64,000 nt of DNA from Paratinospora sagittata (lineage: Eukaryota; Streptophyta; Magnoliopsida; Ranunculales; Menispermaceae), in assembly GCA_035771175.1 (NCBI GenBank), contig CM069604.1, forward strand, positions 16,307,115 through 16,371,114. The letters are read 5' to 3'. A model generated the notes under the pieces. The model ran no database searches. It was not told the DNA's origin and worked only from the letters and a program-made list of their open reading frames with translations. This document shows positions 1-64,000 of this stretch, in pieces. The position numbers and the translations under genes are program-made. Position 1 is the first letter of the stretch. Every line of letters starts with the position of its first letter.

Positions 1-72
1 TTTTATACTCTATTTTCTAAAATTTGCTAAGTGTCCAATTCACCCCCCCTCTCGGACACATTTAGGCCAACA
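1..72 (+). repeat. 3' tail of an LTR (copia-type, truncated by window start)
   Basis: The stretch has the C-rich block typical of some large copia LTR ends (AATTCACCCCCCCTCT) and stops at CCAACA. The same arrangement, a C-rich 'caaattcaacccc..cttgggt' block followed by ACCAACA, closes the LTR at 20307-23090 in this window. The family link is an inference from this short similarity; the rest of the LTR lies outside the window. Confidence 0.35.
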
Positions 73-1965
73 CTAAAGAAATCATTCATACTCATTGCAT
101 TCATATATGTTGATTATGATGTATGATTATTGCATTTATGATGTGTGTTTGTCATAGTTGAATAATATACTATTGTTACGTTTAATGCGAGAGAATTCTT
201 GAGTATGACCACTAAGCTAGCTTCTAACTCACTTCCCTTGTTATTTTTTAGGAACTAAAACATTGAGGAGAGAGATAGGACAAACCATATTACATGCTCA
301 GCTTCTTTTTTTTTTTTTTGGTTTCCCACTCAGTACCCCCGCTCTTTAGGTGAAACTAACCCACGTTCGAGCACTACAGGGGCATTGGATAGCTCTTTCT
401 AAGTGGGCTAAACTAAGGTAGGCACGAATTTTGTTATTAAAACATTTTTCTTCAACCACCTTTTAGCACAGACCCCCAACCATCTATGTTGCATTACATT
501 AGGTATATGCTCGACTTTTAAAATGTATGGTTCTGAATAAATAATTGTTGTCTGTTTTTTAAACTTGATAATTACTAAATCATAAATCTTAAATCCTAAA
601 CGTTACAATATATTTCTTAAAGTATAAGACAATATCCGTGCCCATACCTACCTGTGCCCAAACATGCCGGTGCCCGTTTGTTGCCACCCTAAGATTGCTC
701 ATGTCACAATGCTATATAATATCTTACGTCATCTACGCGGGTACTTGAATCTTCGTGGGTAGACTCAATCTCAAGGGAATACCACGACTTTGGAATGTTT
801 ACTACATAAATAATGAAACTTGACATTTGACTTAGTGGAGATTAAATAAATTTGACTTGCTCCTCCGATCATAGAATAGTCATGTAGCCATGCAATGAGA
901 ATTTGTTATACGCGATTATTTTCCTCAGGTTCCTTCATATATTTGTTTGATTTACTCAATACATGAAACCGCGGAGGGCAAGTCCCAATAACCAAATAAA
1001 AAATCATAAATTTTCAAAAAGTTGATTTATTTTATCAAAATATATTTATTTTGTTTCTGTTCTATATATATAATTAATAATTAAATTCAACTTAAGATAA
1101 TTATTAATTATACAATAAGTTATATTGAATATTGATTAGGCTTTATTATAATTTATTTTAATTACTAATAAAGTTATTTATTTATGATATAATTTTTATT
1201 TAAATATATTCAAATTTGAATTCATTCATTTATTTGTACCGTACTTTTATTTATTTGTTATTTATTTATTATATCGTAATTTTTATTTAAATACTTAAAA
1301 TTTATTTGTTTTTATTTATTTAAATTTTTGAATTTTTGAAAATATTAAATATTATTAATATTATTATTTGTTTACCTTTATAATAAAAATTAAAAAAAAA
1401 TTAATTTCTATATTAGTGATTATATGTAATATTTGGTTAAATAAAAATTATTTTGTATTAATTATAACTTACTAAATTTCAACGGTGATAAATTATTGGA
1501 TATAGGTGGTTAATGCAAAATTGGTAGGATAAAAATTATTCTTATTTTAGATATTGGCTCATCCTTTACTACAAATAGAGAATAAACCTTTACAAGAAAA
1601 AACAAACTTATTTTACTTTTTATTTTAGAGGCACATCTATAATTTATCAACCTTTATTTTATGTAGAGGTTGACAAATTATTACCAAACACTCTAATTTT
1701 AATTAGAATTTGGAGAAATTAAAGTCACAAGAGATCTATAAGACCATGAATTTTCTACGGCTACTTTCATAAATTTTGATGCTTGGGTTGTTTGTTTCAG
1801 TCAATTTTTTCATTTTATTTCAAAAATCTTTAACTTTCAAAAGTAATAATCTCTTCCTGGAAGAAATAATTGCCTTTATTCCAAACTTAATCACTAAAAA
1901 TCTTTCTATATATTTATTCGTTAACAATAGTCATAAAAAATACTCTTCTACTTTGAAAAAAACTA
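73..1965. other. AT-rich non-coding DNA
   Basis: No coding potential or recognisable element end is visible. Positions 960-1480 are extremely AT-rich, with runs such as ttatttatttg. The small open frame at 1776-1988 has low-complexity composition and no family resemblance. Confidence 0.5.
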
Positions 1966-2110
1966 GTGATCAAGCAAGCTTGCTTTGACTTTAGATTCTC
2001 CTTTGTATTGGATTGAGGATTATCCTGCTGTTGTAGCTGACATTATAGTAGAGGATATGCCTCGTTCTTGATCTTCTTGAATGAAATTATATTGTTTTGA
2101 AAAAAAAAAG
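1966..2110 (+). pseudogene. 3' end of a LINE (RNase H-type C-terminus plus poly-A)
   Basis: In one plus frame the stretch reads as the C-terminal tail of a plant non-LTR retrotransposon polyprotein: LALTLDSPLYWIEDYP, then VADIIVEDMP, and a stop at 2069-2071. A short 3' UTR ends in an A-run at 2100-2110. The layout (acidic/aromatic tail, stop, about 30 bp, poly-A) matches the end of the LINE at 49487-49735 in this window. Everything upstream is missing, as expected for 5' truncation during target-primed reverse transcription. It is a dead fragment. Confidence 0.55.
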
Positions 2111-3251
2111 ACTAAAATTATTCACAGGTATCCCTAATAGAAAATTTGTTCACAAGTAATTAGTAGTTATTTTGTAAAAGGCAATCAACCAAAGTTATTG
2201 CATGCATCGCCCCTAATTTTGAGGTGAAAAGTTTAAATTAAAACTCATATTACCTATTAATATGTTGACCAACGATTCTAAAAATGTTTGTGGTCGTGCT
2301 TCGAAGAAATTAACTAGTAAGAAACTAAACAAATCCTGATACGCCGAGTTAAAAAAAAAACAAATTATTGCATGCACACCTTGCCAGGTTGTTAGCTAAA
2401 ATGTTATGAACTTTGAAATTTAATTAATTAAAGAACTTGAATCATATTGTACTGCACGTGTTTGGAGAAAGACAAATTAGGAAAAAAATAAGTAAAAATC
2501 TTTGGAGACATCTATCAATTATGAGGAAAGGTGCGTGAGTTGTTATATATGGACAAGACTTCATAAATTTCAAACTAATGAATCCAAACCCACCTATCTT
2601 GCCCTGCACACCTGCCCGTTGACAAGAAGCATCAGCAGCGACTCAACAACAAATTCAAAACCAAACCCCAAAATGCACTACACTACAAATCAACAATCAC
2701 ACCGAAGAAAAAAAAAAGAAGATGAAAACAAAGCACCGACAAGTCATTTCAACATTTAAATAATTTTACCTTCCCACCAACCACCTGCAGCCCGAGTGTA
2801 TTGAGATGCTCCAAGGTTTTCCAAGTTCCCAACCAAGCAAACAAAAAACATTCAAACATGTACGGTCACTTGAAAAAAATTTAAATAATAAAAAGGACTA
2901 GTACGGTAAACCTGAAGGCTTCTCCATTGCCATAGTCAAAGATATCTCTTACAAACAAAAATTAAAGGCGCAAACAAAATCAATCTAATTTTTATTTATT
3001 ACAAGAGTAGGAAAAAAGGGATCGCTTTGGGCATCAACTCTCTCCTTGAGGTGGTAACTACTTTCACATGCATAATTGCATCACCAAGAGATGTTTACAA
3101 TCCCAGAGAAAGGATTTCAAAGTAAAAAAAAGATTAGAAAGCAATAAATCCCAAATTAAAAATTAAAAACTAGCAAAAAAATTATAATACCAGTAGTAAT
3201 AGTAAAATATAAAACAGATGATAAAAAAGAGATAAGAAAGAAAACAAGTAC
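2111..3251. other. Non-coding DNA, possibly introns of a decayed gene
   Basis: I see no confident coding region. On the minus strand a short open piece near 2910-2965 ends at a GT (..GAAGCCTTCAG|GT), and another ends near 2790. These could be exons of the gene to which the GARP-like exon at 3252-3350 belongs, but their peptides are not recognisable. Long A and T runs interrupt the region. Confidence 0.25.
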
Positions 3252-3350
3252 CTTTATGTTGAAAAGTGAGGAAAGTATTATCGCTTTGGACATGTGAAAT
3301 GGTGAGCCCTCTTACATTCATAAACCGAAGAACAAGCTTTGGTGTTGCCT
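3252..3350 (-). pseudogene. GARP/MYB-like (G2-like) DNA-binding exon fragment
   Basis: On the minus strand, an AG acceptor (..cttggacag) is followed by an open exon reading ATPKLVLRFMNVRGLTISHV and then a GT donor. This matches the second half of the plant GARP (G2-like) domain, whose family pattern is ATPK-x-VL-x-x-M-x-V-x-GL-x-x-x-HVKSHLQ. After HV the expected KSHLQ is replaced by QSDNT and the exon runs too far, so recognition helix 3 is damaged. The WTxELH half of the domain is not visible upstream, where an LTR starts at 3645. I read it as a pseudogene or captured gene fragment. The acceptor at 3369/3370 would give a slightly longer exon. Confidence 0.5.
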
Positions 3351-3644
3351 CTGTCCAAGACACAACACTCTAACATGCACATACAAAACAAGAAGTAAAG
3401 ACTAAAGACCTGAAGGTAAAGTGGTGCCGAAACACAAGAACATGATCGGTACGTTCCTCACACATTAGTTACAACCCACACAATCAAGAACAAAATAAAA
3501 GATAAAGCTAACTCCCAATAGGATATAAAAACACCACCCAAAGAGAAATCAGCAAAAAAGAGGCTCAACACCAAAACAAGTCTCAAGGGATACATACACA
3601 CTACCCTCTCAACCAGCTAAGGATATCGAATCTAAGATAACTCA

Positions 3645-3996
3645 TGTCGCGATCCCCTTCCATAGGGTAACGTCACGACCTACAAAAAATATGATATACG
3701 TCATAGACAAATATACATGATACTTTATTTGCCTTCTCATACTCTAAAATCACTAAAAAAATTTGACAGAACCTCCCCATAATTATGAGCTCTCACAAAA
3801 ACCTGATAAACATCATATTCATTCCCACAAACTCAAACATGATATCATCACATGAATCATATATTATACCATATCCACATATATCTCATTTCTAAAACAT
3901 TTTCATATCCATACATTTGTGACAAGTTTCCAAAACCATATATACTCCCACTACATTTATACATATTATAAGTAGTGTTATACATACAAGTCAACA
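3645..3996 (-). repeat. Truncated gypsy-type LTR
   Basis: The piece begins TGTCGCGATCCCC and contains GTAACGTCACGACC. It then follows the order of the LTR at 23269-25615 (AAAATCACTAAAAA, CAGAACCTCCCC, CTGATAA). After about 350 bp the similarity stops where the Helitron-associated sequence begins. By analogy with the related LTRs it is probably in minus orientation. Confidence 0.45.
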
Positions 3997-4040
3997 TGCA
4001 CGTGATTAGAAGTTTTTTAATTTTAAAAAGTAATATTTAC
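3997..4040 (+). repeat. Arm of a 45-bp inverted repeat bounding the Helitron
   Basis: The segment gcacgtgattagaagttttt..aattttaaaaagtaatatt recurs almost unchanged on the opposite strand at about 16435-16478, beyond the other side of the Helitron gene. Next to the distal arm is a short hairpin (CGTGCGTTGCACG) of the kind found near Helitron ends. It probably marks a terminal or subterminal part of the Helitron. Confidence 0.4.
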
Positions 4041-4762
4041 TTAGTCCTTTTTCCCTCCTCATTTTTTCGGACTTGGGACCGGCATTGAAAATTAAGTAAT
4101 GATTTTCATTACTTAATTTTAAATGGTTGAGTTAAAAAAAGTTTTTTTAAAAAAAAAAAAATTGGAAAAAAAAACGATTTCTTTTGTTTTTTTGAAAAAA
4201 GGTTGTCTTTTTGAAAAAAAATAAAAATAAATAGAAGCTTTAAAGTGATTAAAAGAAAATCATAAGAATTGAGTGTGAAATATTTTTATTTTTTTAAAAT
4301 CATAAGTGAATTTTTTAAATGGTTGAGTTTTGTTTTTTTTTTAAATAAAATAAAATCATAACTGATAAAAAAAAATAATCCAAAAATGTTTGTTACGTAT
4401 ACATAGGTGAGTAATCATTAAGTAAAATTTAATAAAATATAATTGAGATATACAACAAAAGCTTAAAAAACATATAAATTAAAGAGACTACCTATGAATG
4501 TTCTCATAAAATGGTATACGACATTTTTAGTGTATGTACTCATACATTACACATGACTCGAAGTAGAATGAATGAAAAAAATGAAATTTTTAAGTAAACA
4601 AAACTAAAAATAAATTAAATTTACAAAAAGGAGGGAATGCCTGCTACACATTAATACTTAAAGAAGCTACACGACAATAACAATTACATGATTCATCTGT
4701 TACTAAATAATCTAACAAATATCAAAGAATCAATAAATAAAAACATATTATAAATTAAGGTA
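4041..4762. other. AT-rich Helitron 3' non-coding region
   Basis: The DNA is dominated by homopolymer A/T runs and lies between the inverted-repeat arm and the end of the helicase remnant. A short direct duplication (ataaaatggtatacgacattttagtgtatg at 4507 and a similar block at about 4784-4825) reaches into the last helicase codons. Confidence 0.4.
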
Positions 4763-6195
4763 CTATCTATGAAAGTTCTCATAAAATGTTGACAAAACCT
4801 CACGGTATACGGCATTTCTAGTGTATGATCCATTAGTTAGTTGGGCAACTAGTTTTTTAATTAGTATCTTTGTAGTATTTCTTGACACCCCTTGCGATAA
4901 AGCTACATATAACTGTCCATGGGTAAACACATTATCTGGTAGAAATATATCAACATTTGGAATGATTTGTCCTTGTGATTTATTAATTGTTAATGCAAAA
5001 GCTAGTTTAATTGGGAACTGTTTGCGAATTAAACTAAATGGCAAGTTAACATTTTTTTAAGGTTTTAATGGTATTCGTGGTAAAAAAGCTCTTATACCTT
5101 TATATTGTCCAATTGCTATTTCTGCACCTATGATATTTCTATGAAAAACTCAACATATTAGTCTAGAACCATTGCATAACCCTATTTTGGGATTAAGATT
5201 CCTAAGAAGAATAATTGGCGAACCTATTTTGAGTGTTAATTTATGTGGAGGTAAACCACCAGAAGAAATAGAATTTAAGAATTCTTGTTGGTATAATTGT
5301 AAAACATCATTTTGTCACTATCAAAAGAGTAGTAAGTTACCTCTTCACCAGAGAATAAATGAATACATTTGTTATTAATATCACCTACTGATTCAAGTGT
5401 TAGTGTTAATATAGCCCTAGTCAATATGCCATTGTTAGAATAATAAATGTCTAAAATTTGAAAATATTGATGTTATCAAATTGAATATTGATTTATCATT
5501 TTGCCATGGAATTACCATATCATTTGGGATTTCTATCATATCATCAAGTACAAAAGTTTCATCACCATTACTAATGTGTAGAACGAAGTCACCATAAAGT
5601 GGATCATTTATTGTTCTCATGTTTTCTTGTAGTTGAAATATTTTAACTTTTTTCCAAAAGGGAGATTTAATTACACATGCATCAACAGTTTCAACTCTAG
5701 TATCATGTGGAACAATAGGTAAAACTTGACGAAAGTCACCTCCTAAAATTAATATTTACCTCCAAAAAAATCATCTACACCTGTTATATCTCTTAAAGTT
5801 TTGTCTAATACTTCAAATGCATAACGATGTGCCATAGTAGCCTCATCCCATATTATTACAGTTGTTTGAATTAAAAGTTTTGCTAGTTCTGATTGTTTAC
5901 TGATATAACATGTGGAATGTGAATTCAAAACAATTAGAATTTTAAAGCGAGAATGTGCAGTACGACCCCCAGGTAATGCTATAGAAGCTATTCCAGACGT
6001 AGCTGTTGCAATTGATATCAAAATTTTATTTTGTAAATAAGCTAGAATTGCTCGATATAAAAACGTTTTTCCTGTACCGCCTAGACCCTTTATAAAGAAA
6101 ATAGATGTGGCATTCTCTTCTACACTTTGTATAATATTATGAAATGCACATTTTTGTTCAAACTTTAATTTACAAAAACTTGTAAATACCTTCAT
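4763..6195 (-). pseudogene. Helitron PIF1-like helicase remnant
   Basis: Three shifted minus frames together carry the helicase part of a Helitron Rep-helicase. Motif I GLGGTGKT and Walker B IIWDEA are in 5749-6195. Motif III GGDFRQVLP and LQENMR follow at about 5590-5745. TINKSQGQ and VALSQGVSR (motifs V and VI) are in 4763-5044. In the real protein this 5'-3' SF1 helicase acts with an HUH nickase in rolling-circle transposition. Between the motifs the reading is broken by several frameshifts and stops. Upstream the frame joins directly to the basic Q/R-rich N-terminus (6196-6316), so the Rep/HUH domain of this family is missing. The element cannot be autonomous. Confidence 0.8.
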
Positions 6196-6316
6196 GTGGA
6201 GGTATTGGTAGTTGTGGAGTTTCTTGCATTTGCCTTTGACGTCGCAGTCTGTCTCTATGTTGTCGTTGTTGTCTTTGTTGTTCTATTTCAGTTGTTCGTT
6301 GTTGACGCCTTTGAGT
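6196..6316 (-). pseudogene. Helitron protein N-terminal Q/R-rich segment, part 2
   Basis: The minus strand encodes a run of QRRQQRTTEIEQQRQQRQ followed by a similar basic stretch and PIPPHEG, the low-complexity leader typical of plant Helitron proteins. The frame continues across the gypsy insertion: the other half is at 16256-16334. It then runs straight into the helicase remnant, skipping the Rep domain. Confidence 0.65.
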
Positions 6317-6321
6317 GAGTA

Positions 6322-7880
6322 TGTAATACCCTAGGTTTGCACAAAAAAAAAAAATTGAACTATGGGCACCTGCCCGAACGTTTGGGCACCTTTTTGGCTA
6401 TAAAAAGCTTAGGGGAAGGCGCCAGTTAAAGAAGGAATTTTTATCTGAAGGTGGGAAACGAAACAAAGGTTTACGTGTCTTATAACTTTTATTAAAGTTT
6501 ACATTCATTTATCATCATGTCTACTATTCATTTACACTGCATTGTTGCGTATAATGTTCATACTTGTCATACCTATGCCTGTATATTTGGAGTTTATGTA
6601 TTATATTGTTACTATGCCGGATTAGTGGTCAATTTGACTCAACCAGACTTAGTTTTGTCTTCAATAACTTTAAATAGTGAACGGGAGGCGTGCTGCTCTA
6701 GACGATTTGTACTTAAGTGGACCTCGTGTCCCACCTCTCAAGCTGGAAACTGATCTGGTTGGACTTATTTGAAAGCTATCAACTTGTACAAGTGATACTG
6801 TGTCACACCCTGGGTTGCACAGCGTGCCCCCTACCCAGGTGCGGGCGCACCACCGCAGTGGAGACCGCCTAGCCATTATATATCCACAGTATTGTCTTCA
6901 TTGGGGTCCACAGAATATGGCTCAATGGGTACTCAAGTTGCGAAATCTAACCTTATGAGGAAGAGGTTGCGAGTTCGAACTTGGGGGAGGCCCTATATTA
7001 TTCATGGGAGTGTGAATAATATGGATAAATGATCTCGGTGTCCGGCGTCCTTGTGTGGCATGGCTGGCCGAGATGGGACAATATTATGGATCCATAATGG
7101 CTAGGCGTTCGCCCCGAGGGGGTGCGCCCGCACCTGGGTAGGGGGCACGCTGTGCAACCCAGGGTGTGACATACTGAATGTCCTAACCTTGCACGTGGTG
7201 ATACCGACCCTGATAAGGATTACCAAACGTTGCCAAATTCTGTCTAATGTTAGTAAAGACCAGACTTGCTCATGCATTGGCATCATACATAAGCATCACC
7301 TAGGTACGTAAGTGGTTTATGATGCACAAAATAGTTAGAAGCAATGCTCACTATTCTTGATATTTCCTTGGAGAGGGATGTACAATGAGAACTCGAGGCT
7401 ACTCGGGGTTGGACATCTGCACGTGAATCCAAGGCGTCGTTCCTGAGGATGGACATCAATACGTGAACTCAGGCGACGTATAAGCATGGAACCATTACGA
7501 GACGGTGTCATGCATACATACATGTTGTACTGTTTATGATACTTGTTGTGTATACATGATATTTGATTATAAAGTTTGTTTTATTAATTGTTATATTCAC
7601 GAACTATTTTACCCACTGGGCAATAGCTCACCCCGTTGTTATCCAAATTTTTACAGGATTTTAGGGTGGACTGGGTGGAGGTTTTTAGGCCCACATTTTG
7701 TAACCCTTCTTAATTAAAGGGTGATTTTGGGAGGATGTTCCCTCAATCATATTTTGTACAAAAATACATTCTAAAATTTATATAATCAGATTTGTACTCA
7801 ATTGTGTTTCTGCACACTCGGTTATTGTTACAATACATTCGCGCCCCGCCTGTTTAGGCGCGTCTGGGCAAGGTGTGACA
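6322..7880 (+). repeat. 5' LTR of the gypsy element
   Basis: This LTR aligns with 14894-16250 over its length. It lacks a ~125-bp segment just after the TATA-like GGCTATAAAAAG at about 6392 (the 3' LTR has a CT-rich stretch there, 14990-15110). It carries a 371-bp foldback insertion at 6801-7171. GGCTATAAAAAGC is a candidate promoter core. Confidence 0.85.
6801..7171. mobile_element. Foldback/MITE element, copy 1, with LTR-like ends
   Basis: The insertion starts TGTCACACCCTGGGTTGCAC and ends with its inverse, GTGCAACCCAGGGTGTGACA. Terminal inverted repeats are over 50 bp here and longer in copy 2. It is flanked by a 5-bp duplication, tactg (6796-6800 and 7172-7176), and is absent from the 3' LTR, so both ends are exact. 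The centre has tRNA-like blocks: TGGCTCAATGGGT resembling a pol III A box and GCGAGTTCGAACTTG resembling a B box. There is no coding capacity. The TG..CA ends with a 5-bp duplication are unusual for a MITE. Confidence 0.8.
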
Positions 7881-7885
7881 TTTAA

Positions 7886-7896
7886 TGGTATCAGAG
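7886..7896 (+). promoter_or_regulatory. Primer binding site (tRNA-Met type)
   Basis: TGGTATCAGAG lies five bases after the end of the 5' LTR. This matches the 3' end complement of initiator tRNA-Met, used by most plant LTR retrotransposons. Confidence 0.8.
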
Positions 7897-7950
7897 AGAA
7901 AGGTCTACGGCCCGCCTAAGTCCACCTATTAGGAAAAGAAATTTTAAATT

Positions 7951-7996
<46 letters not shown>

Positions 7997-8000
7997 TTAG

Positions 8001-8040
<40 letters not shown>
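7951..8040. repeat. (AT)n microsatellite
   Basis: Two long runs of alternating at are separated by a short ctttagaact interruption, in the leader of the gypsy element. Confidence 0.9.
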
Positions 8041-8043
<3 letters not shown>

Positions 8044-8221
8044 TTATATATAGTTTAGATTTATATATACATATAGCCTGTTGAAAAATTTGAATTCAAT
8101 GATGACATAAACATCAAGAGGAAAATAAAAAATATTGTCTAACAGACAAGGCATAAATCTTAAAAATGTTAGGAATATATTTTGTGTATTTCACAAGTTT
8201 TATCTTCATTTCAACAAGATA

Positions 8222-9166
8222 ATGGCCTCAAGTAAAGGAACGACTTCCAGTAGTCGGGAACCAATTCCCACCAGACTTACGGAACTGTCCAAAAGGGAGG
8301 TTATGACTACGAGGAGTATTGACAATAGAGATCTCCGCCTCCGTCCTATCTTTCACAAAAAACTCACGACTCTGGGATGGTTAAATATAACAAAGGTTGA
8401 GGGTTACGTCTCCTTCAACTTGGTGAAGTCTTTCTACGAAGCCATGAATTGCATGAGACTTCAAAAAGATGGGATCAACCCTGTCTTGGAGACGACGGTC
8501 AGGGGTTCAAAGATTTCTATCAACATCGAAATTATTTCACGACTTTTGGAAATCCCAATCGGAGATAGAATCATTGATCCACACAAACCCCAGACGGTTG
8601 CAGAGATCGTTGAGTCCAAAAAACTGTTGTTCAATGCCCTCGCCAACAAACCGTACACCCAAATGACGTACGCCCAGCTCCCAAATAATCTCCTTAAACC
8701 ACCTCTTGCCGACCTTGGAAAGATCGTATTCGGCAACATCTTGCCGGAAATGGTGACTAGAGGAACTATGACAAGAGCTCAACTTCTTGTGCTATACTGC
8801 TTAGAGAAGGGAATTAAAGTCTCCCTACCTCACATCCTTATCCAGCAAATGCTACGGGTGATTCAAAACCTTACAAAGAAGGAGCTCTTCGGCTACAAAA
8901 TCTTGATAATGAGGATGCTATATGAGGCAAACGTCAACACTTTTGATGAGTCTTCGAAACAAAGCACTAATGTTGTTACGACATTCTCCATCTACAAGAC
9001 TTTCGTCTCAAGAGGAGGGGTGACCGAAGAGGAAATTTTTTGCGCGACTTCTAGGGAAAATAGCGGAAGAACTAGAGACAACAATGGAAGTTGTCAACAA
9101 AAAGTTGGCGCAAGATTCCTGTTAGGGAGGCACCAACTAATGAGCCAAACCAAAACACTACCATAA
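8222..9166 (+). CDS. Extra ORF upstream of gag ('putative plant transposon protein'-like)
   Basis: An open frame of about 315 codons from the MASSKGTTSSS methionine; the frame is open upstream to 8135. Its middle (RLRPIFHKKL, then TTVRGSKISINIEIISRLLEIP) resembles the retrotransposon-associated family annotated as 'putative plant transposon protein', which has a similar VRG..V.F....IN..LG.P pattern. The C-terminus probably shifts frame at a T-run near 9040; the alternative frame there continues as helical ELETTMEVVNKKLAQ. It lies between the primer site and gag, in sense orientation, so it is an additional ORF of the gypsy element rather than a host gene. Its function is unknown. It is not gag by sequence. 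Confidence 0.55.
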   Translation: MASSKGTTSSSREPIPTRLTELSKREVMTTRSIDNRDLRLRPIFHKKLTTLGWLNITKVEGYVSFNLVKSFYEAMNCMRLQKDGINPVLETTVRGSKISINIEIISRLLEIPIGDRIIDPHKPQTVAEIVESKKLLFNALANKPYTQMTYAQLPNNLLKPPLADLGKIVFGNILPEMVTRGTMTRAQLLVLYCLEKGIKVSLPHILIQQMLRVIQNLTKKELFGYKILIMRMLYEANVNTFDESSKQSTNVVTTFSIYKTFVSRGGVTEEEIFCATSRENSGRTRDNNGSCQQKVGARFLLGRHQLMSQTKTLP

Positions 9167-9169
9167 ACC

Positions 9170-9830
9170 CAGCCCCGAATAATGGTCAACCCAATCATCT
9201 ATTCTCCGAGGATGATCTATTTGGCAACCTCAATCAACCTCAAACAAATCAGGATGGATGGTGAGTTCCAACAAATCCACCTTCTTGGAACCTCCCAACT
9301 CAAGGCAAATACTACGTAGCAAAGGTTTCCAACTCTTGAGGTACCGTATAATATTATGAATCCACAAGTTCCTGTGAACCAACAACAACAGAATTGTGTG
9401 GCACCAAATTTTAGAAGACAAGATATCCCAATGAGTTCATTGTTTCAAATTTTTTTGACTCAAGCATATCCAAACGTCCAAGAGGTTCCAATTAGGGAAT
9501 CCCCGTACAATCAAACCAACTACCCTCCACCTATGAGTCAACCATATGGCCTACCCTCCACCTATGGGACAGTCAACCTACCATCCATCGATGGGACAAC
9601 CGGCCAATCAACCATCAATAGGGCAAACGACTAACCCATTTGAGCAGTTAAATGTGATAGTATCTAGTATTACTCGGATGGAGAAGACTCAAAATGCTTT
9701 GTTAACACGTATGTAAAACGTCGAAAAACAACGAGCAACTTCTCAACGTTCTTCTGGTAGTCATTCTATAGCTAATAGGAGGAGTTGTAGTAGGCAGGAA
9801 AATCAGGAATGATTACTGGCATTGTAACTA
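9170..9830 (+). pseudogene. Decayed Gln/Pro-rich tail of the extra ORF
   Basis: Short open pieces are rich in N, Q, P and Y (NQPQTNQ; NPQVPVNQQQQN; SQPYGLPSTYG), broken by stops. They follow the ORF at 8222-9166 and may be its low-complexity tail. Confidence 0.35.
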
Positions 9831-9889
9831 CTTTTTTTTATGAAAGAAATGTTTTGTTTAAGACTATATTTGGTGGGCCGACTTACAAC

Positions 9890-10230
9890 CATTCTTTCTT
9901 TTGTATCACTAACTTTGGTGTGGTATGGGACATAACAAAATTGAAAGATACTAAATAAAATGTGAAAGTAAGAAAACCCATGACCTTGTATGAAAAGAAA
10001 CATTTGGGGAAAGTTGAATTACTAACATTATCACTAAGTTTACACGGTATGGGATGAATAAACTTGGACGATACTATTAGTGAACTCCTCTTCAGCCGAT
10101 ATTTTGTAGAGACCATATTTATACAACTTAACTTGGTTGAACCCTTTATTACCAAATTCATGTGATATGGGACACATGAATTTGGATAATAGTCAGAAAG
10201 ACTAAGCGAAAGAGTTTGAACACATAAGAT
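9890..10230 (+). repeat. Degenerate ~120-bp tandem repeat in the gypsy leader
   Basis: Three diverged copies of a block of the form '(ac/gt)ggtatggga...aa(a/c)ttgga.gatact' occur near 9912, 10046 and 10164. They sit between the extra ORF and gag. Confidence 0.4.
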
Positions 10231-10587
10231 ACAATAAAACGTTAGATTAAGATATTTACCGAGGCAAATCTTAGAACCTTTATGACTCATATGGAATTTC
10301 AAAAACATATGTATGTTCACTGAACTAGAACCAAAACATTTGAAATACTTGCAAAGTTTTATACTTATTATATAAACACTTTAAACCTTGTTTTATACCA
10401 TGGCCAAACATGCGATGCACATAAGATTCTTTGATTCCTCAACAAAAAAACCTTACACCATACCTAGAAAAATAGGTGGTTTTATATTAAACTCTCAAAC
10501 TTTTTGTTGAGAATATCATAACACTATACTTGGCTACGGTTCCTAAAACATGGTTTTATTTTTCTCCTTGACAGTGAGAAAATGTAA

Positions 10588-11420
10588 ATCAGGAAGAAAG
10601 GAAGGCCACGCACTGTTCATCCAGCAGATCAGGCACCTCCTGAGACTCAAAACCAAGAACCGCGGCCTCCGACGACAGAACAGGCCACACCCAACACTGC
10701 CACTACTTTTGGGCAAGCAATGCGACAACCTACACCCTTTGTCATGCCTCCGGGTATGGAACACTTCTTCATCTGATTCGTCGAGGTGATGAAGGTTACA
10801 GTTCATATAGCCATCCGTGAGACCGCGGCCAACCAGGTTGTCACTGTACAGGCACCTGTTAAATCTGGGTCGGAGACTCAAACCGACCAGATTACGAAGT
10901 AAAAAGGCTACAACCCTTTATTTTTTCGAGCACCATTGATGCCGATGAAGTGCAGAAATGGCTTGATGAGTCGAAAAAGGCTCTCGATGCTATGAGAGTC
11001 GACGAGGCTCGAAAGATTCCATTAGCTTCTTACCAACTTGTTGGTGGAGCTAATACATGGTGGATAATGGTAAAGGAAGACCCAAGGGTCAACACCACAG
11101 ACATGACTTGGCAAAACTTTGAGTCACTGTTTATTGGCGAGTACTTTCCTGGCGTAGTGAAGAGGCAGAGTCACCAGGAGTTCTCCAGGCTATACCAAGG
11201 CAGCATGACAGTTCGCGAGTATGCTATCAGGTTTAAGGAATTATCGGTTTACTCTCTCTCCATTATCTCAACGAAGCAAGATAAGGCCAAGAAGTTCTAT
11301 AATGGCCTTCGTCCAGATATCCGACAAGCCCTGTCGATCTTAGATCTCAAGAATTACAGGGAGCTTGTCGATAAGGCCATTAGCTTCGACCAGGAGCAGA
11401 TAATGAACAGGGAAAAATGA
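10588..11420 (+). pseudogene. gag: Gypsy gag
   Basis: The N-terminal part (GRPRTVHPADQAPPETQ, about 10600) is in one frame and the capsid core in another (10950-11420). The core shows the retrotransposon gag signature: W-W near GANTWWIMVKE, then TWQNFESLFIGEYFP, REYAIRFKELS and FYNGLRPDIRQ. Gag would form the particle that packages element RNA. The expected ATG is lost, there is a stop near 10780 and a frameshift follows. The protein continues as a degenerate zinc-knuckle region (about 11700-11760), CFNCSQQVHVRNAY, where the last Cys of CX2CX4HX4C has become Tyr. Confidence 0.75.
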
Positions 11421-11929
11421 CCTGCAACGTTTTTCCAACAAAGCACTCAACAAGGCAACAAGAAGAAGTCCTACAATAATCAAAACCCAGCCCTCCCAGC
11501 CCCTGTTCAAAAATATGAGGCAACGACACCTGCAGCAAAAGCTTATAACCCTGGCCAGCAGGGTCTTCAGAATCGTAATGGCCGAGGAGGCTGTAATGGC
11601 AGGGGTGGTTGTCTTAATGGCAATGGCAGGGGTGGTGGTCAGCAACACAACAATTAGCATGGCCAGCAGAACCAACAACAGGGGCCTTAGCAGCAGAGAC
11701 TAACTTGTTTCAACTGCAGCCAACAGGTCCATGTAAGAAATGCCTATCCCCACCCTCAGTAACCGCGGCAACCTGTTTCTGTTATTCAAGTCCAACAAGC
11801 CCTACCTGCTGCTAACGCCCAACCCAGGTAGAACCAGCAGAACCAGGGGCAATGGCAATAGTGTTGAGCGTTTGCTATCGCTTAGCAACCCCTCCCAGAT
11901 AACAATGTAGTCGAAGGTACATTTCCCTT

Positions 11930-12330
11930 GTTCAATACAATGGTGCATGTCTTGTTGATTCGGGTGCTACGCAAATCTTTATATCTTCTGCATTGGTAAG
12001 GCATTTAAGGTTGCATCCTGAACCCACAGACATCACAATCTATGTCTCATTACCATTAGAATATGGCACTGATGTGAAATTAAAGTGTTCTTGATGTGAG
12101 CTTCAAATGTCGGAACATATAATTTATGCAAATTTTTTTGTGATGGGCATTGATGACTTTGACATCATCCTCGGAATGGACTGGCTCGCACCATTGAATG
12201 CAAAGATCGATTGTTTGAAGAAGCAAGTTCAGTTAAACTTGCCCATGGGGGAGTTTGTCAAGATCCAGGGATCGAGGAAGTGGATACACAACTGGACTGT
12301 TGCACTCCTCAAAGCATAGCTCCGAGCACT
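11930..12330 (+). pseudogene. Gypsy aspartic protease
   Basis: LVDSGATQIFIS at 11951-11986 is the retropepsin active-site motif. Downstream, FFVMGIDDFDIILGMDWLAP (12130-12190) is the family's flap/second conserved block. Nonsense codons separate the two halves. It would process the Gag-Pol precursor in an intact element. Confidence 0.75.
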
Positions 12331-12409
12331 ATCCCTTGGTGATGACAATGAATCATCATCACTGTACCCTTTCGAAGTACATGACATCCCGGTTATATCT
12401 AAATTCCCA

Positions 12410-13300
12410 ATGATTTTTCTGAATGATCTTCCTGGTCTGCCTCCAGTTCGAGAATTCAATTTTGAGATCAATCTCATACTAGGGACAGGACCCATCTCAA
12501 TTCCACCATACAGAATGTCTAATGTCGAGCTGGTCGAGTTAGACAAACAATTGAAGGAATTAGAGAGTAATGGCTTCATCAGGAAAATTTTATCACCCTG
12601 GGGCGCTCCAGTTCTGTTTGTTCGCAAAAAGGATGGTTTGTTACGACTTTACATCGACTATCGCAAGTTGAATAACGCCACTATCAAGAACATATACCCA
12701 TTATTTAGGATAGATGACTTGTTTGACCAACTTAGAGATGGCAAATACTTCTCTAAGATTGATTTACGATCTGGTTATCATCAACTCCTGATCAGAGAGC
12801 TGGACATTAATAAAACTGCTTTCCGAACTCTGTAAGGTCACTGCGAGTTCTTGGCCATGTCGTTTGATCTAACAAATGCACCTGCAGCGTTCATGGATTT
12901 GATGAACCGCATCTTGAGGCTATACTTAGACCGATTTGTTGTGGTCTTTGTGGATGATATCTTCATATATTCCACAACCGAGGAAGACCATAAGATACAA
13001 TTGAGGATTGTCTTCCAGACCCTGAGAAGCCACCAGTTGTATGCAAAGTTGAGTAAGTGTGAATTTTAAGTGAAGCGAGTTCAATTCCTAAGTCATGTGG
13101 TTTCAGGCAATGGCATTGAGGTGGATCCTTCAAGGGTTGAAGCGGTTTTAAACTGGAAGTAGCTTACCACTGTTACTCAAATTAGGAATTTTCTTGGTTT
13201 GGCTAGCTACTAGAAACACTTCATCAAGGACTTCTCAAAGATTTATGAACCTATGACCAAGCTCACTCGGAAAGACATTCGATTCATCTGGAATGTTCAC
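12410..13300 (+). pseudogene. pol: Gypsy reverse transcriptase
   Basis: It contains [22 protein letters not shown], then [43 protein letters not shown] and the catalytic FVDDI in place of YVDD, followed by the thumb/connection start. A nonsense codon at about 12834-12836 replaces the conserved Tyr before GH.EF. Further stops occur near 13067 and 13160. The frame reaches LTRKDIRFIW at about 13290 and then breaks off. The RNase H domain that should follow is absent. Confidence 0.85.
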
Positions 13301-14186
13301 GGATAACACCGCCAAGCTTGCTGAACTGTATGAAAGAGAGGTCGTACGCCTCCATGGCATACCACTCATGATCGTCTCTGATCGAGATCTCGATTCACAT
13401 CAAAGTTTTGGCAAAACTTCCAGAGAAGAATGGGCTTTAGGATCACCATGAGCACAACCTTTCACCCCTCAGACTGATGGGCAGTTAGAGAGTTTTATCC
13501 AGATCTTGGAGGATGTGTTACGATGCTACATTTTGGACTTTCATGACGGATGGGCAAAACATTTACATTTGGTTGAGTTTGCATACAACAACAGCTACCA
13601 AACCCGCATCGACATGGTACCATACGAGGCTCTCTATGGTCGCCCTTGCAAATCTCCGGTATGCTGGTTAGATATGGCAGATTGATCGTAGTTGGGGCCT
13701 CAACTAGTTCAAGAAACTTCTGAGAAGATCACACTAGTAAAGGAGTGACTTTGTGTGGCACAAAGTCGACAAAAGAGTTATGCCAACAAGCGGAGACAGC
13801 CTCTAGAATTTGATAAGGGGGGCTTGGTTTTTCTAAAAGTTCAGCCTACAAGAGGTGTCAAACGCTTTGGGATCAAAGGAAAGCTCTCCCCATGATATAT
13901 CGGTCCATTTCAGATCATTAAACGTATTGGAAAACTAGCCTATCGTTTATCCCTTCCATCGTCCATGTCTAAAGTTCATAACATTTTTCACATATCCATG
14001 CTTCAAAAGTATCGTCCTGATCCTTCGCATATCATCCCTCTGGTCGAGGTACGAGTTGAGGAAGAAAATAAGTATCAGGATAAGGCGATACAGATTCTGG
14101 ATAGAAAAACTCAAGAACTAAGGCGACGTAGCATACCACTTGTGAAGGTGCTCTGGGATCACCACGGAGTAAAGGAAGCAACATGA
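13300..14186 (+). pseudogene. Gypsy integrase, C-terminal two-thirds plus chromodomain-like tail
   Basis: The sequence resumes with KLAELYEREVVRLHGIP and IVSDRD (second catalytic Asp of D,D35E), then HP..DGQ and LVEFAYNNSYQ. The integrase zinc finger and first Asp are missing with RNase H, so a deletion joins the RT end to the integrase core near 13300. Stops and frameshifts follow. The C-terminus VHNIFHISMLQKYRPDPSHI, then ILDRKTQELRRR and VKVLWDHHG, is the GPY/F and chromodomain-like end of chromoviruses. Confidence 0.8.
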
Positions 14187-14880
14187 CAACTAGAAGAAAC
14201 AATTAAACTGAAATACCCTGAATTGTTTTCTAGTAATAGTTGATGATGTGATGCATTGTATTGTTTTGACTAATTAATGAAATTGTGGAGCTTTTTTTTT
14301 TGACAATTTCTTAATATATTGTTTCATTTAATTAAACATGCAGATGTCTAAAAACAACTTAGACAGAAATAATGAGTCATACACTCCATGGCCTGCTTGG
14401 CAACAGTAGAGACTCCTTCAGACTCTGATGCAAACCACAACTTTATCGCATCACCAACTCCCTTGCCTCAACGACAGTGATCTTTATCGTCAAAGTCAGT
14501 ATGGCTTTATCGTAACAATATTGCCCGAAACAAACCTATGCCCTCATCCTAGCAAGATCTCCTACCAAAATTGCAAGGGGGCCATATTCGGGCAACTGCA
14601 CAAAAAGTCATTCCACCGCTCAACCTACCTCCCCTGAAACGCTGCAACTTGCAGTGCACTACGCCACCATCTGTGAGGCAAATGTTGGAACCTTCTGAGG
14701 ACGAATTTGACTCCATTTGCACTCCACTATTTGATGATATTGAGGATTCCTCCGGCCACAGTGCTATTCAGGGGCCTTACAGTCACTAATCTGATCTTGC
14801 GAATGATGACGACGGCGGTGAACCCCACGCTGACAGCAATCATCACTACACGGACTGAATTTTGGGGGCGAAATTCCTTT
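14187..14880 (+). other. Gypsy 3' internal non-coding region
   Basis: Between the end of pol and the polypurine tract only short open frames remain (for example 14428-14637). None resembles a known domain. Confidence 0.5.
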
Positions 14881-14893
14881 AAGGGGGGTAGAG
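14878..14893 (+). promoter_or_regulatory. Polypurine tract of the gypsy element
   Basis: TTTAAGGGGGGTAGAG directly precedes the 3' LTR. This is the usual plus-strand priming site. Confidence 0.75.
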
Positions 14894-16250
14894 TCTAATA
14901 CCCTACGTTTGCACAATATATATATATATTTTTTGAACTTCAGGCACCCGCCTGAACGTTTGAGCAGCTTTTTGGCTATAAAAAGCCCCCTCCCCCTTTG
15001 GATTTTTCACACCAAATCACTTGATTTCTCTCTTCTCTCTCACTTTCCTTCAATTTTTCTCTTCTATCTTTGAGACTCTCTTCGCAGTGCAACTCGATTT
15101 TGCTCGGGGGAAGGCGCCAGTTCAAAAAGAAGTTTTTATCTGAAGGTGGGGAACGAAACATAGGTTTGCGTGTCTTATAACTTTTATTAAATTTTACATT
15201 CATTTATCATTGTCTATTATTCATTTACACTGCATTATTGCGTATAATGTTCATACTTGTCATACCTATGAATGTATATTTGGAGTTCATGTATTACATT
15301 GTTACTATGTCGGATTAGTGGTCAATTTGACTCAACCAGACTTAGTTTTGTCTTCAGTAACTTTAAATAGTGAACGGAAGGCAGCGTGCTGCTCTAGACT
15401 ATTGGTACTTAAGTGGACCTCGTGTCTCACCTCTCAAACTGGAGATTGATCTGGTTGGTCTTATTTGACAGCTATTAGCTTGTACAAGTGATACTAAATG
15501 TCCCAACCTTGCACCCGGTTATACCGACCCTAATAAGGATCACCAGACGTTTCCAAATCCTGTTTAATGTTAGTAAGGACCGGACTTGCTCATGCATTGA
15601 CATCATACATAAGCACCACCTAGGTACGTAAGTGGTTTATGATGCACAAAATAGTTAGAAGTAATGCTCACTATTCTTGATATTTCCTTGGAGAGGGACG
15701 TACAATGATAACTTGAGGTTACTCGGGGATGGACATCTGTACGTGAATCCAAGGCATCGTTCCTGAGGAGGGACGTACAATGAGAACCCAAGTTTACTTG
15801 GGGATGGACATCAGTACGTGAACTCAAGCGACGTATAATCATGGAACCATTACAAGACGGTGTAGCGCATACATACATGTTGTACTATTTATGATACTTG
15901 TTTTGTATACATGATATTTGATTATGAAGTTTGCTTTATTAATTGTTAAATTCATGAACTATTTCACCCACTGGGCAATAGCTCACCCTGTTGTTATCCA
16001 AATTTTTACAGGAGTTTAGGGTGGACTGGGTGGAGGTTTTTGGGCCCACATTTTGTAACCCTTGTTAATTAAATGGTGATTTTGGGAGGATGTTCCCTCA
16101 ATCATATTTTGTACAAAAATATATTCTAAAATTTATATAATCAGATATGTACTCAATTGTGTTCTTGTGCACTAGGTTATTGTTATAATGCATTCGCGCC
16201 TTGCCTGTGAGTGTTTTGCCGATTTAGGCGCGTCCGGGTGGGGTGTGACA
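14894..16250 (+). repeat. 3' LTR of the gypsy element
   Basis: It matches the 5' LTR but keeps the CT-rich promoter-proximal segment and lacks the foldback. It has an additional partial duplication around 15770-15835 (second 'gggacgtacaatgagaac' block). It ends GGGTGTGACA and is followed by the target duplication aagta. Confidence 0.85.
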
Positions 16251-16255
16251 AAGTA

Positions 16256-16334
16256 AGTGTTCTCTAGCCTCAGATGACATTCTTTCCCAAAAGCGTTGTT
16301 GAGTGATACGATGTCGTTCTCTTTGGTGTTCCAT
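16256..16334 (-). pseudogene. Helitron protein N-terminus, part 1
   Basis: On the minus strand, ATG at 16332-16334 starts MEHQRERHRITQQRFWERMS followed by SEAREHLL. This is the start of plant Helitron proteins. The next codons are on the far side of the gypsy element at 6316. The target duplication falls within the reading frame, and the frame is restored if the gypsy element is taken out. Confidence 0.7.
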
Positions 16335-16555
16335 GATAATTAAACCTTAAGAAATAAATGCAAAAGAATAAGTAATTAAATATGAAGCTAAAAGAAAAAA
16401 TATATATTTATATAACACTTCTAATAAAATATTACTTTTTAAAATTAGAAAACTTCTAATCACGTGCAACGCACGGGCACGTTGATAATTAAACCTTAAG
16501 AAATAAATCCAAAAGAATAAGTAATTAAATATGAAGGTAAGAGAAAAAAAAATAT
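16335..16555. repeat. Direct duplication beside the Helitron start
   Basis: The block beginning gataattaaaccttaagaaa occurs at 16335 and again at 16482, each about 70 bp long. Between the copies lie the inverted-repeat arm (16435-16478) and the hairpin CGTGCAACGCACG. Confidence 0.7.
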
Positions 16556-16780
16556 TTATATCACACTGAACTATGAATAGATCCCAAATAATGGAATAGA
16601 AAGTTGAAAAAAAAAATTAAGTAATTATCTAACATTGTCATGAGAAAATTATAAAATTGAAATAAATTAGAACCCAACTAATGAAATAGAAATTTATGTT
16701 TAAAAGTAATGCATAATTTTAATATTGGAAACTTGTAGAAATGATGATAGTGAAAGGTTGAAAAAAAGTAACTAAAATAT
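16556..16780. repeat. Helitron-associated dispersed repeat
   Basis: Blocks containing agatcccaaataatgg..agaaa, gtctaacattgtcat-like sequence and tagaaatttatgt..aaagtaa recur at about 50030-50195 and 50420-50560 on the far side of the LINE. Either the LINE landed in a larger repeat, or these are separate non-autonomous Helitron copies. Confidence 0.5.
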
Positions 16781-16934
16781 GGCTTGCGGTGGAGGGTTGG
16801 GGATGGTCTAAACATTCATGTGTGGAAAGATCCTTGGTTCCCAAGACCAATCACTTTTAAGGTCTTATTTCCACCTGTTGATGGCATAAGCAGGGTTGTA
16901 GATCTCTTAAATCCATCAGGCAGAGCATGGAATG
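16781..16934 (+). pseudogene. LINE reverse-transcriptase C-terminal segment
   Basis: One plus frame reads RWRVGDGLNIHVWKDPWFPR followed by VDLLNPSGRAW, the conserved block just before the zf-RVT domain in plant LINEs. It starts abruptly (5' truncation) and is cut at 16934 by the MULE. The next residues, beginning NVTLINSIF, are at 41195 onwards. Confidence 0.75.
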
Positions 16935-17365
16935 GGGATTTTTAGAGTTTGGGTCGTGCAAGTTTTGGTTTTTATAGCAGAGGTCCCAAGTTTTTGAAAT
17001 TTAGATTTTGGGTCATCTGCAACTTATTGGTCATCTTTTAATCAAATCGTTGTGACTCGGTTGGCATGCTTGGCTGTTTTGCCCCACTCCCTAATAGCAA
17101 CTCACGTGACCCCTTCGGTAATCAGAGAGACCACATCGGTAAAAATAGAAACCAAAGAAATACCCTAATTGCTACCACTAATCGATCACTGATAACTAAC
17201 CGATCGGTTACCTATCAGTAACCGATCGGTAACTAACATTCTGGCAGAACGGTCACCGATCGGTGATCTATCATTTACCAAAGAGCTATCGGTGATCGAA
17301 CGGTTAAGCAACGGTGTGAACATATAAATATATAAGTAGGAAGAAGAGATCATCGATCAGTAAAG
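16935..17365 (+). repeat. Left terminal inverted repeat of the MULE
   Basis: It matches the reverse complement of 40641-41194 from the outer GGGAT through GAAGAAGAGATCA, with small indels. The inner half contains several CCGATCGG palindromes. Confidence 0.85.
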
Positions 17366-17578
17366 AAATATATAACCGGTTACTATACGGGGACCGACTG
17401 GTTAATAACAATCTGGGAATCAATGATAAAGGCTTATTAACCGATCGGTAAGAACCTATATCGACCGATTAGTTTTAAATCGACCGGTAAGAACCTTAAC
17501 CTATAGGTGAGTTTCAAGGATCATTCTTTTTTTTTTTAATATTTATCTTACATTTCGTAATTCTTTTAGGGATTTAAT

Positions 17579-17925
17579 GGGACCGCTAATTAACCGATCA
17601 ATATGATTGTTAACCGATCAGTAAGAACATATAACGTTCGGTTAGTTTTTAACACATGGACCATTGACCGATCGGTTAAGAAATTTAGTGGGGATCGTTA
17701 ATTAACCAATCAGTATGATTGTTAACCAATCGGTAAGAACCTACACTGATCGGTTAGTTTTTAACACATCGATCGTTGGCCGATTGGTAACTGATCAGTT
17801 AAGAAATTTAGTGGGGATCGTTAATTAACCGATCAGTATGATTGTTAACCGATCGGTAATAACCTACATCGATCGGTTAGCTTTTAACAGATAGATCGTT
17901 GACCGATCGGTTAAGAAATTTTGTA
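17579..17925. repeat. Subterminal tandem repeat (~120 bp x 3) with CCGATCGG palindromes
   Basis: Three units start near 17579, 17693 and 17813. Each contains (g)gggatcgttaattaacc, a run of four or five ACCGATCGGT-like sites, and ends ggttaagaaatttagt. It lies between the left terminal repeat and the end of the ULP1-like gene. Confidence 0.75.
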
Positions 17926-18074
17926 CCAAGCGAACACTAATAAGGAACTAAGAAAGGAAAAAATCACATTTTATGAACTTACATTAAGACTCTAAACTAA
18001 CATTAACAAAATAACATTTTAGAAAACTCGACCAAATTTTAAATTATTACAACGGATTAGTTGGTACAAAAATC
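17926..18074. other. 3' flank of the ULP1-like gene
   Basis: AT-rich sequence downstream of the stop codon. The palindrome sites stop at about 17925. No poly-A signal is distinctive. Confidence 0.4.
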
Positions 18075-18257
18075 TCATCCTGTGTCTTTTACAGTCGTCC
18101 TCGGTTGCTCCAAAGGACAATGATTTTCCAGAAGAAAACATTCAATGAACTTTAAAACAAAAATTCCACAATCTGAGAAATTGGGCTGCATTGGCAAATC
18201 CTTCTGTACTATGATCTCCCACAGAAACATGCCGACATCCTGGATAATTCCTGCGTA
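18075..18257 (-). pseudogene. ULP1-like gene, last exon with catalytic Cys
   Basis: An acceptor (cacctattatag) is followed by a 60-codon exon ending in TGA at 18075-18077. It contains MQPNFSDCGIFVLKFIECFL. In the C48 family the Cys of DCG is the nucleophile and the Gln six residues before it forms the oxyanion hole; both are present. The catalytic His-Trp and Asp blocks normally lie upstream and are not found. Confidence 0.7.
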
Positions 18258-20291
18258 CTATAATAGGTGTAACATTTTCAATCCAGAAAAGGACAAAAAA
18301 GGGACATGATTGACATTATGAGAAAAGTCTACGAAGAAAAAATGAGAAAGGACATAGTGGGTATTTTTTAAAAAGAATTTTCTCGAGATATATCATGATA
18401 AAGGATATAATTGGTATTTCTTCAAAAGAATCTTCTCGAGAACATTCTCGAGAAATTATGCATAATTTCTTTTATAGTCTATCATGTGTGTGTTTGCTCT
18501 GCTTAAACCTCCTGTTTCATTTTTACAATGAGTTCTGAACATGTCACTGTTGTGATGATTGCTATCTTTCTATCTTTTATTTCTATTTTAGTGGTTTACT
18601 ATATTTGAATGATTGATTTACTTGAATTTGTGTGATTGCTATATTTCATATTCATACTACACACACTAATCACTGTTCAAAATTTGCTTGATTCATGCTC
18701 TGATATGCCTACTTATATATTTGTAAAATTCTCGAATATTTTTGTTGCATATCTATGCTGCTTTCATGAACATGATTATCTGTCATCAGTAATGTTGTCT
18801 TGTTCATATTTCCAGATAAACTACATCTTGATAAAATTTTACTACGACTAATGCAATTATCAGTTTATTGGTGACATATTTCTTGACTAGTCACATTTAT
18901 CTTGAGTATCTGATATGCCTATCAGTGACTGTCTGATAAATATCATGATTGTATACTTATCTCGCATCTCATATAATATCATGATTATTTATGCTAACTT
19001 GAACTTGTGATATTTAATTATCTGATGATCAGGTAACACAATAGCTAGGTTGTGCTTTAAGTGTATATATTTTGCCTATGCTAGTTCACATCATGATCAT
19101 GCCTGCTCTAAACTTAGCAAATCTTATCTATGCATGATTCATGTTTTTGCAAATGTATATAGGCCATGCATACAACTCTGTATCATACGCCTATACCTTA
19201 AACAAAATAGTGCCTACACTCATGATTAGTATCTTTTGATATTATTCTTTCAATGATTTCTTGATTTTGATGCATCTGCTTCAGACTATATCAAGATTGC
19301 ATCAAATTCTTGGATATCTGATTTCTATTGAGTACATAACCTTTCAGATGTTCTCTCATTAGAATCAGTGAATCAAACAATCTAGGCCATGCTTTAATTA
19401 AAATTACTTGCCTAATTTTTGGTTTAGTGAATGTATGCTATTGCTCAAATGCCTTCTATGAAACTTAGCATATATTCAACATGTTTAGACTTTGATACTT
19501 GGTATCAGCATGTTTATCATATATATCCTCACATGTCTAAACTATGGAAAGTCTATAATTTTCCATCTCACATGCCATTGATGTTGCTCCGTAATATTAT
19601 ATTTTTATGCATCAATTGACTGTGATTTTTTATGTCAGATAGATGCCATGAATTTCAACTATATACTTTGCATCTTATTAGAATTATAATAGCTAGGACC
19701 TGCTATATCATAAATTCTTTGCCTAAGCTATAAGTATGCTTGTGCTTGTTCATTTAGATATCTTAAAGCATACTCTGTGTTTGGTTTGGTTTAATTATCA
19801 AATTTACATTTATGCCAAATACTAAGGAGAATAATTGCCCACGATTAAAAATTCTCTATGAATTCATTTATGGGCAATTCTTTCTCGATCCCTCTGACTT
19901 CGATTCTCGGCTACGTTTTTTTTTTGTGAAATGTTTTCCAATATTAAACAGCCTATGAATAAGTCAATCTATTTCTCACTGAGCTTATAATCAAGATCCT
20001 TCTCTCTCGTGATAGTAGACCTTACGCATTCTCACGTACCTAACTATAACACGATGTCATACATCATCTTGAAGATGAATGCACAAAGTAAGGGGGAGCT
20101 TCACTACTCTACTCATCATGAGGGTTGATCTTAGTCCCTTTTTCTTCACTTTTTGATGATATCAAAAGGCAGAGAAGAAAAGTAGAAAAAAGTAAGGAAT
20201 AAGGGGGGAGAAGAAAAATAACAAAGAGAAATAGTTCAAGGGAAAACCTTTTTGCTTAATATGCTTAATTTTTTGATTTGTTTGTTATCAT

Positions 20292-20306
20292 CAAAAAGGG
20301 GGAGAT
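20292..20306 (+). promoter_or_regulatory. Polypurine tract before the copia 3' LTR
   Basis: caaaaagggggagat lies immediately 5' of TGTTAACC, a typical copia plus-strand primer. A second purine-rich run (aaggggggagaaga) lies about 100 bp upstream. Confidence 0.7.
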
Positions 20307-23090
20307 TGTTAACCTATATGGTTCATCCTTAGCACATCCCTAAAGTATACTTGATGAAGTATATTTTGATGATCACAAACAAAGTATTTTTCAGTGCTAA
20401 CGAATGTTTTTCAAGAACTTATCTCTGCACCAAAGAAAAAGCAAAAGGCCAAGGAACGACTCGATCAAGGAACTCAAAGCTTACATCCAATGATCAAGCT
20501 CGTTTCAACGAATATACTTCAACGATCACATTCTGATTTCAAGATCGCTTTACTCGAACGTCTCGATCAAGCTTCATGTCGACATCTCTCGATCAACGTT
20601 CAAGTCATTCAACTCCGAATTGCTCTTATTAAAGATCTCATAATGAATAGTTGGATTTAAAGGTTATGAGAAAAAATACACAAAGTATTTAAGGTATATC
20701 TTTCTCTAAGTCGTTATTGCTCAAAATGTTTTTCAAACCCATGCATATATCATTATCATATGTTTTCTAAATCTACATGTTTTGATTTCATGTTTTTAAC
20801 TATATTTCAAATGATTTAATACTATATATTTAATTTGAAACATATCGAGTTTTTATTCGCATTTATCAAATATTTTATCGCGAGTCAAAACTATTTTCAA
20901 AGAGTCTTTCAGGACGCTAATGAAATAGCAACGCTCTCCTGAACTTGTTAAGTCAGGACGTTGATGGGTCATTAGGACGCTGATAACGCTCAACGTTGAA
21001 ATGAACTGATTAATCAGAACGCTTACTTGTATATTACGGGTTTTATATATTAGTCAACCTCTGAAGTTGTCAGGAAGTTGACTCAGCATCAGCTCACTGA
21101 AAGATCTTTTAAAAGTTCTTCAAAGAATGTTTCTTTGAGGACACTGATGGTTATAAGTTGATTAAACTATTAGGACGCTTAGGATAGGAGCACCCTCACT
21201 TTTGGAAATCAACTTAATAACTTTCAGGACGCTGACTGTCCTTCAACGTGTTTTTAAATGTTTTAAAAGCAGGACGCTTACTCGGATAGTAGCGCCCTCA
21301 TGCACTTAATAGTTTTAAAACACAGCAGGACAATAACTGTGCATTAGCGCCCTCAAGGTTTAAGTCATCTAAAATCATAAGTAAGTCAAGACGCTTACGA
21401 GTTAGTAGCGCTCTTACTTAAGTGTTCAGCGGGACACTTATACGTAATAAGTGCCCTCAAGGAACAAAACGACAAAGTTGATATTATGCGTTAGGACACT
21501 GATTACGGAATCAAGATGCTAATTCAACTACCGTCACTGTTTGAATGAGTAGACTACGTCAGTTTACTTTTTCAGAACGGACACTTACACAGAGTCTATT
21601 TAGACTTATCAGAGACCCTTTCTGATACGTGAAAGAAGTTCTTCTAAACTTTCCTCTTTCATGAAATCTGAAAGAGAACCAGAATGTTAGTGAAAATCGC
21701 AGTTGCTCTTTTCATGTAACATTCTAGCCGTTGTGTGAAAACGTTCACATTATTTGAATTTCAAATGTCTACAGCTATGTCCCACTAAGTTTATAAATAC
21801 CAAATACTTAGGACCAAACAACTTGCCAATCACTTTATGCTATGCCAATACTTTTTGAAAGTAAGTCATTGTCAAAATGAATTTCATTTTCTAATCTTTC
21901 AAAGTATTTTTCACTGATACCGTATCTACTCAAATGATTTTCATACTGAGCTTATTTCCATTCTTTCTTTGAAAATCTATTTGATCTGGTATCTACTCAA
22001 ATTCTCAGCACTGATTCACACTTGGTATCATTCTTGCTGAAGATAAAATTTGAGATATAGTTCATGAGAAATACGGTTGTACTTGATTTCATATCTTAAG
22101 TACTGTATTGAACTATATCAGTAGTTGTGTTAACTACTGAACACCGAACCATAAGTTTTCATACATATATTCTATATCTATTTTGAAAACTGTCTGTGTC
22201 TTTGATTTACACCAGTCCTCTGTTTTTAACGTCAATATTTGTTTGGTATATTTTATCTTTCTATAAAGCACTGATTTTCATATCATATCATTCATGCTTT
22301 TTGAAACTGCACTTGAGAAATACCAAACATTGAACGGTAAAGGACAGAAGGTGTATTTCAATTTAGCATTACCTACTTCACATTTCATATCTTTGTAATG
22401 CTATGTACTGTGCTTAATGTAAAGTGTTCTACTACGTTAGAACCACCCGACATCTTAGTGTTGTAACAACCAGGACAAGTAAAGGTAGTACACTTGATGA
22501 TTTCAGGATTGAAATCAGGTAGGTTATCTCTTAGCCTTTAAAAGAGAAATCGGTTCATCCTCATCCAGCAAAAGGGTAGGTGTGTCCTTAACCTTAAAAA
22601 AGATAGGTTATCTCTCAGCCTTAAAAGAGAAACCAGTTGTTCCTTCTTCCACAAAAGGATCATGGTTCTTCCTTAGCCAGTTAAAAGAACATGGGTTTTT
22701 CCTAATCCCGAAAAAAGAAAAAATGGTTCTTCCTTAGCCAGTTAAAAGAACATGGGTTTTTCCTAATCCCAAAAAAAGGAAACTGGTTCATCCTTAGCCC
22801 ATGAAAAGATGGGTTTGTCTTTAACTTGTAAAAGGCCAATTGTAACGGTTCGGTTGTCACCTGTAAGAGAATCAATTAGTGGATTGAGTAAATTCTAATC
22901 GGGAGATTAGGTAGTGGATGTAGGCTTGGCCGAACCACTATAAATCTATGTGTAAAACGTTTGCATTTTAGTTTGTGTTCTAATTTGCATCATGCTCCAA
23001 TTAACTTATGTAAATCACTTAAGTTATTGAAAAACATTTTTAAAATTGACCATCGCACCAAATTCAACCCCATCTTGGGTGGGACCAACA
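20307..23090 (+). repeat. 3' LTR (2.8 kb) of the SIRE-like copia element
   Basis: Its boundaries are TGTTAACC and ACCAACA, confirmed by comparison with the inverted copy at 59332-62213. It contains an array of imperfect ~30-bp palindromes (20900-21500) and a run of ~35-bp imperfect repeats of the form ggttcttccttagcc..gttaaaagaacat (22540-22850). Confidence 0.75.
20900..21500. repeat. Array of imperfect ~30-bp palindromes in the copia LTR
   Basis: About ten units of the pattern AGGACGCTTACT-(4 to 8)-AGTAGCGCCCTCA occur, for example at 21272-21301, 21327-21357, 21388-21417 and 21432-21462. Each half can pair with the other. The same array is present at 60930-61600 in the other copy. Confidence 0.6.
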
Positions 23091-23268
23091 GGCTGCACCT
23101 AGAAGAAGAAGAATTAGAGAAATTAATCAAAAAGGAAAATCACCGCTGGTGCAAGAAATAGACACCGATCAGTAAATAGGTTAACCGATCGGTATATATG
23201 TTTACCAATCAGTTAATATGTTTGCCGATCGGTTATCAATTTTTCAGGAAAAATTTCCCAAGTGTTGC
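23091..23268 (-). repeat. Intron part of a further mini-exon array unit
   Basis: The segment matches the array units at 25.6-28.1 kb: gaagaagaagaattagagaaattaatcaaaa, gctggtgcaagaaatagacaccgatc, then CCGATCGG sites. The copia LTR ends exactly at the exon/acceptor border (ggctg), and a solo LTR starts at its other end (23269). It shows that the array once extended further toward the 3' end of the gene. Confidence 0.75.
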
Positions 23269-24265
23269 TGTGGCAACCCCTCTCCTGGTGACGTCACGAC
23301 CGGCACAGAATACTATATACGCTATACCTAGACGTATACGATACTCTGTCAGCCTCTTGCTTTAGAACAATACCACAAAATCACTAAAAGTTTAGGCAGA
23401 ACCTCCCCTTAAATTTGAGGTTCCACAAAAATTCCTGATAATCACATCCAATCACACAAAGACATATAATCAAATAATCAACATCATTCATATCAAACCC
23501 ATTCATTTTGCTTTCTCTCATGACTTATCTACATCTCAAGTCATGCCCAAAACCAAACAAACCACAACTATCTATGTTTTATGTACATAAATACCTGTGA
23601 TAGTTATATAAAATTTACAAAAGAAAAAAATAGTTAAAACTAGTCCCAAGTTTCCCAAAAATATACAAACCAAAACCTATGTTCAAAAGAAAAAGAGGAA
23701 GGTTGCACAGACTCTAAGCCTTGCCCTTTCCTTTCTGATCTGAACCTGAAAAAGTAGGGGAAAATGGGGTGAGCTCAACTAGCTCAATGAGTAAGTTCTC
23801 ACAATATATTTTCATATATGCATTTATAAAAAAAACAAGTATGATATTGAAAATTTCATTCATAAACTAAATGCATCAAGAAAAGTCATATTATACATGT
23901 GTTTAAACTAAGCATGTGAATTATGCATCATTTCCATAAAAATCAAATATGCAGACTCTTTACCAAAAGGATATGTCAGAATAACACATGCCTTTACTTG
24001 CCCTATTAGCCAATAGGTTCCGACCGGCGCGTTACCCGACACTAGTCTCCTAATCTTTCTACCCTTACATTCCTCAATGATTCGGAAAGTCCTTTCCACA
24101 TAACATCAACCCAAGTATTCCGGCTACACATTTCCCTGAAGAATAAGTAAATAGAAAGACAACAATGCCAAGATATTTAACCCAAAACACCCAAGGCAAT
24201 ACCAATGCATATATTCCATGCTCATGCTCTTAAATCACAATGCACACACACACACACACACACAC

Positions 24266-24298
<33 letters not shown>

Positions 24299-25615
24299 AG
24301 ATGCATGCCATTACACAAACCAATTTTTATGAATAAAATGCCATAATGGAAAACAAAGGTGAGAAATACTCACAACCAATTCACTAGTCAATTTCACACA
24401 TCATTTACATTCCAATTGGCTAATTGATCATACGCAAATGATCAATTTCAGTCAATTATGTCTAAATACATAATTATTAACCCAAATCACATCTAATCCA
24501 CACCAATTTGGATTAGAAACACTTAACACCGTTCAATTGACCAATTTCAATCTAAATGCCTCAAAAGTACCAAATTAGATAAATCTCTACATGGTCAAAT
24601 TGAACTAACTCATGCAATTCCAACACTAGTCTAACCATTATAAACCCACAACTTCACTCAATTTGGGTTCAATTAGGCAAGTCTCAAGTCAATTTAATCA
24701 ATTGACTTGATTTAGGTCAAAAGCCCCAATTTTGGGCAAAATCCCGAAATCAAGCCCTAGGCTAATTTTACACTACACCTAGGCTTTCCACCATTCAAAA
24801 TTAGTGAATTGGATTATCAATCACTTAGAATCAGTCTATTCAACATAGTTGACATGCAACTTGAATAGAAAACCCTAAGTTCATTTTCTAGGTTTAGGGC
24901 CATTACACTTACCTCCACAAAAAACGTGGTAAAGTGCTTGCAAAATGCACATTGGGTATAGATCTAGGTCAAGGAAGTTGTTTCTACCATAAGCAAGCTC
25001 AAAATAGCAAAATACCAACCAACCATAGGTTAGGAATACCCAAAACTGTGACCTATGGAGAAAATTACACCATTAGAAAGCTTACTCTCACCTTCAATGG
25101 TGATTTCATGGAAAGAAATGGAGAAAAACACTTACTTCGAGGTATAAATGGTGAAGACTTCCTCTTGAAACCCTAGTTTTCCTACATTCTTCCTTCTCCA
25201 ATTTGTTCCCAACTCAAATAAGGATAGTAGCAACTTTTCCCTTTTATAAAATACTGATTTTTGGCCATTTTTCACTAAAAAAAAGGTCCAAAAATCATGA
25301 TCAATGCCCTCCTTTAGCGCAAGAGCGTCCTCCCTTAGCCCAAAACACTCATTTTTCATTTCGCTACTACGCGTTCAATACACATTGGAATATTGCGTAT
25401 AGCCAGTCGATTTCTATGTTAAGACACGTTCCAAACTCATTTTTAATATCCCTATTTCCATTTGACGCACCAATAATTAATTATCATGTAAAAACGTCAA
25501 ATACATACACAAAACATGCAAAATACGAGTATTATACACATCAAATACATACAGAAGTCCTAGAGTCAGACATTCTACATCATCACAAAATTATATGCAA
25601 AAGTGGGTCAATACA
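23269..25615 (-). mobile_element. Solo LTR (gypsy-type) in the mini-exon array
   Basis: It starts TGTGGCAACCCC and ends GGGTCAATACA. A 5-bp duplication gttgc/gttgt is at 23264-23268 and 25616-25620. There is no internal domain. On the minus strand it shows the LTR landmark of a ..CTCA(T/C)TGAG.. block followed by a CT-rich TTTCAGG motif. It contains a (CA)n(TA)n microsatellite at 24239-24298. Confidence 0.7.
24239..24298. repeat. (CA)n(TA)n microsatellite
   Basis: Alternating ac repeats, a few catac units and then at repeats, inside the solo LTR. Confidence 0.95.
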
Positions 25616-25620
25616 GTTGT

Positions 25621-28290
25621 GATAAAAAAAAATTAATTTACCTTGGAGGGAGGAGGTGGAGGGGCGGAGGGAGCATCATTAGTCCTCCTCTCGGTGGTTG
25701 GCTGCAAGCAGAAGAAGAAGATTTAGAGAAATTAATAAAAAAAGAAAATCACCGCTGGTGCAAGAAATAGGCACCGATTGGTAAAATAGGTTAACCGATC
25801 GGTATATATGTTTGCCGATCGGTTATCAATTTTTAAGGAAAAATTTCCAAGTGTTGCAATAAAAAAAAATTATTTTACCGTGGAGGGAGGAGGTGGAGGA
25901 AGTGGAGGGGCGGAGGGAGCATCATCAGTCCTTCTCTCTTTGGTTGGCTACAAGCAGAAGAAGAAGATTTAGAGAAATTAATCAAAAAGGAAAATCACTG
26001 CTGGTGCAAGAAATAGACACTGATTGGTACAATAGGTTAACCGATCTGTTATCGATTTTTCAGGAAAACTTTCCAAGTGTTGCGATAAAAAAAAATATTT
26101 TACCTTGGAGGGAGGAGGTGGAGGGACGGAGGGAACATTATCAGTCCTCCTCTCGTTGGTTGGCTACAAGCAGAAAAAGAAGATTTAGAGAAATTAATCA
26201 AAAACAAAAATTACCGCTGGTGCAAGAAATAGACACCGATCGGTAAATAGGTTAACCAATCGATATATATGTTACCGATCGGTTAATATGTTTACTGATC
26301 GGTTATCGATTTTTCAGGAAAAATTTCAAGTGCTGTGATAAAAAAAACAAATTATTTTACCTGGGGGGGAGGGGGTGGAGGAGGTGAAGGGAGCATCATC
26401 GGTCTTCCTCTTGGTGGTCGGCTGCAAGCAGAAGAAGAAGAGTTAGAGAAAGTTATCAAAAAAGAAAATCACCATTGGTGCAAGAAATATACACCGATCG
26501 GCAAATGGGTTAACTGATCGGTATATATGTTTATCGATTTTTTAGGAAAAATCTTCAAGTTTTGCGATTAAAAAAAACAAATTATATGAGAAAGTGGGTC
26601 GTTACAGTTGCGATAAAAAAAAAATTTTACCTTGGAGGGAGGAGGTGGAGGGGCGGAGGGAGCATCATCAGTCCTCCTCTCTGTGGTTGGCTGCAAGCAG
26701 AAGAAGAAGAAGAAGATTTAGAGAAATTAATCAAAAAAGAAAATCACCGCTAGTGCAAGTAATAAACACCGATCGGTAAATGGGTTAACTGATCGATATA
26801 TATGTTGATCGATCGGTTATCGATTTTTTAGGAAAACTTTCCAAGTGTTGCGATTAAAAAAAAACAAATTATATGCAAAAGTGGGTCGTTACAGTTGCGA
26901 TAAAAAAATATATTTTTACCTTGGAGGGAGGAGGTGGAGGGGCGGAGGGAACATCATCAGTCCTCCTCTCAGTGGATGGCTGCAAGGAGAAGAAGAAGAA
27001 GAAGAAGAAGAAGATTTAGAGAAATTAATCAAAAAAGAAAATCACCGCTGGTGCAAGAAATAGACACCGATCGGTATATATGTTTACCGATCGATTATCA
27101 ATTTTTCAGGAAATATTTCCAAGTGTTGCAATAAAAAAAAATTATTTACCTTGAAGGGAGGAGGTGGAGGAAGTGGAGGGGCGGAGGGAGCATCATCAGT
27201 CCTCCTCTCGTTGGTTGGCAGCAAGTAGAAGAAGAAGATTTAGAGAAATTAATCTAAAAAGAAAATCACCGCTGGTGCAAGAAATAGAGACCTATTGGTA
27301 AAATAGGTTAACCGATCGATTATCGATTTTTCAGGAAAAATTTTCAAGTGTTGCGATAAAAAAATATATATTTTACCTTGGAGGGAGGAGGTGGAGGGAC
27401 GGAGGGAGCATCATCAATCTTCCTATCGTTGGTTGGCTGCAAGCAAAAAAAGAAGATTTAGAGAAATTAATCAAAAATGAAAATTGTCGCTGGTGCAAGA
27501 AATAGACACCGATTGGTAAATAGGTTAACCAATCGGTATATATGTTTACCGATCGGTTAATATGTTTACTGATTGGTTATCGATTTTACAGGAAATTTTT
27601 TCAAGTGTTGCGATAAAAAAAAATTATTTTAAGTCGGGGGGAGGAGGTGGAGGAGCATCATTTGTCTTCCTCTCGGTGGTTGGCTGCAAGCAGAAGAAGA
27701 AGAAGAAGAATTAGAGAAATTTATCAAAAAAGAAAATCACCACTGGTGCAAAAAATAAACATCGATCGATAAATAGTTTAACTGATCGGTATATATGTTT
27801 ATCGATCGGTTATCGATTTTTTAGGAAAACTTTCCACGTGTTGCGATAAGAAAAACAAATTATTTTACCTAGGGGGAGGAGGTGGAGGGGCGGAGGGAGC
27901 ATCATGAATCCTCCTCTCGGTGGTTGGCTGCACGCAGAACAAGAAGATATAGAGAAATTTATCAAAAAAGAAAATCATCACTGGTGCAAGAAATAGACAT
28001 TGATCGGTAAATGGGTTAACCGATCGGTAATCAATTTTATAGGAAAAATCTCTAAGTGTTATGATCGAAATAAAATTATTTTACCTTGGCGGGAGGAGGG
28101 AGCATTCTTAGAGGTTGGCTGCACACAGAACAGTGACAATTAGAAAAAATTACCAAAAAAATAAAATCAGCGATTGTGAAAGAATAAGATACCGATAGGT
28201 AAATATATATACCGATCGGTTAAATATATTTAATGACAGGTACGTCTTTACCGATAGATAAAGTCGACTTACCAATTATAATTAATTTTT
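25621..28290 (-). repeat. Tandem mini-exon array of the ULP1-like gene (11 units, 211-289 bp)
   Basis: Read on the minus strand each unit is: intron with two to four CCGATCGG-type palindromes, a pyrimidine tract (ctaaatcttcttcttctg), cttgcag acceptor, mini-exon, and gtaaaa donor. Exons are at 25642-25701, 25879-25947, 26104-26163, 26361-26421, 26631-26690, 26920-26979, 27150-27218, 27377-27436, about 27634-27683, 27869-27927 and 28085-28118. Most are 60 or 69 nt, phase 0, and encode PTTERRTDDAPS followed by a Pro run and SK. Damage: 26361 copy is 61 nt, 27869 copy 59 nt, 28085 copy shortened to 34 nt; 27150 copy has lost its acceptor AG and 27634 copy its donor GT. Intron and exon are duplicated together, so I read it as amplification by unequal crossing-over. 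Confidence 0.8.
26631..26690 (-). CDS. Representative intact mini-exon (unit 5)
   Basis: Sixty bases between a cttgcag acceptor and a gtaaaa donor. In phase 0 it encodes 20 residues, PTTERRTDDAPSA then PPPPPSK. Identical or near-identical peptides come from the units at 25642 and 26920. The 69-nt units at 25879 and 27150 add three residues in the Pro stretch. The peptide looks disordered and proline-rich and resembles no domain I know. Confidence 0.65.
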
Positions 28291-28295
28291 TTTAC

Positions 28296-28370
28296 CTGTG
28301 GGGGAAGAGGTAGAGAATGAGCCATTGTGCCAACATCGGCAAGCATTGAGAGGACATTATCGATGTTTTC
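28296..28370 (-). pseudogene. ULP1-like gene, exon before the array (possible founder)
   Basis: It is flanked by an attgttaagcag acceptor and a CAG|GTAAAA donor. The 75-nt, phase-0 exon encodes ENIDNVLSMLADVGTMAHSL followed by PLPPQ. Its Pro-rich end and donor resemble the mini-exons, so it may be the ancestor or an older relative of the amplified exon. Confidence 0.55.
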
Positions 28371-28492
28371 CTGCTTAACAATAAAAAAAGAAAAAAAAAT
28401 CTAGTGGTTAATATAATTATCAATCTTAGTTCAAAGTCTTCCTAAAAATAGGCAAAATTAATTACTATGTAAAGTCAGCCCAATGTAAATAC

Positions 28493-28590
28493 AAGTCCTT
28501 CAATGTCACTCAGACTTTGATCTCCTTCCTTAGTTAGTCTAGTGGCCTCGTCCTCTACTTGAGATAATATGCTATAGATTTCACGCATGT
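28493..28590 (-). pseudogene. Possible exon of the ULP1-like gene
   Basis: An open minus-strand piece reads MREIYSILSQVEDEATRLTK and ends in front of a phase-0 GT donor (GGACTT|GTATTT). It looks helical/coiled. I cannot find a phase-matched acceptor, so its start is uncertain. Confidence 0.35.
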
Positions 28591-28701
28591 AACAAATGAC
28601 ACTAGTTTAACTTCTAAAGAATCAACAGTGGTACATATGCATAAAATGGGTATCATTAATGATAGACACATGTTACTGATGTGGAACCCTATCTAACACA
28701 C

Positions 28702-28755
28702 CTGTCCTCGCACTACCTCAAAAATTATATTTTCATTGGACTGGTTAACATCTAC
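28702..28755 (-). pseudogene. ULP1-like gene, split exon (3' part)
   Basis: Together with 31628-31639 this makes a 66-nt phase-0 exon (acceptor ccaatactttag, donor GGACAG|GTGTGT) encoding EPLDVDVNQSNENIIFEVVR plus two residues. A solo LTR landed inside it, duplicating tctac. Confidence 0.6.
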
Positions 28756-31622
28756 TGTCACGACCCACTATATGTGACGTCATGGCCGGCACGAAAACCT
28801 TCAGGTATACCCTCCGTGGGTACGCCCGGCGTCCCGTCAGCCTAAAACACATATACGAATCCCCAAAATCAAATACAGTACAATCCTAAAAACATCCATT
28901 TAACATGATCATAAATGAAATAAAATATTACATCTCCAAGTTACCAAATATAAAATTTCAAAGTTTACAAAATACTACAAACCCAACACATCCCAACTAT
29001 GTGTTAATTATACATATACTAGGTGTTATCGTGTACATAATTATCAAATTACAAAATTAAATGTACAACACCTACGTGAAACAAAAACAAGGGAAGCTAC
29101 GCAGTCAAGCCTTCCCTTTTCCTTTTCTATCAGATCCTGAAAGAAGAAGGTGAGGTGTGAGCTACAACCCGCTCAGTGAATGTCATTTACAAGTGGCATA
29201 TACGTGCATTTAATAAAAACATGATAAGATCATAAATCATTGAAATATCATGATGACGAAATAGATTACATACATGCTAACATAATGGATCAAGTCATAC
29301 ATAAGACGATGTATAACATTAGTAATCATACTTATGCAATCCTAACACCTCCTGAGTACGGGGGTTCAAGGCTGGTGCGCTACACATAGTACCTGCACAC
29401 ACACACAATACTCGTATCCTAATAGGATTTTTGGGGTTGTGCAGCACGTAAGATTAGCCTAAACTAATCTACCCATAAACAAGCCATAAAACCCTCTGCA
29501 AGGTACACAACTGGGATCGCCGCTAGACTTATGAGAATTCCCAAAAAGAGAAAATTCCAACTAGGAGCCTCAACCCAAATTGTCATCCCAATGAATTATG
29601 CTCAAATGTATTTCATGGAATATTAAAACATGCATACCATTATACATAAGCATTTAAAACATTTCTATACTACAAAGTCACATATAAATAATCCAAAAGT
29701 AATAGAACACTCACTCTTGATTGGCTAAGTCTGCCCAATCCAATTACCAACACTCTCCAATTGACTAAACGGGTTCAAGATCAATCACAAGACCTTGAAA
29801 TAACATGGTTCACACAACTGAAAATTAGTCATAAAGTGTGTCAAAACCCCATGTTCAAACCCAATCTAAAGTCAATTAGATTCTAAATTGATTACCCCCT
29901 TGAGCCAATTTCCATATTGCCCAACTTGATCATTTAGACTCAATTAAACTAAGATTGACCTTAATTGAATGTAATAGGGTGATCCCATGATCCAACCACT
30001 AATATACATGACATTCAATTATAATTAGGGTTATACATCAAGTCAATTTCATCAATTAACTAAGTCTTGGTCAAAATCCCCAATTAGGCCAATATAAAAC
30101 ATAAGATCAAAATGAACTAAGTCATATCAATTTAACATAGGTTCTAATATTTTAAACCCATGATTCTACTCGATTTGGGTCCAATTAAACAATCCCCAAG
30201 TCAATTTCATAAATTGACTTGCTTTGGGTCAAAAGTCCCAATTTGGGCAAAATCCCCAAATTACATGCAAAATTGCCAAAGTACATGAAAAATGCCAAAT
30301 ACTTAGCCTAGATCAAAATTAGTCAACCTTAGGGTGTCCATTATGAGAACCCACTGAATTCAATCATCAAACAACCCTAATCATGTCCAATTAGACCTAC
30401 ATTGCATAATTTTCCAGATTTTATATCAAGAGCATCAAAAGCCCCAAATCTGGAAATTTTCATACGTAGGCCATATTATCAATTTTACACTAGGCCACCA
30501 TGTTCAGCCATGAATTTTACTGATCTTGCAACATGGAATCATCCACAATGGCCACTAGGTCAACATAGTTGACATGCAAAGATTTTGAAAAATTCTAAGG
30601 TCATAAACTAAGTATAGGTCATTTGAACTAAACCCTTCCAATTTCTTGTTATAAATTGGGGGTTTCACCATTAGTGTACTCCTAACACTCTCTAATCACA
30701 CATATGTGACGTGCAAGACTCAACTCCAACTTTGATTTTCCACTCATCCAAGGTTCATCACAATGCATGCATCAAAATGAAACCCTCATGCTCAAAATAA
30801 AGCTATCATGCAACTAATGGAGAGATTCAAGAAATGAAGGAAAAATGCAAACCTTAGGTGTTCTTGAGCAAGAAACCACCAAGCCCTGATTTTTCCGCTC
30901 CTTTCTCTCCTCCAGAACTTCTCTCCTCTTTCTCAAGTGCAAAATGTGCAAATGAGCTGAAAAAATCGAGTCAATAGCCTATATAGAAGTGTTTGGGCCC
31001 ACAACTAAAAGTTGTCAAAAAGTGTTAAAAAATCAATTTTTCTGTTGCAATACTTTCACTTAGATAGTCCAATTTCATGCACAGTACTCACTCATTTAAC
31101 ATCCTAACCGTTTAAAAGTTGCATGATTCTGTTACTAACATTCTGGTAAACGTTCAAAACAGTGGGATTGCGAGATGTAATTGTTTGATCAAAACTGCGA
31201 AAGAAAATTCAAAAATTCGTGAAACAGTGTTTGGAGTCTTATAACTCACAGTAGGTAACTCCGATCAAGATCTTCACTGTTCATAATAAAGATCTATCAG
31301 ATACGAATGAGCTGACAAAATTTCAGCTCAATCAGACCATGGATATAGGAGATCAAACCATTGATGTAATTTGTGATAGAAATTTCTTCCTCCATGGAGC
31401 GAGCTCCACTGGATCCAAAACACCGTTTTTTCCATGTTTTGACGTCGAACGGGTCTCCGATGGTTCCAAAACTTCATGCACACTTTTTATGACCTAAAAT
31501 CATGCAAAGACACTTGAACTTACGTGCTTCGAGTATCAAAATACATATACACATACGTATACGAGTACTTTACGGGTACACTATGGGTCAAAATGACGTC
31601 ACCTAAAGGCACGGGTGCTACA
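28756..31622 (-). mobile_element. Solo LTR (gypsy-type, TGTCACGACC family), copy A
   Basis: It starts TGTCACGACCCAC, ends GGGTGCTACA, and is flanked by tctac (28751-28755 and 31623-31627). It is 2.87 kb and closely related along its whole length to 35502-38358. No primer site, no coding domain and a single LTR indicate LTR-LTR recombination. Read on the minus strand it ends GGGTCGTGACA like many gypsy LTRs. Confidence 0.8.
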
Positions 31623-31639
31623 TCTACGTCCAATGGTTC

Positions 31640-31920
31640 CTAAAGTATTGGAAAAGTATGGATATCAGTAATGAAAATACGAAATGACAAATAACAGGAA
31701 TATAATAAATTGTTAACCGATCGGTAAGAATATTTATCGATAAAAAAACTAGTTAACCGATCGGTTTACTGACGGTAAAAAGACCTCGATGGGTAAAATT
31801 TTGTTAATTGATCGGTTAGAATATTTATCAATAAAAAAATTGGTTAACCGATTGGTTTACTGATGCTAAAAAAACCAAGATCGATAATTAAGAATTAATC
31901 GAGATGAGAAAAACTTATAC
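31640..31920 (-). other. Intron of the ULP1-like gene with palindrome sites
   Basis: The intron lies between the donor at 31919-31920 (GCG|GTATAAG) and the acceptor at 31640. It contains several CCGATCGG sites and variants near 31712, 31757 and 31850. Confidence 0.6.
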
Positions 31921-32358
31921 CGCCGTAGTAGCTCCATGAGTTGCTTGAGGGGTAGAGAAAACGCGGTAGTACGAATGCTCTCTTGTATAAGGACGTTTGT
32001 TGGAAAAATTTGGGACCAAATGTTGCAGTAAAATTTTCACATCCTATAGGTCGTCTGCCATAACAAGGATGACACGACTCATAACTTTAACCGCATTGGC
32101 TGGTACATCGAAAGCCTTAGGATGAACAGTTGCAGTTGACACTCTAGGCTCCCTACTTGCCTGGGGCGGTTCTTCTTCCATAGCAACATCCTGTTGCTTT
32201 TTTGCAATATTTTCCGGGGCAATATTAGAATTTGCCCCCTCTCCATGTTCCTCCTGCTCTTCCTCTTCTTCATCTTCAGCTTCATCTTCATTTTCAATGT
32301 CTAGTTCCTTAATGACATCTTGTCGATCATCATCATTGAACAAAGAGCCCTTGTACAT
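31921..32358 (-). pseudogene. ULP1-like gene, exon 2 (acidic region)
   Basis: The acceptor tttgtgtttctgtag is followed by 146 codons: MYKGSLFNDDDRQDVIKELD, a Glu-rich stretch (EDEAEDEEEEEQEE), then a less charged part. One internal TAG after MADDL interrupts it. The same frame then continues as DVKILLQHLVPNFSNKRPYT to the donor at 31920. The acidic linker is typical of the region between DUF1985 and the protease domain of such genes. Confidence 0.6.
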
Positions 32359-32906
32359 CTACAGAAACACAAAGCACATTAAGAAACATAACGGTTCAGG
32401 TAATAAAATCACCAAACGGTAAATAAATAAAACATCGATCGATAAAATAATTAAACCGATTGAAAACCGATCGGTGAGCTAAACCGATCGGGAAATAAAA
32501 TCAACCGAAAAGTTACGATGCTCAAAAGTGTGGGAAAATCAAAATTCAAATATGCAATTAACCGTGCAAGAAGAATGGTCACCGATCGGTGTCCAATCGG
32601 TAATAAAAATCATCCAACAGTTGAATAAGATATTGATAGGTAATTGATTCAAAAGCATTCAAAATTTTAAATTCGAAAACTAAATTAATCGCGCGGGTGG
32701 GGTAAAGTTAACCGGGCAAAGAAACACCAATAAAGAAAATTCTAAAAGGGAAGAATGGTAACCGATCAGTGTCCATTCTGTTATAAAAATCACCGTTCGA
32801 TTTAATAAATATACCGACCAGTGACAAATCGGTTATAAAAAATGACCAATCGATTATATAAATTATTGATCAGTCATCGACCGGTAAATTATTTTTAGGA
32901 GCGAAC
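32359..32906 (-). other. Intron of the ULP1-like gene with palindrome sites
   Basis: It contains multiple CCGATCGG sites and one-base variants (about 32430-32500, 32580-32620, 32760-32890). The 5' donor is AAG|GTTCGC, a weak match. Confidence 0.55.
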
Positions 32907-33533
32907 CTTTGAAGGGTCAGATAGGACAGGAAATTTTTTTTCAGTCCTTTTTATATGCCTTTGCGTGTACTTCAGTATCCTTGGAAAGTTTGTCAAAGTC
33001 GTCAAGGGTTCCAAGGACGGAAACCTTTCATACACCCAGGCTTGCAACGCATGAACACATCCATATATATTGTATCTTTTCTTCTCGCACTGCGATTTCG
33101 TCGATGCCAAATTGTCTATTAAATAACCATACACAACGAGACCCTAGTGATAGTCCCTACACCTCTGGACGTCATCAATCAATGCAATATATTTCGTTGA
33201 AAGGGAGTGGTGAGTATCAGGAATAAAAAATGAGGCTAACATGTACATGTTAGCGAGCTTTTTGAAGTTGACGTCCGATAAGTCGGTGGTCTGAAGAGCA
33301 GGCAAAATATGTTTGGCCTTAACCTTGTGACTCGAAGATTCGCCGTCAAGGGGGAGCAATTTCTTTATAGAATCCAAAATTGAATCTTGAGGTGCATCCG
33401 TGAAGGTTGATTTGCGGACCTTCAACCCAAGAACAAGTGCAACATTGACCTGTTTTAAAGAAAGTTTGTTTTCCCCCAGATGGAAAACACCGTTGCCCTT
33501 ATACCCCGCAACAAAACAAACCGAAGACCTCAT
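32907..33533 (-). pseudogene. ULP1-like gene, first exon with DUF1985
   Basis: The frame from the Met at 33533 reads FHLGENKLSLKQVNVALVLG and, after one TAG where a Trp is expected (DYH*G), continues YGYLIDNLAS and YNIYGCVHALQAWVYERFPS. The FxxGxxxLxxxxxALVxGL block and the G..ALQ.W.YE block are characteristic of DUF1985 in plant ULP1-like transposon genes. Upstream of 33533 the homologous frame seems to continue (SDAKKKLLDDEVFG) after a frameshift, so the true start may be near 33620. Confidence 0.65.
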
Positions 33534-33699
33534 CGTCTAATAACTTCTTTTTCGCATCAGATAAACTCCCGTAAAAGCATCAAATTGCATTGCATGATGA
33601 GAGGTTTTGCATCATTCGATCCATTGGTGTGCAGGTGGTAGCAAATGTTAGAAAAAAAGAAGAATTTTTTTCAAACAATAGCATTAGGGGTCAGTACAA

Positions 33700-34571
33700 C
33701 AAATAAAACCCTATTTATAGGAGGGAAGTCAGAACGACTATCTTAAGAATTATCGGTTACTGAGTGATAAACTATCGGTTACTGATCGGTGAAGAAAGTG
33801 GACCGTGAAAATAAGTGGCATAATATTTACCAATACAAATAAGAAATCAGTAGAATTGACTATCGGTTAAAACATCCACTGATTGGTAAATGATCGTATA
33901 AGGTTTTTACCGATCGGTAAGACATCAACAGATCGGTACACAACCGAAAATAATTATCTATACCGATCGGTAAGAACATTGTACCGATCGGTTAAACTAT
34001 TAACCGATCGGTACGCTAACGAATAAGGTATCCACTAATTTACCGATCGGTTAAACTATTAACCGATCGGTACAATGTTCTTACCGATCGGGAGGAAATC
34101 ATACTGATCGATTAATAGTTATCGACGAATTTTCTGTTTATTATTTTATTATTAAGCATTATCTAATTTTTGATTAAAATCATTTAAACAACTATGAATG
34201 GAAAAGAAATATTAAAAAAAAAATGAAAAAGATTCTGTGCACTTAGATGCCTTATCAGTACCCAATCGATAATATTTATATCGTTCTGTTTATAATTTTA
34301 TTATTAAGCATTATCTAATTTTTCATTAAAATAATGTAAACAACTACGAAATGGACAAGAAATATTAAAAATAAAAAGAAAGTAATTTGCTGCAACAAAC
34401 TCCCTTGATCGGTAATTACAATGAACAATTGACCGGCTGGTTAAAAATAGTGCATCAGTTAAAACATCCACTGATCGGTTAATTTTCCTACCGCTCGGAT
34501 AAGGTTGTTACCGATCGGTTACAAATCAAACTGATCGGTTGATAAACGGTAATTATAAACTAGTGCTTCTA
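33700..34571. promoter_or_regulatory. Intergenic region between transposase and ULP1-like gene, dense in CCGATCGG
   Basis: It is 5' of the ULP1-like gene and 3' of the transposase. More than ten CCGATCGG sites or one-base variants are present (for example about 33910, 33961, 33983, 34003, 34042, 34061, 34082 and 34510). 33961-34091 forms a large inverted repeat. Confidence 0.55.
33961..34091. repeat. ~50-bp inverted repeat made of palindromes
   Basis: The left arm reads CCGATCGGTAAGAACATTGT followed by two more palindromes. The right arm has the inverse order and ends ACAATGTTCTTACCGATCGG. The small spacer between the inner palindromes is itself inverted, and the loop is about 28 bp. Confidence 0.75.
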
Positions 34572-37500
34572 TTACGTTGGTTTTTTGCATGTCCTGCAGT
34601 TATGGCCATAGCCACCGCATCTACCACACTTTACATGACTTATTTCACCTTTAGATGGTATACGACACTTGGCCCTTAGGAGGAAGTGCAAGAAGACAGT
34701 CAGATGGTTGTGGCCACTGACTCTTGTCTAGCGTGGGATGAAAAAATTTCGAATATGTCATCTTGTATGTCGCAGTCATGAAGTAATTTTTGCAAAGCGA
34801 ATACACATTATGATTATGATAGGCTATGGCGGCCATTACATGTGAACAAGGTAAACCATCAATGTACCATCGATTGCATGTGCATGATCTTAATCGCAAA
34901 TTCACGTGATTTGTTTTGAACTCGGTGTCAATGCCATATTCCATGTTCCCATACGCAATCACAGACTTGCGGCGAAACCATTCAGTAATAGCATGAAAGT
35001 GCTCTTGCACCCTTGTTGGAACCACACCATTCATCTCTTCTGTTTTACAATGACGGTTATAATGATATTCTGCAACACAACGTCGAATTGTTTCGATCAT
35101 CTTCACCTGTGGTAGAGATCTTGCGAGCTTTAACACATTTCTGTAGCTCTCGAAAAGGTTTGTGGTTAATAAATCATATCTTCGACCTGGGAACATGGAA
35201 CTTGCCCAATGATTTGGTTCTGAGTCCATAATCCACTTAACCACATCTGAACCACATTGTACTTGTATTTTACCAAGGACATTATTCCATTTCATAGGTG
35301 TATATGTTATAGCCAAAGCCTAAAACAATTTTCGAGTAGTGTCATCTTTGAAGGCACTGTAAAGATTTTGGGTTAAATGTCGAACGTAGTATGTATGATG
35401 GACATTGGGCAAGATTGTTGGTACGGTTCATAGTAAACCTTGATTCCTATCAGATATCAACACAAATTAAGCATCATGACCAGTTATTCTATCTATAATG
35501 ATGTCACGACCCACTCTACGTGACATCATGACCGGCACGGGAACCTTCGAGTATACCCTCCGTCGGTACACCCGACGTCCCGTCAGCTCTCGAATACATA
35601 TACGAATCCCCAAATAGAAATAAAAGTAATCCTTAACAACCAACTAACATGATCATAATGAAATAAAATATTACTTCTCCAAATTTTACAAATATAAAAT
35701 TCCAGAGTCTTCAAAATGATACAAAACCCAACACATCCCAACTATGTGTTAAATATACAATTACTAGGTGTTATCATGTACATAATTATCAAAATATAAA
35801 ACTAAATGTACAACACCTACATGAAACAAAAACAAGCGACGCTCCGCAGTCAAGCCTTCCCTTTTCCATTTCTATCAGATCCTGAAAGAAGATGGTGAGG
35901 TGTGAGTTACAGCCAGCTCAGTGAATGTTATTTACAAGTGGCATATACGTGCATTTATAAAACATGGTGAGATCATAAAACAGTTGAAATATCGTGATGG
36001 TGAAATAGATTACATACATGCTAACATAATGGATCAAGTCATACATAAGACGATGCATAACATTTGTAGTCATGCTCATGCAATCCTAACACCTCCTGAG
36101 TACGGGGGTTCAAGGCTGGTGCGCTATACACAGTACCTGAACACACACACAATACTCGTATCCTAATAGGATTTCTTGGGTTGTGCAGCACGTAAGATTA
36201 ACCTAACTAACCTACCCATGCACAAGCCATAAAACCCTCTGCCAGGTACACAACTGGGATCGCCCCTAGACTTACGAGAATTTCCAAAAAGAGGAAATTC
36301 CAACTAGGAGCCTCAACCCAAATTGACATCCCAATGAATTATGCTCAAATGTATTTCATGGAATATTAAAACAAGCATACAATTATACATAAGCATTTAA
36401 AAAATTTCTATACTACAATGCCACATATAAATATTCCAAAAGTAAAAGAACACTCACTCTTGATTGGCTAAGTCTAGCCAATCCAATCACCAAAACCCTT
36501 CAATTGACTAAACGGGTTCAAGATTAATCACAAGACCTGGAAATACCATGGTTCACACAACTGAAAATCAGTCATAAAGTGTGTCAAAACCCCATGTTCA
36601 AACCCAATCTAAAGTCAATTAGATTCTAAATTGATTACCCCCTTGAGCCAATTTTCATATTATCAAAACTAAGATTGACCTAACTTGAATGTAATAGGGT
36701 GATCCCATGATCCAACTACTAATATACATGAAATTCAATTATAATTAGGGTCAATTAGACTATACATCAAGTCAATTTTATCAATTGACTAAGTCTTGGT
36801 CAAAACCCCCAATTAGGCCAATATAAAACATAAGGTCAAAATGAACTAAGTCATATCAATTTAACATAGGTTCTAATATTTTAAACCCATGATTCTACTC
36901 AATTTGGGTCCAATTAAACAATCCCCAAGTCAATTTCATAAATTGACTCGCTTTGGATGAAAAGTCCCAATTTGGGCAAAATCCCCAAATTACATGCAAA
37001 ATTGCCAAGTACATGAAAAATGCCAAATACTTAGCCTAGATCAAAATTAGTCAACCTTAGGGTGTCCATTATGAGAACCCACTGAATTCAATCATCAAAC
37101 AACCCTAATCATGTCCAATTAGACCTACATTGCATAATTTTCCAGATTTTATATCAAGAGCATCAAAAGCCCCAAATTTGGAAATTTTCATACATAGGCC
37201 ATATTGCCAATTTTACACTAGGCCATTATGTTCAACCATGAATTTTACTGATCTTGAAACATGGAATCATCCACAATGGCCACTAGGTCAACATAGTTGA
37301 CATGCAAAGATTTTGAAAAAGTCTAAGGTCATAAACTAAGTATAGATCATTTGAACTAACCCTTCCAATTTTTTGTTAGAAATTGGGGGTTTCACCATTA
37401 ATGTACTCCTAACACTCTCTAATCACACATATGTGACATGCAAGACTCAACTCCAACTTTGGTCTTCCACCCATCCAAGGTTCATCACAATGCATGCATT

Positions 37501-39092
37501 TTGAAACCCTCATGCTTAAAAAAACACTAGTATGCATGAACCAAAAAGATTGAAGGAAGAACAATGAGGAAAAACATGCAAACCTTAGGGATTTTGTGCA
37601 AAATCCACCAACCCTAGGTTTCCTCTTCTTTTCTCCTCTCCAACTGCTTTCTCTCTTTTCTGGCTGAGAAATGAGCAAATGAGCCTAAAATTACGTTTTG
37701 GTTGCTAAAATAGACAAGCTTGGGCCCACATCTAAAAATTGCTAAAAACTATCAAAAAATCAATTTTTTTGTTGCAATACTTGCACTTAGATAGTCAATT
37801 TCTTGTAAAATACCCACCAATTTAATATCTTAACCGTTCAAAAGTTGCATGAGTCAGTTAATAACATTTTGGTAAACTTTCAACTCAAGCCAACGATGGG
37901 ATTACGATATCTAACTGTTTAATCAAAACTGCGTAAGAAAATCAGAAAATCTGTGAAACAGTGTTTGGAGTCTTATAACTCATAGTAGGTAACTCTGATA
38001 AAGATCTTCACCGTACATAATTAAGATCTATCATATAAGAATTAGCTGAAAAAACTTCAGCTCAATCGGACCACGGATCTAGGAGATCAAACCATTTATG
38101 TAATTTGTGACAGAAATCTCTTCCTCCATGGAGAGAGCTCCACTGGATCCAAAACACCGTTCTCGACATGTTTTGACGTCGAACGGGTCTCCGATGGTTC
38201 CGAAGCTTCATGCGCACTCTTAATGACCTAAAATCATGCAAAGACACTCGAACTTACGTGCTTCGAGCATCAAAATACATATATACACATATGTATACGG
38301 GTATGCTGCGGGTACACTATGAGTCAAAATGACGTCACCTAAAGGCACGGGTGCTACGAATGATCTCTAGGAACCACTTCCAACTTTCAGCGCTTTCTGA
38401 CTCGACCATAGCAAACGCAATAGGAAATATGCATTTTTCACCATCATACGCAGTAGCAATCAACAAATGCCCAAGATATTTTCTTCTTAGGTGTGTCCTA
38501 TCAACCAATAGAATGTTGCGCATAGTACCCAAATAGGCTCTTACAGTTGGACCAAAAGCCCAAAACATCCTGTTAAATGTGTTATCATTGTTAATGTCAA
38601 GTGCTAAAAAAATATGGGGATCCACACGTTGCAACTCCAAGAAGTAACGAGGTAAGTCCCTAAAAGACTCTTCCCACTTACCCAATACTTGATATGTTGC
38701 CATTTCTTTTGCATACCATGCCTTAAAATAGCTCAATGTCACTCTAAACTCTTTGCTAAAATCAGTTTTTATCTTAGCAGGTGTGTATGTAGGATGATTG
38801 GCAAGACAGTCCCTAATCCATAGAGCAATATAGGAACATTTGGCATTACAATGTCCACACCGCGAAACGGGAAAGAGCAAGTGTGCTTAGGCTCATATCG
38901 TTTGATCGTGAAACGATTCCAGACAATGGATGCATGTATCCTCCACTGACAATTTCCATTAATGCATCTTGCAGATACAACACCTGACTTCATCTTGGTA
39001 CCCACATACTCATAGTTCTTGTACATGGCATTCTCTCTCAATGCTCTTACAAATGCTTGCTTGTTTGGCCGACAATAAAATCTCATTTCCAT
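34572..39092 (-). pseudogene. MULE transposase (MURA/FAR1-like), split by a solo LTR
   Basis: Part 1 (39092-38359): FYCRPNKQAFVRALRENAMY and CQWRIHAS..RYEPKHTCSF (MuDR N-terminal domain), then, after a frameshift, LLVDRTHLRRKYLG and AFAMVESESAESWKWFLE (MULE DDE domain). Part 2 (35501-34572): ISDRNQGLL (second Asp), RHLTQNLYSAFK, the SWIM zinc finger CTCNRWYIDGLPCSH, and a terminal CX2CX4HX4C knuckle, CGRCGGYGHNC..C. It would cut the element at its terminal repeats. There are stops near 35320 and 35430, frameshifts near 38850 and 34660, and a 2.86-kb LTR at 35502-38358. An acidic, poorly conserved stretch lies upstream at 39093-39370. Confidence 0.85.
35502..38358 (-). mobile_element. Solo LTR (TGTCACGACC family), copy B, inside the transposase
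   Basis: It starts TGTCACGACCC, ends GGGTGCTACG (the final CA has mutated to CG), and is flanked by aatga (35497-35501 and 38359-38363). It is almost collinear with copy A. Its insertion interrupts the transposase just after the catalytic Glu region. Confidence 0.8.
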
Positions 39093-39500
39093 GTGAAACC
39101 ATCCTCTTCAGATAAATAACCATCCATTGCACATTCTATGGGTACGTAATCATGTACCTTTGAACCCGTAGAGCATTGAGAAGAACCAACTTCCTATGCG
39201 CCAATTGGATCATGCAATGGTACAAAATCATCATCAACTATAGTGTTATTACGGTAATGGCACTTGCCTCTTGAAGTCCACAAACATCATGGGATAATTT
39301 ACGGTAATGGCGTTACATGTTCTACCATGGTAGGTTGTTCCAAATGGTTTTCCCAAGGTGCGCGAACCACCATAGTGACATAACACAGGCACAAAATATC
39401 CCTGGAGTTGAAACATAATTAACTATCAACAACTTGTTGAATTGATCGGCAAATAACTATTATACAAATAACCGATCGATAATATCGATCAATAAATAAG
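39093..39500 (-). other. 5' region of the transposase gene
   Basis: The minus strand has short acidic open pieces (for example DYVPIECAMDGYLSEEDGF) that probably belong to the transposase N-terminus but are separated by stops. The palindrome-bearing DNA begins at about 39440. Confidence 0.4.
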
Positions 39501-39960
39501 GATTATAAAAATAATCGATCGGTAAATAAAGATCAAACAAATTACCGATCGGTAAATAGAGATAGATAAATAATCGATAAGTAATTAATGATAAAAGGAA
39601 CTAACACTCGGTAAGTAACGATTACAAAATAACCGATTGGTAAATAATCTTCGAACAAATACTGATCGGTAAATAGAGATAGATAAATAATCGATCGGTA
39701 ATTAATGATCAAAGGAACTAACGCTCGGTAAGTAACGATTACAAAAATAACCGATTGGCGAATAATGTTCAAACAAATTACCGATCAATAAATAATCTTC
39801 AAACAAATTACCGATCGGTAATTAATGATCAAAGGAACTAACGTTCGGTAAGTAAGGATTACACAAATAACCGATCGGTAAATAATGTTCAAACAAATGA
39901 CCGATTGGTACCAATCGGTAAATAACGAATATACAAATAACAGATCAGTAATGCAGATTA
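39500..39960. repeat. Tandem repeat (~120 bp) with CCGATCGG sites near the right end of the MULE
   Basis: Units contain aaccgat(c/t)ggtaaataa, ttcaaacaaattaccgatcgg, taattaatgatcaaaggaac and taac(g/a)(c/t)tcggtaag. Starts are near 39508, 39640, 39759 and 39868. Confidence 0.75.
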
Positions 39961-40640
39961 CGGTAAGGATTGGACATGATGGATGATTTTTCACTCTATC
40001 AGTTCAAATCTGTGCATGGGTGAGTAGTGCGTAAAGAGTGAGTAGTGTATGTAGTAAAGTTCAATAGGTATGGCAAAGCTCGCATAAGAGGTAATACCAT
40101 CTCCCTTTAATTTTCACAAGCAGTGGACTTACCATTTTTGATAAGTGCAGCGATATGCAACGATGGCTCGAAACCTCTAACGATATGCAATGCCTGGATC
40201 TGGAGTGATATTAACGATATGCAACGCCTGGATTGGTCGAAAGCTCTTTGTAAATGAAGATGCTCTTTGTTGTTAATGAAGAGGGGTAATATACTTTTCC
40301 AATTCAACATGACATTGAGGAGACGAGTTTCTGTCAAGTGGTACGGTACACTTAACTTACCGGGGAGATAACTTAAAAAATGGTAAGGTAGCGGTATCCG
40401 CCCGGTCACAGATTGAAAATTTCATAACCGACTGAAATGATTACCAATAATTAACCGATCGTTTACTGTGTCATGATTGATTTGCTTCTTCGTTCCTTCG
40501 ATTATTGCTAACCGATTGATCACCGATCGGTAATAGTTCGTTTGATGTCTAACCGATCGGTAACCGGTCAGGGGTATTGCACGATCATTAGGAAATAGCA
40601 AGTTGGGTAGAATGCTCGGTTGGTTTCCTTGGTTTCCCTT
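39961..40640. other. MULE right subterminal region
   Basis: Upstream of the transposase. It contains a short duplicated block (cgatatgcaa..gcctggat at 40184 and 40216) and CCGATCGG sites near 40526 and 40554. An open minus frame at 40107-40409 has no recognisable similarity. Confidence 0.45.
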
Positions 40641-41194
40641 TTTACCGATCAGTGATCTCTTCTTCCTCCCTATAGATTTATAAGTTCACACCACTGCTTA
40701 ACTATTCGATCACCGATAGCTCTTTGGTAAATGATAGATCACCGATCTGTGACTGTTTGGCCAGAATGTTAGTTACTGATCAGTGATATGTCGGTATGTC
40801 GGTTAGTTATCGGTGATCGATCGATAATCGGGCAAGGTATCGCACGATCGTTAGGAAATAACAATTTGGGTCGAATGTCCGATAATAACCGATAAATCAT
40901 CGATCGGTGATTGTTTGGGCAGAATGTTAGTTACCTATCGGTGATCGATTAGTGGTAGCAATTAGGGTATTTCTTTGGTTTCTCTTTTTACCGATGGGAT
41001 CTCTCTGCTTATAGAGGGGGTCACATAAGCTGCTATTAGGAAGATGGGCAAAACAGTCAGGCACGCCAACCGAGTTACAACGATTTGATTGAAAGATGAC
41101 CAATGAGTTGTAGAGGACCCAAAATCTAAATTTCAAAAACTTGGGACCTTGCTATAAAAACCCAAACTTTCAGGACCCAAACTCTAAAATTCCC
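40641..41194 (-). repeat. Right terminal inverted repeat of the MULE
   Basis: It is the reverse complement of the left repeat and contains an extra ~140-bp segment with palindrome sites around 40780-40900. It ends aaaattccc at the target duplication. Confidence 0.85.
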
Positions 41195-42185
41195 CATGGA
41201 ATGTGACTCTTATCAATTCCATCTTCTCAAGAGATGATGCGAAAATCATTAAGGAAATCCCCATTTCCTTCTCTTCTTGTCCTAACAAACTGGTGTGGCA
41301 TTATAGCAAGTCTGGCATATACAATGTGAAATCAAGATATGATTTAGCCTTTCAACTATCAAAAAGTGGCTTAGTTGGCTCGACAGCCTATGGGACCTCT
41401 AGTGCTCAAGAATATCATCCAAAAGGTGTTGCTATTATCTGGAAGTTAAATATTCCAAATAAAACAAAATTCTTTATTTGGAAATGCTACCATGGTCTAC
41501 TCCCTGTTAAGAAGTTACTGCTAGCCAGTAGCATGATTATTAGCCTTTTTTGCCCCTTGTGTGATGATAACCATGAGAAAATCTTCCACTTATTTGTCTA
41601 CTGCAAATTTGCACATGCCTTATGTTTTGCTTCCCCATTTGGCCTTGATATTAGATGCCTCCCTTTTTATTCTTTTCCTGATTTTTGGGATTTTCTATGG
41701 AAGACCTTCACTGATAATGGTTGTGTATTGGACTACTTATCTTGGTTTGCTTGTGCCTTGTGGCATTTATGGAAGACTAGAAACGCAAAACTTTTTAAAG
41801 ATGCTCATTTCTCTCCTCTTGATGTTATCAATAAGGTTAATGCCCAGTTATAGGAATTCTCTTGCAGTTTGAGGCATGAGCCATCTAGAGAAGCTCTCCA
41901 ATGTAGCAGACAACAACTAATATCTTTTCCAACCAGCTGGAATCTATTCTACGATGCAGCATGGGACTCTAAATCCCTTAAGACTGGTTTGGGTTGGGTC
42001 CTTGTGGATGATCGAAACCTTGTTCGTATGGAAGAATGCTGAACTGAGAATGGTGTTCTCTATGTAGAAGACGCAGAAGCCAGAGCTATTCATCGCGGAT
42101 TGTTATCTATTTCAAGTTGTGATATCGACTCCTTGCAGGTCCTCTCGGATTCACTGATGGTGGTAAATAACTGCAGAAAGATAGC
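41195..42185 (+). pseudogene. LINE zf-RVT domain and RNase H (first part)
   Basis: The frame 41203-41853 contains KLVWHYSKSGIYNVKSRYDL, KLNIPNKTKFFIWK and a zinc-binding CPLCDDNHEKIFHLFVYC, which together are zf-RVT. After a stop at 41851 the frame continues with RNase H: FYDAAWDSKSLKTGLGWV (first Asp), EDAEARAIHRGL (Glu), LSDSLMVVNN (Asp). It is cut at 42185 by the copia element; the rest of RNase H is at 49487. In the LINE these domains would remove RNA during second-strand synthesis. Confidence 0.85.
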
Positions 42186-42611
42186 TGTTGGAATTTGATC
42201 ATACAATTTGAGATCTTAGATTTTGATCAGATTATTATTAAGGAGATTTGATAGTTATCTAATGGGATAACCCCTTAATAATCACCTTAAGATAATTACT
42301 ATTTGATAGTTATCATATCTCCACCACATCCCAAATTTGAGAGAATCAAGGAGATTTGATTATCTAGAATACCAACAAATTAAGGGGATGTGAACTTGGT
42401 AAAATACAAAAGAAAATTGCAGAGAATTTTTATTGAGTTTGAGAGTGGGGCTTTTGGACTGTGGAATACGTTGGGAACTCGTGACATTGTGGTCCCAATC
42501 ACCGTGACAACACTAAAAGCGTGAAACACCCTCGAGACGTCTTGGTAATGTTTTCGCATTTCTATTTAATTTATTTCGATTTACATGATTTGTATTCGAA
42601 TGATTTCTACA
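42186..42611 (+). repeat. Copia 5' LTR
   Basis: A pair with 49046-49486. The 3' copy is slightly longer because of a small duplication of a tttctattta block near its end. Confidence 0.9.
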
Positions 42612-42612
42612 T

Positions 42613-42624
42613 TGGTATTAGAGC
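42613..42624 (+). promoter_or_regulatory. Copia primer binding site
   Basis: TGGTATTAGAGC begins one base after the LTR and differs by one base from the usual tRNA-Met site TGGTATCAGAGC. Confidence 0.8.
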
Positions 42625-42675
42625 ATATATAGGTGTTCTCGTGTTGATTGATGTTTTGGTGTTATTTTTTTATTT

Positions 42676-42731
<56 letters not shown>

Positions 42732-43960
42732 GAACTTTTTTTTTAACCGAGACAGTTTTTGTTTTCTCACCGGCCGATGAACATACCCACACGATCTCTG
42801 AAGTGAGGTTTTCGAAATGGACCGATTTGCATGTCCATAGGTGTGCCACAGTGATTGCAAAACTTTCCCAAAATCAATCAGTTAAAACCATTAAAAAAAT
42901 ATAAAAAAAACCCGGTCGATCGTCAAAAACCGGAAGGTTCTCCTGCGAAATACCGCACAAGCTTGATTGCCGGTTGACGGAGGTTCGACCAAACCTCTTT
43001 TCGGTGCCCCCGAGGCAACACCGTGGTGGCGTCGTAACCACCATGCCGAAACCGGTTGCAGACCAGCCGGGTGGGGAAGATGACCCACATGGGTCATCAC
43101 CCACCCGGCCCGCCCTGAATTTAAAAAAAAAAAGGGAGCTGGTCCAGGCCCAAACCCAGGCCTGTACCAGGCCAAACCCAATAGGTTGGGTCTGGGACCA
43201 AACCAGACCCAGATTCGGGCCCGGACTGATCTGGGTGGGTTTGGTCTGCTGCATTGTTATTTCAAAAAAAAAAAAATTGGGTTAATCTGGGTCGTTCAAT
43301 ATTTTGATGGCTAAAAATGAAGGTCTTTTGGGGATTTTTGGCAAAAGTCATGAATTGTACCTTGACATATTTTTGCATGATCTTTACATCCGTACGGTTA
43401 CATTTATTAGATTCATGATGTAATGTGCAAATCTGAAATATGTGTTGTTATGTAACATGAACCGTTGAATTTTAATTATTAAATTCGAATCATTAGATCG
43501 TGCATGTTTTCTCAAAAACACATGAACTGTGACATATGATTTTTTATAAAGATCTTTACATTCGTATGGTTACATTCTTCATATGACTTCAACATGCTGA
43601 TAAATCTATAATTGTATGCATGATATGATCTTAACCATTGATTTTTTTCGTGATTAAAATAATGGAATTGCAACATGAATTAGACACTGTTGTGAACAGT
43701 GAACTTATTTAGTTTTTCATTCTCCTGTACGGATGATTATTTGGATATTATTGAATGATATGTTTTGCGCGAATTGTTTAAGTAATGGCTATTTGATTTA
43801 GAGAAATAGGTGATGATTGTGAACAAAAGTGACCTTTCGAACCTATTCTCTAAAATTATTTATCATTTACTTAACTAGAATTTTGCGGCAAACATAAATG
43901 TGTGTATGAATGGGTGATAGTACTAATATTTGCTATTAAAATGTCTATATTTTAGAGCCA
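42625..43960 (+). other. Copia leader with (TA)n and a GC-rich segment
   Basis: The 1.3-kb leader contains an (AT)n run at 42678-42728 and, at about 42905-43260, an unusually GC-rich block with many gg(c)cc(a)-type repeats. Opposite-strand open frames there reflect composition only. No protein domain is seen. Confidence 0.6.
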
Positions 43961-44642
43961 TGACTTCTGCTACCAAGAGTATTATTGCTGATTTGAATAA
44001 GGGAGAAAAGTTGAACGGGGACAACTTTGACATTTGGCATCGAAGAGTCCAGTTCATATTAGAGGAGCAAGAGGCTCTTGAAGCTTTAACCCATACCATG
44101 ACTGAACTTGAACGTGGGAACACTGCTCAACATAGGCGAGATTTGGAAGCGTTTCAAAAGTGGAAACGTAAGAACAACCTAGCACTCATCACTCTACTAA
44201 GTAGTATGACAGATGTCTTGATGTGGCAATTTGAGCAGTATGAGACTGCCCAAGAGATGTGGACTGCCCTTAAAGAGAAGTTTGGGATGACCTTTGCTAC
44301 TAAGTGCGACAGCTTACAATCAAGTTTGAAACGTATGTTAAACGACAACATCATACGATGAAACAACATTTATGTGAAATGTCAAACATGATTCGTGAAC
44401 TGAACAATGTTGGGCATGTTGTCACGAATGAACAACAGATTCATGCAGTCGTCCGCTCTCTTCCACAAAACTGGGAGCATATGAAGATCACTTTGATCCA
44501 TAATGATGGTATCAAAACATTTGAAGATATTGCTCAACATGTTGAGTTAGAGGCTGAGCGCTTGGAGGCTGCCAAACCCTCTACTCAAGCTCTGGTTGCT
44601 GAATCAACTGATTCAAAGAAAAAAAAACTACCACCAGTTTAA
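43961..44642 (+). pseudogene. gag: Copia gag
   Basis: The ATG at 43961 starts MTSATKSIIADLNKGEKLNG, followed by DNFDIWHRRVQF, the usual copia gag opening. QFEQYETAQEMWTALKEKFG follows. Near 44340 a frameshift moves the reading to another frame (HLCEMSNMIRELNNVGHVVT, VRSLPQNWEHMK). A second frameshift leads to the zinc knuckle CFNCGNLGHFAREC at 44762-44806. Gag would form the virus-like particle. Confidence 0.85.
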
Positions 44643-44798
44643 GAAAGATACCAGAAAGGGCAAGCAAGGTCCCACGAATGGAAAGGTTACGAAACCATAT
44701 AATAACCGTCACAAAAGGGGCAAACGTGGTGGAATTAAGAAGGACAAAAAGGATAGAAAATGCTTCAATTGTGGTAACCTTGGTCATTTTGCACGAGA

Positions 44799-45240
44799 GT
44801 GCACTTAACCATGAAAAGAAAAGGAGCAACAGACCATGTGACGAAAAACCGTGGAGCTTTCGTAGAGTATCGTTGGATTCCAATGGGAGCTCGATGCATC
44901 TATGTAGGAAACAATAGCAAAGTTGAAGTTAAAGGGATTGGCACTTGCAAGCTGGTGCTGTGTGGTGGTCAAACCCTACTCCTGCATGATGTCCTCAATG
45001 CACCTGACATCAAATAAAATTTAGTTTCAGTAGTTGTCCTTCTAGATTTAGGTTTCAATTTAAATTTCAATGCTATTGGTGTAATGTTATACTTAGGAAC
45101 TCAATTTTATGGATATGGTTGTTTTTCTGATGGTTTTTTTTTTATACTGATCACATTAATTCAATAAATGGTAGTAGTTTTTCTCTTGTTCCATCTTCTT
45201 CAAATAATGTTTTGGATGTTAATGTATGACATGCTAGATT
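44799..45240 (+). pseudogene. Copia protease region
   Basis: Partial frames contain IPMGARCIYVGNNSKVEVKG followed by LVLCGGQTLLLHDVLNAPDI, the block after the active site in copia aspartic proteases. The DSG active-site motif itself is not visible, so it is eroded or deleted between the knuckle and this block. Confidence 0.6.
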
Positions 45241-46000
45241 AGGACATATTGGGCATGGTAGAATGAATAGACTTGCAAAAGATGGCCTTTTAGGCTCTCT
45301 GTCAAAAATTGACTTGCCCATATTGTTTGGCTGGTAAAGCTACAAGAAAACCATTTGGTCAAGCTTTAAGAGCCGAACAACTTTTGCAGTTGATTCATTC
45401 TGATATTTGTGGACCCATTAGTGTACGAGCACGACATGGTGCTCTATATTTCATCACCTTCATTGATGAACTTTCACGCTTTGGATACATTTGCTTGATA
45501 TCCCACAAATCTGAAGCATTAGACTGCTTCAAGAAATATGTAGCTCTAGTTGAAAACCAGGTTGATAGACTTATTAAAGTGTTACGAACTGATCGAGGTC
45601 GTGAATACCTTTCTGATCAATTCAAAGAATTCGGTGATGAAAAAGGGATAGCTAGAAACCTAACAATCCCAGGCACCCCGCAACAAAATGGTGTTGCAAA
45701 ATGAAGAAACAGAGCTTTGTTAGACATGGTTCAATCAATGATGTCTCAAGCAAACCTTCCAATTTCTTATTCGGGAGATGCTTTGATGACTATGGTATAC
45801 ATTCTTAATTATGTTCCTTCTAAATCAGTACCCTCAACTCCTTATGAGCTCTGGACGGGTAGAAAACATGATTTGAGCAATTTAAGATCCTAGGGATCAG
45901 CAGCGTATGTACACTCACCATCCCAACGATATGGAAAATTGGGACCGCGAGGCAAGAAATCCATATTTATCAGATACTCTGAACACTCAAAAGGGTATGT
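45241..46000 (+). pseudogene. Copia GAG-pre-integrase and integrase
   Basis: RLGHIGHGRMNRLAKDG (about 45240) and CPYCLAGKATRKPF give the zinc-binding pre-integrase part. LIHSDICGPISVRARHG has the first Asp, LRTDRGREYLSDQF the second, and IPGTPQQNGVAK the region of the Glu, which is followed by TGA at the usual ER.N position. Later pieces ([26 protein letters not shown]) complete the core. It would insert element cDNA with 5-bp duplications. Confidence 0.8.
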
Positions 46001-46450
46001 GTTCATAAGTGAAAATGAAAAATAAGTTTTCACGGAGTACGAATCTAGAGATGCCACCTTTGTAGAGAACGACTATCCTAGCAAACGTGAAGCAACTGAG
46101 GATCTTCCCTTGTACGAAATAGATCCAGAAAATAATAATCCTAATGCACCAACGGAGGCGATCAATGATGATGCTCATGATGAGCTTCATCCGAGTGGGA
46201 GTGTCAGATCACCCCTTATTGTTTCTGAGGATCAGTTGCGAAGGAGTACTCGTAAAAGCATACCTCGCCGTCGTTTTGAGATCGAAGGCGAAGCTTTCAT
46301 GATAGCTCCACATGATGGAAATGAGCAAAGAACAATCCAAGAAGCTTTTTCATCTGATGCTAGTGATCAGTGGATGAAAGCCATGACAGAAGAAATGAAG
46401 TCAATGCTGATTAGTCATGTCTGGGACTTGGTTGATCTTTCACCTGGGTG
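46001..46450 (+). pseudogene. Copia integrase-RT linker
   Basis: Frame 46110-46451 contains an acidic stretch (YEIDPENNNPNAPTEAIND), LRRSTRKSIPRRR, and SSDASDQWMKAMTEEMKSM, the conserved W..AM..E...L block at the start of copia RT. A stop follows LSPG. Confidence 0.75.
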
Positions 46451-47126
46451 AAAAGCAATAAGGAACAAATGGGTTCTCAAAATCAAACGCAAAGCAGATG
46501 GATCCATTGAGAGGTATAAGGCACGATTAGATGCTAAGGATTATTCCCAGCAAGAAGGAATAGATTATGAAGAAACATTCTCACCAGTTGTGAGATTTGT
46601 ATCTATTCGACTTCTTTTAGCTATCGTTGCATATCTGGACTTAGAATTACATCAAATGGATGTAAAAACAACATTTTTGAATGGTGAACTGGATGAGAAA
46701 ATTTATATGCAACAACTTACGGGGTTTGTAGCTAAAGACCAAGAGTGCAAGGTTTGCAAGCTCAAACGATCAATATATGGTCTTAAGCAATCATCGAGAC
46801 AATGGTATTTGAGATTTCATCAGGTTGTGTCATCCTATGGATTCACAATAACTGATGAAGACCATTGTGTCAATATTAAACGTTCAAGAACACATTTTTT
46901 CTTCTTATCCTTATATGTGGATGATATTCTCCTTACTGGAAATGATATGACACTCATAATCATGATTAAAGATTGGTTGTCTTCCACATTCGACATGAAA
47001 GACATGGGTGAGGCAAACTTCATACTGGGTGTGCAAATTCATAGAAATCGTTCAAAAAGAATCTTGGCTCTGTCTCAAGAACATTATATTAAAACAATCC
47101 TTGAACGATTCAACATGCAAAATTGA
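46451..47126 (+). pseudogene. pol: Copia reverse transcriptase
   Basis: Motifs in order: KWVLKIKRKADGSIERYKAR, YEETFSPVVRFVSIRLLLAI, HQMDVKTTFLNGELDEKIYM, CKLKRSIYGLKQSSRQWYL and the catalytic LYVDDILLTGND (about 46910), then FDMKDMGEANFILG and ILERFNMQN. The first TGA at about 46449 and another after NMQN interrupt the frame. Confidence 0.9.
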
Positions 47127-47884
47127 AAGCCCATAGATACACCAATCACAAAAGCAATTCCCCTTAGTCATGATATGTGCCCTAATACTCCTTCTGAAAA
47201 ACAAAAGATGTCAAAAGCTCCTTATGCCAGCGCTATTGGAAGTTTGATATACGCAATGATGTGTACTCGACCAGATATTTGTTATTCAGTCAGTCTAGTC
47301 AGTCGTTATCAAGCAAATCCCGAAGAAGCACATTGGAAGGCAGTGAAGAGAATTCTGAGATATTTGAAAGGCACGATGGACTTGTGCTTATGTTATCATA
47401 GTACCGGCATGCGTTTATTGGGCTACTCCAATGCTGATTGGTGCAGTGACGCAAATGAATGCAAATCTACCTCAGGATATGCTTTCTTGCTGAATAATGG
47501 TGCAATATCATGGAGTAGCAAGAAGCAGACGTGTATTTATCTACCATGGAAGCTGAGTTTGTAGCCTGCTCTGCAGCGGTACAAGAGGCTATTTGGCTTC
47601 GACGGTTTCTGCAACATTTACAAGTAGTTCATAACTCAACGAAACTGGTCACTATTTATAGTGATAGCCAAACTGCGATTGCCTACACCAGAGATCCCAA
47701 ATACCATGGCAAGACCAAGCATATAAACATTAAGTATAATTTTGTTTGAGACATAATAGCACAAAGAGAAGTCTGAATGCAACATATTTCTACGCGTAAG
47801 ATGATGGCTGATCCGTTGACTAAGCCAATCGCTAGAGATGTTTTCCTTGCACATGTTAAATCCTTGGGTTTGCGTAGAATATAA
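47127..47884 (+). pseudogene. Copia RNase H and C-terminus
   Basis: It contains YASAIGSLIYAMMCTRPDI, HWKAVKRILRYLKGTMDLCL, YSNADWCSDANECKSTSGYA (Asp), SWSSKKQT, a one-base frameshift, then STMEAEFVACSAAVQEAIWL (Glu) and TIYSDSQTAIAY (Asp). After a stop at 47748 the end reads MMADPLTKPIARDVF followed by SLGLRRI and a stop at 47882-47884. It would degrade the RNA strand during reverse transcription. Confidence 0.9.
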
Positions 47885-49045
47885 TCAGTTTTTTTTTTAT
47901 GTAACAGACTTGTTTCATTAGACCATTTAATAAATTCCTCATTGTTTATTATGGTTGTTTGTATTTGATCTATTATTACTAGCACCAACACACATAACAA
48001 TATGTTCACAGGCATGATTAGCTTCCTCACACAAGCATCGCCTCTGCGCTTCAGGTAGAGCGAGCAGAGATGAGACATTTGACTAATGTTGCTTTGATTA
48101 ACAATAAGTCATTTTATGATAGTATGTCACCTTGATTAAAGTTAAGATGAGGTCTATTTTTGAAGACCGATAATTGATTAACCCACTATCCATTAAGCCT
48201 GTTGTTTGGAACCGGATAAGAGATCCTTTTATTGGCGCATTAAACTGGATATGCGAGCTCTTAGGAACTCGAGTTAGACGCATAGATGCAACTAGACTAG
48301 AAATCCATACAGTGTTTTGAATTGAACATACCTCTTCTAAATAAGAGTTACTCCACTGTAGCATGTAATTTTACATTACATGTGTAAATCGACCACTTAG
48401 AAAGTGAGTGAAAGATCCATGCTTCCTCACTGTATGAGTTCAAATATGTCCATTTCTATATGAGACTAATGAGATGCCCTTCGTTACTTTTGACTACACC
48501 ACGAAGTGAAGTCTTAATGTCCGCTACTTTGGTAAGTCACCCAAAGTCATGAGTGATTCGACCTTTACGGGACATTACTGGGAAAACGATTAATTCTAAA
48601 TCAAGTGGTGTAAGGGCGAAAGGAAGATTCTTTAGAATCACATCTCTGTAGTATATTCTTAATTGCGCGATACTCATGTTGCATCATTTAGGAGGGTAAT
48701 ATACTATTAGATTTTTTTTTGAGGTTGAAGTATTGCCCTGGAGGGATAGGAAATATTTGAACAGATGTGACGAAATGAATCTAGGGCATTTTGAGGTACT
48801 AACATTCTTTTAAAAGGGTTGATGTCTCTATGCTCGCTCGTCATGAGTTACTAGTATAGAGCTTCCGAATGTAGATGCTCTCACGGTCGCACGGTCCATT
48901 AGCTTATCGCTTCCTCATTAAAGATTAATATTTGTCATTCACATCATGTGCGAGTGGGAGATAACAATGTATAGATCAAATTCGGGGCGCCTATGATGAG
49001 TTCGACCCATATACTCCTTCGTACACATCATGTGCGAGTAGGAGA
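47885..49045 (+). other. Copia 3' internal non-coding region and polypurine tracts
   Basis: No coding domain is visible. The sequence catcatgtgcgagtgggaga occurs at about 48942 and, as catcatgtgcgagtaggaga, directly before the 3' LTR (ending at 49045). The second is the polypurine tract and the first an upstream duplicate. Confidence 0.65.
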
Positions 49046-49486
49046 TCTTGGAATTTGATCATACAATTGGAGATCTTAGATTTTGATCAGATTATTATTA
49101 AGGAGATTTGATAGTTATCTAATGGGATAACCCCTTAAAAATCACCTTAAGATAACTACTATTTGATAGTTATCATATCTCCACCACATCTCAAATTGGA
49201 GAAAATCAAAGAGATTTGATTCTCTAGAATGTCAATAAATTAAGGGGATGTGAACTTGGTAAAACACAAGAGAAAATTATAGAGAATTTTTATTGAGTTA
49301 AAAAGTAGGGCTTTTGGACTGTGAAATTCGTTGGAAACTCGTGACATTGTGGTCCCAATCACCGTGACAATACTAAATGCGTGGAGCACCCCCGAAACGA
49401 TCTTGGTAATGTTTCTCCATTTCTATTTACCCATTTCTATTTAATTTATTTCAATTTACATGATTTTTATTCGAATGATTTCTACA
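49046..49486 (+). repeat. Copia 3' LTR
   Basis: Starts TCTTGGAATTTG and ends TTTCTACA, followed by the target duplication ataac. Confidence 0.9.
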
Positions 49487-49735
49487 ATAACAATAACTTA
49501 GTTCATATTGAACCAATCATTCAAGACATTCGGCATGCAGGACACTATTTTTTGAATGTTTCTTTTGTACATATTTGTCGTCAGATCAATACTGTGGCTC
49601 ATACTTTGGCTAAGTTAGCCTTCTCTAGGGGTTGTTCCCTTCTCTGGGATCATTTTGTTGTTGATGGTATCCCCCCTGACTTTTTCTCTAATCTAATAGA
49701 ATTTTAATTCCTTTGGCAAAAAAAAAAAAAAAAAA
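49487..49735 (+). pseudogene. LINE RNase H end, stop and poly-A
   Basis: The frame continues the RNase H begun at 41195: LVHIEPIIQDIRHAGHYF, FVHICRQINTVAHTLAKLAF (the conserved R..N..AH.LA block) and WDHFVVDGIPPDFFSNLIEF. The stop at 49705-49707 is followed by a short UTR and an A-run at 49718-49735. Confidence 0.85.
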
Positions 49736-51670
49736 GGCTGAAAAAAAATTGGTTACTTATTCAGAAAGGAAATATAAAAGGGAAAAAAACGAAAAAGTAT
49801 CTGTGACGCTGCGGCACGGAAATGGAAAAGAAATTGGATTTTTTAAATTTTTTCTCCTTTATTTTGTTTTCTTCTCCCCTTCCTCCCAACACTGTTTTAA
49901 TATTTTAGCTCCAAATTTTGGTGTTTACTGAAAAATAGTTTATCATTTTTTTATAAACAACCCAAGAATTATTAGCTTAAAATTCTACACGAAATTGGTT
50001 TTTTTTAAAAGTTATAATGATAAATTTAAATAAAAGAATTATAACCCAAATAATAATAAAATTAAAAATTAACCATAAAATTGAAAAGAATTAGAGCCCA
50101 AGTTATTAAATAGAAATTTATGTATAAAGTAACGCCTAATTTAAATATTGAAAACCTGTAAAAATCATGAAAGTGAAATGCTGATAAGGTGATTTAGGCC
50201 TTAAGAAAACATGTTACTTGTATTAAAAGAAATAAAATTTAAAATCGACTGTCTGTACCGCTACAACGTTACTGTGCTACTGTGCATGTGCTGCGATGCT
50301 AAGATGTTTTAAATAAAAAGGAAAGAAAAGAAGAAACAGCATGCACAACGCTTCAGCAGAAGAAAAAATTCAAATTTTTTTTTAGAAACAACCCAAAACC
50401 TAAAAAAATTAATTAATTATATAATACTGAACTAAATTAGATCCCAAATAATGGGACAGAAAATTTACAAAAAAAAAAAAAGAAGAAGAAGTAATTGTCT
50501 AACATTGTCATAGAAAATTGAAAGAAATTTAGTTGAGTAAAAGCATAAAAAAAAATAATTAAAAAAAAAACATGAGTAGAAGGTACCTCTATAGATAGGT
50601 GTGATTCAATTAAAATCAAGATGCTTTAAACGACTTCTAATCTTTCAAAAATGCATGAAGGTTAATCGTCTTTAACACAAATAGTCAAGCCAACACAAAT
50701 AACCAAGCCAAAGCACTATGCAAAGGAAAAAAGAACACACAAATCACCAAGCCAATACGATGTTTATAGATCAAGCAGTAGTAAAGAAAAATATAGTAAG
50801 ATTCAAAGATTAATGGTGCGTAAGAGTGAGAATGGGTTTTTTTGTTGTGTTTTTTTTTTTTTTAAAAAAACTTTTGGAAGAGTTGTGTAGACGTTAGAGA
50901 CGTTGAGGAGAAAAGTTGTGTGCCAGGTTGAGAGAGAAATAAGGGGAGAAGTAGTTGTATATATATATATATTATCCAAATACATGATATTTTAGTTTTT
51001 TGTTATCTATATACCATTCGAAAGAAAAAATTGTAATGTTAGAAACCGCTAAAGCAGGAGAAGAAATTATATAATAATTTGTTTCGTAATAATATTTGGA
51101 ATAAAATTGGTAAATATAGAATAAATAAAGTTAGACCGCATTAGAAAGAAATGAAGTAATATTTTAGAAAGATAAGAATTATTTTTCTGTATTTCATTTT
51201 TAATAATATTATTTACATCATCCCTAGTGTTTGATGAGTATCCGACACCCTCTGGCTTAATCCATTTATCAAATTTTATTTTATTTTTATAGAAGTACAT
51301 CTCCAAAATTCTTTCGAATTAGATTAGAGTAAAATAAGAAAATTATGTAACAATTCAAGATCTAACCGGGTTTGTCATGGAAAAAAACGTAAATGTCAAA
51401 CCAAATTCCATACTCTCTTCATTTTCATTTTCTAAGTTATCCGGCAAAATCCCATAGACCTTGGAAAAACAAAAAGAAGCAAAAACAGAAAACCTTATTT
51501 CCTTGGCAATGGAAGGTATTGCACTCAAAGCCCAAAAAAAAAGGAAAAGAAAAAGAATGTATGTTGCCTAATTAAAAATGAATTCTTTTTCAAAATTTGA
51601 CGAAGTTTATAAAAAGGATTCTAATTTTTTTTTTAAAAGAAGGAAAAATATTTTTTAGATAGTAAAGACA
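49736..51670. other. AT-rich non-coding DNA with Helitron-associated repeats
   Basis: Blocks at about 50030-50195 and 50420-50560 resemble 16556-16780. The rest has homopolymer runs and small open frames only. Confidence 0.45.
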
Positions 51671-51675
51671 CATAG

Positions 51676-52072
51676 TGTCACGTCCTGGGTTGCACAGCGT
51701 GCCCCCTACCCAGGTGCAGGCGCACCCCCTCGGGGTGAACGTCTAGCCATAGTAACACATAATATTGTCCAATCTCGGCTAGCCACGCCACACAAGGACG
51801 CCGGACACCGATATCATTTATCCATATTATTCACATGAATAATATAGGGCCTCCCCCAAGTTCGAACTCGCAACCTCTTCCTCATGGGAGTGTGAATAAT
51901 ATGGATAAATGATATCGGTGTCCGGCGTCCTTGTGTGGCGTGGCTGGCCGAGATTGGACAATATTATGTGTTACTATGGCTAGGCGTTCGTGGTACTATA
52001 GCTAGGCGTTCGCCCCGAGGGGGTGCGCCCGTACCTGGGTAGGGGGCACGCTGTGCAACCCAGAGTGTGACA
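51676..52072. mobile_element. Foldback/MITE element, copy 2
   Basis: It starts TGTCACGTCCTGGGTTGCAC and ends GTGCAACCCAGAGTGTGACA. The target duplication is catag (51671-51675 and 52073-52077). Inverted arms extend about 160 bp each and include GGACGCCGGACACCGATATC and its inverse. The centre (ccaagttcgaactcgcaacctc) is the reverse complement of the centre of copy 1, so the tRNA-like block is inverted relative to the right arm. The right arm has a small internal duplication (ggctaggcgttcg twice). Confidence 0.8.
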
Positions 52073-53880
52073 CATAGGTTGCACGTGAGTAAATTAATAT
52101 TGCTTTATTAATTGCAATTGTTTTAATTTTTTTTTTTAAATCATTGCAAGTGATTTACATATAAGAAAAAAAAAACATAAAGAAATAAGTTTAAGAATTA
52201 TTTTTCTGTACGCCAGTATTAGATCTAATCCATTTATATATCCCATCATATAATTACAAAAGTAATGGAATACAAATCATACCAAATTGATTCAAAAAAA
52301 AAAAGAAAAGAAAGAAAGAGAAGAATAAGGGTAAGAAGCATTTTGTAGTACACTTGCACCCAGTGGAGAGTTAGGTGCAGAGGAGCAAGCCAAGAAAGGA
52401 AAAAGGAAGAGGCGGAGCGGCCCAAGTGTCTGAGCAAGTGTTGGAATCATAGAAGTTTTGTCCCCATTGCTTTTTCTAACAGAAGTTTTGAAGTAAGTGT
52501 TGGAATCATAGAAGAGTTGAAGATTGAAGGCCTTTGGATTATCAGTGGTCACCAATTTGTGCCAAGCGGCATAAAATTTGAGAATAATGTAACTGAGGTT
52601 GAATGAGTTTGGAAATGAAGCTTCGAACAATCAAACATTTTCTTTTCCAGCGGCTGAGCTTCTTCTTTCCTCAAGTACAAAATAGATCTCTTCAAACTCC
52701 TCCATCACTTTCTTTTGCTCTGTACAAAGAAATAATAAAAAACCTATAAAAGAAAAAAGAAATAATAAGAAATACATATGAAGTCTGTCTGGAGACGCTC
52801 TAAGAACCGAAGGGTGGAGATTCATGTTGCCGTAGTTAGAAAAAAATTCCATCTCTCTCTCTCTCTTAATTGTTTTTTTTTTTTTTTGTTTTTTTTTTTT
52901 GTAATTCAGCATAGTGATGAGCGAAAGATCTATAATTTTCTGGTTCTTTTGTAGGCTATATGTAAAAGATCAAGCAACAATGAATCAATAAGTGATTGAT
53001 AGTAGAAACTTGAGAATGGAGAAGAGATATTTACCTGTTTTGAAGATTTCATGCCTTACAGTGTAAATACTGAAGATTTTGAAGAAGAAAGAGGTAACTG
53101 TAAGTGAAGAAAAGATTTATTAATGAATTTAAGAGAAACACGATGTAGTTGAGAATTGATAAAATTCTAGGCAAAATGCCATTTCGGAAGTTTCGAAATT
53201 GTAGGAAGTAGTTTTTGTAACCTCTACTGTTCTGCACGTAATCTTGCAACATGGGGAAAGTTGGATTACGGATCTAGAATCTTGCAATGTGAGGAAAGTA
53301 GTTGCATGGGTAAGTTTTAAAAGTATATCGTTAATGGGAAACCAAAACTTTTAGTGGTTAATTACATATATGCCCCTTAAAACTTCAGTTTTAATTTTAT
53401 GAAACCTTTAAATTATTAAAGAATTGAGAGGCAATTTTGGGTTTTTTGATAAAATGATCTCCTCGTGAGCTTTCTCAAGTTTTTGCATTATAAGTAGTAT
53501 AGATATAGATACATACACAAAGTATGAAACTTATAAACCAACTCTTCCTTACTCATACAAACATCAACAGCTAGCAAGCACAAATCACCTTCTTCTATGG
53601 CCTTGCTTTTATCCTTGTAATCACCACCTGTAATGAAAGAGAATTTGGGCGAGCTACAATAAGCTCAATGAATAATCTATTAGTGGCATTACATATGCAT
53701 TCATAATAAAATATGACATTTGAAACAATGTAAACCAATATGCAAGCAACATATAATTATCAATACATGATCAAGATTGTGATATTTTGTTGTATATCTA
53801 AGAAGAAAATGCGAAGATGTGGATCCCACTGACCATTTCAGTCAGTGTTATTGACCTATGAGTTAAAACCACCCGTTATT
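52073..53880. other. Non-coding DNA with an unidentified minus-strand open region
   Basis: Two adjoining minus frames (52631-52912 and 52292-52630) give 93 and 112 codons, with EEFEEIYFVLEERRSSAAGK and FPNSFNLSYIILKFYAAWHK. I do not recognise a family, and part is low complexity (K-rich start, F-rich end). The rest is AT-rich and featureless. Confidence 0.25.
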
Positions 53881-54700
53881 ATTCAGCCTAATGTCAATTT
53901 GTTCCAACATTACCGGTGGTCGATTGGTTCACTGTGACAATTCTTATATCGTTCAAAAGGTAAAATATCAAATTTCGAATTATTGAGAATTTTGAAGTGA
54001 AATTGGCATCAAATCGATCGTGACTTTGTCACGAGTCCAACCCAATTGACTACGTCCAAATTGGACGTCAAACGAACCCGTGGCACATAAATTAAGTTTT
54101 TACGCACTGATATGCAAATTAAAAAAATTTGACATGTTTCATTAACATGTGTGGCATATGTCGTGCCCTTATTGGGCCACAAAAGTGCCCAATGCATTAC
54201 TAGAAAGCTGTCATTGGGCTACAAAAGTGTAAATGGATGAGTTGAAATGATTCAACCGGTGACATGCATGTGACATTCAGCCTAATGCTAATTTGTTCTA
54301 ACATTACTAGTGGTCGATTGGATCACTGTGACAATTCTTATACCGTTTAAAAGATAAAATATAAAATTTTGAATTATTAAGAATTTCGAAATGAAATTCG
54401 CACCTAATCGATCATGACTTTATCACGAGTCTAATGCAATTGACTACGCCCAAATTGGACGTCAAACGAACCCGTAACACATAAATTAAGTTTTAATGTG
54501 CTGCAACACAAATCAAGAAAATTTCGACATATTTCATTTAACACGTGTGACACATGTCGTGCCCTTATTGGGCCACAAAAGTGCCTGATGCATGACTAGA
54601 AAACTCTCATTGGGCCACAAAAGTGTAAATGGATGGGTTGAAATGATTCAACCCTTGACATGCATGTGACATTCAGCTTAATGTCAATTTGTTCTAACAT
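53881..54700. repeat. Tandem duplication, unit ~395 bp (2.1 copies)
   Basis: Unit 1 (53881-54274), unit 2 (54275-54670) and 30 bp of a third start attcagc(c/t)taatg(t/c)(c/t)aattt. The units contain tggtcgattgg(t/a)tcactgtgac and ttattgggccacaaaagtg. The copies differ by many substitutions, so the duplication is not recent. Confidence 0.8.
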
Positions 54701-56345
54701 AGATGTCACTTCTACACTCCACCTCTCCATTTCTCAACTCTCCATTAAAGACTTCAAGGAAGCTCAAGGATAGACAAGTGATTACTACATCTTTTACTCT
54801 CTCATTTGGGTTTGATTTTTTCTTCTTCTTCATTCTCTTGTCAGCTTCTTTGATTCTTAATCTTGATAATTACTGATTTTCATTGATCTATAGTTTATTA
54901 TCTTGCTGGAAATGCTAGTTTGGTTGTTCAAATTTGTGTATGGTGTAACTGTTTCAACAACCCAACTTTGGGGTAGATTTTCCACTAACAAACATCATCA
55001 ACAATGGCTGTGGGTAAGACAAAATGAAAGTAGGATGAATGTAGAAGAGAAATGAGAAGAGAGTAGAACGAAATAGAAGGGGAAACTAGGAGAAAAATGG
55101 GTAGGAACATGGCTGGTCGAAATGGAAAATAAGATAACTGTTGTAACAGCCCATGTTTGATTCAGTTTTACTATTTCAAAATCAAACCCATTGGAGCTGT
55201 GGGTTAGTGAGATTCAAAGTAGGAAAATAAGAAAAGATATTTTTTTTGAGAAATGGGAAATAGGATTGTAGGATCCATGCTAAAATGGGCATGGAACAGG
55301 GCCTGTTCACCATGAAAAAAAAAAAAAAAAGAGTGACAGGTTGCTTACTAGCCATGTTTGGAGAAACATTTCACCATCAAAATGAGTTTGATTGAATCTC
55401 TGGGTTTGATGAATTAAAAATAGGAAGATTGGAGAAGGGATATGAGGATCCATGTGGTGGAAATGAGCAAGGAAGATGGGAGAAAAAGTGTTGGAAAACA
55501 TGCTGTTACAAGGTTAAATGAGGAAGATGAATAGTAAACGGTTGACTAATTTTGACCCGGTCAAAACCCGTTTGACTTGATCAATTTGAGTCCTATTTCA
55601 TGCTAAACAAGACACTTGACTAACCCATTTTTAATAGGACTTGCCCCAAATAGGAAAAAATGAAAATGAATACATTAATGTTGGTTAAACCTTAGGCTAT
55701 AATAAAATAATCTATTTTCAAAAATCTGGCTTTATTAAATTAGTGAATAAGTGCAACTTATTTTCATGTGACCTAAAATATCAACTTAGAAAAAAATATG
55801 TAGATTTGCTAAATCATAGAAATATGACAAGATAGCTCAACTAAATTTTGTCATTTTTAACCTCATAAGTCAAAATTAACTTAATTAAAGTCTATTAGAC
55901 TAAATTAATTACAATGCAAATCAAAACCACCTATCTAATGGACCCAATAAGTTAATATTGGATTGAATAGATGTTTAATCAACTCAATCAAGCTATTGAC
56001 TTGACCCATCTAAACTAATCAAATCTTATGAGTCCAATTAACCAATTTAGTACAACTTCAATAAACATGAGCCAATTAATTTTATCCAATCAAGCCTAAT
56101 TAGGCTTTATACCTAATTTTAAATGCAAACATAGTCAAGATAAACATATACCCCAAAGATGATTTTTTTTACTATAATGCCCTTGGTATCAAATAATTGA
56201 TAAAATATTAATAAATATAACTAAAATCTTAGTAAAGCTTTCCGCCGTAAAAACTCAAAGATATTAACTAAAATAAAGAAATAAAAATATGACTATTTTT
56301 CCTGTCATATTTTTCCTATATGACTCTAAGGCTGGAAAATGTTAC
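54701..56345. other. AT-rich non-coding DNA
   Basis: No coding or element signal that I can support. gttgtaacagcccatgtttga near 55141 could be an LTR end, but no partner is visible. Confidence 0.35.
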
Positions 56346-58350
56346 CTGTGTAACGCATGTAACATGTCCCACTTTATATATTGGACATAAGTTTTTATAA
56401 AATAATAAACTATCATATCAAATAAAGCATACCCTAGTTATCATATGGTTTTGTCGATATTTTAAATTCGATGGTTTATCGTGAATATTCGTCAGAGTTT
56501 TCCTAGGCTATCGATTAATTGACAAAGGCGGTTGATCCCCATCCTTTGAAAATGGATTAGTGGTCAGTAATATTTATCTAAACCGGTTACACGACTCCGT
56601 TATCACACATTGACTCATTTAAGAGAAAATGATTGAAAGATTTATAAATTGATACTTTTCCTAAAGAAAATAAACAATATATGATTAGCTATTAAGTGGT
56701 TGATTAATTGATTACTGAGATTTGATTTTAGCATCGTATAGGAAAATTATATTTCAAGAAAGATAATTTTCATAGAATATCCTACTTATACTTTATATGC
56801 ATTTACATGCATTTATGCATAGTTTTCCATTTATGGATTACTCGCATATTGCTGCATTAATCAAACTTCCAAATGATAAAATGTGATTAATGATTAAAAG
56901 AATGGAGTGATCAGACTCTAGGATACATGTTTGTCTGATAGGCATACACACGAGGGTCATGTCGACCCTGGATCTCTAAAGTATCTGCAAATGTTGTATT
57001 ACCGTTTGACCAGTGGATTAGTGGGTCAACCGTTTGACCAACGGATTAGTCGGTTCCCATTCCCTCCCAACGAGTACATCCAGTAGGGGTTGTGCTACTT
57101 GGATGTTGAGTGGATTGTGAGTGGTTGAGTGCGTCTGGCCAGCGTAGTGGCTACGAGCGTTTCATGCGAAAAATTTGAAGTTGAGAGTAATGGCGGCTCT
57201 GTCCAGAGGTAAATAATTCAGACTTCTAACGAGAACCTCCTCACTCGGTTAATACAAGGAACAGGATACCCTGACTGGGGTGTTGTAAAACCAGTCGTAT
57301 AGCTAGTGGTCCAAAGAAAATAATTAATAGGACGGGGTTATCATCGTGGCTAAAGTGAAAACTTAAATAAATGCTAAGGGATCGGACTCCAAGGCATGTT
57401 ATTGATTAGTATGCTTGTTATTAGGAGGATTCATGAGGCACACTGTGTATGGGTGTAGATGTTCTGACTTTTCTCCTATGTATTATCACTGCAATTTTTA
57501 TTATGATGATGTTAAATTGGCATACTGGGCATGCATTATTGAGGTATTCTGATTATTGTTTCAAGATCATACAAAATTATAATTCTTTTATGTATTTTAT
57601 TTGCTTGTTTAATTCTCATAATTGATAAATGGTAAATGATGATTTTCTTTGTAAGATATTGAGAAATTAACTTGCTCATTGGCATAAATCCTGCGATTTA
57701 GAAAATTTAAGACAATACCAAACATAGATTGAGAAAAGAAAAAAAATAATAATAAGAATATGGATATTGAATCCAAAATTGAGGTATTAGTAGAAAAAGA
57801 AATAATACCTAGAATCATCTTTCATGAAATAAAAGTAGAAACACAGTTTTACAAGGAAAACTTCACCAAATCTGTAATTATCCCTTCCCTCCCTTAGTGA
57901 GTGGGTTTTGGAAGTGGTAGTTACTTGCGAGCCATGTGGATTTAGGCTCACCCTTCTTTCCATGTTATCATTTTTCAGACGTGGTGACTGAGACTCAGGA
58001 GGTTGAGGGCCAATCGTTTGAGACGGAGGCACTGGGTGATTTTTACTACGACTATCAGGGTGAGGAGGAGCCAGTTGTTGTTGTTGACTACGTTGATCTA
58101 CTGCCTGGGGAGTAGCACGTAGCATTTTGACTTCTCTTTTAGGGTATAAATACCTTTTGATCATTTTTGTAACTATGGTGTCATGATATTAGCTTTTTCC
58201 CTTGCCACCATAGGACTGTAACATTGAACTCGATCTTAATTATGGTACCATGTTGTATAAATACTTTAGATTCTGCTGTGTATGATTCTTAGTTTATAAT
58301 TGTACTCTGACGATATAACATGTTGGGATGTTAGGCTTGTTGTATATGCA
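56346..58350 (+). repeat. Possible gypsy-type LTR, plus orientation
   Basis: The stretch has LTR-like order: a start resembling TGTAACGC (about 56350), repeated cgtttgacca..ggattagt blocks (57002-57046), and near 57945 ggctcacccttctttcc..tttttcag as in other gypsy LTRs here. I could not find matching ends or a target duplication. Confidence 0.3.
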
Positions 58351-58578
58351 TCCACACATACAACGCCACACAGACTTGTGAAAAAAAAAACTCCTTTTTA
58401 AGAGCAGTTTGTGACAAATATACAATTTGCGCTACTCTATACATTTTAAACAATGCATAAGTCAATAAAAACATTTTCTCTCAATTAGGTGTATGAGCGC
58501 GTCTCTCCTTACTATGCATATATAAGGAGAAATCAACCTCATCTAATCATCCACTCCGATCATTCCAGGGTCTCATCC

Positions 58579-61500
58579 TGTCACGACCCACGATGAGTGA
58601 AGTCATGACCGGGACGGAACCCCTGGGTATAACCTCCTTCGATACACCCGGCGTCCCATCAGCCTAATATAAACAACCTAATAATCATAAATCTCATACA
58701 TGTATCCCAAAACATATGGACATAATCAATTCATTAAAATAAATCACACTCCCAAAAAATGTGAACCATAAAATTCCCTAAGTCCATAATAAACAAAACA
58801 AAAACTAACCATAGGCACAACCCATTTATGTGTTAATTATAAATACATAGTTGTTATTAAGTACATATTTACTAAAATACAAAAATGTACAAAAACACCT
58901 TCGTCGCAAAAAATGCAAAAAATGCTCCTCAGTCAAGCTTTCCCCTTCCCTTTCCTATCAAACCCTGAAATAATAAGAATGAGGAGTCAGCTACAACAAG
59001 CTCAGTGAATGTTTTCTACAAGTTGCAATATACATGCATTTAAAAAAAGCAAGACAAGATCATCAAAAACATTTAAGTAACATGGTGATATACAAGATTA
59101 TACACATGCCAAATATAATGCATCATGTCATTACTTAAGACAATGCATATCATTCTTCTAAACATGCCAATGCAATCCTAACACCTCCTAAGTAAGGGAG
59201 ATCAAAGGCCTGGGTTCGCGACACTTAGCGCCCGATCTAACCAAACAATACTCGCATTCTAATAGGATTTCTAGGGTTGTGCAGCCCATAGGATCAGCCC
59301 ACCACTATAAGTACTATGCCCAAGTCGTCCTTGTTGGTCCACCCAAGAGGGGGGTAAATTGGGTGCGATGGTCAATTTTAAAATTATCTTCCAATAACTT
59401 AGTGTTGTACATGACTGCATTAGAATTGGATGCAAAATATAACACAGACTAAATTGCAAACGTCAGACACACAGATTTATAGTGGTTCGGCTAAGCCTAC
59501 GTCCACTACCTAATCTCCCGATTAGGATTTTCTCAATCCACTAACTAATTCTCTTATGGGTGAGAACCAAACCGTTACAACTGCCCTTTTATAGGTTAAA
59601 GGAAAACCTCTCCTTTCATGGGCTAAGGATGAACCAAATTTTTTTGTTCCAGGATGTGGAGAAACCCATGTTCCTTTTACGGGATAAGGAATAATCATTT
59701 TTCTCTTATAGGTTGAGAGAAAACCTATCCTTTTACAGGTTAAAGATGCACCTATCCTTTTACGGGATGAGGATGAACCAATTTCCTACTTGCAGGTGAG
59801 GATAAACATTTTTCTCTTTTATAGGTTAAAAATAACCTACTTCTTTTTGTGGGATAAGGAAGAACCGATTTCTTTTTTACAGGTTCAGAGATAACCTTCA
59901 TGATTTCAATCCTGAAATCATTAAGTGAACTACCTTCACTTGTCCTGGTTGTTTCTATCCAGAAACACACCAGCATTACAACAATAAGATGTTGGTTGGT
60001 TTTAACGTAGTAGAACACTTTATAATTAGGCTCAGTACATTGCATTACAAAGGTATGAAATATGAAATAAGTAAATGCTAAGTTGAAATACACCTTCAGT
60101 TCTTTACCTTTCAATGTTCGGTATTGCTTAAGTGCAGTTTCGAAAAGCATGAATGATATGATGTGAAAATCAGTGCTTCATCAAAAATAATATATACCAA
60201 ATAAACATTTACGTATAAAACGAAGGACTGGTGTAAATCAAAGACACAGACAGTTATCAAAGTAGATATTAAGATATTAAATATAAGTATGAAAACTTTT
60301 GGTTCAATGATCAGTAGTTAATGCAAACTACTGATATAGTTCAATACAATACTTAAGATATGAAATCAAGTACAACTGTATGTCTTTAACTATTTCTCAA
60401 ATTCTATCTCCAGCAAAAATGATACCAAATATGAATCAGTGCTGAGAATTTGAGTTGATACTAATAAAAATAGATTTTCAAAGATAGAATATAAATGAAG
60501 CTCAATATGAAAATTGCTTGTAATCGTAAAGGTATCAGTGAAAAATACTTTGAAAGATTAGATGTCTAAATACATTTTGACACAGACTAACTTTCAAAAA
60601 GTATTGGCACAATACAAAATGATTGGCGAGTTGTTTGATCCTAAGTGCTGGTATTTATAGACTTAGTGAGACATAGTCGTTAAACATTTGAAGTTCAAAT
60701 AATATGAACGTTTATACACAACGGCTAGAATGTTATATGAAAATGGCAACTGCAATTTTCACTAACACTCTAGTTCATTTCAGATTTTTTGAAAGAGGAA
60801 ATTTTATAAAAACTTAATTCATGTATCAGAGAAGATTTCTAATAAGTCTGAAAAGGATTTTGTGCAAAGGTCCATTCTAAAAAGGTAAACTTACGTAGTG
60901 TACTTGTTCGAACAGTGACTGTAGTTGAATTAGCGTCCTGAGTCCATAATCAGTGTCCTAACGCATAATATCAACTTTGTCGTTATGTTCTGTGAGGGCG
61001 CTTATTACGTATAAGCGTCCTACTGAACAACTAAGTGAGGGCGCTACTAACGCGTAAGCATCTTGGCTTACTTTGACACTTAAACGACTTAACCTTGAGG
61101 GCATTAATGCACAGTTAGCGTCCTGCTATGTTTTAAAACAATTAAGTACATGAGGGCGCTACTATCCGAGTAAGCGTCCTACCAGTTTAAAAATATAAAA
61201 CAAAACATATGGGCGCTACAATTATGTAAGCTTCCTACCGATTAAAAATATTTTAAATAAGACACAAATACGTTGAAGGACAATCAGCGTCCTGAAAGTT
61301 ACTAAGTTGATTCCCAAAGGTGAGAGCGTTTTTATCCAGATAGCATCCTGATAGATTGTTCAACTTATAACTATTAGCATCCTCAACGATACGTTCTTTG
61401 AAAAACTTAAGACATCTTTCAGTGAGTGAAAGTAAATAAGTTTCCTGACAACTTCAGAGGTTGACTAATAAAGGAGGCCGCTACTATACAAGTAAGCGTC

Positions 61501-64000
61501 CTGATAAATCACTTCAATTCAACCTTGAACGTTATCAGCGTCCTAATGAACTATTAGCATCCTGACTTATCACGTTCAGGAGAGCGTTGCTATTTCATTA
61601 GCGTCTTGAAAGACTCTTTAAAAATAATTTTCACTCGCGATTAAATATTCGATAAATGAGAATAAAAACTCGATAGATTTCAAATTAAATATATAGTATT
61701 AGATCATTTGAAATACCGTAAAACATGAAATCAAAACATGCATATTATAAGAACATATGTAGATGATTTATGCATGATTTTGAAAAACATTTTGAGCAAT
61801 AATGATTAGAGAAAGATATAACTTAAATACTTTGTGTATTTCTTATTTCTCATAACCGTTAAATCCAACTTTTCATTAAGAGATCTTTAATAAGAGCATT
61901 GTAGAGTTGAATGTCTTGAACGTTGATTGAGAGATGTAGACTTGAAGCTTGATCGAATCATTCGAGTGAAGTGATCTTAAAATCAGGATGTGATCGTTGA
62001 AGTCCTTTTGATTGAAACGAACTTGACCGTTAGATGTGATCTTTGAGTTTCTTGATCGAGTCGTTCCTTGGCTTTTTGCTTTCCATAGATGTTTTGATGA
62101 AATCTTGAAAAACGTTCGTTAGCACCGAAAAGTACTTTGTTTGTGATCATCAAAATATACTTTATCAAAGTATGTTTAGGAACGAGCTAAGTGATGAACC
62201 GCATAGGTTAACAGTCCTATCTATACACAAACCATAAAACCCGTTGCCAAGTCCACAACTAGGGATCACCGCTAGACTTACGAGATTTCCCAAAGAAAAT
62301 CACAACTAGGAAACCCAAACCCAATTGCTAACACTATTAGACTATGCTCAAATTCATTTCATGAATTCTTAAAACATGCATAACACATATAAATCAATTC
62401 AAACACTTTATATAATACAATGCCACATATATAGAATCCAAATGTAAAGAAACACTCACAAATCAATTGGCTAGACTAGCCAATCCAAATCCAACCACTA
62501 TGAGTACTAGGATGTCACCAAAACACTCCTATACACCTCTACCTCCAATTGGCTTAATTGGGACACTTGGATCATTCACAAACCCTGCATATACATAGGT
62601 TCGTTCTTCATTAAAATCAGTCCAAGTGCATGACATTCAACATGATTAACCCCAAATCAATAGCCAATTAAGACTCTAAAATGGTTGCACCTATGAGCTA
62701 ACCCATATAGCTCAAACAACCCATTTTATATCTAATTAAACCACATTTAATCCAAAAGAATGCAATAAGTTGATTCCCATGATCCAACCATCATAATACA
62801 ATGCATTCAATCATAATTAGGGTCAATTAGACTAATCCCCAGGTCAATTTCATCAATTGACTTAGTCTAGGTCAAAATCCCTAAATTTGGGCAAATCCCA
62901 AAATTCATGGCAAATCCTCAAATTCATGGCCTAAGACAAATTTGCACTACACCTAGGGTTTCCAGCAAGCAAGATCAGTAAATTGAACCATCAATCATTC
63001 ACATTTACCCATTAAATCAACATATATGACATGCAACTTGAATGGAAAATCCTAAGTCCATAACCTAGGTTTAGGTCAAATACATAGCTAAACATTAATT
63101 ACACTCGTGATTCAATGCACTGTTCGGATGTAACAAACTGACAAACGAAATATCCAATAACTAAATTAATCTTGCAGATTCAAGAACATCAAGAGACAAA
63201 CCTTCTGTCCAAAATTGAGCTAAATCCAACCGCAGATCAAAGAGATATGCCTCTTTGATTAAGACAACTCTAATTGAACGATTTCTCCTCTCCTGCTGCA
63301 AATACTTGAACTCAGACAATTATATCTCACAAAATACTAACCAGGTAACATCTTAACCATTAATAATGCAGCAAGTTCAGTTGGGAACCATCTGCTGAAA
63401 TATCACATCCATCCAATGGTAGATTTAGGAGATCCAACAGTTTGATATAAATTGTGCGAGAAATCCAAATTTTTCGACCAGCTGTATTTGGTAGATTATA
63501 TCTCTCAGAAAAAAACTCGAATAAAGATCTCTACTGACCAAAATGAAGAACCATAAGAGAAGAACTAGCTGACAAATTTTCAGCTTGATCTGACCACAGA
63601 TCTAAGAGATCAAACCTTTGATCAAAACGTTGCTAAGACTTCCCTCCAAGCACTTCCTCTCTCTTTCTCTTCTCTTCTTTTCTTTGAACCTTACTCTCTC
63701 AAAAACATCCCCCAAGGAAGAAAATGAGAGATTGAGACACATGTTGCACCCACATGCACCCATTTTGCCAAGTGTTGATCATGCTCCAACACCATGCCAA
63801 GTGTTTGCTTAAGGGCTTATTTGTTAGCCACATTGTCTTTACCCAATCACAACCTCATATGTCAGTTGTTAACCAATCCACTAATTCCAACAATTCTATC
63901 ATTTTTTCATTTATTTAATAAATACATGCTCATTTCAAATCATGGTCCAATTGGCCCCATTATACAATTAATAACACATACATTAATATTAATATGTCAC
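58579..64000 (-). mobile_element. Third LTR of the TGTCACGACC family, interrupted, running off the window
   Basis: It starts TGTCACGACCCACGATGAG, follows copies A and B (cacccggcgtccc, tatcaaaccctgaaa, gctcagtgaatg, cctaacacctcc) and is interrupted at 59332-62213. It resumes at 62219 with acacaaaccataaaacccgt. It is more diverged from A and B than they are from each other. The far end lies outside the window. Confidence 0.65.
59332..62213 (-). mobile_element. Solo LTR of the SIRE-like copia family
   Basis: Read on the minus strand it starts TGTTAACCTATGCGG and ends GACCAACA, as 20307-23090 does. The target duplication gtcct is at 59327-59331 and 62214-62218. It has no internal region. It contains the palindrome array (60930-61600) and the ~35-bp repeats (59590-59900). 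Confidence 0.85.

Follow-up and report, generated by a model that had tools for sequence, protein, structure and literature searches.

What multiplies a small exon within a gene that is itself carried by a transposon? The question is raised by a 64,000-nucleotide stretch of the Paratinospora sagittata genome (the window), in which eleven exon-like blocks were found on the minus strand between positions 28118 and 25642, one short first exon followed by ten internal ones, every 191–289 bp. A first-pass annotation of the window had described eleven tandem units, which was confirmed: the array was detected as a tandem repeat by TRF, and it recurred in the genome. The unit spacing given there was 211–289 bp, of which the upper figure held and the lower did not. 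The mini-exons and their immediate surroundings are listed below; exon ends were set by a script, so individual lengths may be off.

28296..28370, minus strand: 75-nt exon directly before the array (ENIDNVLSM...), phase 0 as read from the sequence
28085..28118, minus strand: mini-exon 1, specialised first exon (PTSKNAPS...), 34 nt in the window copy
27869..27927, minus strand: mini-exon 2, 59 nt
27633..27683, minus strand: mini-exon 3, 51 nt, donor TT
27377..27436, minus strand: mini-exon 4, 60 nt
27150..27218, minus strand: mini-exon 5, 69 nt, acceptor TG
26920..26979, minus strand: mini-exon 6, 60 nt
26631..26690, minus strand: mini-exon 7, 60 nt, PTTERRTDDAPSAPPPPPSK
26361..26421, minus strand: mini-exon 8, 61 nt
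26104..26163, minus strand: mini-exon 9, 60 nt
25879..25947, minus strand: mini-exon 10, 69 nt
25642..25701, minus strand: mini-exon 11, 60 nt
23269..25615, minus strand: LTR-like insertion (TG...CA, flanks GCAAC/ACAAC) in the intron of a unit, read from the sequence
23091..23268, minus strand: degenerate further unit beyond the LTR-like insertion, its exon ending after 2 nt at a second insertion

The mini-exons had been said to be usually 60 or 69 nt long with AG and GT borders. Exactly these lengths were found in 7/11, an AG acceptor in 10/11 (one TG) and a GT donor in 10/11 (one TT). Lengths were multiples of three in 8/11. When 95 internal units of 11 sequences were combined, the consensus read CTTCTTCTTCTGCTTGCAG (tract), CCAACCACCGAGAGGAGGACTGATGAGGCTCCCTCCGCCCCTCCACCTCCTCCCTCCAAG (60-nt exon) and GTAAAATA (donor), the exon translating in phase 0 to PTTERRTDEAPSAPPPPPSK. 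The reported phase 0-0 organisation of the best copies thus stood, as did phase 0 for the preceding 75-nt exon. Since a normal exon comprises 3n nucleotides, the gain, loss or skipping of a unit would leave the frame intact, and the array would therefore be free to vary while the element is active.

The array belongs to a Mutator-like element (MULE) spanning positions 16935–41194, bounded by terminal inverted repeats (TIRs) of approximately 265 bp and a 9-bp target site duplication, CATGGAATG. The left and right TIRs were approximately 89% identical, as derived from the alignment score. The features outside the array, in coding orientation, are the following.

41195..41203, unstranded: target site duplication CATGGAATG, left (9 bp, same as 16926–16934)
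40930..41194, minus strand: left TIR, in coding orientation (alignment)
38335..38886, minus strand: MULE transposase domain fragment (PF10551, E 1.1e-8)
34651..35319, minus strand: C-terminal part of the transposase, including a SWIM zinc finger (PF04434, E 4.2e-7)
33144..33536, minus strand: ULP gene ORF for the PMD/DUF1985-like N-terminal domain (similarity to the C13a ORF)
31921..32358, minus strand: acidic exon (MYKGSLFNDDD...), read as carrying an in-frame stop in the window copy (sequence, related loci)
28785..31606, minus strand: nested insertion in the gene, approximately 2.8 kb, approximate ends (skipped in alignments to related loci)
18060..18269, minus strand: C-terminal Ulp1 (Peptidase_C48) fragment with DCG motif (PF02902, E 6e-9)
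16935..17200, plus strand: terminal inverted repeat, right end, approximately 265 bp (alignment)
16926..16934, unstranded: target site duplication CATGGAATG, right (9 bp, same as 41195–41203)

With a MULE-type transposase, a 9-bp target duplication and TIRs, the window element is a MULE, and the Ulp1 (Peptidase_C48) gene within it makes it a ULP-carrying MULE of the KIU/KI-MULE kind; the annotation of a transposon-borne ULP1-like gene was thus correct. The coding order on the minus strand was transposase pieces, PMD/DUF1985-like ORF, acidic exon, mini-exon array and Ulp1 end. A protease exon with DCG, as annotated, was present, but in the window copy it is just a C-terminal fragment: it aligned to residues 106–175 of the 175-aa query, so that the part of the domain that contains the catalytic His and Asp is missing. 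Insertions at approximately 38.3–35.5, 31.6–28.8, 25.6–23.3 and 23.1–18.3 kb interrupt the element. With its truncated protease and several insertions, the window copy is a dead relic, unable to make the protein. Among related loci, C7 contained a Ulp1 domain matching PF02902 with E 3e-12, and C16b a fuller MULE transposase (PF10551, E 3e-17).

The N-terminal domain had been annotated as DUF1985. The window ORF had no Pfam match at E ≤ 0.1 and shared 87% identity across 124 aa with the corresponding ORF of C13a, which matched PMD only, at 14.6 bits and below the cut-off, with no DUF1985 match. The ORF of a further locus, L037, scored 44.8 bits for PMD, above the cut-off of 34.9, and 27.7 bits for DUF1985 (E 3e-6), below that of 35.1. 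Such a PMD/DUF1985-like ORF was found 5' of the array in those copies where it was searched for. The genome held at least 50 DUF1985 matches (150 of 169 candidates scored). Two of them, both below the cut-off, adjoined arrays of this family (C24 and C12). When DUF1985 and Ulp1 match positions were compared by eye, two above the cut-off preceded distant Ulp1 matches by approximately 6 kb (C18 at approximately 33.53 Mb, C5 at approximately 41.02 Mb), and DUF1985 and Ulp1 on one strand therefore exist in more distant elements too.

With 40 of 81 candidates scored, the window segment had at least 121 matches in the genome, which comprises 1.29 Gb and seemingly includes both haplotypes. When mini-exons were then measured in fetched sequences, five of 121 nhmmer hits covered just the 3' part of the model and were left out. 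In 17 sequences, representing approximately 15 insertions, 158 mini-exons were measured, and the length of 117 was divisible by three; 54, 57, 60, 63 and 69 nt recurred as frame-keeping lengths, and in the divergent copy C23b six of nine units had 63-nt exons. Eleven of these sequences contained 116 mini-exons, with 88 lengths divisible by three, 96 AG acceptors, 112 GT donors and stops in three; 66 passed all four criteria, and the failures included 28 lengths not divisible by three and 16 AA acceptors. The corresponding values for the 42 mini-exons of the six further sequences were 29, 33, 41 and three. None of the 17 sequences had every measured mini-exon clean. A specialised short first exon (e.g. 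PTSENAPS...) was present in 13/17 sequences and a distinct last exon (e.g. PTLRSARSDDVPSSTPLPPPQ) in 15/17.

An Ulp1 exon followed downstream on the same strand at 33 of the 36 strongest array places, drawn from the strongest 41 of 121 array matches and 58 of 117 Ulp1 matches with haplotypes counted apart. Together with the upstream N-terminal domain in the copies searched, this means that related elements do carry the same array between N-terminal and protease exons, as the reading of the first-pass annotation requires. Its claim of a variable array length was likewise upheld: related arrays with both ends contained between 2 and 12 internal units.

2 internal units: C20c
6 internal units: C5b, C20a, C20b, C24, C25b
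7 internal units: C23a
9 internal units: C7
10 internal units: C5a
11 internal units: C16b; C9a at least 11
12 internal units: C13a

The arrays of C9a, C13a and C25b contained insertions. C13a and C25a are alleles (96.8% identity across 7.5 kb), C25a being alignable to C13a solely from its base 7854 onward, and C9a and C21, with a common stop and AT donor, look like alleles. In all four haplotype pairs compared, both haplotypes had the same number of units; in C5a one exon differed by 9 nt between them (62 vs 53 nt). That the array is an artefact of assembly or annotation has a negligible probability: we found no point in its support, and the equal unit numbers of the haplotypes and the presence of the array at many genome places speak against it.

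How units are gained is suggested by two short remnants in neighbouring units of the window array.

26864..26892, minus strand: short remnant, within a unit, of the start of the LTR-like insertion; ends approximate
26578..26606, minus strand: second such remnant, in the neighbouring unit, approximate ends

Both occupy the same intron position as the full LTR-like insertion of a third unit, and the remnant was not found in the other 10 loci at ≤3 mismatches. Most simply, the LTR-like sequence would have inserted before the unit was duplicated with partial deletion, and this order would in turn imply unequal recombination within the array.

The introns of the array contained a second repeat. The 10-mer ACCGATCGGT, which is its own reverse complement, was the commonest among the 10-mers listed for the element. 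Exact copies numbered 32 in 11,615 element bases (chance expectation 0.01) vs 0 in the 50,180 other bases of the window. With ≤1 mismatch, all 73 copies in the window lay inside element blocks, and none fell on the listed coding blocks, where 17.7 would be expected if they were spread evenly. The clusters in the window are listed below.

39544..40561, unstranded: ACCGATCGGT cluster upstream of the transposase fragment
31716..34519, unstranded: ACCGATCGGT clusters in other introns and between both genes
25794..28220, unstranded: ACCGATCGGT clusters in the array introns, 2–4 each at ≤2 mismatches
17199..17911, unstranded: ACCGATCGGT cluster in the 3' non-coding part

Across the arrays of 11 loci, 317 copies (≤2 mismatches) lay between exons and none on mini-exons. 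At two mismatches, 100 of 105 array introns contained two to four copies (range 1–6), and in 204 of 210 within-array pairs closer than 80 bp the neighbouring copies were 19–22 bp apart, approximately two turns of DNA. A short tandem motif in the non-coding parts of the same element is the layout of the VANC/VANDAL type. By analogy, ACCGATCGGT looks like the kind of tag by which some elements escape silencing, and this intronic motif, new here and overlooked in the first-pass annotation, suggests another driver of array amplification.

It is distinctly improbable that exon and motif are both without use and that the array is a neutral by-product of unequal exchange between similar intron–exon units. 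The wide range of array sizes is consistent with such a by-product, as are the near-neutral evolution of the exon across all codons (below) and the motif positions in the introns, whose conservation did not exceed background (0.85 and 0.95 of expectation, in decayed copies). The density of the motif and its 20-bp phasing throughout the non-coding parts of the element argue against it, and so does the residual coding constraint.

Constraint on the exons was estimated by parsimony on a tree of the internal units, with type- and context-specific rates taken from the introns; the resulting counts are not fully independent and ignore recombination between units. The tests comprised 95 of 97 internal units, a name filter having dropped one window unit and one C17 unit (leaving 9 and 8), and both alleles C13a and C25a entered these tests as well as the mini-exon counts. 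Of the constraint expected for a coding exon relative to introns, the exon as a whole gave little sign (N 207 and S 88 observed vs 312 and 123 expected; w 0.92, p 0.52). After a division into the first 12 and last 8 codons, chosen post hoc once the codon-position data were known, constraint was found in the first 12 (95 units: w 0.73, p 0.042), with w 0.61 (p 0.009) in those units whose splice sites and length were clean and w 0.82 (p 0.46) in the remaining, broken units. The last 8 codons, which are Pro-rich, had w 1.49 (p 0.11), and w 1.92 (p 0.036) in the clean set. The three-base contrast in the exon frame was 0.64, a value equalled by 0/65 intron windows for both the 95-unit and the clean sets; for the broken set, 5/65 intron windows equalled the exon contrast. 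Indels divisible by three made up 22/48 in exons vs 14/89 in introns (p 2e-4); triplet slippage in the Pro run alone could yield indels of three.

The splice sites, for which constraint had also been anticipated, gave a divided result. The donor T was constrained (0 changes vs 4.2 expected, p 0.016), and the polypyrimidine tract had 66 changes vs 105.9 expected (0.62, p 2e-5); the values for the donor G were 5 vs 8.1 and for the acceptor A 2 vs 4.2, but the acceptor G changed at the neutral rate (12 vs 11.9). As a positive control the Ulp1 exon was weak (w 0.80, p 0.07). It accumulated 0.59 changes per site vs 0.44 in the 3' non-coding part, the latter in fewer sequences; being no slower than non-coding DNA, it indicates that the sampled copies are largely decayed. 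Most differences thus arose in dead copies, leaving a modest trace of former coding use. Spliced mini-exon junctions were absent from the whole genome at ≤3 mismatches, a search that detects processed copies only, and from 324,532 bases of examined sequence, with a best match at 7 mismatches. No protein relatives were found at E ≤ 0.001 among the 7,983 candidates sharing most words, nor among 470 candidates in a second search. From the sequence features we infer that the mini-exons were once spliced and translated.

These data bear on two further explanations. The array might be a tandem repeat of a motif-bearing intron, in which the exon-like blocks no longer serve as exons; the motif pattern, the weak exon constraint, the decay of the acceptor and the failure to find a spliced copy are in line with this. 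We consider it quite unlikely, since the recurring lengths of 54–69 nt keep the frame, the donor T and the polypyrimidine tract are conserved, and the exons show a codon-phase contrast. Alternatively, the protein may drive the amplification, additional Pro-rich units altering the reach or target choice of the ULP, with the intronic motif as a passenger. The mostly frame-keeping mini-exon lengths (117/158), the constraint on the first 12 codons and the specialised first and last exons would agree with this, and VANC proteins too contain tandem peptide repeats (PMC5735166, in the part available). The Pro-rich half itself gives no sign of amino-acid constraint (w 1.49), however, and motif clusters are also found where mini-exons are lacking, in other introns and between genes, which makes a purely protein-driven array rather unlikely.

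With a probability of roughly 0.55, we favour the reading that unequal recombination, in a KIU/VANC-like ULP gene, multiplies a unit in which candidate anti-silencing sites accompany a linker exon that is neutral to the frame. The array would form the variable central part of a ULP gene carried by a MULE, between the acidic exon and the Ulp1 protease domain, with a Pro-rich linker encoded by tandem phase 0-0 mini-exons. The amplified unit would be intron plus exon, gained or lost through unequal recombination. The ACCGATCGGT sites, approximately 20 bp apart, may be the targets of a self-encoded anti-silencing factor, as with VANC in VANDALs, in which case a gained unit would increase site number and linker length together. 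As exon repeat and motif repeat form one unit, their joint amplification is favoured. Tentatively, we add the possibility that the element co-amplifies the sites recognised by its own anti-silencing protein with a frame-neutral exon encoding part of that protein, each unequal exchange altering both linker length and site number.

VANC-type proteins and their targets both evolve by tandem repeats, and how both keep pace is an open question (PMC5735166, in the part available). Here, the gene repeat and the candidate target-site repeat are physically one segment, which is found in many insertions with varying unit number within one genome. The question of co-evolution thus becomes testable, since copies can be compared for their numbers of motifs and units, their methylation and their expression. 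If the more tentative reading, with sites recognised by the element's own protein, is true, ligand and receptor would have a built-in co-amplification.

Symmetric mini-exon arrays are known from animal host genes, namely the 54-bp exons of collagen and the PEVK region of titin. The present array resembles them in logic only, having small in-phase exons that encode a repetitive chain and can expand at constant frame; unlike them, it lies inside a transposon rather than in an animal host gene. We know of no cis motif clusters in the collagen and titin PEVK arrays.

Closer counterparts are found among transposons. The KI-MULE/KAONASHI (KIU) ULP genes of Arabidopsis were reportedly described by Hoen et al. 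in 2006, and the element studied here is like these in being a MULE with a Ulp1 protease gene in addition to the transposase. KI-MULEs are non-TIR elements with the ULP gene in reverse orientation to the transposase (PMC2528002, in the part available); in contrast, the present element has clear TIRs and both genes in the same orientation, and is not a KI-MULE in the Arabidopsis sense. Like the TIR-MULEs of melon and grapevine, for which both orientations are reported, it carries ULP downstream (3') of the transposase (PMC2528002, same part). The available part of that paper makes no mention of tandem mini-exons or motif arrays in the melon and grapevine elements, and the available parts of the KI-MULE/KIU descriptions (PMC13317346, PMC2528002) mention no mini-exon array. 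No description of a mini-exon array in a ULP-MULE was recognised in the literature searched, mostly judged by title and start of abstract.

In Arabidopsis, VANC21 binds YAGTATTAY, which is tandemly repeated in introns and non-coding parts of its own VANDAL, and the exon/intron diversity of VANC is tied to tandem repeats (PMC5735166, in the part available). According to the available part of a 2026 review, KIU genes are VANC genes with an Ulp1 domain, and their elements likewise use motifs of their own (PMC13317346). As far as the available parts of PMC5735166 and PMC10398659 describe VANC of VANDALs, the array-bearing gene is like it in adjoining a MULE transposase, in the short tandem motif of the element's own introns and intergenic parts, and in its tandem peptide repeats and variable exon/intron organisation. 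The motif differs, being ACCGATCGGT here and YAGTATTAY or AGTTGTCC/AC in VANC/VANDAL (PMC5735166, PMC10398659, same parts). Further differences from VANC are the Ulp1 domain, present here, and an N-terminal domain that scores below the cut-off for DUF1985 and, in one relative, above it for PMD. One repeat unit here joins exon and motif, the latter a putative binding site, unlike in the VANC descriptions available. Because DUF1985, a domain of VANC, stays below the cut-off and motif binding is only putative, we call the gene KIU/VANC-like and not VANC; among published kinds, KIU, the Ulp1-bearing form of VANC, comes closest.

Among the 116 mini-exons measured in 11 fetched sequences, the window included, 16 carried AA instead of AG at the acceptor. 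Since the G of the mini-exon acceptors lies in a CHG context on the opposite strand, methylation-linked decay may account for the AA acceptors. Mini-exon arrays were also present in two copies with an open Ulp1 exon, L035 (locus C6) and L036 (locus C11). The exons of these arrays were longer, and some still appeared out of frame when judged by eye. In the fetched stretch L016 (locus C16b), a first element copy ended and a second seemed to begin about a dozen bases on (13645/13660), in what seems to be a near head-to-tail insertion.

The Mutator-like element (MULE) of the window contained the following insertions:

28785-31606, insertion of approximately 2.8 kb, inside the MULE
35515-38335, insertion of approximately 2.8 kb, inside the MULE
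18268-23090, insertion of 4.8 kb, where the segment joining the final array exon to the Ulp1 C-terminus would be expected

The two insertions of approximately 2.8 kb had very similar ends and look like members of one family. A relative of the 4.8-kb insertion (81%) was found at locus C9a (L019/L020).

Two further open reading frames were recorded:

L037 446-1504, (-), 352 aa, MULE transposase-like piece fused to a PMD domain
window 8129-9166, (+), Transposase_32 (putative plant transposon protein)

The fusion in L037 probably originated by internal deletion. The Transposase_32 frame bears no relation to the mini-exon array.

Distant Ulp1 matches (39–44% identity) were detected at two loci of the same genome (G000), each with a DUF1985 match over the cut-off approximately 6 kb upstream:

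C18, near 33526074-33532754, distant Ulp1 and DUF1985 matches, same strand
C5, near 41012675-41019229, distant Ulp1 and DUF1985 matches, same strand

Both loci are possible KIU-like relatives, KIU being the Ulp1-bearing VANC-type genes of MULEs.
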